Assembly (NCBI GenBank): GCA_964036195.1
Contig: OZ038457.1
Location: 1,153,180 to 1,217,179 of the forward strand
From: Sphaerolaimus hirsutus
Lineage: Eukaryota; Nematoda; Chromadorea; Monhysterida; Sphaerolaimidae
Length of the DNA stretch: 64,000 nt
Reading direction: 5' to 3'
The stretch's first letter is position 1; each line of letters begins with the position of its first letter. Made by a program: the position numbers and the translations under genes. Positions 1-64,000 of the stretch are shown piece after piece. Below the pieces are notes generated by a model. It was not told the DNA's origin. It saw only the letters and a list, made by a program, of their open reading frames with translations, and did no database searches.

Positions 1-1548
1 AAAAGTGACGCACGCAGATGCACCATAAATGTTTGTTTGCACACACGGCCCAGGGATGGAAAAACGTGGCCATTTTTAAAGGGCTTTTACTCGGCGGACC
101 GCATGCTATGCATTTTTCTGAAGGAAACACTCCAACATGTCGTTAATAAAATAAAAATAAACATTAATAAATTGTTCTGGAAATGAAGAAAAACGTTTCA
201 GGAAAAAATTCATTATCCCATGTTTGTTTGTTATGTTTTTTCAACATTTGTTTTTTCCCCAGCCCATTTTGGTGCACTGCAAAAAATAAGATCGTGAAGC
301 GGATCGTGAAGTGAAGCGGAAAAGCGGAAAAGAAGTGGTTTCCGTGAAGCGGAAAAGTGGGCTGGATGCGATGTGTGTGAAGTGGCCATTGTGAAGACAC
401 TTCCGCACGCATCCCCACGCTTCACGAAATTTTGGGATGAAGAGTCTTCAACACACTTCATCCATCCCACAATTGACAAAATTTGTGATGCACACTTCAG
501 GAACCATAGCAGCATACTTTGCATGGTTTGTGAAGTGCCTGGAGGCACAGTGAAGTGTCTTCACACTGACACTGCCTGTCTGCATGAAGACACTTCATGA
601 CACTTCACAACCAACCACTTTTTTGCAGTGTTTCCCTTGGTGCTAAATACCAGCAACCGAGTGTTGCCTCATGGTGCTGGTGCTATTTTTGGGGGAATGG
701 CATCTGTGCTGGTGTGGTGCATGTTTTTCTAGTGCCCAGGGTGCCAGACTGCCCGGTTCCCTTTCTAAGGACTGTCAGAGGTTCCTGTGCGATGCCGTCC
801 CATATTTTGCTGGTGCCTTTTACATCACTAGCACCAACCATGTTTAACAAAAAAAGTAGAATTGAAAGAAAATGTGTGGATTTTGCTAAAGTAATTCAGA
901 AAAATACCGTTTTGCTGCACTTTCTATCATCCTTAATTATTTGTTCGATAAAAGTCGCTCACATTTAACATTTACTAGCAATGAGCCAGCCAGAATATAT
1001 CTTTTTGTGCAGTTTTTTGCAATTTCCATTCTGCAGCAATCAATTCAATGCCATTAATTAAATGGCACTAGGTGCCCCATTTTACATAATATTTCTATCA
1101 TATTTTGCCATCACTGGATGTGAGTGAGTGAGAAAGCATAGTGATTCCATGTAGGTATTCTGTTTGGTGATATGATATTTTAGTTCACATGTTTTATGTT
1201 TTGCAGCACATTGTACATGAAAAGGTATTTACTGTTTACACAGCTGTACCGGTCATATTTTGTATTAGATGCAGTCCAGCTGACTGTATTTTTCTATGTA
1301 TTTTATGCAAAACTTTCTTCACGTTTTTAGTTTGAAATTAGTAACTGAATTAAGTTTCTGGAAAAACTCAAGCAATGCTGTATTCCCGAAAATCTTCTAA
1401 TTTTCACGTTTCCGAACATCCTATTAGATGATAAACACATTCACTTTCTGTGTTTCAAAAGTGTATTCATTAAATCACATCGTTTGTGCTGATAGCCATT
1501 ATCACTTCAAAGTTCAAACCTGCCATCAAAACTGAGACAAGATTCTAT
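1..1548. other. AT-rich host DNA without a convincing gene
   Basis: No frame here looks coding. At about 280-620 there is a patch of degenerate CACTTCA/TGAAGTG and GAAGCGGAAAA repeats, which explains the short open frames. The first 150 bases carry one end of a dispersed element (a block with GCATGCTATGCATTTTTCTG near 100) that recurs in inverse orientation near 6780-6840 and 8200-8250. Nothing else is recognised. Confidence 0.6.
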
Positions 1549-1699
1549 TTACCGTATTTCCTCAAAATACCCCCGGGGGGTGATTGTTTCAGAGTGAGAA
1601 TTTTGAGGGGGGGGGGGGTTAAACTAGGGGGGTATTTCGAGGGGAAGGCTTATTATTTCGCCAGAAATTTTTTGAAATCCCGGTACAAATTTGCAAAGT

Positions 1700-2300
1700 T
1701 GTACAAAGGTACGTACGTTTAGTCGAAAAATACGCGTACGCGAGTACGCAGTAAATACATTTACATATACTTTTTAAAAAAATACCGTACGCACTTGTAC
1801 GCGTACATTTTCAAAGCATACGCGTATGGAAAATGTATTTCTTAACATTCAATGTGGGACACATCTATAAAGTATAGCTATAAAGCTATGTATTTACAGA
1901 AGCGGTTCCGTTGAAATATACGCGGGGGTAGTGCCTTTCAAAATAAAAAAACATCAACCAAATCAAAATGGTTGTGGAGACAATAGAAGTGGAAACGAGT
2001 TGGGAGAGCGACGATTTTTATCTCCTAGAATACCTAAAGAGACCTTGAGAGCTATTTTATCTATCATTTGCTCATAGAAAAACATACGTTGTGTAGTCCA
2101 CGGACGAAAAAGTGAAGAATTGCCAACTTTTACATATTGTATGAAGAAAAGTAGTCGTTGCTACACTCAAGTACCCACATTTACGCATACGTATGAGTAA
2201 AAAAATGTATTTTACGTTTTCTATACTTTGTGGTGAGTAAAAAATACTTTACGTTTACGTATACTTTTAAAAATGTCAGTAATTATAACAACTCTGCAAA
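1700..2300. repeat. Dispersed ~600-bp repeat, copy 1 (TACGCGTACG-rich)
   Basis: This block is rich in alternating TACG/CGTA words and is closely matched by 5190-5790 (shared words AAATACGCGTACGCGAG and TACCGTACGCACTTGTACGC, and a shared right end CAACTCTGCAA). Both ends carry related ACGTTTAC-type words in opposite orientation, suggesting a non-autonomous DNA transposon. No coding frame is seen. Confidence 0.6.
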
Positions 2301-2349
2301 TTTGTCGTTTGTAACGTACGTGGACGTCGAAAAATGCACCAATAAACAC

Positions 2350-3857
2350 CATGGGGCAGTCCCAAGCCCTGTAAAGTGTAAAGTAAAGTGTCAAGTCAAA
2401 TGTCAAATGTAAAGTAAAGTGTCAAGTTAAATGTCAAATGTAAAGTCAAGTGTCAAATGTAAAGTCAAATGTAAAGTAAAGTGTCAAGTCAAATGTCAAA
2501 TGTAAAGTAAAGTGTCAAGTTAAATGTCAAATGTAAAGTCAAGTGTCAAATGTAAAGTCAAATGTAAAGTAAAGTGTCAAATGTAAAGTCAAATGCAAAG
2601 TCAAGTATCAAATGTAAAGTAAAGTGTCAAATGTAAAGTCAAATGTAAAGTCAAGTGTCAAATGTCATGAAAAACATAAAAAAAACCACAAAAAAATTTA
2701 AATATTAAACGGAAAGTTATTATACTCCAGTTACTTTTCACCCTGCATGCGTGGTTCCCGTTGGAAGCGTGCCAACGGTTTTTTGCTAATGCGATTTTCA
2801 CAGAAAGTTGAAAATAGTCATCTCAGTAATGTCACTATACGTTAACTTATTCACAACAATGATTTTTTCATCTTTTATACAAAAATTGCATGCTTTATCA
2901 TCATTGGCATGCTTCCAACCTGAGACATAAATGAGTGCGAGGGCAGAGTATCATGTCCGCCGAGTATAAATCCAACCGAAATGGACTCTGACATGTATTT
3001 ATTGCATTATGTCGGATGTATCGTGAATCTGCAGTATTAATTATTGGCAGATTGACAGATCTTAACATGTGTCGAGTATCAAATCGACTGCTTAATTTTA
3101 AAAAATCGGATCATGTAAGTATGTTAATTTGGCTCACATCCAAGTTACAGGTTATGTGTTGTTCGAATGAGAGTGAAAGCTGTCGAAATGGGATTTTTTG
3201 CTTAAAATTGCTAAACTTAGCTCCATTTTGACATTCATTATTTTCGCATTCATAATTAGCCATATTCATAGTTGAATACCGATTTTTACAGCGATTTCAA
3301 AACATTTGGCATTCTGCCGACTAACCAATCTGGCCAACGTCACAAAAGGGGAAATTGTCTCCGAAAAATGGAACAGTCACTGCATGTAATCCTGGCAGCT
3401 AGCCAAAACAGCTGTTTGGATCCACCCATTTGTATGGGTACATACTTCATATAGGTATACATGTGTCAGTTAATGTGTCAGCCGCTATTAGCCACCATTT
3501 CCGGCTACTTAATCATCTTCTGTGGTGATTATCGGTGAAGTGGACATTTTTATTTTTTTTCTTCTTGACATTGCAGTTTCGATAAACAGATTTCGTGATT
3601 TTAATTTAAATATTTTTCTTTTTTCGGGAATTTTTTTCATTTGTCATGACAATTGACACTTTACTTGACACTTTACTTTACATTTGACTTTACATTTAAC
3701 ACTTTACTTTACACTTGACACTTTACTTGACACTTTACTTTAAATTTGACACTTTAATTTACATTTGACACTTTACTTTACATTTGACATTTGACTTGAC
3801 ACTTTACTTTACATTTGACACTTTACTTTACACTTTACAGGGCTTGGGATTGGCACC
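2350..3857. mobile_element. Foldback element with minisatellite arms
   Basis: The terminal inverted repeats are built around TCCCAAGCCCTGTAAAGTG (left from 2360; inverse ending about 3849). Each runs inward into a tandem array of AAGTGTCAAATGTA-type words: the left arm is about 2370-2670 and the inverted right arm about 3645-3845. The middle (2680-3640) is unrelated AT-rich DNA and carries the GTCCGCCGAGTATA motif near 2960. Related ends occur at 51607-51805, inside the Polinton, and at 60820-61598. The structure resembles FB/Galileo-type foldback transposons, but no transposase is visible. Confidence 0.65.
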
Positions 3858-4154
3858 ATGTAATAGAGTCTATACACTTACATAAGTATGTAGATGGTGT
3901 AACAAAGTTCTAACGTAACACAGTGGTTCTTTTTAACGTCTGTTCTGCATTGCCCGGAACACAAACCGCAGCTTTAGTCATGTATGTTCCCTTTACATAC
4001 AATTAGGGGGGGGGGGGGTATTTCGAGGGGGTGGGTAATTATTTCATAGTGTCCATTTTGAGGTAGGGGGGTATTTCGAGACGGGGGTATTTCGAGGGGC
4101 GGGGGGGTAGTTCGAGGAAATACGGTAGACCACGGCGGCTGCAAATAAATTCAA

Positions 4155-4700
4155 GGGTCTATCGTATTTCCTCGAAATACCCCCCCCCCCTCAAAATGGC
4201 CACTATGAATTTATTAGCACGCCCCTCGAAATACCCGCCCCCCAAATTGAGTGTACAGAGAACATATTTATGTACACCACTGATCACTAACATCCAACCA
4301 CGAGCGATTTTTTTTTTAAACGTTCGCCACCCCCGATCTAGGACTTATCGGTTGGATGTGTTCCATGAAAAATGAAGTTTAAACATTTGTCTAAAAAAGT
4401 ATATGGGCACCCCCCACAGAAACCCCCCGTGGGCCGTTTACACGGCCCACGGGGGGTTTCTGCCGGGGGTGCCCATATACTTTTTTAGACAAATGTTTAA
4501 ACTTCATTTTTCATGGAACACATCCAACCGATAAGTCCTAGATCGGGGGTGGCAAACTTTTTAAAAAAAAATCGCTCGTGGTTGGATGTAAGTGATCAGT
4601 GGTGTACATGACAAAACTGCGGTTTGTGATTTGGGTGATGCAAAACACACGTTAAAAACAATGAATTCTTATGTAAGAACAGTGTTTATGCCATCTACAG
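4155..4700. mobile_element. Second ACCGTATTTCCTCG-family MITE, interrupted by a palindrome
   Basis: It begins with CGTATTTCCTCGAAATACC at 4159 and follows the same internal sequence as the 7412 copy (GCGGTTTG..., AAAACACACGTTAAAAA). It is interrupted at 4270-4609 by a palindromic foldback. The right end is not clear. Confidence 0.4.
4270..4609. repeat. 340-bp near-perfect palindrome (foldback)
   Basis: The sequence from 4270 reads as the reverse complement of the sequence ending at 4609, with its centre near 4440 at GGGCCGTTTACACGGCCC. Only a few mismatches are visible, for example in the A/T runs at 4308-4320 and 4555-4572. It probably inserted as a foldback transposon into the surrounding MITE. 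Confidence 0.85.
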
Positions 4701-4710
4701 AAATTACTTA

Positions 4711-5118
4711 CCGCAAATCCTCGAATAAGACCCCCCCCCTCGAATAACTCCCCCCTTGAATAACTCCCCCCTGTTGGCGAGCTGAGGAAAAAATAACTCC
4801 CCCCCTCGAATAACTCCCCCCTCTTGAATAACTTCCCCCACTGGATGAAAGAATAGTATACAAAAACACAAAATAATATTAGCCTACAGCAGCGACAGCA
4901 GCTACATGATGTGTATGCAGTGTATACACATCTTTTAATTGTTCTTGTACAGTTAAATACCTGAAATACATGAGTTTACAGACAGCACCCATGTAACAAG
5001 TTTTCTGAGGAAAAAATAACTCCCCCCTCGAATAACTCCCCCCCTTGAATAACTCCCCCCTCCAAAACGTCTGACGAAAAAATAACTCCCCTGGGGTCTT
5101 ATTCGAGGATTTGCGGTA
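4711..5118. mobile_element. MITE with ACCGCAAATCCTCGAATAAG ends
   Basis: The left end near 4711 (TACCGCAAATCCTCG) is mirrored by CGAGGATTTGCGGTA at about 5104-5118. Inside each end are several CTCGAATAACTCCCCCC-type sub-repeats. It is about 408 bp and non-coding. Confidence 0.7.
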
Positions 5119-5189
5119 TATAAGTCCATAGATACTTATATAATGTAGTTTTTACCACTAAGCCGAAGTTACAGCACAAAGAGTTGTTA

Positions 5190-5790
5190 AAAGGTACGTT
5201 CGTTTACTCGAAAAATACGCGTACGCGAGTACGCGGTAAATACATTTACATATACTTTTCAAAAAAATACCGTACGCACTTGTACGCGTACACTTTCAAA
5301 GCGTACGCGTACGGAAAATGTATTTATGAACATTCAATGTGGGACATGTTTATAAAGTAACTACACTGTGATGTATTTACAGAAGTGGTTCCATTGAATA
5401 TTTTAGATATGTGGGGGTAGTGCCTTTAAAAATTTCAAAATTCGCAACCAAATCGAAATGGTTGTGGAGACAATGGATGTGGTAAACGAGTCGGGAGAAC
5501 GATGATTTTTATCTCCTAGAAAAAAGAGACCTTGAAAACTATATAATCTGTCATTTGCTTATGGAAAAACATACGTTGTGCTGTACGCGTATGAAAAAGT
5601 GCCCACTCTCTATTCAGTGCCACACATTCTATGAAGAAAAGTAGTCGTTCCTACACTCACAACAAAGTACCCACATTTACGCGTACGTACGAGTAAAAAA
5701 AAAGTATTTTACGTTTTCTATACTTTGTGGTGAGTAAAAGAAATACTTTACGTTTACATATACTTTTAAAAAAGTTCAGTAATTCTAACA
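5190..5790. repeat. Dispersed ~600-bp repeat, copy 2
   Basis: This is the second copy of the TACGCGTACG-rich repeat seen at 1700-2300, in the same orientation and ending with the same CAACTCTGCAA block. It directly abuts the inverted-repeat element at 5801-6136. Confidence 0.6.
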
Positions 5791-5800
5791 ACTCTGCAAT

Positions 5801-6136
5801 GACAAATAGGAGCTGAAGCGACAAATTACAAATACACAAGAATGCTTAGAGATATTCATCAATAAATTGACATGTTGATTAAGATATAAATCAAACTTAA
5901 AAATTTCGAAATTTATCAGCAACTTTTCTCGTCGGAATTGCCGACAAATAGCGAAATTTTTATTTTAAATTTATATTTCGAAAATTACTGGAGCTTTTTG
6001 GATAATTTTCGGACACGATGTAGAGTAGATATCCGTTAATGCTTTCAACATCTCAATTCGGGATGGATATCTCTAAGCGTTCTTGAATATATGTAATTTG
6101 TCAACACTGAATTTTTCGATTCAGCTCCTATTTGTC
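5801..6136. mobile_element. 336-bp MITE/foldback
   Basis: The left end GACAAATAGGAGCTGAA is mirrored by TTCAGCTCCTATTTGTC at the right end, and inner arms also match (AATGCTTAGAGATATTCATC against ATATCTCTAAGCGTT). No open frame is credible. The flanking 6137-7411 is AT-rich DNA in which I see no gene. Confidence 0.7.
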
Positions 6137-7411
6137 GTTGTGCTGTAACTCCGGCTTTAAGCACGCATCGTTTGTGCACATTTGGCATTCCGCCAGAAAA
6201 AAGCACCCGTAAATTTCGACTAGAGTGTCTAAAAGTCAATGGCGGAAACGAAAAGTTGACACCGTGATTTTCTGTCCAAAATGTGCACTTGGAGAAAGGA
6301 TTGCAAAAGCTAAACATTGTAGTAAAGTGCATTTGGAATTAATAATTTATGGCTTAAGCTTACACACAAAATCTCCACATGCAACCCCAGGCTTGAGTAG
6401 CAGAAAATATGCAGAGTTGCCTTACTTTAGCAACAGAAGATAGCAAATGAAAACTCTAAAATTCGAAAACGTTTTTGAATTTTCGAATTTTTTTGCTTTA
6501 TAAAAATTAGTTTTTAATCGGAAAAAAATGGTTGATAAATCGAAATTTTTGCTATCACAGAGTGACGGTGCGTTTTAGAAACAAATAAACTGGGATAAAA
6601 AAACAGTCACTAAAAACTCTTTTAAATATATAAATGAGTTGAACAACAAGCTATTCGCCACTTGCAAATTAGACAAAATTTATCCTATAAAGAAAAAGGT
6701 GGAGCCAAGTCAAACCAAGTTGTTTCGCGCCAGAAATCACTTTTTTGAACAATTTTTATTTCATTATTGATGACGTCATGATGGAATGTTTCCTTCAGAA
6801 AAATGCATAGCATGCGGTCAGCCAGCCGACAAATGGTACACAAGTATCAATTGACTACTCGCTCTCCTACACAAATGAATAATTGTTGACAGTTGGAAAT
6901 AAGTATTTATGTGTCATAATTTGTGTAAAAATTATATTACGGTAATTGGACACTTAAGCTAGATAGAAATATCGAAGTATGGCTCACTAATTGCGGAACA
7001 ACCCTTCAAAATCCTTTAATCCGCGTGTGAAATTCTCCATATTATTATCTCGACGGCGATATTTTCAACACAACACACTAACCCGTCGGCCAGCCTCCAT
7101 TTGTACATCACTAAACTATAAAAACTAAAACAAATACTATTTCGGTCCAAAACGAGTGGCAGAAATGCACCGAACGCGTTCCCATTACAATTACAAAGGG
7201 AGTTCGTCCGAATCGAAAACGATGACATTTACAGAGGCGCTGCTGAAGCTCAGACGCAGTAAAAGGTGTTTTGCTTGAAAATGTGACGCGTATCACAGTG
7301 TTGTGGCCACTCAAGCTAGTTTTTATGGTATACTTGGCGGACCGTAAAGTATGTGTCCAAAATTATTTATGTCTTAGTCTAAAACGGGCGAGTCCCGAGT
7401 ACGATACTTAT

Positions 7412-7828
7412 GTACCGTATTTCCTCGAAATACCCCCCCCTCCCTCAAAATGGACACTATGAACTTATAAACCCCCCCTCGATATACCCCCCCCCCCAAT
7501 TTAGTGTATAGTGAACGTAAATGACAAAGGCTGCGGTTTGTCATCTGGGTAATGCAAAACACACGTTAAAAACGATGACTCTGTTATGTGAGAACAGTGA
7601 ATATACGTCTACACACTTATACAAGTCTTTAAAGTCTTATAAATGGCAATTTTTGTTGCATTTTCGACGTCTGCATACGTTTCAGACGACAATTTAGTAC
7701 TTGATTTTCAAAAAATTTCTGGCGAAATAATACCCCCCTCGAAATACCCCCCTCGTTTAACCCCCCCCTCAAAATTCTCACTCTGAAAAAATAAACCCCC
7801 CGGAGGTATTTCGAGGAAATACGGTATA
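7412..7828. mobile_element. Compact MITE, ACCGTATTTCCTCGAAATAC family
   Basis: Terminal inverted repeats TACCGTATTTCCTCGAAATA and TATTTCGAGGAAATACGGTA bound about 417 bp that is rich in C tracts. It is the intact reference copy for the damaged members at 1549-4128 and 4155-4700. Confidence 0.75.
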
Positions 7829-8260
7829 CTCGGCGGACATGATACTCTGCCCTCGCACTCATTTATGTCTCACGTTGGAAGCGTGCCAATGATGATAAAG
7901 CAGGCGATTTTGGTATAAAAAAATGAAAAAGATCATTGTTGTGAATAAGTTAACGTATAGCGTTATAACAGAGGTGACTTTTTTCAACTTTCCGTGAAAA
8001 TCGCATGCGTAAGAAATCGTTGGCACGCTTCCAGGGCGAACCACGCGTGCAGGGTGTAAAGTAACTGGAGTATATGCCATTTCACAAAAAAAATATTTTA
8101 AAAAGAAAACGGCGGAGTCGCGTAAAAGCGACAAAGGTTGTTTCCTGAAATGGTTTTTCTTTTAGGCTGAAACAATTTTTATTTTATTAACGATGACGTC
8201 ATGATGGAGTGTTTCCTTCAGAAAAATGCATAGCTTGCGGTCCGCCGGCGCAGAGTGTAT
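7827..8260. mobile_element. Element with CTCGGCGGAC-type ends
   Basis: The left end TATACTCGGCGGACATGATACTCT is followed by internal inverted words (GTTGGAAGCGTGCCAA near 7873 and TTGGCACGCTTCCA near 8020). The right side carries GCATAGCTTGCGGTCCGCC near 8228-8247. Parts recur at 2880-2965 and inside a Polinton intron near 44947-45120. The boundaries are approximate. Confidence 0.4.
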
Positions 8261-8767
8261 CAATTAGAAAACTCGTTCAAAAACTGAATGGTTACGCGAA
8301 TGCTGATTGACGCTTCCCCCATCCCGCAACTGACCACAGACTCAGCACTAGTGTTGGGATGCACATATCAATTTACACAAATGATCTGTCCATGAACTAC
8401 TGTTAAAGGAGATCGACAAGGTTTTGATCGAGTTTTCAAATTTGAACCGTGACAACTATCGGGTGGGCGCGCCAGCTTGATCCCTCGCTGCCGAGGGAGG
8501 GCGCAAGCGACCCACCCATAATATGGTCGGACACACCAAAATGCGGAAATCGCATTTAGCTTGTGTCACGCAATTTCTTCTAATAGAAGGGCATTGTATT
8601 TTTTGCTAACTTTTTTACCCGCCTTTCTATTGGAGACGCCCTTCTATTGGATGCTGCCCTTTTAACATTTCTCAATTTCTGCCAAGGTTTTCCAAAGTGT
8701 TATGTCACAGACGATTCATGGAATGAAAATTCATATCTTTCATTCGACATTTGATGTTAAAATAGCA

Positions 8768-9195
8768 TTACCGTATTACCTCGAAATACCCCAGGGGGTT
8801 AATTATTTCGCCAGCAAAATTTGAGGGGGGGGGATAATTCGAGGGGGGGTTTATTCGAGGGGGGGTTCTATTATTTCGCCAGAGATTTTCGGAAATTCCC
8901 CATACGCAGACGTAGAAAAATCGAACAGTCACATAGATTTACATGTGTTTATAGGCATATATTACTGTATATACACAAAAACCCTCCCCTAACGTCACTT
9001 AATCATCAGTTTTAACGTGTGTTCTGCATAGTACAGATCACAAACTGCGGTATTTGTTATGTACGTTCACGTTACACTCAATTTTAGGGGGGTATTTCGA
9101 GGGGGGGGGGTTATTATTTCCTCAGCCGAAATTTAGGGGGGTATTTCGAGGGGGGGTCAATTCAAGGGGGGGGAATAATTCGAGGTAATACGGTA
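8768..9195. mobile_element. MITE with ACCGTATTACCTCGAA ends
   Basis: TTACCGTATTACCTCGAA at the left is mirrored by TTCGAGGTAATACGGTAA at the right, about 425 bp with long G tracts. It is a sister subfamily of the 7412-7828 element. 9196-9895 is AT-rich with no gene that I can support. Confidence 0.7.
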
Positions 9196-9895
9196 AATCA
9201 ATGGACCAAAGCCACTAAATGGCAGGGTCCGCTGACACTTTTTATAATTTTTATGCATTTGGCACAATCCCAGCAGGGTTTTTTCACCATCCTTTCGAAT
9301 ACCACCTTTTATTCACTTTGTGCTGTAAGTGATGTTTTTGAAAAGTTTTTTTAAACGGTGAAAACTCTGGCCAACCCTATTCCCAATTCATAAAAAAGTC
9401 ATTCAATCTGATGATTCAATTCATTCTAATACAAAACAATAACCCAGCGGAACAAATCAAGGACTTACCCTAGGTAGGATTGGTACAATTCCAATCCTGT
9501 TACAAACTGTCACATTTCCATGCAACACCTTCAAAGGCAGCACCATCTCAAAGTTCATGACCACTGTTTGCATGGAAACAGAGACAATGCTGAACATCCT
9601 GATGAAAGGTGGGAACAGGAATCACCAGAAGGTTGATTGTTTTGGTTTATTGACATTTTTCTGATGATTTTATTAATGCTTGATGCTTTTTTGTTGTGTT
9701 TAGTGTTACAATAATCTTGGGAAATTTGTATTTTCAAATAGAAAGAGACTAAAATAAGAAAATATTAAAAATTTTGTATATTTTTATTTATTTTCTCAAG
9801 GTTTTCCAAGAGAGATTCAATTATTTGTTTTATAAGAAGGACATACAAAAATTATAAATATTCAATTTTTATAAATACATATCTGATCTATATTT

Positions 9896-10341
9896 CCTCT
9901 GCATTTTTTAGAGGAATTTCATTTCATTTTTGAGAAATTTTCTGAGATTATGTTTAGGTAATTATATTTTCTCTGCATTTTTTAGAGGAATTTCATTTCA
10001 TTTTTGAGAAATTTTCTGAGATTATATTTAGGTAATTATATTTTCTCTGCATTGTTTAGAGGAATTTCATTTCATTTTTGAGAAATTTCTGAGATTATAT
10101 TTAGGTAATTATATGTTCTCTGCATTTTTTAGAGGAATTTCATTTCATTTTTGAGAAATTTTCTGAGATTATGTTTAGGTAATTATATTTTCTCTGCATT
10201 TTTTAGAGGAATTTCATTTCATTTTTGAGAAATTTTCTGAGATTATATTTAGGTAATTATATTTTCTCTGCATTGTTTAGAGGAATTTCATTTCATTTTT
10301 GAGAAATTTTCTGAGATTATGTTTAGGTAATTATATTTTCT
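9896..10341. repeat. Tandem repeat, six units of ~74 bp
   Basis: Units begin with TCTCTGCATTTTTTAGAGG near 9896, 9970, 10044, 10117, 10191 and 10265, a period of 73-74 bp. They differ by a few substitutions and a one-base deletion. Each unit contains GAGGAATTTC and GAGAAATTTTCTGAG, so it can form small hairpins. Confidence 0.9.
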
Positions 10342-10509
10342 GAAAAACACCTATTGTTGTTTGTTGTGTGTGTGAAACTATACTATTGGTTAATTGATTT
10401 GATACACTTTCCATATTTCAATACATCTCACAAAATTTTGCACAATAATTTATTTTGTTCTTCAAAATGAGAAAAAAAACAAATCACTTAAACAAATGTT
10501 ACAGAAGAT

Positions 10510-11161
10510 ATGCCAGTCAAATTGGCGTCAGACCGTATTTATACAAGAAAGAAATGTCACTGTGGACTTCTTAATGAATTTGGTGAGTAAATACAAATTT
10601 CTCAATTTTTTCGTTGTTAACAAAGATGGATATTTTTGTAAAATTCAAACATGTCAGATGCTTTCACAAGGAACGGGAACAACATGGAATGTGAACCATT
10701 TTTGATGGCAGCTTTAGAAGACTTTTCAGCCATTGTGGATAATCCACAATCAATTTATCAGTGCCCACTGTGTGAGCAATTTCTCAGAGTGAGTTTTTTT
10801 CTATTTTAAACTTTATGGGAATTAAAAAAAATCGTTATGTTGGAAAACTTACTCTACCAAAATTGCCTCACACTAATAAATACACCCAAATAAATACACA
10901 CTTCAAATATGTATTGACAAAAATGCCAGGATTTTATAGTCATCCAGGGGAAACACAGTTCAGATGCAACTTTCTGACAACTTAGAGACACCGAACTTAC
11001 ACACATCCATACACATTTACCAGCACTTTGTAGCACATAAAAGTGAGAAAATGCCACCTATGGAAGCTGCTGCAGTGGTTTGCACTGACATGGCCCATCA
11101 GCTTGTTGAAAAAGTTGAAAGTGAAAAAGTGAAAAACAACACCACAACACATCATACTTAA
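10510..11161 (+). CDS. Possible small three-exon zinc-binding protein
   Basis: I read three exons joined by good splice sites: 10510-10582 (donor GTGAGT), 10658-10788 (donor GTGAGT, acceptor GTCAG) and 10940-11161 (acceptor TATAG). Phases agree at both junctions and give 141 residues from an ATG to TAA. The middle exon carries CPLCEQF and the last exon carries paired histidines in HIYQHFVAH, so a C2H2-like zinc site is possible; exon 1 adds CHCG. No family was recognised. It may be a host gene or a gene fragment caught among repeats. The model rests only on splice signals and reading phase. Confidence 0.4.
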
Positions 11162-12956
11162 AAAGCAAAAAAATTCGATAGATTGACTGGATTTTGAATA
11201 TAATTTTTTTTAAATATTTTCTCCAAGATTTCCAGAAAAATTCAAATATATTTTCTCGGCGTTAAAAAGATTTTCGAGAGAGTTTCTGGGATTATATTGA
11301 ATTCCTTTTTCTCAAAATCGCCCATTTTGATACTCAAAGCTGCCCATAAAGTGGCAGAGAGTTTCATTAAAATTGTCAATGACCGAAAGCTAGTTTGTGG
11401 CTAACATCACTTGTCAAGTCAGTACACTGTGTTTCCCCGCACCACACTAATAAAACTCTGGTCACCAAAAATAGCCCAAATGCAAATCGCAAATTCAAAA
11501 TCAAATCCCAAATGGCTCAAATCTTGCAAACTGTAAATACATTATCCATTTGGATACTATCCAAAATAGATGTTTTATCACATCATCAGTCAAAATCTAG
11601 AATACCCTGAACAAGAAAACATTTGCATTCAGGTGCGGGGGTCTTCCCCCCTGGTCCAGTGTCCCAACTGCTTCACTGCGTTAGTTTGGGCATGGGGGTC
11701 GGTAGATTTGGGACAGATGTTTAGGATAGATAGATGGGGCCAAACCCCCCCCCCCGTGAAATGTGGAAAATGTCAAATGGCCAATAAATGCAAAAGAAAG
11801 TTTTACTGGGCACTTCATATTTTACGTTACATTTGACTAACTTGTTTAATTTTAGGTAAAAATGTGAAATTTTGGATGGATTTGAAAATTTGAATAAATC
11901 CACACTGATTAATAAAAAGCACCCGCCAAAACAGTAACTTTATTTGAGAAAAAGAACATTGACCGCTTTTCAGGGGTCTCCAGGATTTTGGCCCTTGCGG
12001 GGGCTGGATAGATAGCAAATCGCTCCTCCAGAGGGATAGATAGCTGGAAAAATTTTCTGGGGGGGGGGCTGGGGGGGGGGGCTTGGGGGGGGGGCTGGCG
12101 GGGGCACAATATATAGGCTTTTTTAAGGTTAAGAAGGCAGAAAGGGGAAAAAATCGCTAATAATCAGTTAAAAGTAGCCAAAAGTAGGTATAAAATGGCT
12201 AAAAATAGGTATATAACCATGTATATAGCCGGAAAGCACGATTTTGAAGGTGAAAAACTATAAAAAGGTGCGAAAATTGGTGATTTTGAGCGAAAATTTG
12301 GGCAAAATTTCTCAAAAACCACTCCAGATAGATAGATAGCTGAGCGATTTGGGGGGGGGGTCTTTGGGGGTAGTAGCCAAAAATTTTGCCTCGGGATAGA
12401 TAGATAGCTGAGCGGCCTCCGGGATAGATAGATAGCTGGCCGATTTGGGGGGGGGGCAGCCCCCCCCAGCCCCCCCCTAGGAGACCCCTGCCGCTTTTTG
12501 ACACTTTATTTCAAATACAAAATAATGAAATCCCTGATTAAAATTTAAAATTCACAAAACTTTTTCCTCGAGCAGACTTTATGCGGGCCGAAAAATGAGC
12601 TTCCGACAAACTGTCTTTTTACGATTGATGGGGAGCTGCGCTTTGTTGGCTGTGGGCATCGGCACAGTTAGTGAAATGAAAAATACCACATACCGCATTT
12701 CTTCTAATAGAAGGGCGTTTCCAATAGAAGGGCATCTCCAATAAAAGGTTCAAAAACTGCTGGAATGTATGCTGGATGTGTGAAATGCACAAAAATAAAA
12801 AAGGTCAGCGGATTCTGTTATTTAATGGCTTTAGTCATTGATGCTGGATGAATTCTATATTGGATGAATTCTATGATTATATTATGTTGGATGAATTCTA
12901 AGACTCGTGATTATATGAATATTCTGTGGTGTAACACTTTGGAAAACCTTGGCAGA
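11162..12956. other. Low-complexity host DNA
   Basis: No gene is supported. Between about 11700 and 12500 there are G/C homopolymers and repeated GATAGATAGCTGAGCG words, related in inverse orientation to the minisatellite at 48401-49490. Near 12695-12750 there is a fragment of an element with ends CTTCTAATAGAAGGGCG, also seen at 8574-8670 and 60605-60710. Confidence 0.6.
12952..12956. other. Target-site duplication of the BEL/Pao element, left copy
   Basis: GCAGA immediately precedes the left LTR and is repeated directly after the right LTR at 60570-60574. Five-base duplications are normal for BEL/Pao integration. Confidence 0.9.
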
Positions 12957-13728
12957 TGTTGTGAGAGTGGCTCTCTTGTGGTGAGAGTTGTACTCTTGTG
13001 TGGTCAGTGGTGGGTTGTTTTCTCCCCTATCTGTAGTAGTCAGGTAGAGAACTGTTCTCTGTTGTAGTGGGTTGTGTTGTGATGGAAGTTGTTCTCTCTT
13101 GTTGGATGGATGCAGGTGTGATTGGGTCTATTTTGCAGTTCAGAAGTCTAAGTCCAGAGATTTATATTTTTGCCTTTATTTTACTTGTTTTAGCAGTGGT
13201 TCAAGGAAAGTTTTCAAGTAATATCCAAATGTTTCAGAGTATTTCAGAGTGATTGAAATGGTACAAAAAATCTACTTTTAAGCATCGAACTGCAGACAAA
13301 AACATGTCTGCAGACAACATGATCTATCAAAGCTACAATGTGAGCACAGATTAGAAAATCCAAAATCTATTCACATTTGATCGAAAAGCCGACATTGGCC
13401 CAAATGAATAATACATTAACAAAACAATTTGCCCACGTAGATATTGAATCACACCACCAGACAGCGACACTTTCTGCAAAACAGATTCTTATCAAAACAT
13501 GTGTGTCATCACCTGCCTACATGTGTCAGCTAACTTTTAGATAAACTTTTTAGCTACTGTGTATTTAGGATTAGTTTCCTCAAACAGATTTGATACTGCT
13601 TGAATACTACCCACATGCAGTTAAAATAACTTAAATCTATGTACTTAGGATTATTGGTAAGTAAGTAGAAGTTATTTAAATATGTAAATACATTTATCAC
13701 AAATCATTTTATTGCCAAGATGGCAACA
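12957..13728 (-). repeat. BEL/Pao LTR (3' LTR of the element)
   Basis: 772 bp, TG...CA bounded, aligned end to end with 59798-60569. Differences I could find are G/A near the left edge, G/C in CAGGTAGAG, A/T in CACCACCAG and A/G in GTCAGCTAAC. Confidence 0.95.
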
Positions 13729-13790
13729 CTCCCCAGAGGACAAATGTGTGAAGCCACCATTGATTCACTCAGTGTTTGATTGACCATTGA

Positions 13791-15741
13791 TCACAGTATG
13801 TCATCTCCTTGAATGATACAGTGTTGCTGGTACTTCACCAATGGTTGTCCAGGTGCCCTTTGATCACCCTGCACCAGTGTGACTTCACCCTCTGTTGCAT
13901 TGTACTGAACTGTAGGTCCCAGTGTGTTGATTTCCTTTTGAGAACCAAGATCAGTTGTTGTAGTTTGTTGTAGTTCTTCTGTCTGCTTTGGCTTAGCTCT
14001 TGCTACTTTTGTTGTCATGTTGATGCATTTTCCCAGTAGCTTGATAACTGCCCTAAAGCATGATCCAAGTGCTTTGATTGGAAGTAGTGGTAGTCCTTTG
14101 CTGACTCTGTATGTCCCATACATATACAGTCCATATCCAGTGAGAAATATTGCCCCTCCAATGAGTAGCAAGTTCAGGATGAACTGCACTGGACCCTTCA
14201 AAATACCATTGCATATTGAATTGCTGCCACTCAGTGTGCCTTTGACAATGTGACCAATCTCCTTGCCAACTCCTTCATAAAATCCTCCAATTCCTCGACC
14301 AACTCCAGCTATTGAATTCTTGATGACAGCTGGATCCAGTGCCCAACTGGCTGTGTAGTCTGTCAACTTTCTTGTCATGTGCTCTAGCTGCTGAAGCTTT
14401 TGGAAGTGGTAGTTTGCTTCCCATAAGTTGAAGTTGATGTGGGCCAAGCTGATGTGGAATATACTTGATGCATTGAGTGTGAAGGCTGTCCATTTGCTTT
14501 TCCATGTCAGTTCAATTGGCAATGTTGATACATGTACATGTCCTGGTCCATTTGCTGTTGTCCATTCACCATTATCCAGTTGGAAATAGTGTGGAGTGGC
14601 ATGTCTGCAGTCCTCTGTTGGTGAATGTTGCAGGAGGTCTGAGCTGCCTGGGCTGATGAAGTACAGTTGTCCACCTGGTTCAATTTGCACTGGGGTGTAC
14701 TTGTAACAGGTCCCTTCATATTTTCCAGCAAAGTGCACTTTTATTGGTTTTACTTTCTTGCACTCCCAGAAAATAACAGCTTCTCCTGCCCACTCTGCAT
14801 GAACATCTTCTCTGCCCATCAATGCTCTGATGCCCATTGTTGGATTCAGTCTGAATAATTGTCTGATCATATCCAATTGACTTTGCTTCATTGTGCACAT
14901 CTGTTGCCACACAAATCCAAATTCTCTTTTCTCCATTTCAAGAATCTTTTGAGCTGTATATTGAATTTTTCCCAACTCCACAGCTTCAATTGGTGCATCA
15001 AAAATCTGACTGATTGTGTTGTTGTCAGTTTCTGGCTTGTACACTGTGAATTTTTTCAGCTCAGTTTTGAATTGCAGGAACACTGCACCCTGATCAACAT
15101 AAAATGCATCCTGTGGTACACATTCTGTGTCTGCAGGCCATTTATTTCTGTGTGTCACTGAATATGCACTCTGAATTTCTTCTATGATGACACTCTGTCT
15201 ACTGATGCTGCCAGCATATTTTCCTTGGAATTCATAAGCACATTGGTGTTTAAACTTTGTTCCATTCCACACTGTCACAGCATGCATGACATCATGACAA
15301 TATCCAGCCAGTGGAGAGCATGCTGACAGGTCTTGCAAGTCTGACACCAGTCTGTGCCCATCCAGTGATGCCACTTGTCCTTTTTCAATGACAAAGTTGA
15401 TTGCTTCATTCTTTTTGTCAGTGCAGCACCACTTGTATTCTACCTGCAGTGTCTGATTGGTTGACCATAAATCATCATTGAGTTGCATGATTTCTTGGCT
15501 TTTCCATTTCTGTGTCTTGACTGCATTCCAGCATTCATTGGTATCCACTTCTTCAAACTGATGAATATCTCCAATTATGCCCTTGCTGCCAAAAAATCCC
15601 ATATTGGTTGTGATGATGTGGTGATCAATGTAGCATCTGTATGCTATTGCTTTCTGTGGCTCCAATCTTTGTGCCCACAAATTGACTTCCTGTTTCTTGA
15701 CTCTGTCTGTGACAGGAAATTTGCAGTATATCTTGTCTGGT
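13791..15741 (-). pseudogene. env: Envelope-like glycoprotein of the BEL element, 3' part
   Basis: An open frame runs from the Polinton insertion point at 15741 down to 13791; its first internal ATG is at 15680 (629 residues from there). The ectodomain has many cysteines (for example CSPLAGYC and HQCAYEF) and N-x-S/T sites. A hydrophobic segment, FILNLLLIGGAIFLTGYGLY, precedes a cytoplasmic tail of about 105 residues, which is the layout of a class-type retroviral Env surface/membrane protein. The signal-like hydrophobic start of this protein is still attached to the end of the pol frame near 53700, on the other side of the Polinton, so the gene is physically split. Which fusion-protein class it belongs to cannot be told by eye. 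Confidence 0.7.
15736..15741. other. Target-site duplication TCTGGT, copy 1
   Basis: The six bases lie immediately before AGCAGAATACTGGGGCC. The same hexamer recurs at 16047-16052 and 53641-53646. Confidence 0.9.
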
Positions 15742-16046
15742 AGCAGAATACTGGGGCCTTTTAACCTACGGGAAGGGTGGTTACCCCTGCACTCGTTCCC
15801 AGTAAAGAAAAAAGTGTTATTATGGTAGATTTTTTCCGGAAAATGTCCGTTTTGTGATACTTATGTCCCATTTTGTGAGAGTTATGTCCCAATGACGTAA
15901 ACGTCTTTGGGACATAACTTACGTTAAGTATCACAAAACGGACATTTTCCGGAAAAAATCTACCATAATAACACTTTTTTCTTTACTGGGAACGAGTGCA
16001 GGGGTAACCACCCTTCCCATAGGTTAAAAGGCCCCAGTATTCTGCT
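15742..16046. mobile_element. 305-bp foldback derived from Polinton termini
   Basis: It starts with AGCAGAATACTGGGGCC and ends with its reverse complement. The left half is almost the first 160 bases of the Polinton TIR (one difference, ACCTACGGG for ACCTATGGG). The right half is the inverse of the first ~120 bases, joined through a short rearranged centre near 15895-15930. It has no coding capacity and is flanked by TCTGGT on both sides. It could be a MITE-like deletion derivative of the Polinton or the trace of an aberrant integration. Confidence 0.85.
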
Positions 16047-16052
16047 TCTGGT
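16047..16052. other. Target-site duplication TCTGGT, copy 2
   Basis: The hexamer is shared between the end of the foldback (16046) and the start of the full Polinton (16053). Confidence 0.9.
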
Positions 16053-16496
16053 AGCAGAATACTGGGGCCTTTTAACCTATGGGAAGGGTGGTTACCCCTG
16101 CACTCGTTCCCAGTAAAGAAAAAAGTGTTATTATGGTAGATTTTTTCCGGAAAATGTCCGTTTTGTGATACTTATGTCCCATTTTGTGAGAGTTATGTCC
16201 CAATGACGTCATAACATTGACGCAAGATGGGTTATGGTATCCAAATCTTGCGTCGATATTATTTTCGTCGTTTGGGGTTATGGTAGTTGAAAAGTTGACG
16301 CAAGATTATGGTAGCAATTTTGCGTCGCATAATTTTGCGTCAGCATAAGAACTACCGTAATCTTCTACCGTAATTTGTTGAATGTGGGACACAGATATTG
16401 AAAATTGTTTATTTTTGTCTTGTGGGAACGAGTGTGGTGGAGATAGCCATGTTTCCCATAGGTTGAGAGGCCCCTGGGGTGTTGTGTTGCTGGAAT
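16053..16496 (+). repeat. Polinton left terminal inverted repeat
   Basis: It matches the inverse of 53203-53640, with one clear substitution noticed (GGGACAT against GAGACAT near 16180). The TIR itself is a foldback: the outer block at 16067-16105 returns as an inverted, diverged block at 16424-16476. Between them lie six GACGCAA/TTGCGTC words and a TGACGTCA palindrome near 16205. In protein-primed systems the termini are replication origins; assigning the iterons to that role is inference. Confidence 0.93.
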
Positions 16497-17088
16497 AAAT
16501 ATTGGTCATTTTCTTAATAAGTATTTGCTGTTAATAAGTGGGGGGTTTTGTTGAATTAAGCAGGCTATGTGAGAGAAATGAAATTTATACAGAATGAAAC
16601 TAACTACTGGCTGGAACAGGTGAACTAAGATTGGTATTGAGCCAAGGTTTGAATTGTGTCAAGATGAGCTCATGTGGTTATGTGACCTATGCATGTGAAC
16701 AAGATCATAAATCATCAATTTGATAGAAGGATTGAATTGTAACAAATGACCTTGTGCACATGCCTTCTTCCATTGTGCAACTGTTGTGTTCATATGCCTT
16801 CCATTCTGCAGCTGTTGTGTTCATATATGCTTGATGACTATGTTTAAACAGAGCACTGCATTGCATAGGGATTTGAAGTGCCTATGTGTATGTGGCCTTC
16901 ATGGATTATGTAGATTGTGTGCACATTGGATTTTGGGATGTCCTTGTGTAAATGCTTTTATTATTTTACTATTTCCATTGTTCCATTTTGCAGCTGTTGT
17001 TTGTGGGAGTATAAATACAGCTCTCTGAAGGGGGTTATTTTATTGTTTCCATCACCATACTAAGAACATCTAAGGAATAGGAACAATA
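16497..17088. other. Non-coding stretch inside the left TIR
   Basis: It contains GTTGTGTTCATATGCCTTCCATTCTGCAG-like imperfect direct repeats near 16780-16830 and no credible frame. It would be the 3' flank of the minus-strand gene that ends at 17089. Confidence 0.5.
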
Positions 17089-18150
17089 TCATGTTGAACA
17101 CTTGAGTGAATTGTGTTCTGTGGCTATTTTATGACAAAAGTGAAACTTTTCCTGCATATTGTTTTTGCTACTTAGAAAGACATTATATTTGAACTCATAG
17201 TGAAACTTATCTAGATATTCAAATGGTATTCTATGCTTAATCCTACAAATCATGTTTTTCCATTGCATGAGTGGTGATGCATCCTCATTGAATTGCCAAA
17301 TTCTGTTTGTAATTTGTACTGTAATTGTGCAAACTTTACATTTTGCTATGATGTCCACAAGTTGATTTGATTCTAGAAAGAGTTGAAGTAATTGTCCTGT
17401 AAGTATGTCATTTGTACATACAAATGATAGAACTAATTGAGATTGTTTCAGACTATCAATAATTGAGTGTAAATAACCAAAAGCATGTAAAAAAGATAGT
17501 TGACTGTAATTGCCAACGACAAATAGAGCTAATTCACACATTTTTTCCTTTTTTGCGAAAATGGGCCATAATTTTGTTACATAATGCATACAATCCTTTT
17601 TCATTTCATCTCTCAGTACAAAGCATACTCGTTTAATGTTCATACACCAGCATATCATATTATAGATATGTTTGGGTATTGTTTCACCATATCCAATGGA
17701 TACAGAGAAACCATCGTCTGTTCCAGATCCAAAGTAGTTTATAATGAGTTGCTTTGTACCATCAGATGTAATTGATCTAGCTTGGAATTCCAGTAGGGTT
17801 ATGGCTTTTCCCTTCATAATGGTAATTATGTGATTACTGTTTAACAGATGAATCATGGTCCTTTGCACGTAGCTCTCATCGCTTTCTTCATGGCTTCTCT
17901 TTTTGGTGGCAATGCTCTTGATCAGCATGAGAATGTGTCCGATTGGAATGTAAGACATCATAAGTGCACTGATTTCCAGTGGTACATCTTTTTTGAAGTA
18001 TGTCTTGATGGTTTCAGCGTACTCATCGTCCTCCTGTGATAATTGTTTTGATTTTCTTGTTGTTATTCTATGTGGAATGAATGTGAAGTTAACCTTTGAG
18101 ATATAGGCTTTTTTGCCCTTTATCACATCTTGGACAGCCGCAGATTGCAT
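17089..18150 (-). CDS. Polinton protein of unknown function, 353 aa
   Basis: A single uninterrupted frame starts at an ATG at 18150 and ends with TGA. The protein is mixed alpha/beta in character, has no transmembrane segment that I trust and contains scattered cysteines (CWCMNIKRVCF, KCKVC). I do not recognise a domain. Its ATG lies 21 bases from the likely start of the polymerase gene on the opposite strand, so the two probably share a bidirectional promoter. It is one of the few genes of this element without introns. Confidence 0.7.
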   Translation of the reverse strand: MQSAAVQDVIKGKKAYISKVNFTFIPHRITTRKSKQLSQEDDEYAETIKTYFKKDVPLEISALMMSYIPIGHILMLIKSIATKKRSHEESDESYVQRTMIHLLNSNHIITIMKGKAITLLEFQARSITSDGTKQLIINYFGSGTDDGFSVSIGYGETIPKHIYNMICWCMNIKRVCFVLRDEMKKDCMHYVTKLWPIFAKKEKMCELALFVVGNYSQLSFLHAFGYLHSIIDSLKQSQLVLSFVCTNDILTGQLLQLFLESNQLVDIIAKCKVCTITVQITNRIWQFNEDASPLMQWKNMICRIKHRIPFEYLDKFHYEFKYNVFLSSKNNMQEKFHFCHKIATEHNSLKCST

Positions 18151-18171
18151 AGTGTTGGTGGTGGATTACAA

Positions 18172-21100
18172 ATGAATGTAGCTGGCTCTTCTAGAGAAGG
18201 AGAAGATATAATTAGCAATCGTCAAATTTTGTCGAATATTCTGAAAAGCGGATCAGGGAGTGGAATATTGTTTAAGCGTAATTTTTTCACCGTTTTCAAA
18301 CCACAAAAGCAATATGCGGAAAGGTTTAAGCTAAATTTGAATGCATATAGGATTTCCTTCCATGATTTGGATGGACATGCAAATGTAGATGCTGTTTTGT
18401 GTGAGGCAATAGATTGTGTATACAGGTATTTTTGATTTATTTATCCGTTTTGGATGTGGATTTGTGCATTTACATATTGTTTTTAGGCATACCGTTGGGG
18501 ATCGCCATCCATCTGGTTTGTATGTTGGCATTTCTCTACAGCATCCAAATTTACCTGAATGTATGTTTTTATGTATTATTCCAAATAAATGTAGTATTGT
18601 CTTAATTTGTCATAAACTTTTATGCAGCATATGTGGAACATTTTCGTTTGGGGACCCGTTTTAGTGCTGTGGCTACAGCTCAAGACATTGGAAACTTGCT
18701 AAATTCACATCAAACGATCAATTTGGAAGATAATTCTATGACGTTAATTGTGAATGTTATTGGTTTGTTCTACATTCTCGATTATGTTTTTGGATTGAGA
18801 GGAGGAGACTATATGTCAATTCTACACCTTTTATATGTATAGAGCGATAATGGATCCAGTTGATCAGCCGTCCTGTTCCTATGCTGTGGCTCGTACATTC
18901 AACATCAACAGATGCTTTAATGACAATGTACATGATGGTGATGATGGAAACGATTCGGATGCATCTGATACTACAATACCTGAGGATTTAACAGATTTGA
19001 AGAACTATGGTACTGTAGGTAGATTAAGTGGGGGTCGTAGAAGATCTGCATATCAGGATGTCACAACCGCAAGATTGCGTCAATCAATGATGATCAATAC
19101 AAAAAGGAAACATTGTGAATATGTTGTTGCATCGGAACAAACTTTAGTATATGCGATTTGTTTGGCTTTGGGCAAAATACTTGCATTTAATCCGGATAAG
19201 GGTAAGGAATCGTGTAACTATTGGCGTCGTGTTAGGCGTAATTGTCAAAAGAGTCCATCTGCGGAGCTTGAAAAGTTAGCTACTAGGTTGCGTTCTGAAG
19301 CTGGTTTGCCACCTGCAAACGTTTTTGTTGGCCTAGATGCATTGGATAGGATTCAACGGATACCTATGTTAAGAGGTGTTGCAATTAGGGTTTTCCAAGA
19401 GGGTACTAAGCAGCAAGTATGGCCACCATCTGATTCCACTTTACATTTTGCATATAGTGACCATGTGATTGATTTATGTTTGTATCACCATGGTGGAAAT
19501 ATATTTTTCGCTGTAATATGGGGTTTAGTGACTTTTTTAAGTGCACGTGGATATTGCGAGTCATGCAAGGAGGTGCTGTTCGGGCGGAAAAGGTATGTTA
19601 TTTTGATGTTTTCAATGTGTTTTGATTGTGATTTTAATTTTAAGTTTTCTTTCATAGGCATATATGTCCGTTCAGATGTAGCTATTGTGGTATTGTTGCT
19701 CTGACGTCAACAACTAAAACCACAAGCTTGTTATGCGACTGCGACAAGGTGAAAGGTGAAGAAAGAACATGTCCGGATTGTCTGAGAAAGTTTTTCTCCA
19801 CATTTTGTTTCAGGTATGCTTGATTTGTTTGTTGCTCTATACAAGTTGTTTATGTAAATGTGTATACATTTGTTTTACACACAGGCAGCATCTACATAGA
19901 CAAGGTAGAGGTCAATGGTCTATTCCACGATGCTATGCTCAGCGATTATGTTCAGGATGTGGCCATTACTTTAGTCTCAAAAGACGTGAGGATGGATCGT
20001 TTGTCAACAGTCACAATTGTTCAGAGGAAAGAACTTTTGGATGTGCCTATTGTAAAAAGCAGGTACAGCTTGGCATACCACATGAAGCATGCTACTTGCC
20101 CGTTCTGAAACCACACAAGATTGAAAAGTCCAAGAAAATTGTATTTTTGGACTTGGAAACAAGGATATGTAGTAGTACAAATGTACACAAGGCGAATTTG
20201 TTGACAACGGTTGTGTAAGTTATTTATTTGTTTTGTTTTTGTGACAATTGTAAACTATGCGTTTTTTATAGGTCATGTTCACGATGTTGGCGAAAGGACA
20301 TGTATGCTCCATGTGCAAAATGTGGCATTGCGAGGGTTTGTGTTTGGTCTGGAGAGAAGTGTGTATACGACTTTGTGGAAAGCTTTTTTTGCATGGGTGA
20401 GTTTTTTAATACGACTATTTTTACAAAAATAATGTTTACAAACTGTTTTCCTTTTCAGAAAATGCAAATGCAACAATTGTTAGTCATTTTGGCAGTCGGT
20501 TTGACTTCCATTTTCTACTATCTGCACTGATAGAACAATGCAAAATGCCAGAGACGACGTTTTCACGTGGCAATCGTCTACTATATGTAAAGTTCAAATG
20601 TGGAATTAAACTAATATGTTGGGCAAACTATATACCAACATCACTGGAAAACTTATGTAAATCGTTTGAGGTTCCTGTGGCGAAATCGTTCTTCTGCTAT
20701 GACATGAATGAAGAATATGTTACTGATGCATACTGCCACTTGCGTCCAAAGTGGGAATTCCCTGTTTCGGGCAGAAATTCTAATGATTTTGACTTGTACC
20801 ATGCTGAGCACTATGACAAGGTCTTTTGTGTGTTTGAAGAGATGTCAATTTATTGCCAAAGAGACAGTTATGCACTATCATATGCGGCGATGCGTTTTCG
20901 AGAGGAACTGATAAACCTACTGGCTGTTGACTTGTTTGCAGAAAAAGGAACATTCACAATATCTGGATTGGCACTACGTGTGTTCCAAAGTATGTACTTT
21001 CATTATTATTATTATGATAATTTTTCATATTCATAATACTTCATTTTTTTCAGTTCGATTCCTACAAGAGGATACATTGGCCATTTATCGAGGTGAAGCT

Positions 21101-23612
21101 CTGATGGATAGAAACAGTAGATTTTCAATGGCCTTTTTGACAGCATATAGTAGATACTTTGGTGTTGGTTGCGTTTATGTTTTTGGGGTTTTGCATTTTA
21201 TACATTCACCAGTATCAATATAGGTTCATGTCCAACATGCTGGCAACGATCGTGAATATGTTGTTCGATGTAGCAACAGTCGACAGTACAAGGTGGATGG
21301 AGCAGAATTTGAAGAGGACACTGGCACACCATCAAGACTAATAGACATTCATGGATGTTTTTTTCACTCATGTCCAATGTGCACAAATCACTTGGCACCT
21401 GTGCAGTTTGTTCAATTTATTGTTTTTATGTAGTAGTAGTACATATATATTCAACATGTAACGTTATCCATGCAGACCACTTACATTGCTCGGTGGCAAA
21501 ACGCCGTTGCAAGTTCGAGAACGTGACTTTTTTAGAGCTAATAACATTGCGAAGGCCGTTCACCCTTTGCTCTATGATGTATATTGGGAACATGAGTGTC
21601 GGAATGTGTTAAGCTCGAATCGTGTTATGAAACAGTTTTTCACAGAGGCGTTGTCTGAGAAACCTTTAAGCATCTATGATGCAAACTTTGGTTAGTATTA
21701 GAAAGTGGCATTTTTTGCTGTTTTTCTGTCCAAACAATGTGCATATTACAGGCGGCAGAATTGACACGTTTCAAATTGGAACATATGACAATATGAATGT
21801 CACAAAACCAAATGCTGATTTTTTTGGATTTTTGCAGTTTGTATCCTGCAATGTGTTTGACAAAGCCAATGGCACAAGGTCCAGGGAAAATTGTTTCAGA
21901 AGGGGGTATTTCTGGAGACCTAAATGAATGGGTTTTGGTATGCTTTTTTCTTATTTTAATTTTGTTATTTTGTACATAATTCCACTATACTCATAACAGA
22001 CTCACTTTGGCATTGTGAAAGCATGGGTTCACTATCCACGAGCGAACATATTTGTTCCACCCCTACCGTTCCGAGCCAAACTACCTGGTGGAGATGAGAA
22101 GATTTTCTATAGTACTTGTGCAGCATGTTGTATAGAACAGAATGTAAACGTATGTACACATACGTTTCAGGAACAGATTTTTCGTGGCACATGGACAACT
22201 GTGAGTTTAGATTGGTTATTGTGTTGAATTGTGCACATTTTGTTATATTTTCACTTTTAGGTTGAACTATGTGCGGCAATCAAGTATACAGGACTGAAGA
22301 TTGTGCGAATCGTTTCTGCACATGTTTATGAGTCACGGGTTTGGTCAAGAGATGCTGGGGTTGAGTCAGGACTGATAAGTGCCTTTATGCTTGCATTCTA
22401 TAAGCTAAAGTGTCAAGCAAGTGGTTGGTTTGCTTTCTATATATCATAATGCTTTTTATATAACTGCCAAATGTAATGCTAATGTAGATTTGCCACCGGA
22501 CAAGAGTGCAGCTGAATATTCGGCTGAAATTGCCGAGAGATTTGGAATTTATATTGCACCAAGATCGTTTGCTCCAAATCCTGTGAAACGCTCGGTTGCA
22601 AAGCTCATGATCAACTCATTGATTGGAAAGTTTGCACAGAAGAAGTCAGGCTCCCAGACAGAATTTTTCAAGGATCATGGAAGCTTGCTGAAGGTTCTTG
22701 AAAATCCAAATTTGAACGTGCACTGGCTACAGGTTTAATTTGACCCCTTGCATTTTTTGTTTCAAAATTAATTTCAACACTGTTTTTCAGCATTTTGGAT
22801 CGGCCGATGCAACAAAATTGGGACTAGAGTCTTCTGTGATGGTGCAGCATTCTATATCCCAGGACTCAACCTTGGCACATGTGGGACCAAACAATGCCTT
22901 CAGTGTTCCAATTATTACAACAATGGTGACGGGTTATGCTAGAGTGGAATTGTATGAAGCTATGATCAGAATTCCTGAAGAATGCTTATTATATACAGAT
23001 ACGTTGGGTTTTTTTGCCTACTATTTACATGTTTACTGTTTACATTTCATCATTGTACTTATTATAGGGATTCAATAATGGCTTTGGATGGATCAAATTT
23101 GCAGTCTCTATGTGGGCACCATCTTGGGCAGTTGACACCTGTGCTGAAAGATCAATATAAATTGGAGCATGTTTGCATTGTGGGGGTGTGTTTTTGGTTT
23201 TATTTATAGCAAAAACAGCATGTAAAATGTTTATGATGATGACACTTGCTTACAGCCCAAGCAATATGCATACACTGCCAAAAACTCTACGACTGGAGAA
23301 AGCTACAAGACAGTACGATTACGAGGTTTTGCGACTGCCGCAGAAACAGATCAACAAGGACAGAATAATAGAAAGCCTACTGTGTCTTATGATAATATGT
23401 GTGATGCTGTCCGATCTCTTTTAGAACAAACAGAGTTGAAGAAATTAGGACTGAATGAACTCAACTTTTTGTTGAGTAAAGATTTCACTATATCTATTGA
23501 TGGTCGCAAAAAGTATTATAAGCCTGTATCAAATAAGCGCTTTTTTGTTCCGCCTGGTGTTGGAGGTGCTACAGCAATTCGAACATTTCCATATGGATAT
23601 AATCGCATTTAA
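18172..23612 (+). CDS. PolB: Protein-primed family B DNA polymerase (about a dozen exons)
   Basis: This enzyme would copy the linear transposon from a protein primer. Motifs in order: exonuclease I FLDLET near 20145; exonuclease II in SHFGSRFDFHFLL near 20490; exonuclease III YCQRDSYAL near 20855; polymerase motif A with SLYP near 21840; motif B KLMINSLIGKF near 22610; and motif C YTD, split by an intron at 23004-23069. The end, FPYGYNRI, is typical of Polinton polymerases. Introns are short (for example 18426-18486, 22740-22789) with GT/AG borders. Between 21780 and 21840 the frame that carries motif A is out of register with the preceding exon at a run of seven T (21819-21825), so this copy reads as frameshifted unless that run is an assembly error. 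Start at ATG 18172 is preferred; 18130 overlaps the divergent gene. Confidence 0.93.
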
Positions 23613-23903
23613 ATATATATGTTGTCATTGTGATTGTGTGTTTAATGTGAAAAATAAAATTGCAGGCTCTATAATCTACTGCTACTGCTAAATCAATAAT
23701 ACTAAATGACATCACAATTGATTCCTTCGATTCATTATCACCAGCTAATTTTGAACTGGGTTCTGTTCGCATAATTACTGAAGCAGAATATCAGTGCTTG
23801 ACCGATTGTCAGAGACAGTTGGAGCGCTTGAAAAGTTGGTTTTTCTTGTATTGTTATGATTATGTGTGTATGAAATTGTATTGTTTCTCCGCCCATATGC
23901 AGG

Positions 23904-26551
23904 ATGTCCACTAATTTCACAAATGTTGGGAGACCAGACCAAACAAAACCCTCCGATAAACATGTCAGAGAGAACTCTATTTTATCAGCCGCACCTGGTG
24001 GAATCGGTTCAGGGCACACCACAAATGCAAGACCAGCAACAATGTATGGCACCTCAACACCAACAGCATCAGATTATGCAGTTTCCAAACCCGCCACCGC
24101 CATTGCCAAGCCACATACAATTGCAAAGGGAGCCTCCACCGCCGGTTTTGTCACAGATGCCAACAGTGCAGGAAACCCCAAGGTCAAACCCCCAGTCAGA
24201 GGTGGAAAATCAACTATGCGTGGTGGCAGCCGACCACAACAACAACAACAACAACAACAACAACACCAGCAGTATGACAGCACAATTGTCGCAGAGGACC
24301 CTCCCGGTTATTCATATTGTAATTAATCATTGTATACTAATAATAATAATAAATGTATATTTTTAATGCAGAGTACCTCAACAGAAATGAGGCCAATGCA
24401 ATTCACAAACGAAAACTCGCTGCTGGAGGGTACAGAGGGATGGGAAGAGATGGTGTCGCGTCTGCAAACCCCCCCGCCCAAGTCATTGGACCAAATGTCA
24501 TCAGCACACAGCAGCAGCAGCAGTCACAACCCACACACGAGTCACATGCAAAACGATTGCTCATCCCCGGTTGTTTCGACAGTGACGACAATAGTGCAGA
24601 CGAAATTACACGACCTCCAGTGCTTGAACGCCCAACAACATTGCAAATGGATACATCCACAACTGCAGCAACAAGGGGCAGACGTCGCAGACCCGCTGGC
24701 AAAATTCTCACCAGACCCCCACCAGCAGCCGAAACAGAAGAAAACAGTCAAGAAAAAGATGGGGGGACCAGCGAAACTGTCGACAACTGGGATGACACCA
24801 GTGAGCATGAGTTTGAGTATATTGGGAGTGATTTGCAAATGCTAAAGAGGCCAAAACCGCGACGTCTTGAAGCAGACATCGTTGGGTTATCACATGGTAT
24901 TGCGCCATCCGGTCAACAACAACAACAACAAGAAGAAGAAAAAGCCACAAAAGGGCGAGATGTTGCCTCCAGAAAGCGTAGTAGTGCAGAAACAAGTGGA
25001 AACATAATGAGAAAGAGCAGCAAAAGTTTGAGACGTGAGGATTCCTTTTTTTCAATGTGTCAGAAAATTGTGCATGTTACAGATGAGGACGATATGGATG
25101 ACGAGGAAGAAGAAGAAGAAGGCAATGACGACGATCTGTTTATCGAGGCTTTGGAGAAGTCGACCACGGAAACAAAGAAAAGGGTTATCCCTATAATTGA
25201 CGACATAAAAATTGCCGACGATTCTACTACAAGTGTCAGCCCAGACAATGTCATCGTTCCTTCCAGACACAGAGAAAAACAGATTGTTGAAAATGCGGAT
25301 GGTAGAAGGTACATTGGACTGACTGAGTTTGAGCGTGGCATTAAACGTGAAAACGAACGTGGCCACTCATCAAATCTCGCACGTTCGTTTTTTGTACAAT
25401 ACAAAGCAACAACAACAACAATTGTTTCTTCAATTGTAACACACAGGTGGAAATCCAGCCCGATTTGATGCACCGTTTGTGAAGAAAGACATATTGGATG
25501 CACCGCCGTTTCCGTTTCGACCGCCAAACACCGTTGTGTTCTGGATGTGTAGGACGTGCCGTGAAATTTCTCAACGTGGAAAAGGGAAACGCTTTGTCAA
25601 TGGACGTACAACGTTCACAATCGACATTTGCAAGGTTATTTTTATTTCTCATTTACATGTCTTCATGTATTTATGTATATTATATTACACAGGCATGTCG
25701 CACATTGAACTGTGAGGCTTATGACACGTTTCAAGGAGATGGTGAAGAACCAGAGTTTGACACTTTGGGCAAGAATGACATTTATGACAGCCACAAAAAG
25801 TATCCCTATCCGGTGCAGTACACACTATTGGCAGGGCCACCATTCTGTCTCACACGTACGGAGGCAATTGTGCTTCTAATGTGCGAATACTGCAGGTAGG
25901 CTTTATGGTTTTTTGTCCTGGCTACACAATCAAATAATGGTTTACTTGTCACAGGGCTGTGACATCTTCCCGAGAATGTATGCGAGATGTGAACGGGCGA
26001 TGCCGGGTATGTTGTTGTTTTTACTTTTCATTATACCAATATGACACTTTAAAGAATGTCATTTTTTCAGCTGACAATTGACTTGTGTCAAAAGTGTACA
26101 GATGCCAACTATGAAATGTCCATGTCCACCTACCCAACACAAGCGGAGTTGGACCACACAAAGGATCGCAGGGATTATTTTGCAGGAATGTATGGTGCCT
26201 CCAGCAACAAGGTTGTACGTACCGCCGGAAAATGTGTTCGCGATTGATTATGATGACATTTTTTCTTCTTAGGCATTTCGCATTTTTGTTATTGACCATT
26301 ATTGTGGTGTGATGTGTGTGCGTTACTTATGGTCAAATAAAAATCCAAAAGTAATTGTCAGTACTTCAGTCTATTACAAAGTAGCAACAACAACTGAAGG
26401 AATTGTAGCAGCAGAAAAAATGCAAAGACTTCACAGTTCATTTCCAATGCTCATTTTTGGAAGCTCAGATGCCTTTGAAATTTATACAAATGTAGGCCAT
26501 TTGATAACGTTACATAAAACGCACATGTGTTGTGAACCATGTGTATTATGA
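23904..26551 (+). CDS. Cys-rich, Q/acid-rich protein, seven exons, 758 aa
   Basis: Exons 23904-24306, 24372-25382, 25447-25634, 25693-25895, 25955-26006, 26071-26211 and 26273-26551 join in phase from ATG to TGA (2277 nt). The N-terminal half is low complexity: polyQ near residue 110, arginine-rich patches and an acidic run DDEEEEEEGNDDD. The C-terminal third is cysteine-rich with repeated C-x2-C pairs (CRTC, CEYC, CQKC, CCEPC), suggesting zinc binding. I do not recognise the family. It lies between PolB and the ATPase, and its stop is only about 20 bases before the ATPase P-loop. The N-terminal ~290 codons also contain a second open frame (next entry). Confidence 0.65.
23923..24845 (+). CDS. 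Overlapping alternative frame, 285 aa, Pro/Gln-rich
   Basis: In another frame of the same two exons (23923-24306 and 24372-24845), an ATG-initiated reading stays open to TGA and uses the same splice sites in phase. It is proline-rich (FPNPPPPLPSH, REPPPPVLSQ) with an asparagine run. A plausible upstream exon (about 23708-23834, with the coiled-coil-like EYQCLTDCQRQLERLK) joins in phase with it. The region is poor in T, which lowers chance stops, so this may be a by-product of composition rather than a gene. Confidence 0.35.
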
Positions 26552-26573
26552 CATTATCAAGTGATGCTTATAA

Positions 26574-27833
26574 TTGTATAAATTTCCTTCATGCTCCGGA
26601 AAAACAACATTATTGATTGAGCTAATTAAAAGCAGACAGCACATTTATGACCATCCGCCAGATCATTGTTTATTCTTGTTCAGCTATTGGCAAGAAAAGT
26701 ATTTAGCACTGAAAACATATGCTGAATTTGGCAGAATCGAAGACTTTTGTGACTCATGGCGAACAATTGTGAAATATAAAGAGGAACTTGACGAGCGTTC
26801 AAACACAAAGGGTTCACACTTGCTACTGGTTTTTGATGATCTTTCAGCCAGTGTTTCTTCTGCAATTGATGTTGATGATAAAGGTGGAGAAGGTGTAAGC
26901 AGAAACACTCGGTCAGCAGCAACAGCTAATCCTACACGACTACTTCGAGACCTTGCACAAGGAGCTGCGTGACACCATAACATAACACTTGTCGCAACAT
27001 TGCAAAGTCTCTTCGACACTCAGGTATATGATGTTGAGTAATAATACTCTGATGAGGTTGTATATATAAGTTGTTATTCAAATTGCAGAATCTAAAACAA
27101 ACGCGCAGTTCTAGCATTTACTTTGTGCTATTCAGGTTTGTACTTTGTATGTAAGCATTCTGTCGTTCTTCTTCTAATTATTATTATTATTATTCATAAC
27201 ATGCACAGTTTCCCCTCGGATGCATTGACGACAAAATCGTTTGCTCAACGTTGGCAGGACCCAACTCTATTTATTGGAGCATATAAACAAGCTATTGCAG
27301 ATAAGAATTTCGGATATTTGTTTGCCAACTCGGATCCATCAATTCCCGATGAACTAAGATTGTCGAATTCTGTATTCCCCTGGGATAAAGATCGTGTTTT
27401 TTATCAGTGGGAAAAGCTATCTAGTGATATTGATCAAACAGGTGGTGGTGGTGGTGGTGGTGCTAGTGACACTACCAAGTCTACGTCATCAGGAGAAAAG
27501 GACACATTACGATTTGCACCACTGTCACGGCATGCGCAAAGATTGGGTCGCAAGGTGGTTGCAGTACCGTCGGATGTTGCTATAGAGCGTGTTTGTGATT
27601 CTGACGAATCATTTCGAAAGGAGCTTTGTGCCGCTGGAGGACCATTAAAGGCAAAGTGGGCAAATCTGAAACGTCAGCGACAACAACAACACACAAGTGG
27701 CAGTGGTGAAAAAAAGGAAACACTGAAGGAAAATCAGCAAAATGAGCGATGGACCTTCCAATCCCAACCCCCATACACAACAACAGCTTTCGGAGCTGCA
27801 AAACAAGCAGCCGGCGGTGGCGGCGCAGCATAG
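26574..27833 (+). CDS. ATP: A32/FtsK-type DNA-packaging ATPase, with an internal stop
   Basis: This enzyme would pump transposon DNA into capsids. A P-loop PSCSGKTTLL lies near 26583, Walker B LLLVFDDL near 26825, and the sensor segment HHNITLVATLQSLF near 26975. Downstream exons 27089-27135 and 27209-27833 carry the typical IGAYKQAI...GYLFAN block and end in a glycine and glutamine-rich tail. A TGA codon at 26970-26972 interrupts the frame between Walker B and the sensor. The start is unclear: the residue before PSCSGKT is Phe instead of the usual Gly, and an in-frame stop lies just upstream. Exact 12-bp inverted repeats at 26478-26489 and 26574-26585 hint at a small insertion that displaced the N-terminus. 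Confidence 0.85.
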
Positions 27834-28209
27834 CCAAGGAAGTGTGATTAAACGTAGAAAAACGACAAGTCGACTTGTGCGGAATTGGTTAACCTTGGAA
27901 AAATTGGCAAAGGTATCTTCACCCAAGGAACGTCGCAACATTATAAATTCAGTTTCTGAAGATGCGCTTCGATGTCTACAGGATGTCATTGCAAACCTAA
28001 TGTCTGGTGTGATAAATGTGAACAAAAAACGTAAGCGCTTGTTAAAACGGTACAAGCATAAGTTTATGACGGTTTTATCTGGTAATATGCAAGAGAACTC
28101 TCTTAGACGTGGCCTTTTAATGTTGTGCAATGGGCATGCACTCAATATTCTACTAAACTTTTTCCTGTCTCATTTTTCTCCCCCCCCAAACCGTTCTGCC
28201 AAAAAGTGA
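27742..28209 (+). CDS. Polinton small basic protein with hydrophobic C-terminus, 155 aa
   Basis: This frame overlaps the tail of the ATPase by 92 nt in another frame. The middle (LTLEKLAKVSSPKERRNIIN, then NLMSGVINVNKKRKRLLKRY) follows the pattern of a short protein found in many animal Polintons: a helical leader, an N-x-L-x-G-x-[IV] turn, a basic KRKRLLKRY stretch and a hydrophobic end (here ALNILLNFFLS). In relatives the C-terminus is a glycine-bearing hydrophobic helix. Its role is not established; a virion core or membrane-active minor protein by analogy with adenovirus is inference. Only the pattern match supports the assignment. Confidence 0.65.
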   Translation: MSDGPSNPNPHTQQQLSELQNKQPAVAAQHSQGSVIKRRKTTSRLVRNWLTLEKLAKVSSPKERRNIINSVSEDALRCLQDVIANLMSGVINVNKKRKRLLKRYKHKFMTVLSGNMQENSLRRGLLMLCNGHALNILLNFFLSHFSPPPNRSAKK

Positions 28210-28355
28210 TTACCGTTTCAGTCGCTTATTTCTATTGTCTCAACACTATTATTATTATTATTGTCAAATAAATAAATACATGTACAACAATCTGCTGTTT
28301 GCTACTATTGTATACTAAAGCTAAACAAGAAACTATAATTGTTGTTGTTGTTATT

Positions 28356-29591
28356 ATGGCTTGGCTTGAATTTAAGCAGAAAGGTCATAGACATGGAGTT
28401 GCGGAAGATCCAATAAAGAAAGCAAGGATTGTTGGAGCCAATGACTCTAACCTATATGCACAAACCGTGGATGATAATGAACGACTATCGAACTTTTTAC
28501 ATGGTGCTGCACGCAAAGTACGAGGACAACACTTGAAGGAATTGCGTGGTGTGGTAGATTCCAAGATCCCTGCAATACCACCAGAGGCTGTTCTAGAGGA
28601 AGCACACAAACTACAACAGAATATAATACATAAAAGTAAGGGTGCACCGGTACCATACTCTAAAAGTGCCGTGCCGTTGCCATATTCTGCATCATTGATA
28701 CGTGCAAGTTTTGCACCAGAACATCGACCAAAGGTTGATAAGGTGCTTAAAGGATTGGAGCCGATTGCATCAGACATTTTGGATCCATTGGGACGCTTGA
28801 AAATACCTGGTGAAGAGCAACCGGGAGCTGATGTTTTTGATTATCTACATCATGGAATCGTTGGACCTGAACCAGGTACGAGTTCTGAGCCGCCCCAAGG
28901 CTCAAGCTATTTCTACAATAAGGTCATGGATAGTTATGAGAAACAGGAGCAGAGGCAGAAAAGTGGAGATATTACTGCTAAAATACAAACAGAGGTTCAA
29001 CAAACACCTCAAGGTGGGGGGCCAACAAAACGGGAGACGGATAGAGCCGAATATAGTGATGGTGAAGATTATGATGGAAACCTTGAAATGGAAAAGGTTG
29101 AAACCGATGATGCTGCTGATGATGACAGTGTTATAATAGAAGACGATACTGATCAGGACGATGATGATAATGAGGAGGATTTTAAAAGCGCACCTACAGA
29201 ATTTGGAACACCATTAGAGGAACCAAAACGAGCTAGTGGCGGCGTCGGCGATCAGCAGGAGTCATCGAGACAAAGTATTACACCAAAAGGACCACCTTCT
29301 AGAGAAATTCTCAAAGGTGCTACTCGTGGTGGTGGTGCTGTTACTCGTGGCCGTGGACGTCCTCGTGGAAGTACTTCACGTGGAGCTAGTGTCAGTACAC
29401 GTCCAGAGCCACCAGCTAAAAGGGACGTTATTAAGCGACCAGCTGCTATTGCTGCTGCAACAGCACTACAAGAACAGGCTGCTTCAGATGAGGACGACGA
29501 CGACGAAGAAGAAGTGCGAAAAGTACCAAGAGGTAGAAAAGTACCTCGACAACAAGTACCTAAACAGTGGAGTGAAATAACAAAGAGATAG
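28356..29591 (+). CDS. Disordered acidic/basic protein, 411 aa, unknown
   Basis: The ATG at 28356 is chosen because the preceding codons are a GTT repeat. Residues 1-200 are ordered-looking, with an AHKLQQNIIHK helix and a proline/tyrosine stretch around PVPYSKSAVPLPYSAS. Residues ~250-310 are strongly acidic (DDTDQDDDDNEEDF). The C-terminal ~100 residues are basic with RGRGRPRGS, an AT-hook-like motif. The layout suits a nucleic-acid-binding structural protein. It lies between the small basic protein and the integrase, where other Polintons keep virion components. The family is not recognised. Confidence 0.6.
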   Translation: MAWLEFKQKGHRHGVAEDPIKKARIVGANDSNLYAQTVDDNERLSNFLHGAARKVRGQHLKELRGVVDSKIPAIPPEAVLEEAHKLQQNIIHKSKGAPVPYSKSAVPLPYSASLIRASFAPEHRPKVDKVLKGLEPIASDILDPLGRLKIPGEEQPGADVFDYLHHGIVGPEPGTSSEPPQGSSYFYNKVMDSYEKQEQRQKSGDITAKIQTEVQQTPQGGGPTKRETDRAEYSDGEDYDGNLEMEKVETDDAADDDSVIIEDDTDQDDDDNEEDFKSAPTEFGTPLEEPKRASGGVGDQQESSRQSITPKGPPSREILKGATRGGGAVTRGRGRPRGSTSRGASVSTRPEPPAKRDVIKRPAAIAAATALQEQAASDEDDDDEEEVRKVPRGRKVPRQQVPKQWSEITKR

Positions 29592-29611
29592 TTTTCACTA
29601 TTATATTTATA

Positions 29612-31870
29612 ATGCATAAACAATATACTCAAAATCTTGGTGGTTCGAAATGGTTACGTACGCAATATAATCTACCTAGTGATGAATGGAGAAAACATGT
29701 ACTATTGAATGAACCTGCATATTATTTAAAAGGACATCCATCATGGAGGCGTGGTTTTGAACGATTACCTATACTGGTATGTTATTTTTATGTTGTTGTT
29801 GTTGTTGTTGTTGTTGTTGACTACTACTGGTAACAATTTCATCAGGTTATTGTTGTAGTACTTTTGTAGGTGAGTGGGCCAGATCGTTTTTGGTCGGTCG
29901 ATTTAATGGTAATGCCAGAACGTGACATGCATGCAAATGACAATTATCGATATATACTGGTGTGCTGTGACGACTTTACAAATGAAGTTTGGATGGAACC
30001 ATTGAAACAAAAGACTGGAGTAGAAGTAACAGATGCATTCAAGCACATTATGAAACGTAACAATGGACGTGCACCCATGCGTTTACGTTCCGACTTTGAT
30101 CGATGTTTCATGTCTATACACTTTCAAAAGGCATTATATGGTGTTGGTTGTTTTTAAAATATTGTGTTTTTACTGTATCTTTACAACAACAACAATAACA
30201 GATAAAGTGTACGTTTGCACCTGCTGCTGAGGACGTGACACGGTTGCCGAAACTGGATTCATTTATTCAAAACATTCGCAAACGCATTGAAATGTACTTT
30301 ATGACACTGGTTGAACAGCAGAATCCTGAAGGTAAACATCGACAATGGATAAACATTTTGCCGGCAATTGAAAAACAAATGAATACTACACAAACAAGGG
30401 CATTATTTGGAGCAGCACCTGTTGATTTATCACAGCCACAAAGTGCAAATGCACATGCACTGTTGGTTGCACGACAATTGCGGCATAGCCGGAGACGCGC
30501 ACAGCCAAATACCGTATATAGTGGAACCAGTCGTGAGGCAGCGGATGCTGCACATGAAAAACTATCTTCACTGACTGGCTGGGTCCGCCTCTCAAGGCCG
30601 CCGCCCGCACATGGAAATCCTATAAAACTGGTTGCACGTGAAAGATACACACGCGAAGCGTTCCCATTAGGCCGTAGATTTGTTCAGTCTGATAGACCAG
30701 ATACATATTTTGTCTTGGATCCACAGGATGAAAAATTGGCACCTTTAAAAGGACGCTTCTATCGACAAGAATTGATTGCCGCAAATCAACCTGACGAAAC
30801 TAAACCCCCCCATTCTGCAAGGTTACTTGCTTTTGACGATATTACTACAACAGCCCAATCCGGTAGAAACCGTGATCGTGGCACCGTTACAACCACGACC
30901 ATCATTGGAAATCGTGGTAGTCGAAAAAATGACGATGACAACACCAATAGTCGTAGTGACAGTTCTAATAATAACAACAGTGGTACTAATTACCGCGGTG
31001 GCCGCTCTGGTTCTAATGCTAATGGTTCAGAAATGGCTGATTACAACAATCGTGGACTACCAGCATTGCTATCATTGGAAGAAATCCGCAAGAGACAGCA
31101 ACGCTCACAGCAACCACAACAACAATCATCGAAACAACAACATCGAACACCACTATTACCCATACGAAAGTCCGCCGCCTCTGATACCAAATCTCACCGT
31201 ACCAATGGAATTACCGATGGACTCGCCGATTTTGGGGAGATATCGACGACATCGCCAGCCATTGTCGCTAGCTCGCCAACAGCCACAGCAGAACCCAAAA
31301 CCGCAGCAGCAGAGCAGCAGCAGCAAGGACAAAAACGGAGGCGGAGGTCATCGAAACAAAAACACCTTGGGCAGCAGGCCATACCGTTACGAAAAAGTAA
31401 ACGACAAGAGGAAAAAAGACAGTGGCAAGAGCAACATGTATGTTTTTGTGATACTGCTATATAAATTTTTTGAGCTGTCCCCCCCAAACCAATGATTACA
31501 ATTGCAGGATCGTCGTCACAGAGTCGTCGCAGGACAACATAGCGATGAATATGGAGCAAAAGTCAGCACTTCCTCATATGAGCGCGCGCCCCCCCTCCGC
31601 GGAGCCTTCGGCGCCGCGGCAACACCACCCCGAGGACGCCACCGAGACCACGCTACTGGGCGGGGGGGACGGCGGAGAACCAAACATCGCCGGTCTGCGG
31701 CCACACCCCCTCCCAATGCCAAGAATGCTAGGAAATCGACACAGATGGGGCATGGTAATGGAATGAGTGGAGATGATCATGGCCGGAAAAGAAAGTCTGA
31801 TGTGCAAGGTCGTCGATTTAGTGCACGTTTAAAGGAACAGCAAAAACGCCGTGGTGGCAGTAAAGTGTGA
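29612..31870 (+). CDS. INT: Retroviral-type integrase with long basic tail
   Basis: It would insert the transposon and generate the 6-bp target duplication. Exons: 29612-29776, 29870-30140, 30202-31443 and 31508-31870. The core begins with RFWSVDLMV (first Asp) and continues through YRYILVCCDDFTNEVWMEPL and LRSDFDRCF (second Asp). At the position where relatives have the third acidic residue before R-T-L-K, this protein reads KLDSFIQNIRKR, so Asp replaces Glu. An SH3-like segment with DTYFVLDPQ and GRFYRQELI follows near 30700. The last ~350 residues are N/S/Q/R-rich and end in RLKEQQKRRGGSKV. Exons 2 and 3 do not join in phase with the visible splice sites, so a one-base error or an undetected site is likely. 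Confidence 0.88.
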
Positions 31871-32037
31871 TGTCACTAGTTGTAGTTGTAATAGTAGTAT
31901 TTAAGACAGATTATGTCATTCATAATACACTGTTTTCCCCATTCATTCACTTTTTATTGTTATTTTTTTGTCGTCTTTTAACTTCTACTATTTGCAGTCA
32001 TTAAACAATAATAATAAACAACTTTGTCTTTACAAGA

Positions 32038-34618
32038 ATGCGACAAATTGTATATCTTAGTTCTGATCGGCAGTGGAACGAGAAAACAAGCTCACACGGC
32101 TTCTTTTCCAATTTTTCATCTCGTAATTTATTACCGTCGGCGGCGGCGGCGGCGACTGCAGTGGGACCATCGTCAAACACTGTAGTACCTATTGGCAGCG
32201 GCATATTGCAGAATAACATCGGTATTTATGTGATGATGTTTCAACAGTAGCAGTAATACGGTATGAATTTACATGTGCCAATATATTCATCGCTGCTGTC
32301 GTTTTTCAGTGCCATCACTGTGTCCTGTCGACGAGGGAAGTACAATTGTGCTCGAGGAGACGTTTACACGTTGTGCAGATTTGCAAAATCGTGCAGACCA
32401 TATAAGTCTGATCGATTTGGAGCTTTGGGGATATCCGATTTTTGAAGGGAAGGACACAATCCCAGATTTTATTGTGGTAGATTGTGGTGGCACTTTGTTG
32501 TGGTGTCAGATTGACATTACCAGTGCATTGACGTTTCCAAGCAACAGTTTTGAAGATTGGGCTAAGGTTGTTGAGCGTGAGCTAAATTCGATTCTGCGTG
32601 CTAATCCCGAAGAAAACGCTGGAAGACTTGGTGGAGGGAAACTGAGGGAATTGGACGAATCGACTGCTGCACTTTTAAGTCGGCTGGAACCAGGTTTTTT
32701 CCGCTGGCTTCATGATGGGGCGAGCAAAAAAGCTGCCGCGGACGAACAACTCCTCAAAGAGCAAAACCAAAAAAGGTCAACAAAACATACTGGGGAAGGC
32801 AATCCAAAAAAACCTTGGGGTGATGGAGCTACACCACACCAAGGGAGCGGTACGACACCCCCCGTTCATGCCAAAATCGAGCAGCAGTCTGGACACGTCA
32901 AACCCAAACCTTCTGATTCAACCAACACCAATGAACATAATGTCGATAGCATCGACAAGAGGCAGCAGCAACAAGGCAGAAAAGGTGAAAAAAAGACTGG
33001 CATTGACGGCGGGCGCGGGCCGATTGAATCGTCGGATATGCCCACTGAGGAACGAAGCCCTAGGAAGTTCGTCGAAGTTGGCACAGTTCACGACATGGAA
33101 ATATCCCCGATTAAGGAGCGGTCAGTTAGTAGCAAAACCAGTAGCGATGACGAAGACCGCCAAGACACCGTCGACAACGGCGGCGGCGGCGAAACCAACA
33201 CAAAAGGCACCCTCAATGGAAGCAGCGGGAACGTCGGGAACGGGGGGCGTACAAAAAGTGTCGGTGGGGACAACATCATAGCTGATGATTCCAATGACAA
33301 CAACATTGAGAATCGAATTGTCAATGACATAATGTCGTCAATAATGGGTTGGAATGAAGATGGTTATGATGATACGGATCGTGCAACAGAAATGCTAACA
33401 GATTCTGATGATGATGACGATCAGTGGAAAAACAATGTTGACGATGGCTTCCCTGCGATAGATAGTGGCAATGAAGACTACAATGATGATGATGATAGTG
33501 TGAGTTGTTTTTGTTGTTTACTTTTTATAGTTGCTACTGCTTTATTGATGTATACACCACACAGGAAGTGCACCAACCACTGACCAAGGATGAAATATCT
33601 GCTGTTCGACGTGGACGTAGACTGCGCTTAAAAAGGCAGACAGCACAAAAGCCACCAACGACAACAACAAAACAGACCCAAAAGGATAATAAGCTACTTA
33701 TTAACGATGAAGAGAAAATTAACAAGGGTGTTTTCATGGTCATGGAAATTATTACTCGCAATGGATATAGAATGCCAAGTGCATGGGCATCTAGTATGGC
33801 CACATCAACGTTGCACTATTGGATAGCCAAACGATTGAAGGAAACGTTGACATTGCATCATCAAATGTCTATGGATGATGCGAGTGTTTTTGTGGCTTCT
33901 CTGCTACTTGAAGATGAAAACTCACTATTGAATGGAGATGCAGCACGCAGAAACACATTGTCGTTCGAGTCCAACTCTGAAACACCATCACATATTGGCA
34001 TACGTCGCTTTGCAATAAGAAACCCCGACACTAATCTTGTGACACGAATGTATATTAGTGAGCAGCTGGCACTCGAGTTGGGTTTTGTCAGTGTATCCAA
34101 CACACAAGCAAACCAAATTGACTGGCAAGACACGAGTAATGTTCAATATGGTCACATGAAAAACCGAAAACGTACGTATGCAACGGTCCCCCATCAGCTT
34201 GATTTACGACGACAAGTACAAGTTAGATGCGATAGTGTGGAACCAATGTGCACTGTGTTTCAGTCAGAAGAAAAGCCACTTTTGGCTGTGTTCACATGGA
34301 AAGCAGCACTACACTCACCCGACAGTGGATCGTGGGCATCTTCACGTCGCAACTATGCTTATGAACCACGATCTCCACATTTTGTACAGTTGAAACAGGT
34401 GCTTTGTCATATGTGTTTGTCATTAGCATGCTAATTATAACGTCCCCTTTCACTTGTACATGTACACACAGACACCGACAAGTGGATGTGAGAAAGGATT
34501 GAAACTAATCCTTTATAATCACTGGGGAAAACCAACTCGTGCCAATGGACTTGTGTTTGCAAAATGTGCACTTACAAATTCAAATGCAGAGGGTACTGTC
34601 GATGCGGATTGGATTTGA
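32038..34618 (+). CDS. mCP: Minor capsid (penton-like) protein, four exons, 784 aa
   Basis: Exons 32038-32221, 32310-33499, 33565-34398 and 34472-34618 join in phase. The N-terminus (YLSSDRQWNEKTSSHGFFSN) and the C-terminal part (MYISEQLALELGF, then VQVRCDSVEPMCTVFQ, then EEKPLLAVF, and a last exon with GLKLILYNHWGKP) follow the single-jelly-roll penton protein of Polintons. It would form the capsid vertices. Between them lies an unusually large insert (about residues 180-455) rich in S/T/D/Q, ending in strongly acidic DDDDDQWKNNVDD. Another frame inside this insert is open with its own ATG (32712-33281). A slightly separated gene, 34727-35287, follows on the same strand. Confidence 0.78.
32712..33281 (+). 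CDS. Overlapping frame inside the minor capsid insert, 189 aa
   Basis: It starts at tandem ATGATG and ends with TAG (33279-33281), entirely within the low-complexity insert of the minor capsid gene in a different frame. The product would be very basic and S/T/K/A-rich (KLPRTNNSSKSKTKKG). No similarity is recognised. It could be a compositional accident. Confidence 0.25.
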   Translation: MMGRAKKLPRTNNSSKSKTKKGQQNILGKAIQKNLGVMELHHTKGAVRHPPFMPKSSSSLDTSNPNLLIQPTPMNIMSIASTRGSSNKAEKVKKRLALTAGAGRLNRRICPLRNEALGSSSKLAQFTTWKYPRLRSGQLVAKPVAMTKTAKTPSTTAAAAKPTQKAPSMEAAGTSGTGGVQKVSVGTTS

Positions 34619-34726
34619 TAATATATGATGTTTTTCATGTTTCTTGTGGTGATGGTGATCTAATAAACAACACAATCTTCACTCAGTGTATATTTCTACT
34701 ACATTATTGTTACGAGTGAAATCAAA

Positions 34727-35287
34727 ATGGTGAATCAATCACGTTCGAAGCCATTATATCGATCTACGTCAAATTTTCTATCTACAGCACGACAGCAAAC
34801 AACCAGCTGCAGCTCTTATTTACAGTTTGCACCTCGTGGTACACATTGGTATGACAACATGGCCAATGTACCTGATGAAATATTTACAAAACAATATTGG
34901 TCACAACAGTTTGATCAAAACATGGGCGATTTGGAAGCCACAAACAGAGATAAATGGTCCTCTGCAATGCTGTCGGAACTGTCATCACAAAAGTTGGTAA
35001 CACCAAGCGTACAGGACACATCCGATGTGAACCTACAACAGCAACAAGAACAGTTTGCACACGCAACCGGTGAACCTGCAGCAGCACAGGGTGATTTGCA
35101 CTCACAAAAACCACCATTAGAAAATGTAGCTGCTCCAATCATAGGTGGGAAAGGAAAGAAAAAAGCAACAAAAAGTGAAAAATCACAAGAAAGTGTTCAG
35201 TTTGTACAGCCGCCGAGTAATAGTGGTACAAGTGCAAAATCGAACAGTTCCACGGCTGGAATTGCGATATCCACAGAGTGGCTATAG
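34727..35287 (+). CDS. Unknown Polinton protein, 186 aa
   Basis: Single exon, ATG to TAG, between the two capsid genes. Residues 35-75 look ordered (FAPRGTHWYDNMANVPDEIF, then TKQYWSQQFDQNMGDLEATN); the rest is Q/S/T-rich with a lysine patch GGKGKKKATKSEK. The position between penton and major capsid genes suggests a virion component, which is inference. No recognised domain. Confidence 0.55.
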   Translation: MVNQSRSKPLYRSTSNFLSTARQQTTSCSSYLQFAPRGTHWYDNMANVPDEIFTKQYWSQQFDQNMGDLEATNRDKWSSAMLSELSSQKLVTPSVQDTSDVNLQQQQEQFAHATGEPAAAQGDLHSQKPPLENVAAPIIGGKGKKKATKSEKSQESVQFVQPPSNSGTSAKSNSSTAGIAISTEWL

Positions 35288-35500
35288 TGATTACACTAAA
35301 CTGTTTTTGACCAATAATTATCATGTTATTTTTTCGATATGCAATAATAATAAAGCGATAAAGACCCCCCAATCGATCATTGATTACATGTAGTCACGTG
35401 TACATTTTTTGCACATGAATGTACAATACATCATACTAATGTAATTGTACAAAGACTTTTTTATGTATCATGTGCATAATGTATGTATCAAGTTTACGTC

Positions 35501-36631
35501 ATGGCTTCGAATCACCCTGCACGTATATTGAGTCCAAGAAAAAAACTACTTGACAGTGGATCACATTTATTACCGTGTCCACCAGAATTCAGACCTGGTA
35601 TGTTATATGTAATAGTGGTAGTTAAACGACGACGACGACAACGACGACAGTTGACCCGTTAAACACATATCCCTCTTTTTAGATGCTTTGCCACCAACAC
35701 AAGCATATGTGAGTCATTGTGAACGTGAGCAGCTTCTACTTATCAGCGATGGTAATGAAACATCACCATGTAAGGACAAGATAATGCTTTATTTTGATTT
35801 ATACTTGTAGCACATTCCAATATATTAACCACCCACCTTAAAGATGTATTTACAACCGTGGCCGCCAGTACGGGCCTATTAGATTTCTCATCGTTGCATT
35901 TACACTTGGTGATGCGTGTTGTGACAATCGATGGACATGAGATAAAAGCAGAATATCCCGCCGGAAACATATTTAATGCTACAGCTCCTGTGACACTAAA
36001 AGATCAAGTTGCATATGTGCCAAATCCCTTGGAAAGCATATGGGATGGAATTGAAATATTCCACAATTCACTACTGTTGTGTAGAGAGTCCAACTATAGT
36101 AAAAAGGCATATATAAAGAAAATTTTGCAAACAAGTGGTGTTTATCGACGTACACAATTGGCGGCAAGTGGCTGGGTCGAACTCAGCGATGAAGAAGCAC
36201 CACACATTCAAAGTGGTGGAACCGAATATTTCAGAAAAAGATCTGAGCCTGTTTTTTTAACACAAGAGTTTTATGGAAGATTGGCATTGGATTTCGGAGA
36301 ACAGGCGAAACCATGGCATTCTGCAATGCAATTAACAATTGTACTTAGACGTGTGCCAGACAGCTTAATGTTTGAATCATTTAGCTTACCAAAAGAATAC
36401 ATTGGAAAACTAAAAATCAAATTCGACAGTATTGAGTTGTCTGTACGTAAAATTCACCCGGTATGTCAGATTATGTGTTTTGCTTTTTTATATGTTATTT
36501 TCACATGCTGTGTTTTTCAGGTGACATCACTATCTGTTGCTTTGGCTGACCGTGTCAAGACACATGGAATCTATCATTCCTTCAGACAATATAACGTCGG
36601 GCAGGTGTCATTTTCACAAACGAATGTGTGA
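35501..36631 (+). CDS. MCP: Major capsid protein, first jelly-roll block
   Basis: Exons 35501-35597, 35683-35751, 35811-36460 and 36521-36631 join in phase. The block ESIWDGIEIFHNSLLL, then YSKKAYIKKIL, then YRRTQLAASGWVEL, then LTIVLRR and KIKFDSIELSVRKIHP follows the N-terminal jelly roll of Polinton double-jelly-roll capsid proteins. The frame stops with TGA inside a 77-bp hairpin (36626-36703), while the second jelly roll continues after 36855. Either an intron without a recognisable acceptor or an insertion separates them. Confidence 0.75.
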
Positions 36632-36850
36632 AAGTATACAAAGAGCAAAAGTGAAAATAACATATTTTCACACTTTTTCTGTTTGTATGCTTTCACATAT
36701 GCACTTGTGAAACCCCCCCACGTATTTTCCTTACTGAAGGTGCTCGGGCCGCGCCTCCCATTGCCCTAGGAACACAGGTTTTTTTTTAAAAAAATTTTAA
36801 AATTTTTTTAAAATTTTTTTAAAAGTTTTTTAATTTTGTTTTCTATTACA
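36626..36850. repeat. Hairpin plus A/T tract between the two MCP blocks
   Basis: 36626-36703 is an inverted repeat (TGTGAAAGTATACAAA against TTTGTATGCTTTCACA). It is followed by a short G/C-rich patch and a long run of T and A blocks (36778-36840). No AG acceptor directly precedes the second coding block, so the piece looks more like an insertion or rearrangement than a clean intron. Confidence 0.55.
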
Positions 36851-36854
36851 TGTG

Positions 36855-37493
36855 GGTCGACTACCGCGAGGATTAATAATATGTATGAGTAAGACGGATG
36901 CTGCCAAGCCCCAGTCGACAGATGAACCAAGGCATAATTATCTGCCAATGCACGTATCCGATTTATCGGTTCAAATTGGGTCAAGACTATGTCCAAATAG
37001 ACCGTTGCGCTTCAATTGGAGTCTAGCAAAAAGCTCTGACATTTACAGAGAATGTTATTCTATGATTGAAAACTGGACAGCTGTGCAAAATGAGTTGACA
37101 ATGGCCAAGTTTACAACATGCCAATTTTTTGTATGTATAAGCTTATGCAATGACAAGGTTACAAGGTATGTCAAAGCGTAAAAGGTCATTTTTGCACTTT
37201 TTACATCCGTTTTTCAATCATTTCAGCAATAGCTGGGAAGCCCTGAACACTGGAGATGCATTTCTGAATATGACCTTTGCTGAGCCCATACCTTTGGGGG
37301 GCTGTATACTCTATACAATACTTGTGAATGATAGTTTTCTACGAATTGGTATGTTATTTTCACAATATGTTTTTTTCACGATATGTGTTTTTCACAAGAT
37401 GTGATATTCACTATGATTTTGCGTTGTTATATGTTATATTCCATACATCTTTCAGATCCAACAAACACCATCTACACTCAACAAGTCCATGCA
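36855..37493 (+). CDS. MCP: Major capsid protein, second jelly-roll block
   Basis: The frame opens with GRLPRGLIICMSKTDA, matching the GqlPk-type motif that begins the second half of Polinton capsid proteins. It continues with LPMHVSDLSVQIGS, RECYSMIENW and, in the exon at 37227, NTGDAFLNMTFAEPIPLGGC; a last short exon near 37456 ends the protein. The exon ending at 37130 and the one at 37227 are out of phase by one base at a run of six T beside the donor. It would form hexon-like trimers. With the first block it covers the usual MCP length. Confidence 0.72.
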
Positions 37494-38273
37494 TAGTGAT
37501 CAAGTGTCATATATGTTATATGTGTGTGTATATAGTAAAGTGATTTGTGTTTTTTTTCCTATTGTGTGACAAATAAAGCAACCTTCCCATTCACAGATGG
37601 CAATTTTATTTAGAAATTGCAATAACAACTACAAGAAAAAATACAAAAATGAAAAATAAAACAACAATTAGACAATAATTGACATATAAAATCCTAACAT
37701 ACAATGTTTTTTTGGGTGAACACTTTATGGATCACATTTCCCATTTAAGTGGTCAAAAAGAATGGGAATTTTTTTATTTTTTTATACAAACAGTTGACAT
37801 ACAATGTTTTTTTGTGTGTGAACACCATGTGAACACTTTCCCATTTAAAATATGAAGTCAAAAAGAATGGGAATTTTTTTATTTTTTATTTTTTAGTTTT
37901 CCGTTTTATATTTTTTTTTTTAGTTTTCAATTTTGATGGTGATGAACAGTTGACATGAAATGTTTTTTTGGTGTGAACACTTTGTGAACACTGTCCCCAT
38001 CTTGATGTTTACAGTATTTGATATAGAGAGAAAGATAGAGAAAAAATATTTACAAAAGAGATGGGGACGTTTTACATTTTTTACACTCACTCACTCACTC
38101 TTACCATAATATGGAAGCACCATTGACAATCTGTACATACATTATATGCATTCTGGTGGCCTGTTGCTGTACAACATTTTTGGTAATCTGCTGTGCAGCA
38201 CATTAAAACAAATACCAATAATGACATTTTATTTACACACAACTGTACATAAGTTCACAGCCTAATAAAGAAT
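37494..38273. other. Convergent 3' region with tandem repeats
   Basis: Polyadenylation-type AATAAA occurs near 37573 for the plus-strand capsid gene, and TTTATT words on the other side suit the convergent minus-strand gene. Three diverged direct repeats of a TTGACATACAATGTTTTTTT...TGTGAACAC block lie near 37697, 37794 and 37950. A 31-codon ATG frame at 38111-38206 would encode a Cys-rich hydrophobic peptide (ICILVACCCTTFLVICC); I cannot say whether it is used. Confidence 0.5.
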
Positions 38274-41200
38274 TCACATGGCTCTGCAAATCTCCATGCA
38301 TGCATCTGGTGACATTGACACATGCCCTTCACATTCACAATGGGCACAGCGAATGTACAGGTGATGAGTGGCCTCGGTTGTGTTGCAGAACCTAGGGATA
38401 AAAGACAAAATGTCAAAGGTTGTCATGCGTTTGTTGCTACAGGTTACATTGGAAAGATGTAGCTATCAAAAAGACCTGCAATTTTTCCAAAATTCCAAGC
38501 CATTTGTGGCCTGCACTTTTTCAGGCACATGTGCCTCAAAGTTACTGGGCTGCTGGTCACATAAGCTGTGGGGGGGGACATAGCCTGCTGTGTTTGGGGC
38601 GCTAGAGCTGAGCCCCCTGCAATAGCCAGGATTGAGGGGGATTTGGGGGGTCTGGTAGGGGTTGGTGTCGATGCACAGGACTTGTGCCATAAACTTTTCC
38701 ACATCTCTCCATCTGAGCAGCTTGACCATGACCATCTCGTCCACCTTCTTTCCAATCGGTAGGAGCCCTTTGCCAGTAGCTTTGCTGGCTTTCTGGAGTT
38801 TGTCCACGAACTGCGTCTGCATCTCTGTGACGGTGGTGCCCTGGGGGATCTGAAGGAGGGGGGATTTTTTGTTTTAGATTGTTTTATAAGTGATGTTCAA
38901 GTGTACAGCAACAATTGACAACCAACATGGCCATCAACTTTGATGTATACTTGTCCAGACCGTTTGTCTGTTGCCCATTCCACCATTGGCAGAGTGTTCA
39001 GTGGTTTTGGGGGGTTGCCAAAACCCCTGCGCACACGAGCATATAGATTGGTATAATGCTCAACATCCAGGGGTCCACTGGGTTTGCGCCCTGGATAGTC
39101 TTCAGTCAGCCAAGTGCCGGTCAGGTCATCCCCATTCAAGTCTCTGTTCTGCCTAAATACAGCCAATAATCTACTCATTGACTGTATTCTATTGCTGCGC
39201 CTTGACATGACCCGTTGCAATCTTACAGGAAAGCCACAGCCCATGTGCATGGACATGGCAATGGACACAGCGCGCACATCGCATGTGTTCACCATGTGCC
39301 CCCGCACCAGATTGCAGTCCCTCTCAAACATCATGGTCCATTTTTGCTCTTCTACCGGGACGCCAGCAAAACCTTCAAACAGTGCTTCAATCGGGAGTAC
39401 ATGCCGTTCAATGTCAATGGCACGCTGCAGACCCGTGTATGAGCTCAAAGCTAATGTGGTGGCCAGCATTGCGCGATTGGATTCCACCACATATTCGCGC
39501 ACGGATGCATAAGCTTGGGCAAGCTGCACATTGTGCATAATGTGCATCTGATGGGCAGCCTTTTGCTGTTTGCTGGGAGGCTTTCCTCCCACACCTTTAA
39601 GCTTCTTCAGCTTTTTACTGGTGGTTGATGGAATGATGTAATCTGGGCTGCCCAACTCAGCTGTGACCGGTGGCTGCAGTCTTCCCCTGTCGAACAGTGG
39701 TTGGCCAGCTTCATCCATTGCATTGGCCAGCAATGGTAGAATGCCTGCCATACCCGTGGTGGCAGCTGACAGGCACTCTTCAATACTGCCAGGTGTAAAC
39801 GAGCCAGCTGGTGCATCCGCGTGGGCGTTGATGATGGTGGTGTTGGTGCTGGTGGTGCTGCTGCTGCTGGCACGGTCAGGATTGGGTCCCCTCATTGGTG
39901 GCTGGAGGCTGACGCTCCGGCAATCATGTCCATCTTGGAGTGCATAATCTGCAAAAAAACAATACATTTTGTAGTCACAATATTGGTTTAAACGTCATGC
40001 CCCTCCACATTTAGCAGACATTCCACACAAACCCCCCACTTACCACAAAACCCACCCCCCAAAAAGTGTACAAAAACAGCCAACCTTGCGCAACTGGCTG
40101 GACATAGCTGGCAGATCGTCCATGTACTGGTTGAGGCCTAGCAAACTCCACAGCACATTCTCTTCTTGCATCTGAAACATATCGCTTGCTGTCCCCCCTG
40201 GGCACGTGTTGGGTGGTTCTGCTGCATTCATCCTCAGATTGATAAGTGCCATGGCATCCAGCTCCTCCAGCGCTTTCTGTTTCTTGTCCTGATCCTCCCC
40301 CTCTATAGCTGCATGCCTTTCCTTGGCCTGTTGCGCCAACATTTCCTTCAGTTTCTCCAGGGGGGGCAGCTGCATGCGTTCTCTGGCAATCTGTCTCAGT
40401 CTGGGGCACAGATCCAGCTGGAACTGCTCGTTCACCTGGAGCAGCTCTCTGATCTTCTTCACTTCCTGTGGTAGACTGGCCAAATCCAGTTCCTGGTCCT
40501 GCTGTACGTTTCCTGGACACAAATTCGCTTGTTCCACTGCCTCGCCACTGTGGGGGTAGCATACGACCGGTCCCTCTTTGTCTTTGTCCACTTGTAGAGC
40601 TGCTGTCTTTTTCTCCAGCTGCCTTAGTTCCAGCTTTGCGTTTACATGCCTCAGCATACGTGTTTGGGGGGATGGCGTGCTGCCCACACTGCTGTTGGTC
40701 TTTGTGCTGGTTGTGCTTGCTTTGCACAGCTTGCTGTACAACCGGCGGCACCGCTTGCACTTGTGCTTCTTTCTCCGGGGCAATGAGCTGATTGAACTGC
40801 ATGTACTGTTGTTCGAGCCGCTTTCGCTGCTTATCCAAACCCATTTCCCGGGCTTGCGATGCTTCTTGGTAGGTTTCGTAGTAGGTTCCTCCACCTCCTT
40901 CTGACCTGACGAAAACAGCCTTTTTCTTGCCTGTCTGGCTGTGGTGCCCGGATGGGTGACCCTCTTCACATGTCTCTGAGGTGGCTTGGGGGCGTTCAGC
41001 AAGCTGCTGCTGGCCATTGGGGTCCTCTGCTGTAGACTGTCCACGTTCCATGTCTTCACAACCTCCATTCCTGCCACTTCTCTGGGTGGAGACTCCAGCA
41101 CTATCACCTCCATGTCTGGCCTGGCTTTCTTTGCTGGTGGTGGTGGTGGCTGCTTTGGTGGGATTGGTGGCATTGGAATGGCCACTGTTGATATCCTGGC

Positions 41201-42316
41201 TGCTTCTACTGGTGCCCCTGCTGGCAGTGGGATCGATGCTGGATCCTGCTCCTCCAGCACCGTGGATGCCTGTGAATGGGGGGGCATGAAGTGTACTACA
41301 TGTATTGATTGTTAATTCACCCGTCCACACATTGAAACTTAACAGTACATTTCACCACTAACAAAAACATCACCACAATTCTGTGAAAAAAGCCAACAAA
41401 CCTGTTGCTGTGGGTCCACTTCCATCTGTGTTGCTGGTGCTGCTGCTGCTGGGGTCTGGTTTGCTCCTTCCCGCTGTTGCTGGGGTGTTGTGTCCATTGG
41501 AGCTTCTGACTGGATTTTTGGTGGTGCTGCCCATGGCTGTGCCCTTGCTGGTGCTACTGCTGTGCTGCTGCTGCTGCTGGCCATCTGGTGGCTCTGGCTG
41601 GTGGCTGGGGGGTCCGTCCTTGCACAGGTGCTGACCTGTGTACTCGTCGGTTCCATCGCATCTGCTCTCCTTTCTTCTCTCATCACTTCTCTCTCTGGAT
41701 CCTGTGCTGGTCTTTCTCTTCTGACAGGCTGGCTTGACTTTGTCGTTGTCACTACCACCGTTGCTGCTAATGCCTTCTTTGGAAGAGCCTGAGAAGGGAG
41801 AAAAAAATTTGGCATTATGGTTGCAGCATTCTGGTCGCAGTTTTGTGGTCACTACATAAGTCTGACAATCAACATTACATATACATAGCCATCAAAAACA
41901 CGACAAACCTGAGGGGCTGGCTGCTGACCCTCTACTAATCTCCTGACCCTCTGGGGGTACATGCCTTCCTCCTTTTGTGACTTTTTCGTTCTGACCATTG
42001 TCTCCTGCTCTGACAGGTTCCTTGCTGGGCCTCTTGGTGGCTGGACTGGGATCGGTTGGCGCTCGTTCACAAGCACACTCACTGAAGTGGTAACAGCTTC
42101 GTTTGTGCCAGACAGCGCTTGATCCACATTCATCCGTATGGCGTGTGGTGGTATCGCCCTCGCCAGTACAGCTGCAGCTTCTGGACCAAGTGTTCTCACT
42201 TGATAGCCTGGACTGTCTGACGTCGGCAGGGCGATTCCCACTTTCACTTGACCTGATGGTGGGGAATGTGTATGTGTATGTGTATGTGTGTATGTGTATG
42301 TATATGTATATGTGTA

Positions 42317-42347
<31 letters not shown>

Positions 42348-43715
42348 GTATGTGTGTGTGTGTTTGTGTGTGTTTGTGTGTGATTATGATAAGTGAAAAC
42401 ACAGCAGATACAATGGCCACAAACAATTCCCACAGCAAAAACAAACCCCACAGGACAGAAAAAACACAGTAGAAACCGACCCTGATTTGTCCTTTGCTGC
42501 TCTGGTTCTGCCACCAATGCAGCTGCCCGGTTTGGTGCTGGTTCCCCGTTCATTGAAATCTGACCCAAACTCTGTCAGCCTCTCAATGTCTGCCACAGGT
42601 TGCACAGGTCCAATGTCGTCCACCAGGACCCTGTGTGGGGGGTTGCTTATTGATACATTTCTCACAGTATTTGCATGAATAGGTATCCTACAGTGTGAAT
42701 GTAGCCAAAAACATTGAATAATGCCCCTGGGGTCTTATTTGAGCACCAAGATTACATTAAAACACCCCAGAGGTCTTATTTAAGCTACAGCAAAACCACA
42801 TCTCACCTTGCTTTTGGAATGTGTAGAAGTTGACCCCGTCCACGTCCACGTCCACGTCCACGAGCAGGAAGGCTTTCTGTTTCCTCCTCCTCTGTCTCCT
42901 GCTTCACCTGTTCCAGCTCAAGCGAATCCACCGGTGTTTCTGGTATTTCTGGTGTCACTGGTGGCCTTCTGCCTCCAGCGTAGATCCCTGGCCTGAGGAC
43001 ACTGCCAACAAGCGCTGGCGTGCCTGAGTACATGGAAGGAAAGAGATGTGTGAGAGAAAAAATGGCATGCACACCACTTTTGGCCACATTCCACTCAGAA
43101 CACACAAAAGCCTACCCCCCACAAGGTCCACAAACGTCCAACCAAAAACATCTCCAAAACCCACCTGGTCTCCAGAAACTTGACAGTGCGTTTTCGTGTC
43201 TTGCAGCTTCTTGACCACTGCAACCAGTGCCTCCAGCAGCTGCAAGCGCTCGCGCATGCACGTGAACTGTCCGTCCTGCACCGCCTGTAGTACTGCCAGC
43301 AGATTTGGATGATGGAGGGGGTGATTGGGCGATGGCGTCGCTCCCGCCTGTCTGCAATGTGGGGGGAGTTTTATTTGAACATATGTCTAGTGTTCCCCAG
43401 GGGAGCTATTTTTTTATTTAAGGTGCTTTTCAATGTAAATAAAAGTCCCAGGGACAGTTTTTACAAATAAAAACACCAAAAACCAACCTTGTTTTGTTGC
43501 TTGTCAATTTTTTTGCCTCCACAGCCTTCTTCATTGGAGGGGCCAAATTGCATGTGCAATTCCTTGAAGGCGTCCCTGAAAACCTCTAAAAGCTCCTGTG
43601 AGGTTTTTCTATCCTCGAATGAGATAAGCTCGAACAAGAGCTTTTGCCCGCGCCCAAAGTCGTCGTCCAGATTGTGTAGAGGCAGACCGCTTGAAATCCT
43701 GAGTATGAAAGGCAC
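38274..43715 (-). CDS. Ten-exon dual-frame gene, frame 1, 1403 aa, unknown
   Basis: Exons (high to low): 43715-43488, 43351-43165, 43023-42807, 42630-42481, 42252-41909, 41788-41402, 41269-40085, 39948-38927, 38849-38476 and 38391-38274. All junctions are GT/AG and in phase, totalling 4212 nt from ATG to TGA. Features in order: a helical start (QKLLFELISFEDRKTSQELL), an RGRGRGRG tract, long S/T/G/Q-rich disorder with a coiled-coil patch (EMGLDKQRKRLEQQYMQFNQ), then an ordered block in exon 8. There RSNRIQSMSRLLAVFRQNRD and PLDVEHYTNLYARVRRGF resemble, weakly, a BEN-type DNA-binding domain. A Cys-rich end follows (IRCAHCECEG). The gene is distinctly more G+C-rich than its neighbours. Function unknown; if the BEN hint holds, it could be a chromatin or DNA-binding factor. 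Confidence 0.6.
39892..42568 (-). CDS. Frame 2 of the same transcript, 686 aa
   Basis: A second reading frame starts at an ATG in exon 4 (42568). It runs through exons 42252-41909, 41788-41402 and 41269-40085 using the same splice sites, always in phase, and stops early in exon 8 (57 nt in, about 39892). That is about 2.0 kb with no stop in either frame. Its product looks protein-like: TLGPEAAAVLARAIPPHAIR early, a PIPPKQPPPPPAKKAR proline tract, and a long charged helical part (SLPQEVKKIRELLQVNEQFQ, PPLEKLKEMLAQQAKERHAA) near the end. No family is recognised. It would need leaky scanning, an internal promoter or alternative first exons. Confidence 0.5.
42257..42385. repeat. TG/TATG microsatellite in an intron
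   Basis: It is an imperfect (TG)n/(TATGTG)n array within the intron 42253-42480 of the dual-frame gene. The His/Thr-repeat open frames it creates are artefacts. Confidence 0.9.
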
Positions 43716-43863
43716 ATTAAGAGTATCAAGAGCATATCAGGGTTTTGCACATCTTTTTCCTTGAATTAACACCCCCAGAGTACTTGTTTTTCATCAAAAA
43801 CGCTTGAATAAAAAAATCAAAAGGTACAATAATTTTGATGGGATTAATTCGCACAATTTTTAA

Positions 43864-44280
43864 GCTGAAAATATAATATAATGAGGGGGGCATTTTTAGT
43901 AGTTTTGTAGAAATAAACAGTTTTCAAAGTTTCCGGGGTTTTTTATATGTCAAAAACGATCACATTTTCCAAGAAAAGCGATCTGTTTATTATTTTGATC
44001 CAAGTAATCAATAGATCGATTTTCTTGGAAAATGCGATTGTTTTTGACATAAACTTTATAGAAAAAACGATTTTCAAAAGTTCCGGTTTTTTATGTCAAA
44101 AACAATCGCATTTTCCAAGAAAATCGATCTATTTATTACTTGGATCAAAATAATAAACAGATCGCTTTTCTTGGAAAATGTGATCGTTTTTGACATATAA
44201 AAAACCCCGGAAACTTTGAAAACTGTTTATTTCTACAAAACTACTAAAAACGCCCCCCCTCATTATATTATATTTTCAGC
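43864..44280. repeat. 417-bp near-perfect palindrome in the divergent intergenic region
   Basis: GCTGAAAATATAATATAATG at 43864 is mirrored at 44280, with the centre near 44072. Each arm also contains a nested inverted repeat (TTCCAAGAAAAGCGATCT with AGATCGATTTTCTTGGAA). It lies between the starts of the minus-strand dual-frame gene (43715) and the plus-strand membrane protein (44523). It could be a foldback insertion or a cis-acting element. Confidence 0.9.
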
Positions 44281-44522
44281 CTAAAACCAGACATAAACAG
44301 TTTTGGCACTCTACACTGAAACATTTCTCTATGCCACAGAAATGTAAAGTATTTATCAACAAAAGTACATATTTTTTATGTATCCAAAACAAAAGCTAGG
44401 TTTCTATTGCGTAAAAAGTAAACGCTTTAATAATTATCACTTGAATTCTGTCTAGAGGAATATTATTTTCAAAGATCTAAAACATAAAAACACTAAAAAT
44501 AACATCCAAAACCCTTGGTAAA

Positions 44523-47500
44523 ATGCAAAAAACCTTTGTTGTGGCACTTTTGACCATTTTTGGTATGTTTTAAAAAATTGGCTTTTGTCCAAGATTTCGA
44601 AACATTTTTCAAATTGTAGGCTACACATTCGCTGGCTATCATAGCATCTGCGCCTATTGTGATTGTCCTGCCAATGCAACAGGCACAATCAACTGCTCAA
44701 TTCAGGATCTAAAGTATGGCGGATTTAGAGCGGTGCGTTTTTAAAAGTTGAAAAAGACTACAATTTTAAAACTTTCGCAATTGAGAACATCATGTAGGAC
44801 AGAATTAAAAGCCAATGGAGTATTGCCAAAAAATTACAATTACCAGATGGCTTTTGTGACCTGGAAAAACAGCTGCAGCCCCGGTAAGTAAAGAGAGTAT
44901 GCAATATCAATATGAGAAGATTTGGGATGAATTTATTTTATGTTCATGTCTCCCATTGGAAATGTGCCAACCATCTTTTTATACATGTGTTTTCATTGCA
45001 AAAAATAAGTCAACAGTTTTTTCATCTTTTAAACAAAAACACATGTATAAAAAGACAGTTGGCACGTTTCCAACGGGAGACGCTTCCAATATTACAATAG
45101 AGTATCATGTCCGCCGAGTATAAAAAAACTTTATCATTATATTTCAACATGTTTACACAGTGGAACATTTTCATAGGTATAAAGATCTTTTGTATAAGAG
45201 TTCAATTTATGTTTTAATTTGTTAAGGGATTATAGATACATTGGGGGCAATGAGTCAATTAAACAAGCAAAAACCCTTTTTTCAGACTTGGCCCAAACAC
45301 AATAATCGAGTGCAACATTGCCAAACCCACACCACCCACTACCCACCTGGCTTTCAAACTGGGCACATTGCCAAAAACGACATCCGGCAACCTGGCGCCG
45401 GCCACAAGCAGCACAGTAGTCACTAATACGTGGAACATGGAACAGTATGTGACAGCGCCAGGAGATGTGATGACAATTTCGAATGCGGTCAGTTTTATAG
45501 TTTCTTGCTATAGTTGGGGGTTTTCACTGCAATAGAATGATGTATTATTTGACAAAAATCACTCTGAAACATAGGCTAAATGGTGCCAAGGCATGGAGGT
45601 TGAGCAGAAAAAAAGTTATGGTGCTATTATGGATGTAAAACAATTGATGTTGTCACAACATGAAACAGAAATTGAAAAAATTTCTGATCTGAAGGCAGCT
45701 GAAAAAGTTGACAATTGTGATGTGCTCAAAGGGGTGGAACAGACGCAAAATGCACACAGTATACACATTTCTCAAAAGCTGGCAGATATTAACACAAACA
45801 TTGTGGCAAAAATGAATCAGCTCAATGCAGACATTTTGAAAAAAATTGTGGAAAATGATGTGCCATCCAATGTTCATTTCACAACAATGGTATGTAAAAC
45901 ATACATTTCACATTTTTACAACCCTTTGTTTTTACAATGCTACATAATGTATATCACACCACAGAAAAGTGATGTGCAGCCTGAAACATCTGAACAAAAA
46001 ACCAGCTGTTTTTTGACAAAATCCAAAACATGGTGACAGCACAGCAACAGAGTGATAAAGCTGAAATTGTGGCTGAAATGACAAAGCATGACATTCACAT
46101 TTTGGAAAAGCTGAAGAGCATGGAATCCGATTTTGAAAAAAGCATTGAGACAAAATTAAAGGCACACACATCAGAAATTGTGGAAAAGCTTACTGTGAGC
46201 CATACTCAGACAATGGTATGTAAACAGAACATTCCCATTCTTTTTTATATAGTCATTTGTTTTTTACATTACTACATAATGTATATCACACCACAGAAAA
46301 GTGATGTGCAACCTGAAACATCAGAACAAAAAAATCAGCTGTTTTTTGACAAAATTCAAAACATGCTGACAACACAGCACCAGAGTGATAAAGCTGAAAT
46401 TATGGCTGAAATGACAAAGCATGACATTCACATTTTGGAAAAGCTGAAGAGCATGGAATCTGATTTTGAAAAAAGCATTGAGGCAAAATTAAAGGCACAC
46501 ACATCACAAATTGTGGAAAAGTTTGCTGTGGACCATGCCCAAACAATGGTATGTAAACGGAACATTCCCATTCTTTTTTATAAGGTCATTTATTTTTACA
46601 ACACTACATAATGTATATCACACCACAGAAAAATGATGTGCAGCCTGAAACATCAGAACAAAAAAATCAGCTTTTTTTTGACAAAATTCAAAAAATAGTG
46701 ACAACACAGCACCAGAGTGATAAAGCTGAAATTATGGCTGAAGTGACAAAGCATGACATTCACATTTTGAAAAACCTGAATGACATGAAATCTGATTTTG
46801 AAAGCAACATTGAGACAAAACTGGCACAGTGCACATCACAAGTTGTGGAAAAACTCAATGTGGCTATGGAAAAGCTGAAGGTGGATCATGTTCACACAAC
46901 AGCCACCAGCATAACAGACATGGTATGCATTTACATATGTAACATTAATTAATACATTTCAATGTTTCCTTCATTTCCAACATTTTACATATAGAGGACC
47001 CATTCACACTCTGAAAAGCTGGAAAAACATGTGCAATCAATTTTGGAAAAAATTGATAACAATGGTGAAAAGTACATTGAAAGGATATCATTGATAGAAA
47101 AACAGACCTCAGAGTACTGTAAAAAGGTCGACAACAAAATGGTATTTCTTCATATTATTTTAGACACAATTTTTAAATATAAACATGTAAATCATACATA
47201 AAAACACAGGAAACATTGGCAACAGATATAAAACAAATGAATCATACCATCAATTGTATGTTTGATTCCCTCTGTGATGGCTTTAAAAAGGTGAATGCCA
47301 CAATCAGGAATATGGAGGTATGTACACTTGTGGCTTTTGTCAATTTTTATATTAATGTTGCTTTCAAAATACAGATGACATGTCCTACCAATGCACCAGT
47401 GGAAAAAGAAATTGAGACAATTGTAAAATTGTTGCAAAATTTGCAAACCATGGAAAAAAGCACAACCTCCATGCCTAGCACCACAGAAAAACCATTGCAA

Positions 47501-48082
47501 ACCAAACAATTGGCCAATGTACAGCATCCATTTACCACAAATTTGCTTGAAAGCACTATTGAGAAAATTTTTATGCAGCAAATGAATATAGTAGAAAAAA
47601 GGTTGAATGAGAAACAGAGTCAAAGGCACACTGTAAATTAAATACATTTACATTTCTAAACAAAAACAGTAAAAAATGTTTCTATTTTTCAGGATTACAT
47701 GCTTATGATGGGCTTCAACATTGTACTCAGCTGCCTCACATTTGTTTTCATGGTTGCATTCATTATTGGATATAGAATTTATGCAAAAGATGGCAGAGTG
47801 GCAGACACTGATTTGGAAAGAATGGAAACGTAAGTTTCCAGGTAAAACAAAAATCAAAATTCAAAAAGTGTAAAAATTAAAAAATATAGGACCGAAAACA
47901 CCGCAACGACAACGAGCGAGCCCACATATCGCGTGCCAACACACTTTGCCGGTGTTCGTTTACAAATGGGCAGGGGTTGGGTTAACAGTACGATGTTGGA
48001 AAGTGTAACCTACCCCCAAACCACCCCCAATATCTATCCATCTATCCCAAGGAACAATGCATTTTTGTCTCCTATCTCCTAA
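44523..48082 (+). CDS. Type I membrane glycoprotein with coiled-coil stalk, 13 exons, ~798 aa
   Basis: Exons: 44523-44562, 44620-44732, 44798-44883, 45286-45487, 45575-45889, 45965-46215, 46297-46548, 46629-46922, 46995-47141, 47210-47317, 47375-47632, 47693-47829 and 47890-48082. All join in phase except that exon 6 is one base shorter than its sister copies. Residues 1-18 (MQKTFVVALLTIF...) are a signal peptide. The ectodomain has N-glycosylation sites (NATG, NCS) and cysteines, then about 480 residues of heptad-like helix. Exons 6, 7 and 8 are tandem copies of one exon (SDVQPETSEQK...HDIHIL). A transmembrane helix (MGFNIVLSCLTFVFMVAFII) precedes a ~75-residue tail. This is the architecture of a virion spike, fibre or fusion protein; that role is inferred. 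I recognise no family. Confidence 0.72.
44947..45120. mobile_element. Host-type foldback/MITE inside intron 3 of the membrane protein gene
   Basis: GTCTCCCATTGGAAATGTGCC is mirrored by GGCACGTTTCCAACGGGAGAC at 45061-45081. It is followed by GTATCATGTCCGCCGAGTATA, the same end motif as host elements near 2960 and 7827. This explains the long intron 44884-45285. Confidence 0.65.
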
Positions 48083-48211
48083 AACCCCCAAGCCCCACCC
48101 CCCAAATCATCCAACCATCTATCTATCTATCTACATTGAAAAACGATATATATATATATATAAACAACCCCCCCAAATCATCCAGCCTAAACCCCCCCCC
48201 CACTCCCCCAG

Positions 48212-49649
48212 ATGCCAACCTACGAGCGCGCAAAAGCCATGGCGGACATGCAGACCGTAATGCGCGATACAAGCAGGACATTTGCACAATTGATGAATGA
48301 AAGTGCACACGATTTGGATGAGAATGTTCCTGGTTGCAGTGGTTTGTTATGTCAGTAAAAAATGTCGTTCTTCTTCTACATTTTTTAAAATGCTAAAGTC
48401 CCGGAGAAAAACGCTTCCAAATGCCTAAAACCCTGCTCACCCCCCTCAAACCGCTCAGCTATCTATCGAATCCGGAGAAAAACGCTTCCAAATGCCTAAA
48501 ACCCCCGCTCACCCCCCTCAAATCGCTCAGCTATCTATCAAATCCGGAGAAAAATGCTTCCAAATGCCTAAAACCCCGCTCACCCCCTCAAATCGCTCAG
48601 CTATCTATCAAATCCGGAGAAAAATGCTTCCAAATGCCTAAAACCCCACTCACCCCCTCAAATCGCTCAGCTATCTATCGAATCCGGAGAAAAACGCTTC
48701 CAAATACCTAAAACCCCGCCCACCCCCCTCAAACCGCTCAGCTATATATCGAATCCGGAGAAAAACGCTTCCAAAGACCTAAAACCCCGCCCACCCCCCT
48801 CAAATTGCTCACCCCCCTCAAACCGCTCAACTATCTATCGAATCCGGAGAAAAAAGCTTCCAAAGGCCTAAAACCCCGCCCACCCCCCCTCAAATCGCTC
48901 ACCCCCCTCAAATCGCTCAGCTATCTATCGAATCCGGAGAAAAACGCTTCCAAAGGCCTAAAACCCCGCCCACCCCCCTCAAATCGCTCACCCCCCTCAA
49001 ACTGCTCAGCTATCTATCTAATCCGGAGAAAAACGCTTCCAAAGACCTAAAACCCCGCCCACCCCCCTCAAATCGATCGCCCCCCTCAAATCACTCAGCT
49101 ATCTATCTAATCCGGAGAAAAACGCTTCCAAAGCCCTAAAACCCCGCTCACCCCCCTCAAATCGCTCACCCCCCTCAAATCGCTCAACTATATATCGAAT
49201 CCGGAGAAAAACGCTTCCAAAGACCTAAAACCCCGCCCACCCCCCTCAAATCGATCGCCCCCCTCAAATCACTCAGCTATCTATCGAATCCGGAGAAAAA
49301 CGCTTCCAAAGGCCTAAAACCCCGCCCACCCCCCTCAAATCGCTCACCCCCCTCAAACCGCTCAGCTATCTATCTAATCCGGAGAAAAACGCTTCCAAAG
49401 ACCTAAAACCCCGCCCACCCCCCTCAAATCGATCGCCCCCCTCAAATCACTCAGCTATCTATCTAATCCGGAGAAAAACGCTTCCAAAGGCATGATATCA
49501 AACAAATAAAGATTATATTCTTCGCAGCCGAAATACCGCTCCACGAAATGACGAAACGCCACGAGATGCCGAAACGCCACGAGATGCCGAAACTCCACGA
49601 GCGGCCGAAAGTGACATTGTGCCGCGCAGCAAAGCCAGCACGACATTAA
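48212..49649 (+). CDS. Small two-exon protein spanning the minisatellite, ~82 aa
   Basis: Exon 1 (48212-48341) starts at an ATG that directly follows a pyrimidine-rich CCCCCAG, so it could also be an internal exon. Exon 2 (49528-49649) follows a good acceptor (TTCTTCGCAG) and joins in phase. The product has a helical N-terminus (ERAKAMADMQTVMRDTSRTF) and a short repeated basic segment (KRHEMPKRHEMPKLHERPK). The intron contains the 1.1-kb minisatellite. It may instead be the 3' end of the preceding membrane-protein gene. Confidence 0.35.
48401..49490. repeat. Minisatellite, 14 units, 70-bp then 89-bp periods
   Basis: Units start with CCGGAGAAAAACGCTTCCAAA at 48401, 48472, 48544, 48614, 48684, 48755, 48844, 48934, 49023, 49112, 49201, 49290, 49379 and 49468. 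The first five periods are 70-72 bp. The later ones are 89-90 bp because a 19-bp CTCAAATCGCTCACCCCC segment is duplicated inside the unit. The CAGCTATCTATC core also occurs outside the Polinton. Confidence 0.95.
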
Positions 49650-50232
49650 ATACTTTTTTTGGGGGGTATGTTTACCCATTTTTTTCCATTTTATGAAGGG
49701 CCATTAAAAAACCTGAAGGTTGTTTAAAATGCAAAAAGTAAAAAAAAACCCAAAAAAGGTAATTTCGTTCGGTTCGTAAACCTTTGTTTCATTTCTCGCG
49801 CGGCCGCGTCTGCCGCAGCCCAGATGCGCATGGACCAATTTTCATATTTACAGCTCATAGATGTCAAATAATTAATTGAAAAATGGTATTTTACACAAAT
49901 AGTGATTTATTAAAAATTAAAGTAAATGTATAAAATAGAAATTCATTCATGATATGGAATATCCGATATTTCAGCATTTTAAAAAATTTGAAAAACGTTT
50001 TTGTAAAATATCATTTTTTAACAAGCTGATCGTTTTTCAATGCTGATCCATCTAGATGCATTTATTCTTCACATTTTTCTGCCTTCATTACACTTAATAT
50101 TATTCACTTTCATTTATTTCTTCATTCCGTTTTAAATACCTTTATTTTTAAAAATTTTTGAAAAAACGTTTTAAACATTTTCGTTTATTTTCATAAAAGG
50201 CATAAAAGTTTCAAATTATCATTCCAGGATAC

Positions 50233-50569
50233 CGTATTTTGTAAAAATATCCCCCCATGGGTCTTTATTTGACATCGTTTGATCGCTCTGCTTTGCGTCA
50301 ATGTTTTACATTCTACTCTAAAAATAAAAAACGTCGAATAAAGTGACACAATTTAAACAGATGAAAATTGACAGCAGGAAAAGTAAAGCAAGTTGTATTA
50401 CAAAAACCCTCAATGTTCTTTTGAGTGTTTTCAATTTGGTCTTATATCATGATTTTAAAATATGTCTTGACATAATAATTTACAATATGTAACTAAAAAC
50501 ATTAACGCAAAGCAGAGCGATCAAACGATGTCAAATAAAGACCCATGGGGGGATATTTTTACAAAATAC
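50233..50569. mobile_element. 337-bp MITE inside the Polinton
   Basis: Inverted ends of about 65 bp (GTATTTTGTAAAAATATCCC at the left; inverse at the right) enclose AT-rich non-coding DNA. The stretches 49650-50232 and 50570-51188 around it show no gene that I can support. Confidence 0.85.
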
Positions 50570-51188
50570 AACATGTTCAATATTGTAACATAAACAAATC
50601 GACGAATTTGCATGAACATGTCCTTGTTACATCAAAACGTCTAAAACAGATGTTTACACTCATCTTGACGTACATAAATTCAATAATCTGGCGGAAACAT
50701 CGTTTTTAATGATCACATTAATCCAATTACCGCGCGCAATTGAGCGGCCCATCTGCACCGAATGGAACAACGACCCTGTTTTTTACAAGATCATAAAGAA
50801 ATGTAAAAAGAATTTTGACATTTGATCCAGACTTAATTTACCCATGGCAATTGTCCCAAACCACATTTACATACTAAACGTATAGAAAAAACCAAAATAA
50901 ACACACTTAACTGCTTCTTTCCATTTTCACACGATGCAAAAACACAAAAGAAACATTGTAGGTTTATTTAATCTCCCAGTTTCCTTATTTTTGACAATTA
51001 GATTCATTTTTGTTCATTATTTTCAGTTCTATTTTTCATAGAAAACAATCAATATTTGAATGTATTTCATATGGGGCGACTATCAAAAACGTTTTGAAAG
51101 GCATTCTGCTACAAAAAATAGACAATAAAAAGTTTGTCCTAAAAATTGGGTAAAATAAATCCAGCTCCTGTGCCATGTCGCAGCATGC

Positions 51189-52395
51189 ATGGCTGAGCAG
51201 CTGACGTTTTACAAAAAAGTAAAACGAACCGGAATGGAAGAACGAACAGTAATAAAACCCCCGACAGTACATAATCTCTCCGAGAGATCATGTAACGGTC
51301 GGGCAGGTGCAGAGCGGGCCGCTCAATTTATGTCTAACTCCCCCTCCGCAAAAGTCCGCCATCTTGAATCTTCATAAAAAAAAATCTGCACAATCCCGGT
51401 AATTTTGCCGACCCAGGCAGTTGCAATTTTGCCTGTCCGTTTCCATCCTTGTGCAATACCTTAGTACAGGGTGTCCCATTGAAAATGACATCCCAAATTT
51501 TATGTATAAACAAGAAAAAGAAATCACACCTGAAGAAAGAAAAGCTATCACAGGCTCTCACATTTCATGAACAGCCTCTCAAAACAGCTGTCTACAGTCT
51601 GGTGACTGTCCCAGACCCTGTAAAATATCAAGTAAAGTGTCAAATGTCATGTAAAACAACATAAAAACTGATTTTTTCATGAAAACAATCAAGTAAAACG
51701 TCATCAACTTTACACTTTATGTCATTTTACACAATGTTTGACACTTTACTTGATATTTTACACAACACTTGCCACTTTACTTGACATTTTACACAGTCTG
51801 GGACAACACCCAGGCCACCATCCAATCCTCCATCATTCCGGAAACGGGCAAAATCCAGCTGGAACACAACGGCATGTCGGCACAAATTGAGGTGTGTTCC
51901 CCCATCACGACAGAGTCGTCGACATCTGCGGTATGTGGGATTTTATTTTCAGGTTTTCAAGAGTGTAGAAGATGTGCAATTGCCCCCAGAAGTGCACATT
52001 TCGATTCCCAAGCGTTTTATGAAACACCTGGCATTGACACTCACCCCGCAACAAACAGATACGTTAATTTTCACGTGCATCAAAAAGTTTCTGCACGATC
52101 AAGATAGTTAGTAGTGTTGCTAAGTTTTCATGCATTTTTTCATATTTAACCATTGGTTGTTTTCGTATTGCCTGCCCCGCCCCCAGATTTTCGCCATCTA
52201 GCGTCGACTCATAGTCCTGCTAAAGATGGCAAAACTTTGCCAAAATTTAGAGTGACAATTCCAGATGAGAAAGATTTTGCATTCACACATCCTGCACTTA
52301 GACTCGACCCTGCAAAATCACATGAAACAGTGATTGATTTTGCAAAAAGGTGCCGAGAATATAAGGAAAGTGAACATTTGACAAGTTTGTCTTAA
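51189..52395 (+). CDS. Small Polinton gene(s) broken by a foldback, unknown
   Basis: Coding-looking pieces are 51189-51377 (62 aa from ATG, helical and basic), a segment up to 51606 ending LKTAVYSLVTV, 51806-51930 (QATIQSSIIPETGKIQLEHN), 51953-52106 (EVHISIPKRFMKHLALTLTP) and 52187-52395 (RVTIPDEKDFAFTHPALRLD, then stop). The last two join in phase. Between 51930 and 51953 only 22 nt separate the readings, too short for a normal intron here, so a one-base frame change may lie there. The foldback at 51607-51805 sits in the middle. No domain recognised; the C-terminal part looks like an alpha/beta nucleic-acid-type protein but I cannot name it. Confidence 0.4.
51607..51805. mobile_element. 199-bp foldback of the CCCTGTAAAATGTCAA family
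   Basis: The ends TGTCCCAGAC and GTCTGGGACA are inverse. The interior consists of AAGTGTCAAATG-type words in both orientations, like the host element at 2350-3857. It interrupts a Polinton gene. Confidence 0.8.
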
Positions 52396-52457
52396 TATCA
52401 CCACTCTCTCCCCACTAGGGTAAACCCCACCCACTGTGTAACGCATGTGCAGGAGAA

Positions 52458-52950
52458 ATGCCCGATAACATTGCCGGCTGGTTTGACAAAAAATTCAAAC
52501 AGTTGAACCGCAATGAACTGGCAAACTGTTCAGAAAGTTTGCGATCACTGGACAATTTTACAAACTTTTCACTCAAAAATCAGTGTGTCATTACAGAGAA
52601 AGGGGAAATAATTCACACGTCAGTTGAAAATCGCCCCTCTGTAATGTACAAAATACATCAAAAATACCTATTTTATCCCCCCCAAACATTACAGATGCAT
52701 ATTCTGTCGGCCCCCAAAACAATATCGGCCAATGTTGCATCTACCATATCTTGTCTGTACGGGCTGTTTTTCCCATGAGCCCTTGACAATTCCACCAGAA
52801 TTGCTCCCATTTGTCAAATTTAATTGGCTACAGGCGGACAAGCTAGCCCATAAATTTGAAAATGACCCGCCAAAAAGAAAGACTACCGTATCTCTTGCAG
52901 AGTGTCGTATGCATGACAAAATTCAAAAACGGTCAGATGTTCATGCATAA
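52458..52950 (+). CDS. Two-exon zinc-ribbon-like protein, 147 aa
   Basis: Exons 52458-52645 and 52695-52950 join in phase from ATG to TAA. The second exon opens with CIFCRPPKQYRP and continues to VCTGCFSHEP, giving a C-x2-C...C-x2-C arrangement about 20 residues apart, typical of a zinc ribbon. A basic/hydrophilic end (PPKRKTTVSLAECRMHDKIQ) follows. In large DNA viruses such ribbons occur in late transcription factors, but the assignment here is only structural. Confidence 0.6.
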
Positions 52951-53001
52951 AACATTGCCTTTACACAATACCGTATTTTTAACCCAATTCCCCTATGCAG
53001 G

Positions 53002-53115
53002 ATGTATGAGTCGACCTTGAGATGCACTCAACGGAAATTTTCCACTGAAAAATCGACCCAAACAAAGGCCAAGCACTTCAAAAAATCTCGTGATTCTCGC
53101 AAAAATTCGGTGTAA
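53002..53115 (+). CDS. Very small basic frame, 37 aa
   Basis: It follows an acceptor-like CTATGCAG and reads from ATG to TAA with many Lys/Arg/Ser residues (KFSTEKSTQTKAKHFKKSRD). It could be the last exon of the zinc-ribbon transcript or chance. 53116-53202 is non-coding up to the TIR. Confidence 0.2.
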   Translation: MYESTLRCTQRKFSTEKSTQTKAKHFKKSRDSRKNSV

Positions 53116-53202
53116 TGCCTTCGCCTGGCCTGTATGATATCATTTTCTTATTAAATATTCCCGCCCAATGAAAACATTTCATTCATATCTTGATCGTATT
53201 CC

Positions 53203-53640
53203 AACAACAACAAACTCCAGGGCCTCTCAACCTATGGGAAACATGGCTATCTCCACCACACTCGTTCCCACAAGACAAAAATAAACAATTTTCAATATCT
53301 GTGTCCCACATTCAACAAATTACGGTAGAAGATTACGGTAGTTCTTATGCTGACGCAAAATTATGCGACGCAAAATTGCTACCATAATCTTGCGTCAACT
53401 TTTCAACTACCATAACCCCAAACGACGAAAATAATATCGACGCAAGATTTGGATACCATAACCCATCTTGCGTCAATGTTATGACGTCATTGGGACATAA
53501 CTCTCACAAAATGAGACATAAGTATCACAAAACGGACATTTTCCGGAAAAAATCTACCATAATAACACTTTTTTCTTTACTGGGAACGAGTGCAGGGGTA
53601 ACCACCCTTCCCATAGGTTAAAAGGCCCCAGTATTCTGCT
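53203..53640 (-). repeat. Polinton right terminal inverted repeat
   Basis: It is the inverse of 16053-16496, ending in CCAGTATTCTGCT directly before TCTGGT. The 67-codon frame that appears in both TIRs is a shared shadow, not a gene. Confidence 0.93.
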
Positions 53641-53646
53641 TCTGGT
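53641..53646. other. Target-site duplication TCTGGT, copy 3
   Basis: It directly follows the Polinton right end and resumes the BEL env sequence. Confidence 0.9.
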
Positions 53647-56342
53647 ATTGCAATTGCATGCCCATTCTTGGCCTTTGTGCACAGGTTGAACTGCTTGTTG
53701 TATTTTTGCTGCCAATTGGTTGTTGCTTTTGCACCAGACATAATCACTGATATGATTGTCAACACTCCCACCATGAAGAAATCTGCATATGTCTGCTGTC
53801 TCCTGGCTGCCCTGTGTGGATTCTTTCTGGTTTCTGGTGCTTGTAGTGACTGGTCAGGTGCATTATTTTTGGTTGTTGGTGCTTTTGCTGGTTGGTCTGA
53901 TGGATTCTGTGGATCACCAAGTTCAACTGTGTTGTCTACTTTTTCTGGCAGTTGTCCATCATGGTCTTGTACTTCCAGTGGACATAGATGCACAATTGGT
54001 CTCTCAATGTGTTTTCCACTTTTCAGTTGTACTTCTGCACTTCTGATCCACCCATCTTTGCTTCTGTTCAATTTATGAATTTTGCCAAGTTTCCATGCAC
54101 CTCTTGGTAAATTCTGCTCTTTGATCAGCACCACTGCACCAACTTTGGGTTCTGTGATGACATCTCTATTGTTTTGTTTCCCAAAGTTGTATCTCTGTCT
54201 GAGCATGTCCAGATACAGCTTCTGCCATAACTGCCATAATCTCTCCTTTTTCTGTTGAATTGCATCCCAAATTTCTGTCATTTTCTGTTTTTCATTTTTG
54301 GCTGGTGTGTAGTCTGGATCAGGATCCTTGCTTTGATGACTTTCATTTTCTGTCAAAACTTTTTCCACAGGATTTGATCCTGTGTGGTCCCCCAGCAGAA
54401 AATCCATTAGCCTCAGGACTTGGAGTGTGTCAATTGTGTCACCCACATATGTCAGTGGTCTGCTGTTTGACACCCTTTCCACCTCTAGTACCATTGTGCT
54501 GAGTTCCATCCAGCTCAACAGTGGGTTGTGATTTGCTGCCTGGGCTTTCTTCATGAGTTGTTTGATGATCCCCACAATTCTCTCATACACTCCACCTTGC
54601 CATGGTGCAAATGGAGTGATGAAGTTCCATTGTATGTTTGGCAGATTCCTGGCCAATTGTTTGAATTGTGGTGCATTGTCCAACCAGATGTTGTGGGGTG
54701 TATTTCTCCTGCTTTCAAATCTGGTGAATGCCATTTGAGTTTCTGCTGCTGTCATATTTGGTACAAGCTCCAAGTGTACAGCTCTTGTGCTGAGGCATGT
54801 GATGAGAAGGACATATGCTTTTTTGTGCACCTTCTGCCCTGACTCATCCACCACTTGATACCACAGTGGACCAAAGTAATCCACGCCCACATGGTGAAAT
54901 GGTCTGTGCAACTCTGCTCTTTCCTGTGGCAGTGTTCCATACACAGGTTGCTTGTATGGTCTTCCTGTGACTTTTCTGCACACCACACAATGTTTGATGA
55001 TGTTGTGTGTTATGACTCTGCCCCTGTGGATCCAAAATTTCTCCCTGAGCTCTGCCAATGTGTGTGCTACTCCAGAATGCATCACACTCCTGTGGTAATG
55101 TTCAATGATCAACTTTGTGATGCATCCTTTCTGTGGCAGCAGATATAATTCCTGATTGCAGTCCATGTCAGGAATCCTGGTCATCACTTTGACAATCTTT
55201 TTGACACTGTCAAATTTCAGCTCCTTGCCAGTGATGCCCAAATGTTTCTGGAAGGGCACATTCTGCTTTTGTGCCTCCTTGATTTGTTTTATCTGATCTG
55301 CCAATTGTATTTGCTGTGCCACTTTGACCCAGTACTCAGTGGCTGCATGCCATTCACTTTCCATCAATGGTAATTTTTTGGTGTTCAGAATGATGTCTTG
55401 ACATGCTGATTTCTTCTGATTTTTCAGATATGCCACAAATCTCATCACTCTGATTGTGACCCTGAGCAACTTATCCCATTTTGAGAATCTGTTTGGGTCA
55501 ATCTGGTAGTGATTCTCTGTTGCTGCCATGAAATCCTTCATTTCTAGCTCTTGTTGTGTTGTCACCCCAACCCAGATTGATGATTTTGGCATGATGAACT
55601 CTTGTTCAATTTCTGGCTTCAAATCTGGTGGCACTGGTTCACTTTCTGGTTGAAAATCTGGTGGCAACTGTATTTTGAAACCCATTGGTCCTGTCCACCA
55701 AATCTCCTTTTGCTGGAGCTCCTGCAAGTCACATCCTCTGGAGGCAATGTCAGCTGGGTTGTCAGCTGTGTCAATTTTGTTGACCTGCACACTTGTTTCT
55801 GTCTGGATGGCTTGGATCTCCAAAATCCTGTTTTTGACAAAGCACGCCATTGTTTTGTTGGAGTGGAGCCACCACAAACAACAAATGCTGTCTGTCCACA
55901 AGTAACTTCTGACAATGTTCCATTCTGCCACCTGTCCCAGCAGGAATTTGACCATTCTGGCTCCAATTGTCAAACCCAATAACTCCAACCTTGGAATTGT
56001 TATTGGCTTGCCTTTCTGTTGCTTGGGTGCCACTCTAGACTTTGCAAAAATCAGCCTCATTTCAAATTCTCCATCTTTTGATTGTTGTCTGAGGTATGCT
56101 GATGCTGCATATGCCTGTTTTGATGCATCTGTGAACACATGCAATTCCATTTCTTCTGAGGGTTTGATGGGCTCCAATGTTCTTGACCATTTGATCTGGT
56201 TGACTTGTTTCTGTAACTCTTTTATTTCTGCAAATTTGTCATTATATTGTTCTGGTACTTCTGTTTCCCATTCTAATTGACCCTTTGATTTGATTTCTGC
56301 CCATTTTTGCTGCATCAGGGCTTTCAGTGTCACTGTGACTGG
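53647..56342 (-). pseudogene. pol: BEL Pol: RNase H, integrase, and the start of Env
   Basis: This continues the Gag-Pol frame after a TGA at 56343-56345. Blocks in order: an RNase H start (ELHVFTDASKQAYAASAYLR), integrase zinc finger (HRSVMHSGVAHTL, then CVVCRKVTGR), and a catalytic core with VDYFGPLW near 54870, WLDNAPQF near 54675 and GGVYERIVGIIK near 54590. A C-terminal domain with GAVVLIKEQNLPRGAWKLGK follows. The frame then enters a hydrophobic signal-like segment (FFMVGVLTIISVIMSG) and the first ectodomain residues of Env, where the Polinton cuts it. All three integrase acidic residues are present. It would cleave and integrate retrotransposon cDNA if translated through. Confidence 0.9.
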
Positions 56343-59300
56343 TCACAGCATGCCCAATGGGTCAAAAATGGCTGAAATCAACTGAACCAGAACTCTTTTA
56401 GTCAACTTCTGTGGAAGTGGATTGTCTGCACCTTTTGGTTTGCTGATATTGAGTGTGTCTGTTTCTGTATCCCAATGCAGTCCAAGTACAGTGACTTCTT
56501 TTGTTTCACTCTTGTCATCTGCATTGAAGCACTTTCTCAATTCTGCACTATTTGTTGTCCAATCTCTCATGTTCATTGATGCCAAATTGAATGCTGCTTT
56601 GATGACATCATATTTCTCTTTGGCCAGATCCACTGAATCCACACTGAAGATCAAATTATCCACATAAATTCCATCATTGATACCCTCCAGCAAATGTGCA
56701 TTTGCTAGGCTCTCATTCTCCACAAGGACTTGTAGGTGGTGGGTGATGACTGCACCCAACAACCATGGGCTTGAAATCACTCCAAATGGCATTCTGACAA
56801 ACCTGTACAATTGCAGATTGTTCTCCATAACTGGCTTGGTTGGATCTTTGTACCACCACCATCTGGTCAGATCTCTGTCTGGCTCTTGTAACACCACTTG
56901 CAAGAATGCCTTTTCTATGTCTGCAATGATGCCAATGTTGCCAGCTCTGAATCTGAGTAGAAGCCCAGCAAGTTCTGGCAAAATCACTGGCCCTCTGTGT
57001 AAGCAGTCATTCAAACTGAGGTGATTTTTGATGCTGGCTGATGCATCATATACTATTCTCAGCTTTGTTGTAGTTTTGCCTGGGGTTTCTACTGGTTGAT
57101 GTGCCAGGTAGTGGATCTTTCTGTCATCTGTTGACTGACCATAAACTTTTTCAATTATGCCCTTTTGGAGTTGTTCTTCAATCACCTTGTTGTATCTTTG
57201 GAGCAAATCCATTCCTTTGTCATCTTTGGCAAACCTGTTTGTCAGTGCTTTGTGCCTTTGTAATGACATTGCTTTGTTGTCCTGTAATTTCTCAATGCAG
57301 TCCTTGTAAGGCCATTTGACATGGTATCTGAGGTCCTTGTATTCTGTTGTTGCATGAAATTGCTGTGCTGCTTTTTCATCATCATTGATTATTGGACAAT
57401 CTTTGATTCCAATTGTCTCTAGTTCCCAGAATTCTTCAACTCTTGGGTTTGAAATTTGAGTGAAACTGCTGTCACTTCTATTGTTGATTGCCAGTTCATA
57501 ACTCTGTTCAGTTAGTTGGCTCACTGTAAAGACATCATTGTTCTGTGCCTTTCTGTTTGTTGCACCATCCTGGCCATTGATCATCAGCCCAAATTTGCTT
57601 TTGACCACATGCATTCCAGATGGCAGTTTGATTGTGTCCTTTTTGGTCAGGAAGTCCCAGTAGACATCTAAACCAAGGACTATGTCAGGGACACTCTGTT
57701 CTCCATTGGAGTTGATTGGTTCTGCAAACAACTTGTCTGCCTGTTGGCCCCACTTCTGGTGGATGAATTCCCAATCATCCTTTGTCAAGTCATGGTGGGG
57801 TTGGATTGTGGCCAGTGTTTCAATTGCACTTGCTGTGATTGTCTGTCTGGAGCCATCCTTCAATTGCAAGTCCAGCTCCACAATCTCAGCATTGACATCC
57901 ATTTTCTTTTTGGTCCCAAAGGTGCCCAGCCCAATAGTCACTTCCATTTTGGGTTGCAGCTTTAACTTCTTCATGAACTCCTTTGACACAAATGTCCTTT
58001 GTGCCCCTGAGTCCAAGAAGATCTTGGCACTTTGCCAAGGTACTGATTGATCCTCTGGGTTGTAAGCCATTGCTTTGGCAGTTTGCATTCTGACTGGCCT
58101 GTACTGAAATGTCCCTGTTTCTGTTTCTGTTTTGTTCACTGTTGCATTTGTGACATCTACATCAACTGTTGACTTCAATGTCTGTTCTGTTAATTGTTGC
58201 AGCCTGTCTCCTGCATTTGACCTGTTCACTTCTGTTGATGAACCGGGTTTGCCTGCCATAGCCATGGCAGTCATTGTCTGTGGCTTGGTGCCTTGGTTGG
58301 TGGATTTGTGCCCACCACTGCTCTGTTTGGATTCCTTGACTCCATTACTGTATGTTTCTAGACAAAGTGCTGATGCATGTTGATTTCTGACCTTGCAGTA
58401 GAAGCATCTGAGGTTGGTTCTGCAGTCTCTTTTGAAGTGTCCCTTTCTGGTGCACTTGCTGCATCTGTCCTTTGATTGCATCAGTTTCTGCATTCTGTGT
58501 TGTGTTGTTGCATATTTTCTGCACTCTGAACTGAAGTGACTTCCTTCACAGAAGATGCAATATGGGTTGTTGTTGGTTGCTGAAGCTGAGAATGCACTGG
58601 TAGTTGTTGTTGGTTTCTGATCCCTTTTCTGATGTAGGTTCTTGCTGAAGCTGGACTCTTGTCTTTCTGATGTGTCTGTATCAGCTTCCTTCCTCTGCTC
58701 AATGATTTTCTCCAAACTGCTGAGGATGTTTGCAACTGACCATTCTTGATCCTCACCTTTTATTTTGACAATTTCCAGTCTGATGTTTCCTGGGATTTTT
58801 GATCTGATCATTTCAACTGTTGCATAATTATTCATATCTTCATTCTGGGATCTGAGCTGATATACCAGTGACTGCACTTCTCTGTGGAAATTCTGCAAGC
58901 TTTTGTAGTGCCCTTTCGGCTCTGGCACTTGCTGCAGCTTTGCATACAGTTTCCTTTTGATGTCTCTTGTCTTGCCATATTGCTTTTGCAAAATTTCGAT
59001 GGCCAGTTCATAATTTTGCTCAACTACCCTGATTCCTTTGATGGCATCAAATGCCTCCCCAGTCACGTATTTCAACAGATACTGGAACTTTGTGATGATG
59101 GCCATGTCTGTTCTTTTGTGTATGACTTGTTCATATGACTGCCACCAAGCATCCCACTGAATGATGTCACCATTGAAGTCCTTCAACTCCAACTTTGGCA
59201 ACTTGGCTTCCACCAACCTTGGTGCAGACCTCTGAGTTGTATTTGGCTGGCTCTGTCCAGCTGCAGTTGTTGCTAGGTTTGAGTTGTGTTGTTGTGCCAG

Positions 59301-59798
59301 TGAGCCAGTCCCTGTTCCAGTGACTTTCTGTAGGTATTCCTCCAGTGACTGAATACCAATGTTCAATCCAATAATTTTGTCTTCTAGCTGTTGAATCAGG
59401 TTCAAGTGTCCTTCTGCACTTTCTAAGTGTTCTGTGTATTTCTGTTCTTCTTCACTCAGAATGACTTGGGATTCTTTCATGCCCTGATTTGAAAGGGCCT
59501 CTAAATTTGTCAGAACATTCCTCCATTCTATGTCTCTCTCTGTTAATTTCTGTCTACTTGCTTCACACTTAGACCAGAGTGGTTATGGCCAATCTGAGAG
59601 ACATTTGGCATTTGAGACATTTTCATGAGTGGCACTCTCTTTCACATGTGTGAAAACTGGTGCCACCTCTGCTAACAGAGTCTTTGCATGTTTCCTCTGT
59701 TGTTCCAAAACCCTTCTAATTGATCCAGAACCCACTAACTGTGGAACTGCAGTGCCATTCCCTGACTGTGCCATGATTCCAGTTGCAAGCTGCGCCAT
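56343..59798 (-). pseudogene. gag-pol: BEL Gag, protease and reverse transcriptase
   Basis: The ATG at 59798 overlaps the LTR edge. An in-frame TAA at 59583-59585 separates a 71-codon start from the long frame (1045 aa from ATG 59480). Gag shows a helical part and two CCHC-like knuckles (CSKCTRKGHFKRDC; CFYC) near 58400-58560. The protease has FLDSGAQRTF near 58010. RT follows, with IVYDASASIKNHLSLN, DIEKAFLQV, RMPFGVISSP and IYVDNLIF at 56655-56670, so the usual YVDD is YVDN. The frame ends at TGA 56343-56345 right after FDPLGML, where relatives continue into the connection domain. Two stops make this copy unlikely to act on its own. Confidence 0.9.
59780..59798 (-). other. Primer-binding-site region, overlapping the gag start
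   Basis: Directly inside the 5' LTR the minus strand reads TGGCGCAGCTTGC, starting with the TGG expected for a tRNA 3' CCA end. The gag ATG is formed by the last A of the LTR plus TG of this site. Which tRNA pairs was not determined. Confidence 0.5.
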
Positions 59799-60569
59799 GT
59801 TGTAAGAGTGGCTCTCTTGTGGTGAGAGTTGTACTCTTGTGTGGTCAGTGGTGGGTTGTTTTCTCCCCTATCTGTAGTAGTCAGGTACAGAACTGTTCTC
59901 TGTTGTAGTGGGTTGTGTTGTGATGGAAGTTGTTCTCTCTTGTTGGATGGATGCAGGTGTGATTGGGTCTATTTTGCAGTTCAGAAGTCTAAGTCCAGAG
60001 ATTTATATTTTTGCCTTTATTTTACTTGTTTTAGCAGTGGTTCAAGGAAAGTTTTCAAGTAATATCCAAATGTTTCAGAGTATTTCAGAGTGATTGAAAT
60101 GGTACAAAAAATCTACTTTTAAGCATCGAACTGCAGACAAAAACATGTCTGCAGACAACATGATCTATCAAAGCTACAATGTGAGCACAGATTAGAAAAT
60201 CCAAAATCTATTCACATTTGATCGAAAAGCCGACATTGGCCCAAATGAATAATACATTAACAAAACAATTTGCCCACGTAGATATTGAATCACACCTCCA
60301 GACAGCGACACTTTCTGCAAAACAGATTCTTATCAAAACATGTGTGTCATCACCTGCCTACATGTGTCGGCTAACTTTTAGATAAACTTTTTAGCTACTG
60401 TGTATTTAGGATTAGTTTCCTCAAACAGATTTGATACTGCTTGAATACTACCCACATGCAGTTAAAATAACTTAAATCTATGTACTTAGGATTATTGGTA
60501 AGTAAGTAGAAGTTATTTAAATATGTAAATACATTTATCACAAATCATTTTATTGCCAAGATGGCAACA
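59798..60569 (-). repeat. BEL/Pao LTR (5' LTR of the element)
   Basis: 772 bp, about 99.5% identical to 12957-13728, followed by the target duplication GCAGA at 60570-60574. Confidence 0.95.
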
Positions 60570-60604
60570 GCAGAACTTGAAACAATGGTTTAATGACTGG
60601 CGAA

Positions 60605-60720
60605 ATAATAGAAGGGCAGCTTCCAGTAGAAGGGCGTCTCCAATAGAAGGACGAGTAAAAAAGTTGACGAAATAGAATAGCGCCCTTCTATTAGAAGAAA
60701 TACGGTAGTAATACGGTATT
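60605..60720. repeat. Fragment of the CTTCTAATAGAAGGGCG MITE family
   Basis: AATAGAAGGGC words in both orientations end with CTATTAGAAGAAATACGGTA. Related pieces lie at 8574-8670 and 12695-12750. Confidence 0.55.
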
Positions 60721-60819
60721 GCCTCAAAATCATTCCAAAAGGTTTTCATGAAAACTATGTTGTAAAATATCCCACAGAATAAAAATCTCCAACACAGACG
60801 GCCCTAATGAGTGCTCCCT

Positions 60820-61598
60820 GGTGCCACTCCCCAACCCTGTAAAATGTCAAACGCCATGCTAAGTGTCAAAAGTAGGGTTGGAAAAAACGTTTTTTTTAAC
60901 TCAATGTTTTTTTTAAAAAGCTCCCAGACATGACGTTGTGTCAACATATATTTAGGTATATAGGTATAATCTGTGATGTTATATATGACCATATAATGTC
61001 TGTGGAGCCATGGGATAGCATTATAAGTGGTGATTTGTGTCAAAAATATCCATTTTTCATTGACATATCGTTCATATATCGCCTTATAGTTGAATGTTCG
61101 TGACTTCAGATAAAGTTTGGCATGGAATAGTGATCAAACAAGGTTATAAAAGGAGGTTGTCACTTTGGGAGTGAAGTTACACACTGGAGGTACATGGAAG
61201 CACATTACCTCAATATTATATACTACAGCAACATATGACGGCTTATTAACCCATGGTAGCACATAGAAATGGATACTTTGATACTAAAAATGCCACAAAA
61301 CCAATGAAAACAACCACCAATGTCAATTTGTGTGTGAAATTGCGCGCTTGCGCGCAAAAATTTTGCAAAATACCTAGTGCTCAGTACTAAAAATTTCAGC
61401 CGATGTTTTTTTTTTAAAAACATTTCGGATGTCATGTTTTAAAAAAAACGTTAAAAAAACGTTTAAGAAAATATTGGCCAACCCTGGCCAACCATGTAAA
61501 ATGCCCTGGGAAATGCCAAACATTCAGTAGAAAATTAATAAAAGAAAATGACACTTCACCTGACTGTTGACATTTCCCAGGCTCTGGGAGTGGCTCCT
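60820..61598. mobile_element. Foldback-family element with nested AAAACGTTTTT element
   Basis: The outer ends GGTGCCACTCCCCAACCCTG and CAGGCTCTGGGAGTGGCTCC are inverse and relate to the family at 2350-3857 and 51607-51805. Inside, 60873-61490 is bounded by AGGGTTGG...AAAAACGTTTTTTTT and its inverse AAAAAAACGTTTAAG...CCAACCCT, suggesting a second element nested in the first. Confidence 0.5.
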
Positions 61599-61759
61599 GG
61601 TGGACTGCGGCGGCGGCGCTCCTTCCAATGTCGGCCATAGGATTCTGCTGTTTCAGCTGCCTCAGACCCATACAGGTGTTGCATTCTGATTGAAGGGAGC
61701 TGCATTGGGTTCGAGATTGGATTGAGATTGGATATGGTAGTTTGGCAATGTGCCAAGGA

Positions 61760-61945
61760 ATATCGAACATTTTTTATATCGAATATCGAATATCCATATC
61801 ATGGGTCCATATCGTATTGCTATCGAATATCGAGTTTCAGAAAAAATATCGAATAACGATATCGAGTTTCTGAAAAAAATATAGAATATCGATATCGAGT
61901 TTCTGAAAAAAATATCGAATATCGAAAATCGATATCGAAAACATC
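61760..61945. repeat. ATATCGAATATCGA tandem repeat
   Basis: A degenerate short-period array of TATCGA and TATCGAGTTTCTGAAAAAA units. Confidence 0.85.
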
Positions 61946-64000
61946 GTCATATCGTCCGAACCCTAGTAGGGGGTTCCGGGATGGAAGCTAAAAATTTGCC
62001 TCGGGATAGATCGGTAGCTGAGCGGTCCCTAGGATAGACGCATACCTGGGCGTTTTGAGGGGTAAACCCCTTTACTACAGACCCCTGATTCCATATAAAT
62101 GCTGAACTTTGTGGGAGTAAATAATCGGTTTTCCGAAATTAAATACACATTTTTTCGCACAGATACACACTAAAAATTCTTTCGCTTAAAAATAGTCAAC
62201 TGACTAGAATGGAATATTCCATATACCATGTGAACAGAAAATTATATGTTTGATTCTCTCACAGCATCAGATTACGATATACCTATGCAAATTGTGAATT
62301 TGATAGATAACTTTTGACGTAACTTTGTTCATCAAAATATGGTATTTGGACACTTTTGTGTAGCGTGCAGCCCGGTCTGTATAAACACTTTTATCCTCTG
62401 GTTTAAAATTAGATAAGAAAATCCAAAAAAATAACCAGGGAAACAAGGCACAGAATATTTTAGGTAAATAGCGAAAAACCCCATTTTATTTTCCGAAAAC
62501 TTGGCACATTTCCAAAATGATGAAATCATGCGTCGGTGTCACTCGTACGGGGAAAAATTCAGCAGAAAAAAAGAAAACGATTTAAAATGTCGAATTTAAC
62601 CCTTCAATCAGGATCAACATTTCGGCGATTAAAATAAAGCGCAATTTCAATATGTGCACCAAACAAAGCCAAGGTGAAATGAGTGATTCAATAAAAATGA
62701 AAACATCTGCAAGTGACAGTTTTCCAAAGGGGTGTCAAAGTACGAAATCTGGGATGTCATATAGTAACAGTGTATATGACAACTTGAGATTTGTGTATGG
62801 TGATGTGAATGACCATGAAAAAGGACAAAGAATTGACATGGTGTAGCTTTTTATTTAGTGATTGACAAAATGATGCATGTCACTGAGAAAAAAAACTTGT
62901 TGAAAAATATCAACAATGTTGATAATTCATTTTAAACACTGATTTATAATAAAAGATGTTAAGTGCATAAATTGCTTATGAAGCACATTTGCCAGGGCAT
63001 TTAGTTAATTTAGGAGTGGGCCCTGGAGGATGCCTCAAATGCATTTGTGCAAATGAAAATCAAATGTTGAGAGCAGATGAAAAAAATCACACTTTACAAT
63101 CACCATTTTGAATTAAAAAACATTCATCAGGCAAGTTCATTGCAGTCCAGTCCAATACATTGCATCACTGGCAGATAATTGTAAATGAAATTTCAAATCC
63201 AATTTTCTTGTAATCAATTTTTTGGACATACTTTGTGTCAAATGACACGTCAGATGCAGAAACAAGAAATCTACTGAATGATCATGATTGTATAATTTTA
63301 ATAACTGGAAGTGCACAAATTACACAAAATACTTCAAATTCATGCAATATACTGAAATCAGCCAACACAATGAAAAAAATTAATTTTTGAAGGTACTGTT
63401 TTCATGCCACAGGATGAAAAACACTAACATGTGGAACCAAAATTTTTAGTATTGTATGTGCCAGTATGTTTTTTGTGTTTCGAATTTTGTCCCGAAATCA
63501 AGTACCTAACTAACGTTTTTGTACAACTGCGTACATCTCCATATTTTATTGTGTATTTAAGGATCACGTATGGGAATTTGGCTCATTGCCGAGTTTGTAT
63601 ATCAATACGATTACGTTTTGTACAAACGAGAGGTAAAGACACAGGATTTAGTCAGAGTCACCGATAATGGCCGCGGAATTTGATCAGGCGACTGGAAATG
63701 GTCGCTGATGGCGGCGGCCCACGCACTGACATGCCGCGCCCGTCGCCTTCTTCGACGGCCGTATACAAACAGGTGTATCCAAAAACAGTTTTGGACAGCT
63801 GCCAATTTTTCATACGGGGTCTCTTCCGTATAAAATTTGAATGTATTTTTTGCTGGCCCGTCGTCTTTGAGCGATCAAATTCCATTCTGTTATGACCAAT
63901 TTTATAGCATTCTTGTTCGATTTAGAGTTTTTTATTGTTGCTTTTCGATCGCGAGATGTTGTGACAATCCTATTCTGCCGCTCGAGATGTTTCAATGAAA
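61946..64000. other. AT-rich host flank without a convincing gene
   Basis: A 64-codon ATG frame at 62652-62846 has no recognisable features. Near 63660-63800 there is a short CpG-rich patch (GGCGGCGGCCCACGC) that could be a promoter or first-exon region, but no splice structure is evident. Confidence 0.4.

Follow-up and report, generated by a model that had tools for sequence, protein, structure and literature searches.

Long same-strand overlaps of reading frames are best known from viruses. According to the retrieved part of a curated survey of 80 proven overlaps from eukaryotic viruses (at least 180 nt long, genomes below 30 kb), 5 exceed 1000 nt, the longest being 2682 nt and the mean 442 nt (PMC6195259). 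In apple stem grooving virus, a movement protein overlaps the linker between the polymerase and coat-protein domains, and tymoviruses carry a large nested overlap of replicase and movement protein (both from excerpts of PMC8227390). The same excerpts report asymmetric evolution for INK4a/ARF, a cellular dual-coding locus, as is XL-alpha-s/Alex (PMC2329644, in part). As for mobile elements, overlapping reading frames are mentioned for virophage ORFs in a figure legend (PMC10741620, legend text), and the retrieved portions of the literature searched contained no large conserved overprinting in Polintons.

We analysed a 64,000-nt stretch of Sphaerolaimus hirsutus DNA (the window), in which a spliced minus-strand gene appears to encode a long protein, A, and a second one, B, in the +1 frame over the middle of A. 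As in apple stem grooving virus, a conserved independent protein would lie over a variable linker joining two domains of a longer protein; here, however, the setting is a chromosomal DNA element of a eukaryote, the gene is spliced and there are two +1 ORFs. With tymoviruses the locus shares a large ORF wholly nested in the other frame of a longer gene, but those are a virus group outside transposons, and the overlapped part of their longer protein carries an enzyme domain. INK4a/ARF and XL-alpha-s/Alex are similar in having a cellular transcript with two frames, though without a transposon context. Their overlaps are shorter than that of A and B. The host element resembles Polinton/Maverick elements and virophages in combining PolB with long terminal inverted repeats.

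This Polinton-like element spans positions 16053–53640 (37.6 kb) including its terminal inverted repeats, which are 421 bp long, 100% identical and separated by 36.7 kb. The polymerase pieces lie between 20410 and 22738 on the plus strand (DNA_pol_B_2, E=2.1e-11 and 8.6e-07), and this Pfam family match points to a type B DNA polymerase, presumably of the protein-primed kind. PolB is found within 45 kb of 83 out of 90 places in the genome that match exon 7 of the gene, 81 of them in the convergent arrangement of the window. The sequence TTCTGGTA adjoins both repeats and is, by eye, a candidate 6-bp target site duplication, but additional repeat fragments occur beyond the left end. A Pfam search of the 27 longer ORFs between the repeats yielded no integrase, and the Integrase_H2C2 match in the window belongs to a flanking BEL/Pao element. 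At 26574–26972 a Walker-like motif was noticed by eye (no Pfam match, best PDB E=0.91), while the region 35798–36628, checked as a packaging ATPase/capsid candidate, had no Pfam match and a best PDB E of 0.16. Further overlapping ORFs are present in the element.

As found here, gene A has ten exons with GT/AG sites at the splice borders, and its spliced frame meets no stop before the one that closes exon 10. Exon 1 (43488–43698) has a 5′ border that looks by eye like an acceptor (tactcag, then GATTTC). The initial annotation had frame 1 open from an ATG, but position 43715 in frame A is GTG; exon 1 probably begins after the acceptor, at 43698, so the start codon of A would be further upstream. 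Neither that codon nor any upstream exon was found. Exon 2 (43165–43351) is open in frame A, which is poorly conserved there, and carries the conserved +1 ORF B′; in exon 3 (42807–43023) the conserved frame is A, and B′ stops inside. Altogether B′ is spliced over exons 1–3 (42955–43534; ATG 43534–43532, 100 codons, TGA 42957–42955).

Exon 4 (42481–42630) is A only before 42553 and A plus B after it. This is where B starts, rather than at 42568 as annotated previously: B is spliced over exons 4–8 (39892–42553), with its ATG at 42553–42551, 681 codons and a TGA at 39894–39892, that is, early in exon 8 as had been proposed. Between 43698 and this ATG, the spliced sequence has ATGs at 43553, 43534 and 43257 only. 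Exons 5 (41909–42252) and 6 (41402–41788) read as double-coding, with no stop in either frame, and so does exon 7 (40085–41269), which carries the most conserved part of B. Exon 8 (38927–39948) holds frame A, the final 18 codons and stop of B, and a conserved domain (RNRDLNG) with 102 matches across the genome. Frame A continues through exon 9 (38476–38849) to a Cys/His-rich C-terminus and stop in exon 10 (38274–38391).

Both A and B are thus free of stops, as first reported for about 2 kb in phase across splice junctions, against 33 stops in the third frame over the same 681 codons. To see how relatives behave, we compared 36 fetched loci out of about 90 exon-7 places in the same genome, 28–98% identical in B (for five of them, L039 and L041–L044, a shorter part of exon 7, 648–1008 bases). 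In exon 7, B is stop-free in 35 of the 36 copies and A in 32, the other four having one A stop each, and the third frame has 16–26 stops in every copy. These counts settle the question of chance for exon 7, and the scattered stops in one frame that would be expected of a spurious overlap did not appear. At the exon borders of the window, exons 4–7 are open in both frames in 12 of 13 close rows (window included), and four distant loci have a co-open overlap of 475–632 codons within one exon. An undetected frameshift, raised as an alternative at the outset, is rejected on these grounds, as is an assembly artefact. The double-open stretch is, at the level of sequence, real and conserved.

Codon shuffling shows that the two frames are not equally surprising. 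The overlap contains only 12.9% T, so an open B given A is merely mildly improbable in the window copy alone: 2–8 B stops are expected (P between <0.0005 and 0.04, according to the null used). Given B, 13–31 stops in A are expected there, with a minimum of 7, and none is observed. Eleven sequences from nine families behave in the same way, each having no A stop where 500 synonymous shuffles per sequence predict 8.7–20.8 and 60 junction-preserving shuffles predict 3.7–10.8; no B-keeping shuffle of either kind gave a stop-free A. For individual sequences, shuffles that keep A and its codon junctions leave B open with P 0.02–0.70, so that this outcome is not uncommon. The claim that the double opening is hard to get by chance stands clearly for A given B and, in the window, only mildly for B given A. 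Chance or T-poor composition alone is rejected, as the shuffles leave the openness of A given B unexplained.

The low B-stop expectation in the window and the frequent opening of B in junction-preserving shuffles could be taken to mean that A is the sole genuine gene and that B stays open by accident in T-poor sequence. The helix content of B in the second half of exon 7 also equals that predicted from A codons; since synonymous shuffles of A reproduce it, the long charged helices noted in the second frame proved a weak argument, which we dropped. Conservation decides the matter. In 23 of 23 pairs, identity in B is higher than shuffles that keep A give on average, and at deep divergence it stays well above that null (z 3.3–9.6 in 12 pairs at 33–38% B identity). 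The exon-7 alignment of B (A1) has 28 invariant columns among ten sequences. Across 11 close copies the overlap carries 113 variants; neither frame gains a stop from any of them (P=1e-4), and changes silent in B are more frequent than expected (P=5e-5), pointing to purifying selection on B. B is thus conserved beyond what shuffles that keep A can produce, and an accidental B is refuted as far as sequence allows, which leaves it next to no probability.

Frame A behaves differently within the overlap. At 33–38% B identity, A lies at the level predicted by B alone in comparisons with L034, L037, L039 and L040 (z 0–0.4), and the other eight pairs reach z of up to 3.2 only; A is above its null in pairs with at least 50% B identity, which share ancestry at silent sites. 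Among close copies, changes silent in A show no significant excess (P=0.11; rough omega 0.69). Overlap exons of these copies differ from the window by 1.2–1.9% and introns 4–7 by 5.2–8.5%, but intron rates are an uneven yardstick because introns 8 and 9 are as invariant as exons. Evolution of the pair is asymmetric by these comparisons, with B as a conserved protein and A in the overlap behaving like a tolerant linker; amino-acid constraint on A there appears weak.

Such values, near the level imposed by B in several deep pairs, would also fit a locus in which only B is translated from exons 5–7, exons 8–10 come from another transcript (for example, with exon 4 spliced to 8) and A is open because of T-poor codons. 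We consider this improbable. Reshuffled B codons would bring 9–21 stops into A, and 11 out of 11 sequences from nine families have none; in L045–L048, a stop-free frame A extends over 875–1191 codons, beginning in the overlap and reaching the exon-8 domain; and none of the 113 close-copy variants creates an A stop, although 4% would be expected to (P=0.025). Overprinting, the reading first proposed, is the one that the stop-free diverged copies and the conditional shuffles support.

Outside the overlap, frame A is conserved in the N-terminal part (exons 1, 3 and the start of 4) and in the C-terminal part (exons 8–10). In exon 1, its identity is 56–62% in L021, L022, L023, L025 and L026, 46% in L028 and 31–33% in L049–L051; it was not found in L024 and L027. 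Within the 59% group of eight loci, exon 3 gives 53–57% in all but L027, which has no such match. All eight have 60–61% in exon 9 and 82% in exon 10, where L045–L048 retain 54–69%. In exon 5, B leads (59–61% vs. 40–43% for A in seven loci of this group; matches in L027 are shorter). In exon 6, only the first 42–44 codons can be aligned in the group, and A is not below B there (66–67% vs. 56–58%).

The better conserved frame switches back and forth along the transcript. This alternation, together with shifted acceptors, seen by eye, through which splicing would pick up exon 2 in +1, might suggest a mosaic protein (A1, B′2, A3–A4, B4–B7, A8–A10) assembled through frameshifts or alternative splice sites with no double coding. 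Such a mosaic is very unlikely, as it would leave the open A frame without a reason and B has its own signals at both ends. All 13 close rows have B's ATG and an in-frame TGA upstream, at 42577; the seven loci of the 59% group that were read have both, and L050 has the ATG with an upstream TAA, while the start is not traceable in L049 and L051. Between the window and L022, divergence at A codon positions 1/2/3 is.04/.04/.29 before B's ATG (24 codons) and.33/.29/.29 after it (24 codons), so that the pattern switches at this ATG. B's stop follows closely on the end of its conserved residues, and does so even where no intron separates exons 7 and 8. B has, on this comparative evidence, an independent and conserved start.

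The ten-exon frame 1 of the initial annotation is open throughout, but in exon 2 the conserved frame is +1. Over a shared block of about 50 codons, B′ is 53% identical and A 30–34% in seven of seven loci tested, the latter being near its own null of 26–27%. B′ is 100–101 codons long in 12 of 13 close rows and 94 codons, with a similar end, in five of the six loci of the 59% group other than L024 and L027; it is not traceable in L049–L051. With about 100 codons over exons 1–3, B′ looks similar to B as a second overlapping +1 ORF. Neither this ORF nor the asymmetry between A and B had been part of the earlier description.

We found no homologue or function for A or B outside this genome in viral_contigs, the protein database, PDB or Pfam. 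Viral_contigs was searched with exon 8, the exon-7 parts of B and A (B7 and A7) and the B alignment, and the protein database with exon 8, the exon 8–10 part of A and the B alignment. Queried with the alignments of B and of exon 8 (A2), PDB gave no convincing match (best E=0.17) and Pfam gave weak ones, from 0.012, scattered over one or two members. Single-sequence AlphaFold models (mean pLDDT 50.6 for B7 and 36.1 for exon 8) were too poor for a fold search.

Taken together, the locus is very probably a case of true overprinting in a spliced Polinton-like gene, in which the linker-like middle of a long A is overwritten by B, with B′ in addition. One spliced gene would give rise to A, whose long middle is a hydrophilic, probably disordered linker that may mainly need to be open and hydrophilic. 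The DNA of this linker, read in +1 from its own ATG, would encode the independent, apparently helical B, and the shorter B′ would sit over exons 1–3. Presumably both products are made; for B, the candidate mechanisms are leaky scanning, an internal promoter, or reinitiation once B′ has been translated. A and B may be element proteins of a structural or replication type. In a more specific version, which we rate slightly above even, one transcript would encode three proteins: a scaffold-like A and, placed one after the other over its linkers, the products of two +1 genes, B′ of about 100 codons and B of 681, the latter perhaps translated by reinitiation after B′. The B overlap would then be old, with families now sharing only about 30% of B residues, and nearly any sequence that stays open and hydrophilic would do for the linker.

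At 2043 nt, an A/B overlap would sit near the top of the viral range, and it would do so within a spliced gene carried by a chromosomal element of which a single genome has dozens of diverged copies. The many paired A and B sequences would constitute a natural experiment on how one protein constrains another and on how a linker survives overwriting. The locus also suggests that gene finders that assign a single frame to each exon will overlook proteins of such elements or join them wrongly.

Joining exons at GT/AG sites on the minus strand gives a ten-exon gene with a long spliced reading frame, A, whose only stop closes exon 10. A second frame, B, is shifted by +1 relative to A and stays open for 681 codons, from an ATG in exon 4 (42553–42551) to a TGA in exon 8 (39894–39892). 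Over the overlap, which is T-poor (12.9% T), the third frame carries 33 stops. The initial annotation had described two such in-phase open frames, and this part stands; its start of B at 42568 is wrong by 15 bases (the ATG is at 42553), and at 43715, where it placed the ATG of A, there is no ATG in that frame. The first exon probably starts at 43698, after an acceptor, and a start codon of A's own was not found.

Could both frames be open by chance? In shuffles of the window that kept the B protein and its codons, 19.6 stops were expected in A, and 13.0 (minimum 7) when codon junctions were also kept; none is observed. With A kept, 4.7 stops were expected in B (P(0) = 0.0025), or 2.2 with junctions kept (P(0) = 0.04); when codon use was taken from the non-overlapping exons, the expectation was 6.6 and B was stop-free in 0 of 2000 samples. 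These lopsided results, for the window alone, mean that B cannot account for the open A, whereas A could almost account for the open B. Sixteen other ORFs of the window were tested in a similar way, and the most that any second frame ran unbroken was 228 codons.

Judged from sequence, it is the relatives that decide whether the double opening is chance or real. The genome of the window (348 Mb; eukaryotic, judging from its introns and retroelements) contains 121 stretches matching the product of B exon 7, from which 36 loci with exon 7 were fetched across the whole identity range. B is stop-free there in 35 of 36 and A in 32 of 36, while the third frame has 16–26 stops in every one. The exceptions are single A stops in L021, L027, L035 and L036, with one B stop also in L027. 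The scattering of stops in one frame, proposed as a sign against dual coding, was not seen in exon 7. In the distant loci L045–L048 (the first three being the same places as L041, L042 and L044), exons 7 and 8 form a single exon, and the double opening is therefore independent of the splicing model: A runs from stop to stop for 1191, 997, 875 and 881 codons, with nested B ORFs of 654, 508, 509 and 480.

The shuffles were extended to 11 sequences. By B identity these group into nine families, in two of which the members are pairs (the window with L020, and L037 with L039). All 11 lack stops in A, against 8.7–20.8 expected given B (3.7–10.8 with junctions kept). The reverse test was weaker, with 1.8–6.6 B stops expected given A (P 0–0.11), or 0.3–2.6 with junctions kept (P 0.02–0.70). 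Synonymous shuffling, a form of the check suggested earlier, never yields a stop-free A given B; given A, an open B sometimes arises, and it is often expected in single sequences with junctions kept.

The start of B is also kept. Its ATG with an in-frame stop ahead is present in 13 of 13 close rows (the window counted) and in all seven loci of the more diverged 59% group (L021–L028) in which exon 4 was read; L027 has no exon-4 match. In L050, which covers the region upstream within the L048 place, the ATG lies at the corresponding AATGA, with a TAA six codons ahead of it. In the close rows, splice sites flanking exons 4–7 are kept with two exceptions: L009 has lost 11 bases where exon 5 begins, and L020 (its slice is missing exon 10 and some of exon 9) shows, as aligned, CT at the exon-4 acceptor. 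All other length changes in exons 4–7 are multiples of three.

The window was compared by codon position with L022, a member of the 59% group (L021 and L028 are similar). Overlap segments were aligned on B and all remaining segments on A, a choice that mildly biases toward the frame used. Outside the overlap, as in exon 8, changes fall mainly at A position 3 (.33/.26/.48); in exons 5 and 7 they fall mainly at A position 1, which is B position 3 (.37/.26/.15 and.33/.22/.20). The pattern of exon 4 switches at the B ATG, from.04/.04/.29 upstream to.33/.29/.29 downstream (24 codons each). Exon 6 deviates: it aligns over its first 42–44 codons only (.21/.26/.19), and there A (66–67% in the 59% group) is no less similar than B (56–58%).

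At the protein level, each frame was compared in 23 pairs with the level expected from the other frame alone. In the 12 pairs at 33–38% B identity, B was 0.18–0.35 identical in A-based alignments against 0.12–0.16 expected from A alone (z 3.3–9.6). A was at the level predicted by B alone between the window and L034, L037, L039 and L040 (z 0–0.4); its z was 2.0–2.8 between the window and L041–L044, and 0.6–3.2 in the four of these 12 pairs that do not include the window. Five pairs near 50–55% gave z 4.2–5.9 for A and closer pairs higher values, inflated by shared ancestry at silent sites.

Among 11 close copies, none of 113 overlap variants creates a stop in A or B (7.7% expected, P = 1e-4). 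B-silent changes are in excess (49/83 vs 37% expected, P = 5e-5); the excess of A-silent ones (30/64 vs 39%) is not significant (P = 0.11). Scaled to variable intron sites, rough omega values were 0.40 (B) and 0.69 (A), with a product that matches the rate of changes altering both; this yardstick is itself coarse, as variable sites range from 4% (intron 8) to 35% (intron 1). L009–L019 differ from the window by 1.2–1.9% in the overlap exons, 5.2–8.5% in introns 4–7 and 1.3–1.8% in exons 8–10.

A shorter ORF, B′, lies over exons 1–3, and in exon 2 the better-conserved frame is again +1. In seven loci of the 59% group, a block of about 50 codons is 53% identical in B′ (null 25–26%) and 30–34% in A (null 26–27%). 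Spliced from the ATG at 43534, B′ is 100–101 codons long in all close rows but one (12 of 13; L009 ends at 66) and 94, with the same ending, in L021, L022, L023, L026 and L028; in L025 it is off by one base. It was not found in the distant loci L049–L051.

The gene sits inside an element of 37.6 kb that is bounded by perfect 421-bp inverted repeats and encodes a type B DNA polymerase (PolB). We call it Polinton-like, since none of the integrase, ATPase or capsid genes could be confirmed. We compiled 90 genomic places matching B exon 7, merging fragments of one copy and excluding short end pieces. Among the matches listed (main PolB places), PolB lies within 45 kb of at least 83, at least 81 show the convergent arrangement of the window (median distance 20.07 kb), and seven have none listed. 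The A/B pair therefore travels with the element. L027 holds a second partial exon-7 copy (5437–6288) in opposite orientation, about 2 kb from the first.

Three other long same-strand ORF pairs of the element, all on the plus strand, may be further overlaps; synonymous shuffling gave the following P values: 30199–31464/30776–31495 (second frame 228 codons, P = 0.002), 32267–33583/32679–33281 (P = 0.016) and 23860–24366/23874–24326 (P = 0.008). Just upstream of exon 1, 43885–44258 is MITE-like, with 169-bp inverted repeat arms (99%) separated by 36 bp. A repetitive stretch at 48397–49500 (+), on a strongly C-rich strand, has several frames open through the repeat and recurring SGEKRFQRPKTPPTPLKSL-like words. 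Beside the left end, at 15742–16174, short terminal-repeat pieces recur in both orientations, a layout that would fit the end of another element lying directly against this one. On both sides of the element lie parts of a BEL/Pao retroelement (13791–15860 and 53577–59582, both minus strand; Peptidase_A17, DUF1758/1759, a weak RT match). It carries a fusion glycoprotein resembling env (Monjiviricetes_fusion, E = 4.6e-15), and the element appears to interrupt this env.

Most likely, A is a protein with conserved N- and C-terminal parts bridged by a long hydrophilic linker, and B an independent protein with a strongly conserved C-terminal region. This region includes an invariant RQIAR among other residues in the alignment and is helical in a low-confidence structure model. 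The linker would need little beyond staying open and hydrophilic, which leaves room for B to be conserved at the linker's cost. Cys/His-rich exon 10 of A (38274–38391, minus strand) is 82% identical in the 59% group vs mostly 46–62% for exons 1, 3, 8 and 9, and is perhaps a small zinc-binding domain. From 43698 to the B ATG, the spliced transcript has only three ATGs, 43553 (A) and 43534 and 43257 (B′); B might be expressed by leaky scanning, by reinitiation after B′ or from an internal promoter.

Overlapping frames of this kind in Polintons/Mavericks were not found in the literature searched, which mostly excludes subscription papers; one virophage figure legend mentions ORFs with overlapping reading frames (PMC10741620). 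The A/B overlap is 2043 nt long; among 80 proven viral overlaps, the longest is 2682 nt and the mean 442 nt (PMC6195259). A conserved frame over a variable linker is the asymmetric pattern described for viral overlaps, e.g., a movement protein over a linker joining two domains, and in 23 of 23 asymmetric cases with known genealogy the newer protein is the more variable one, according to a review (PMC8227390). By analogy with this rule, B would be the older frame across the overlap.
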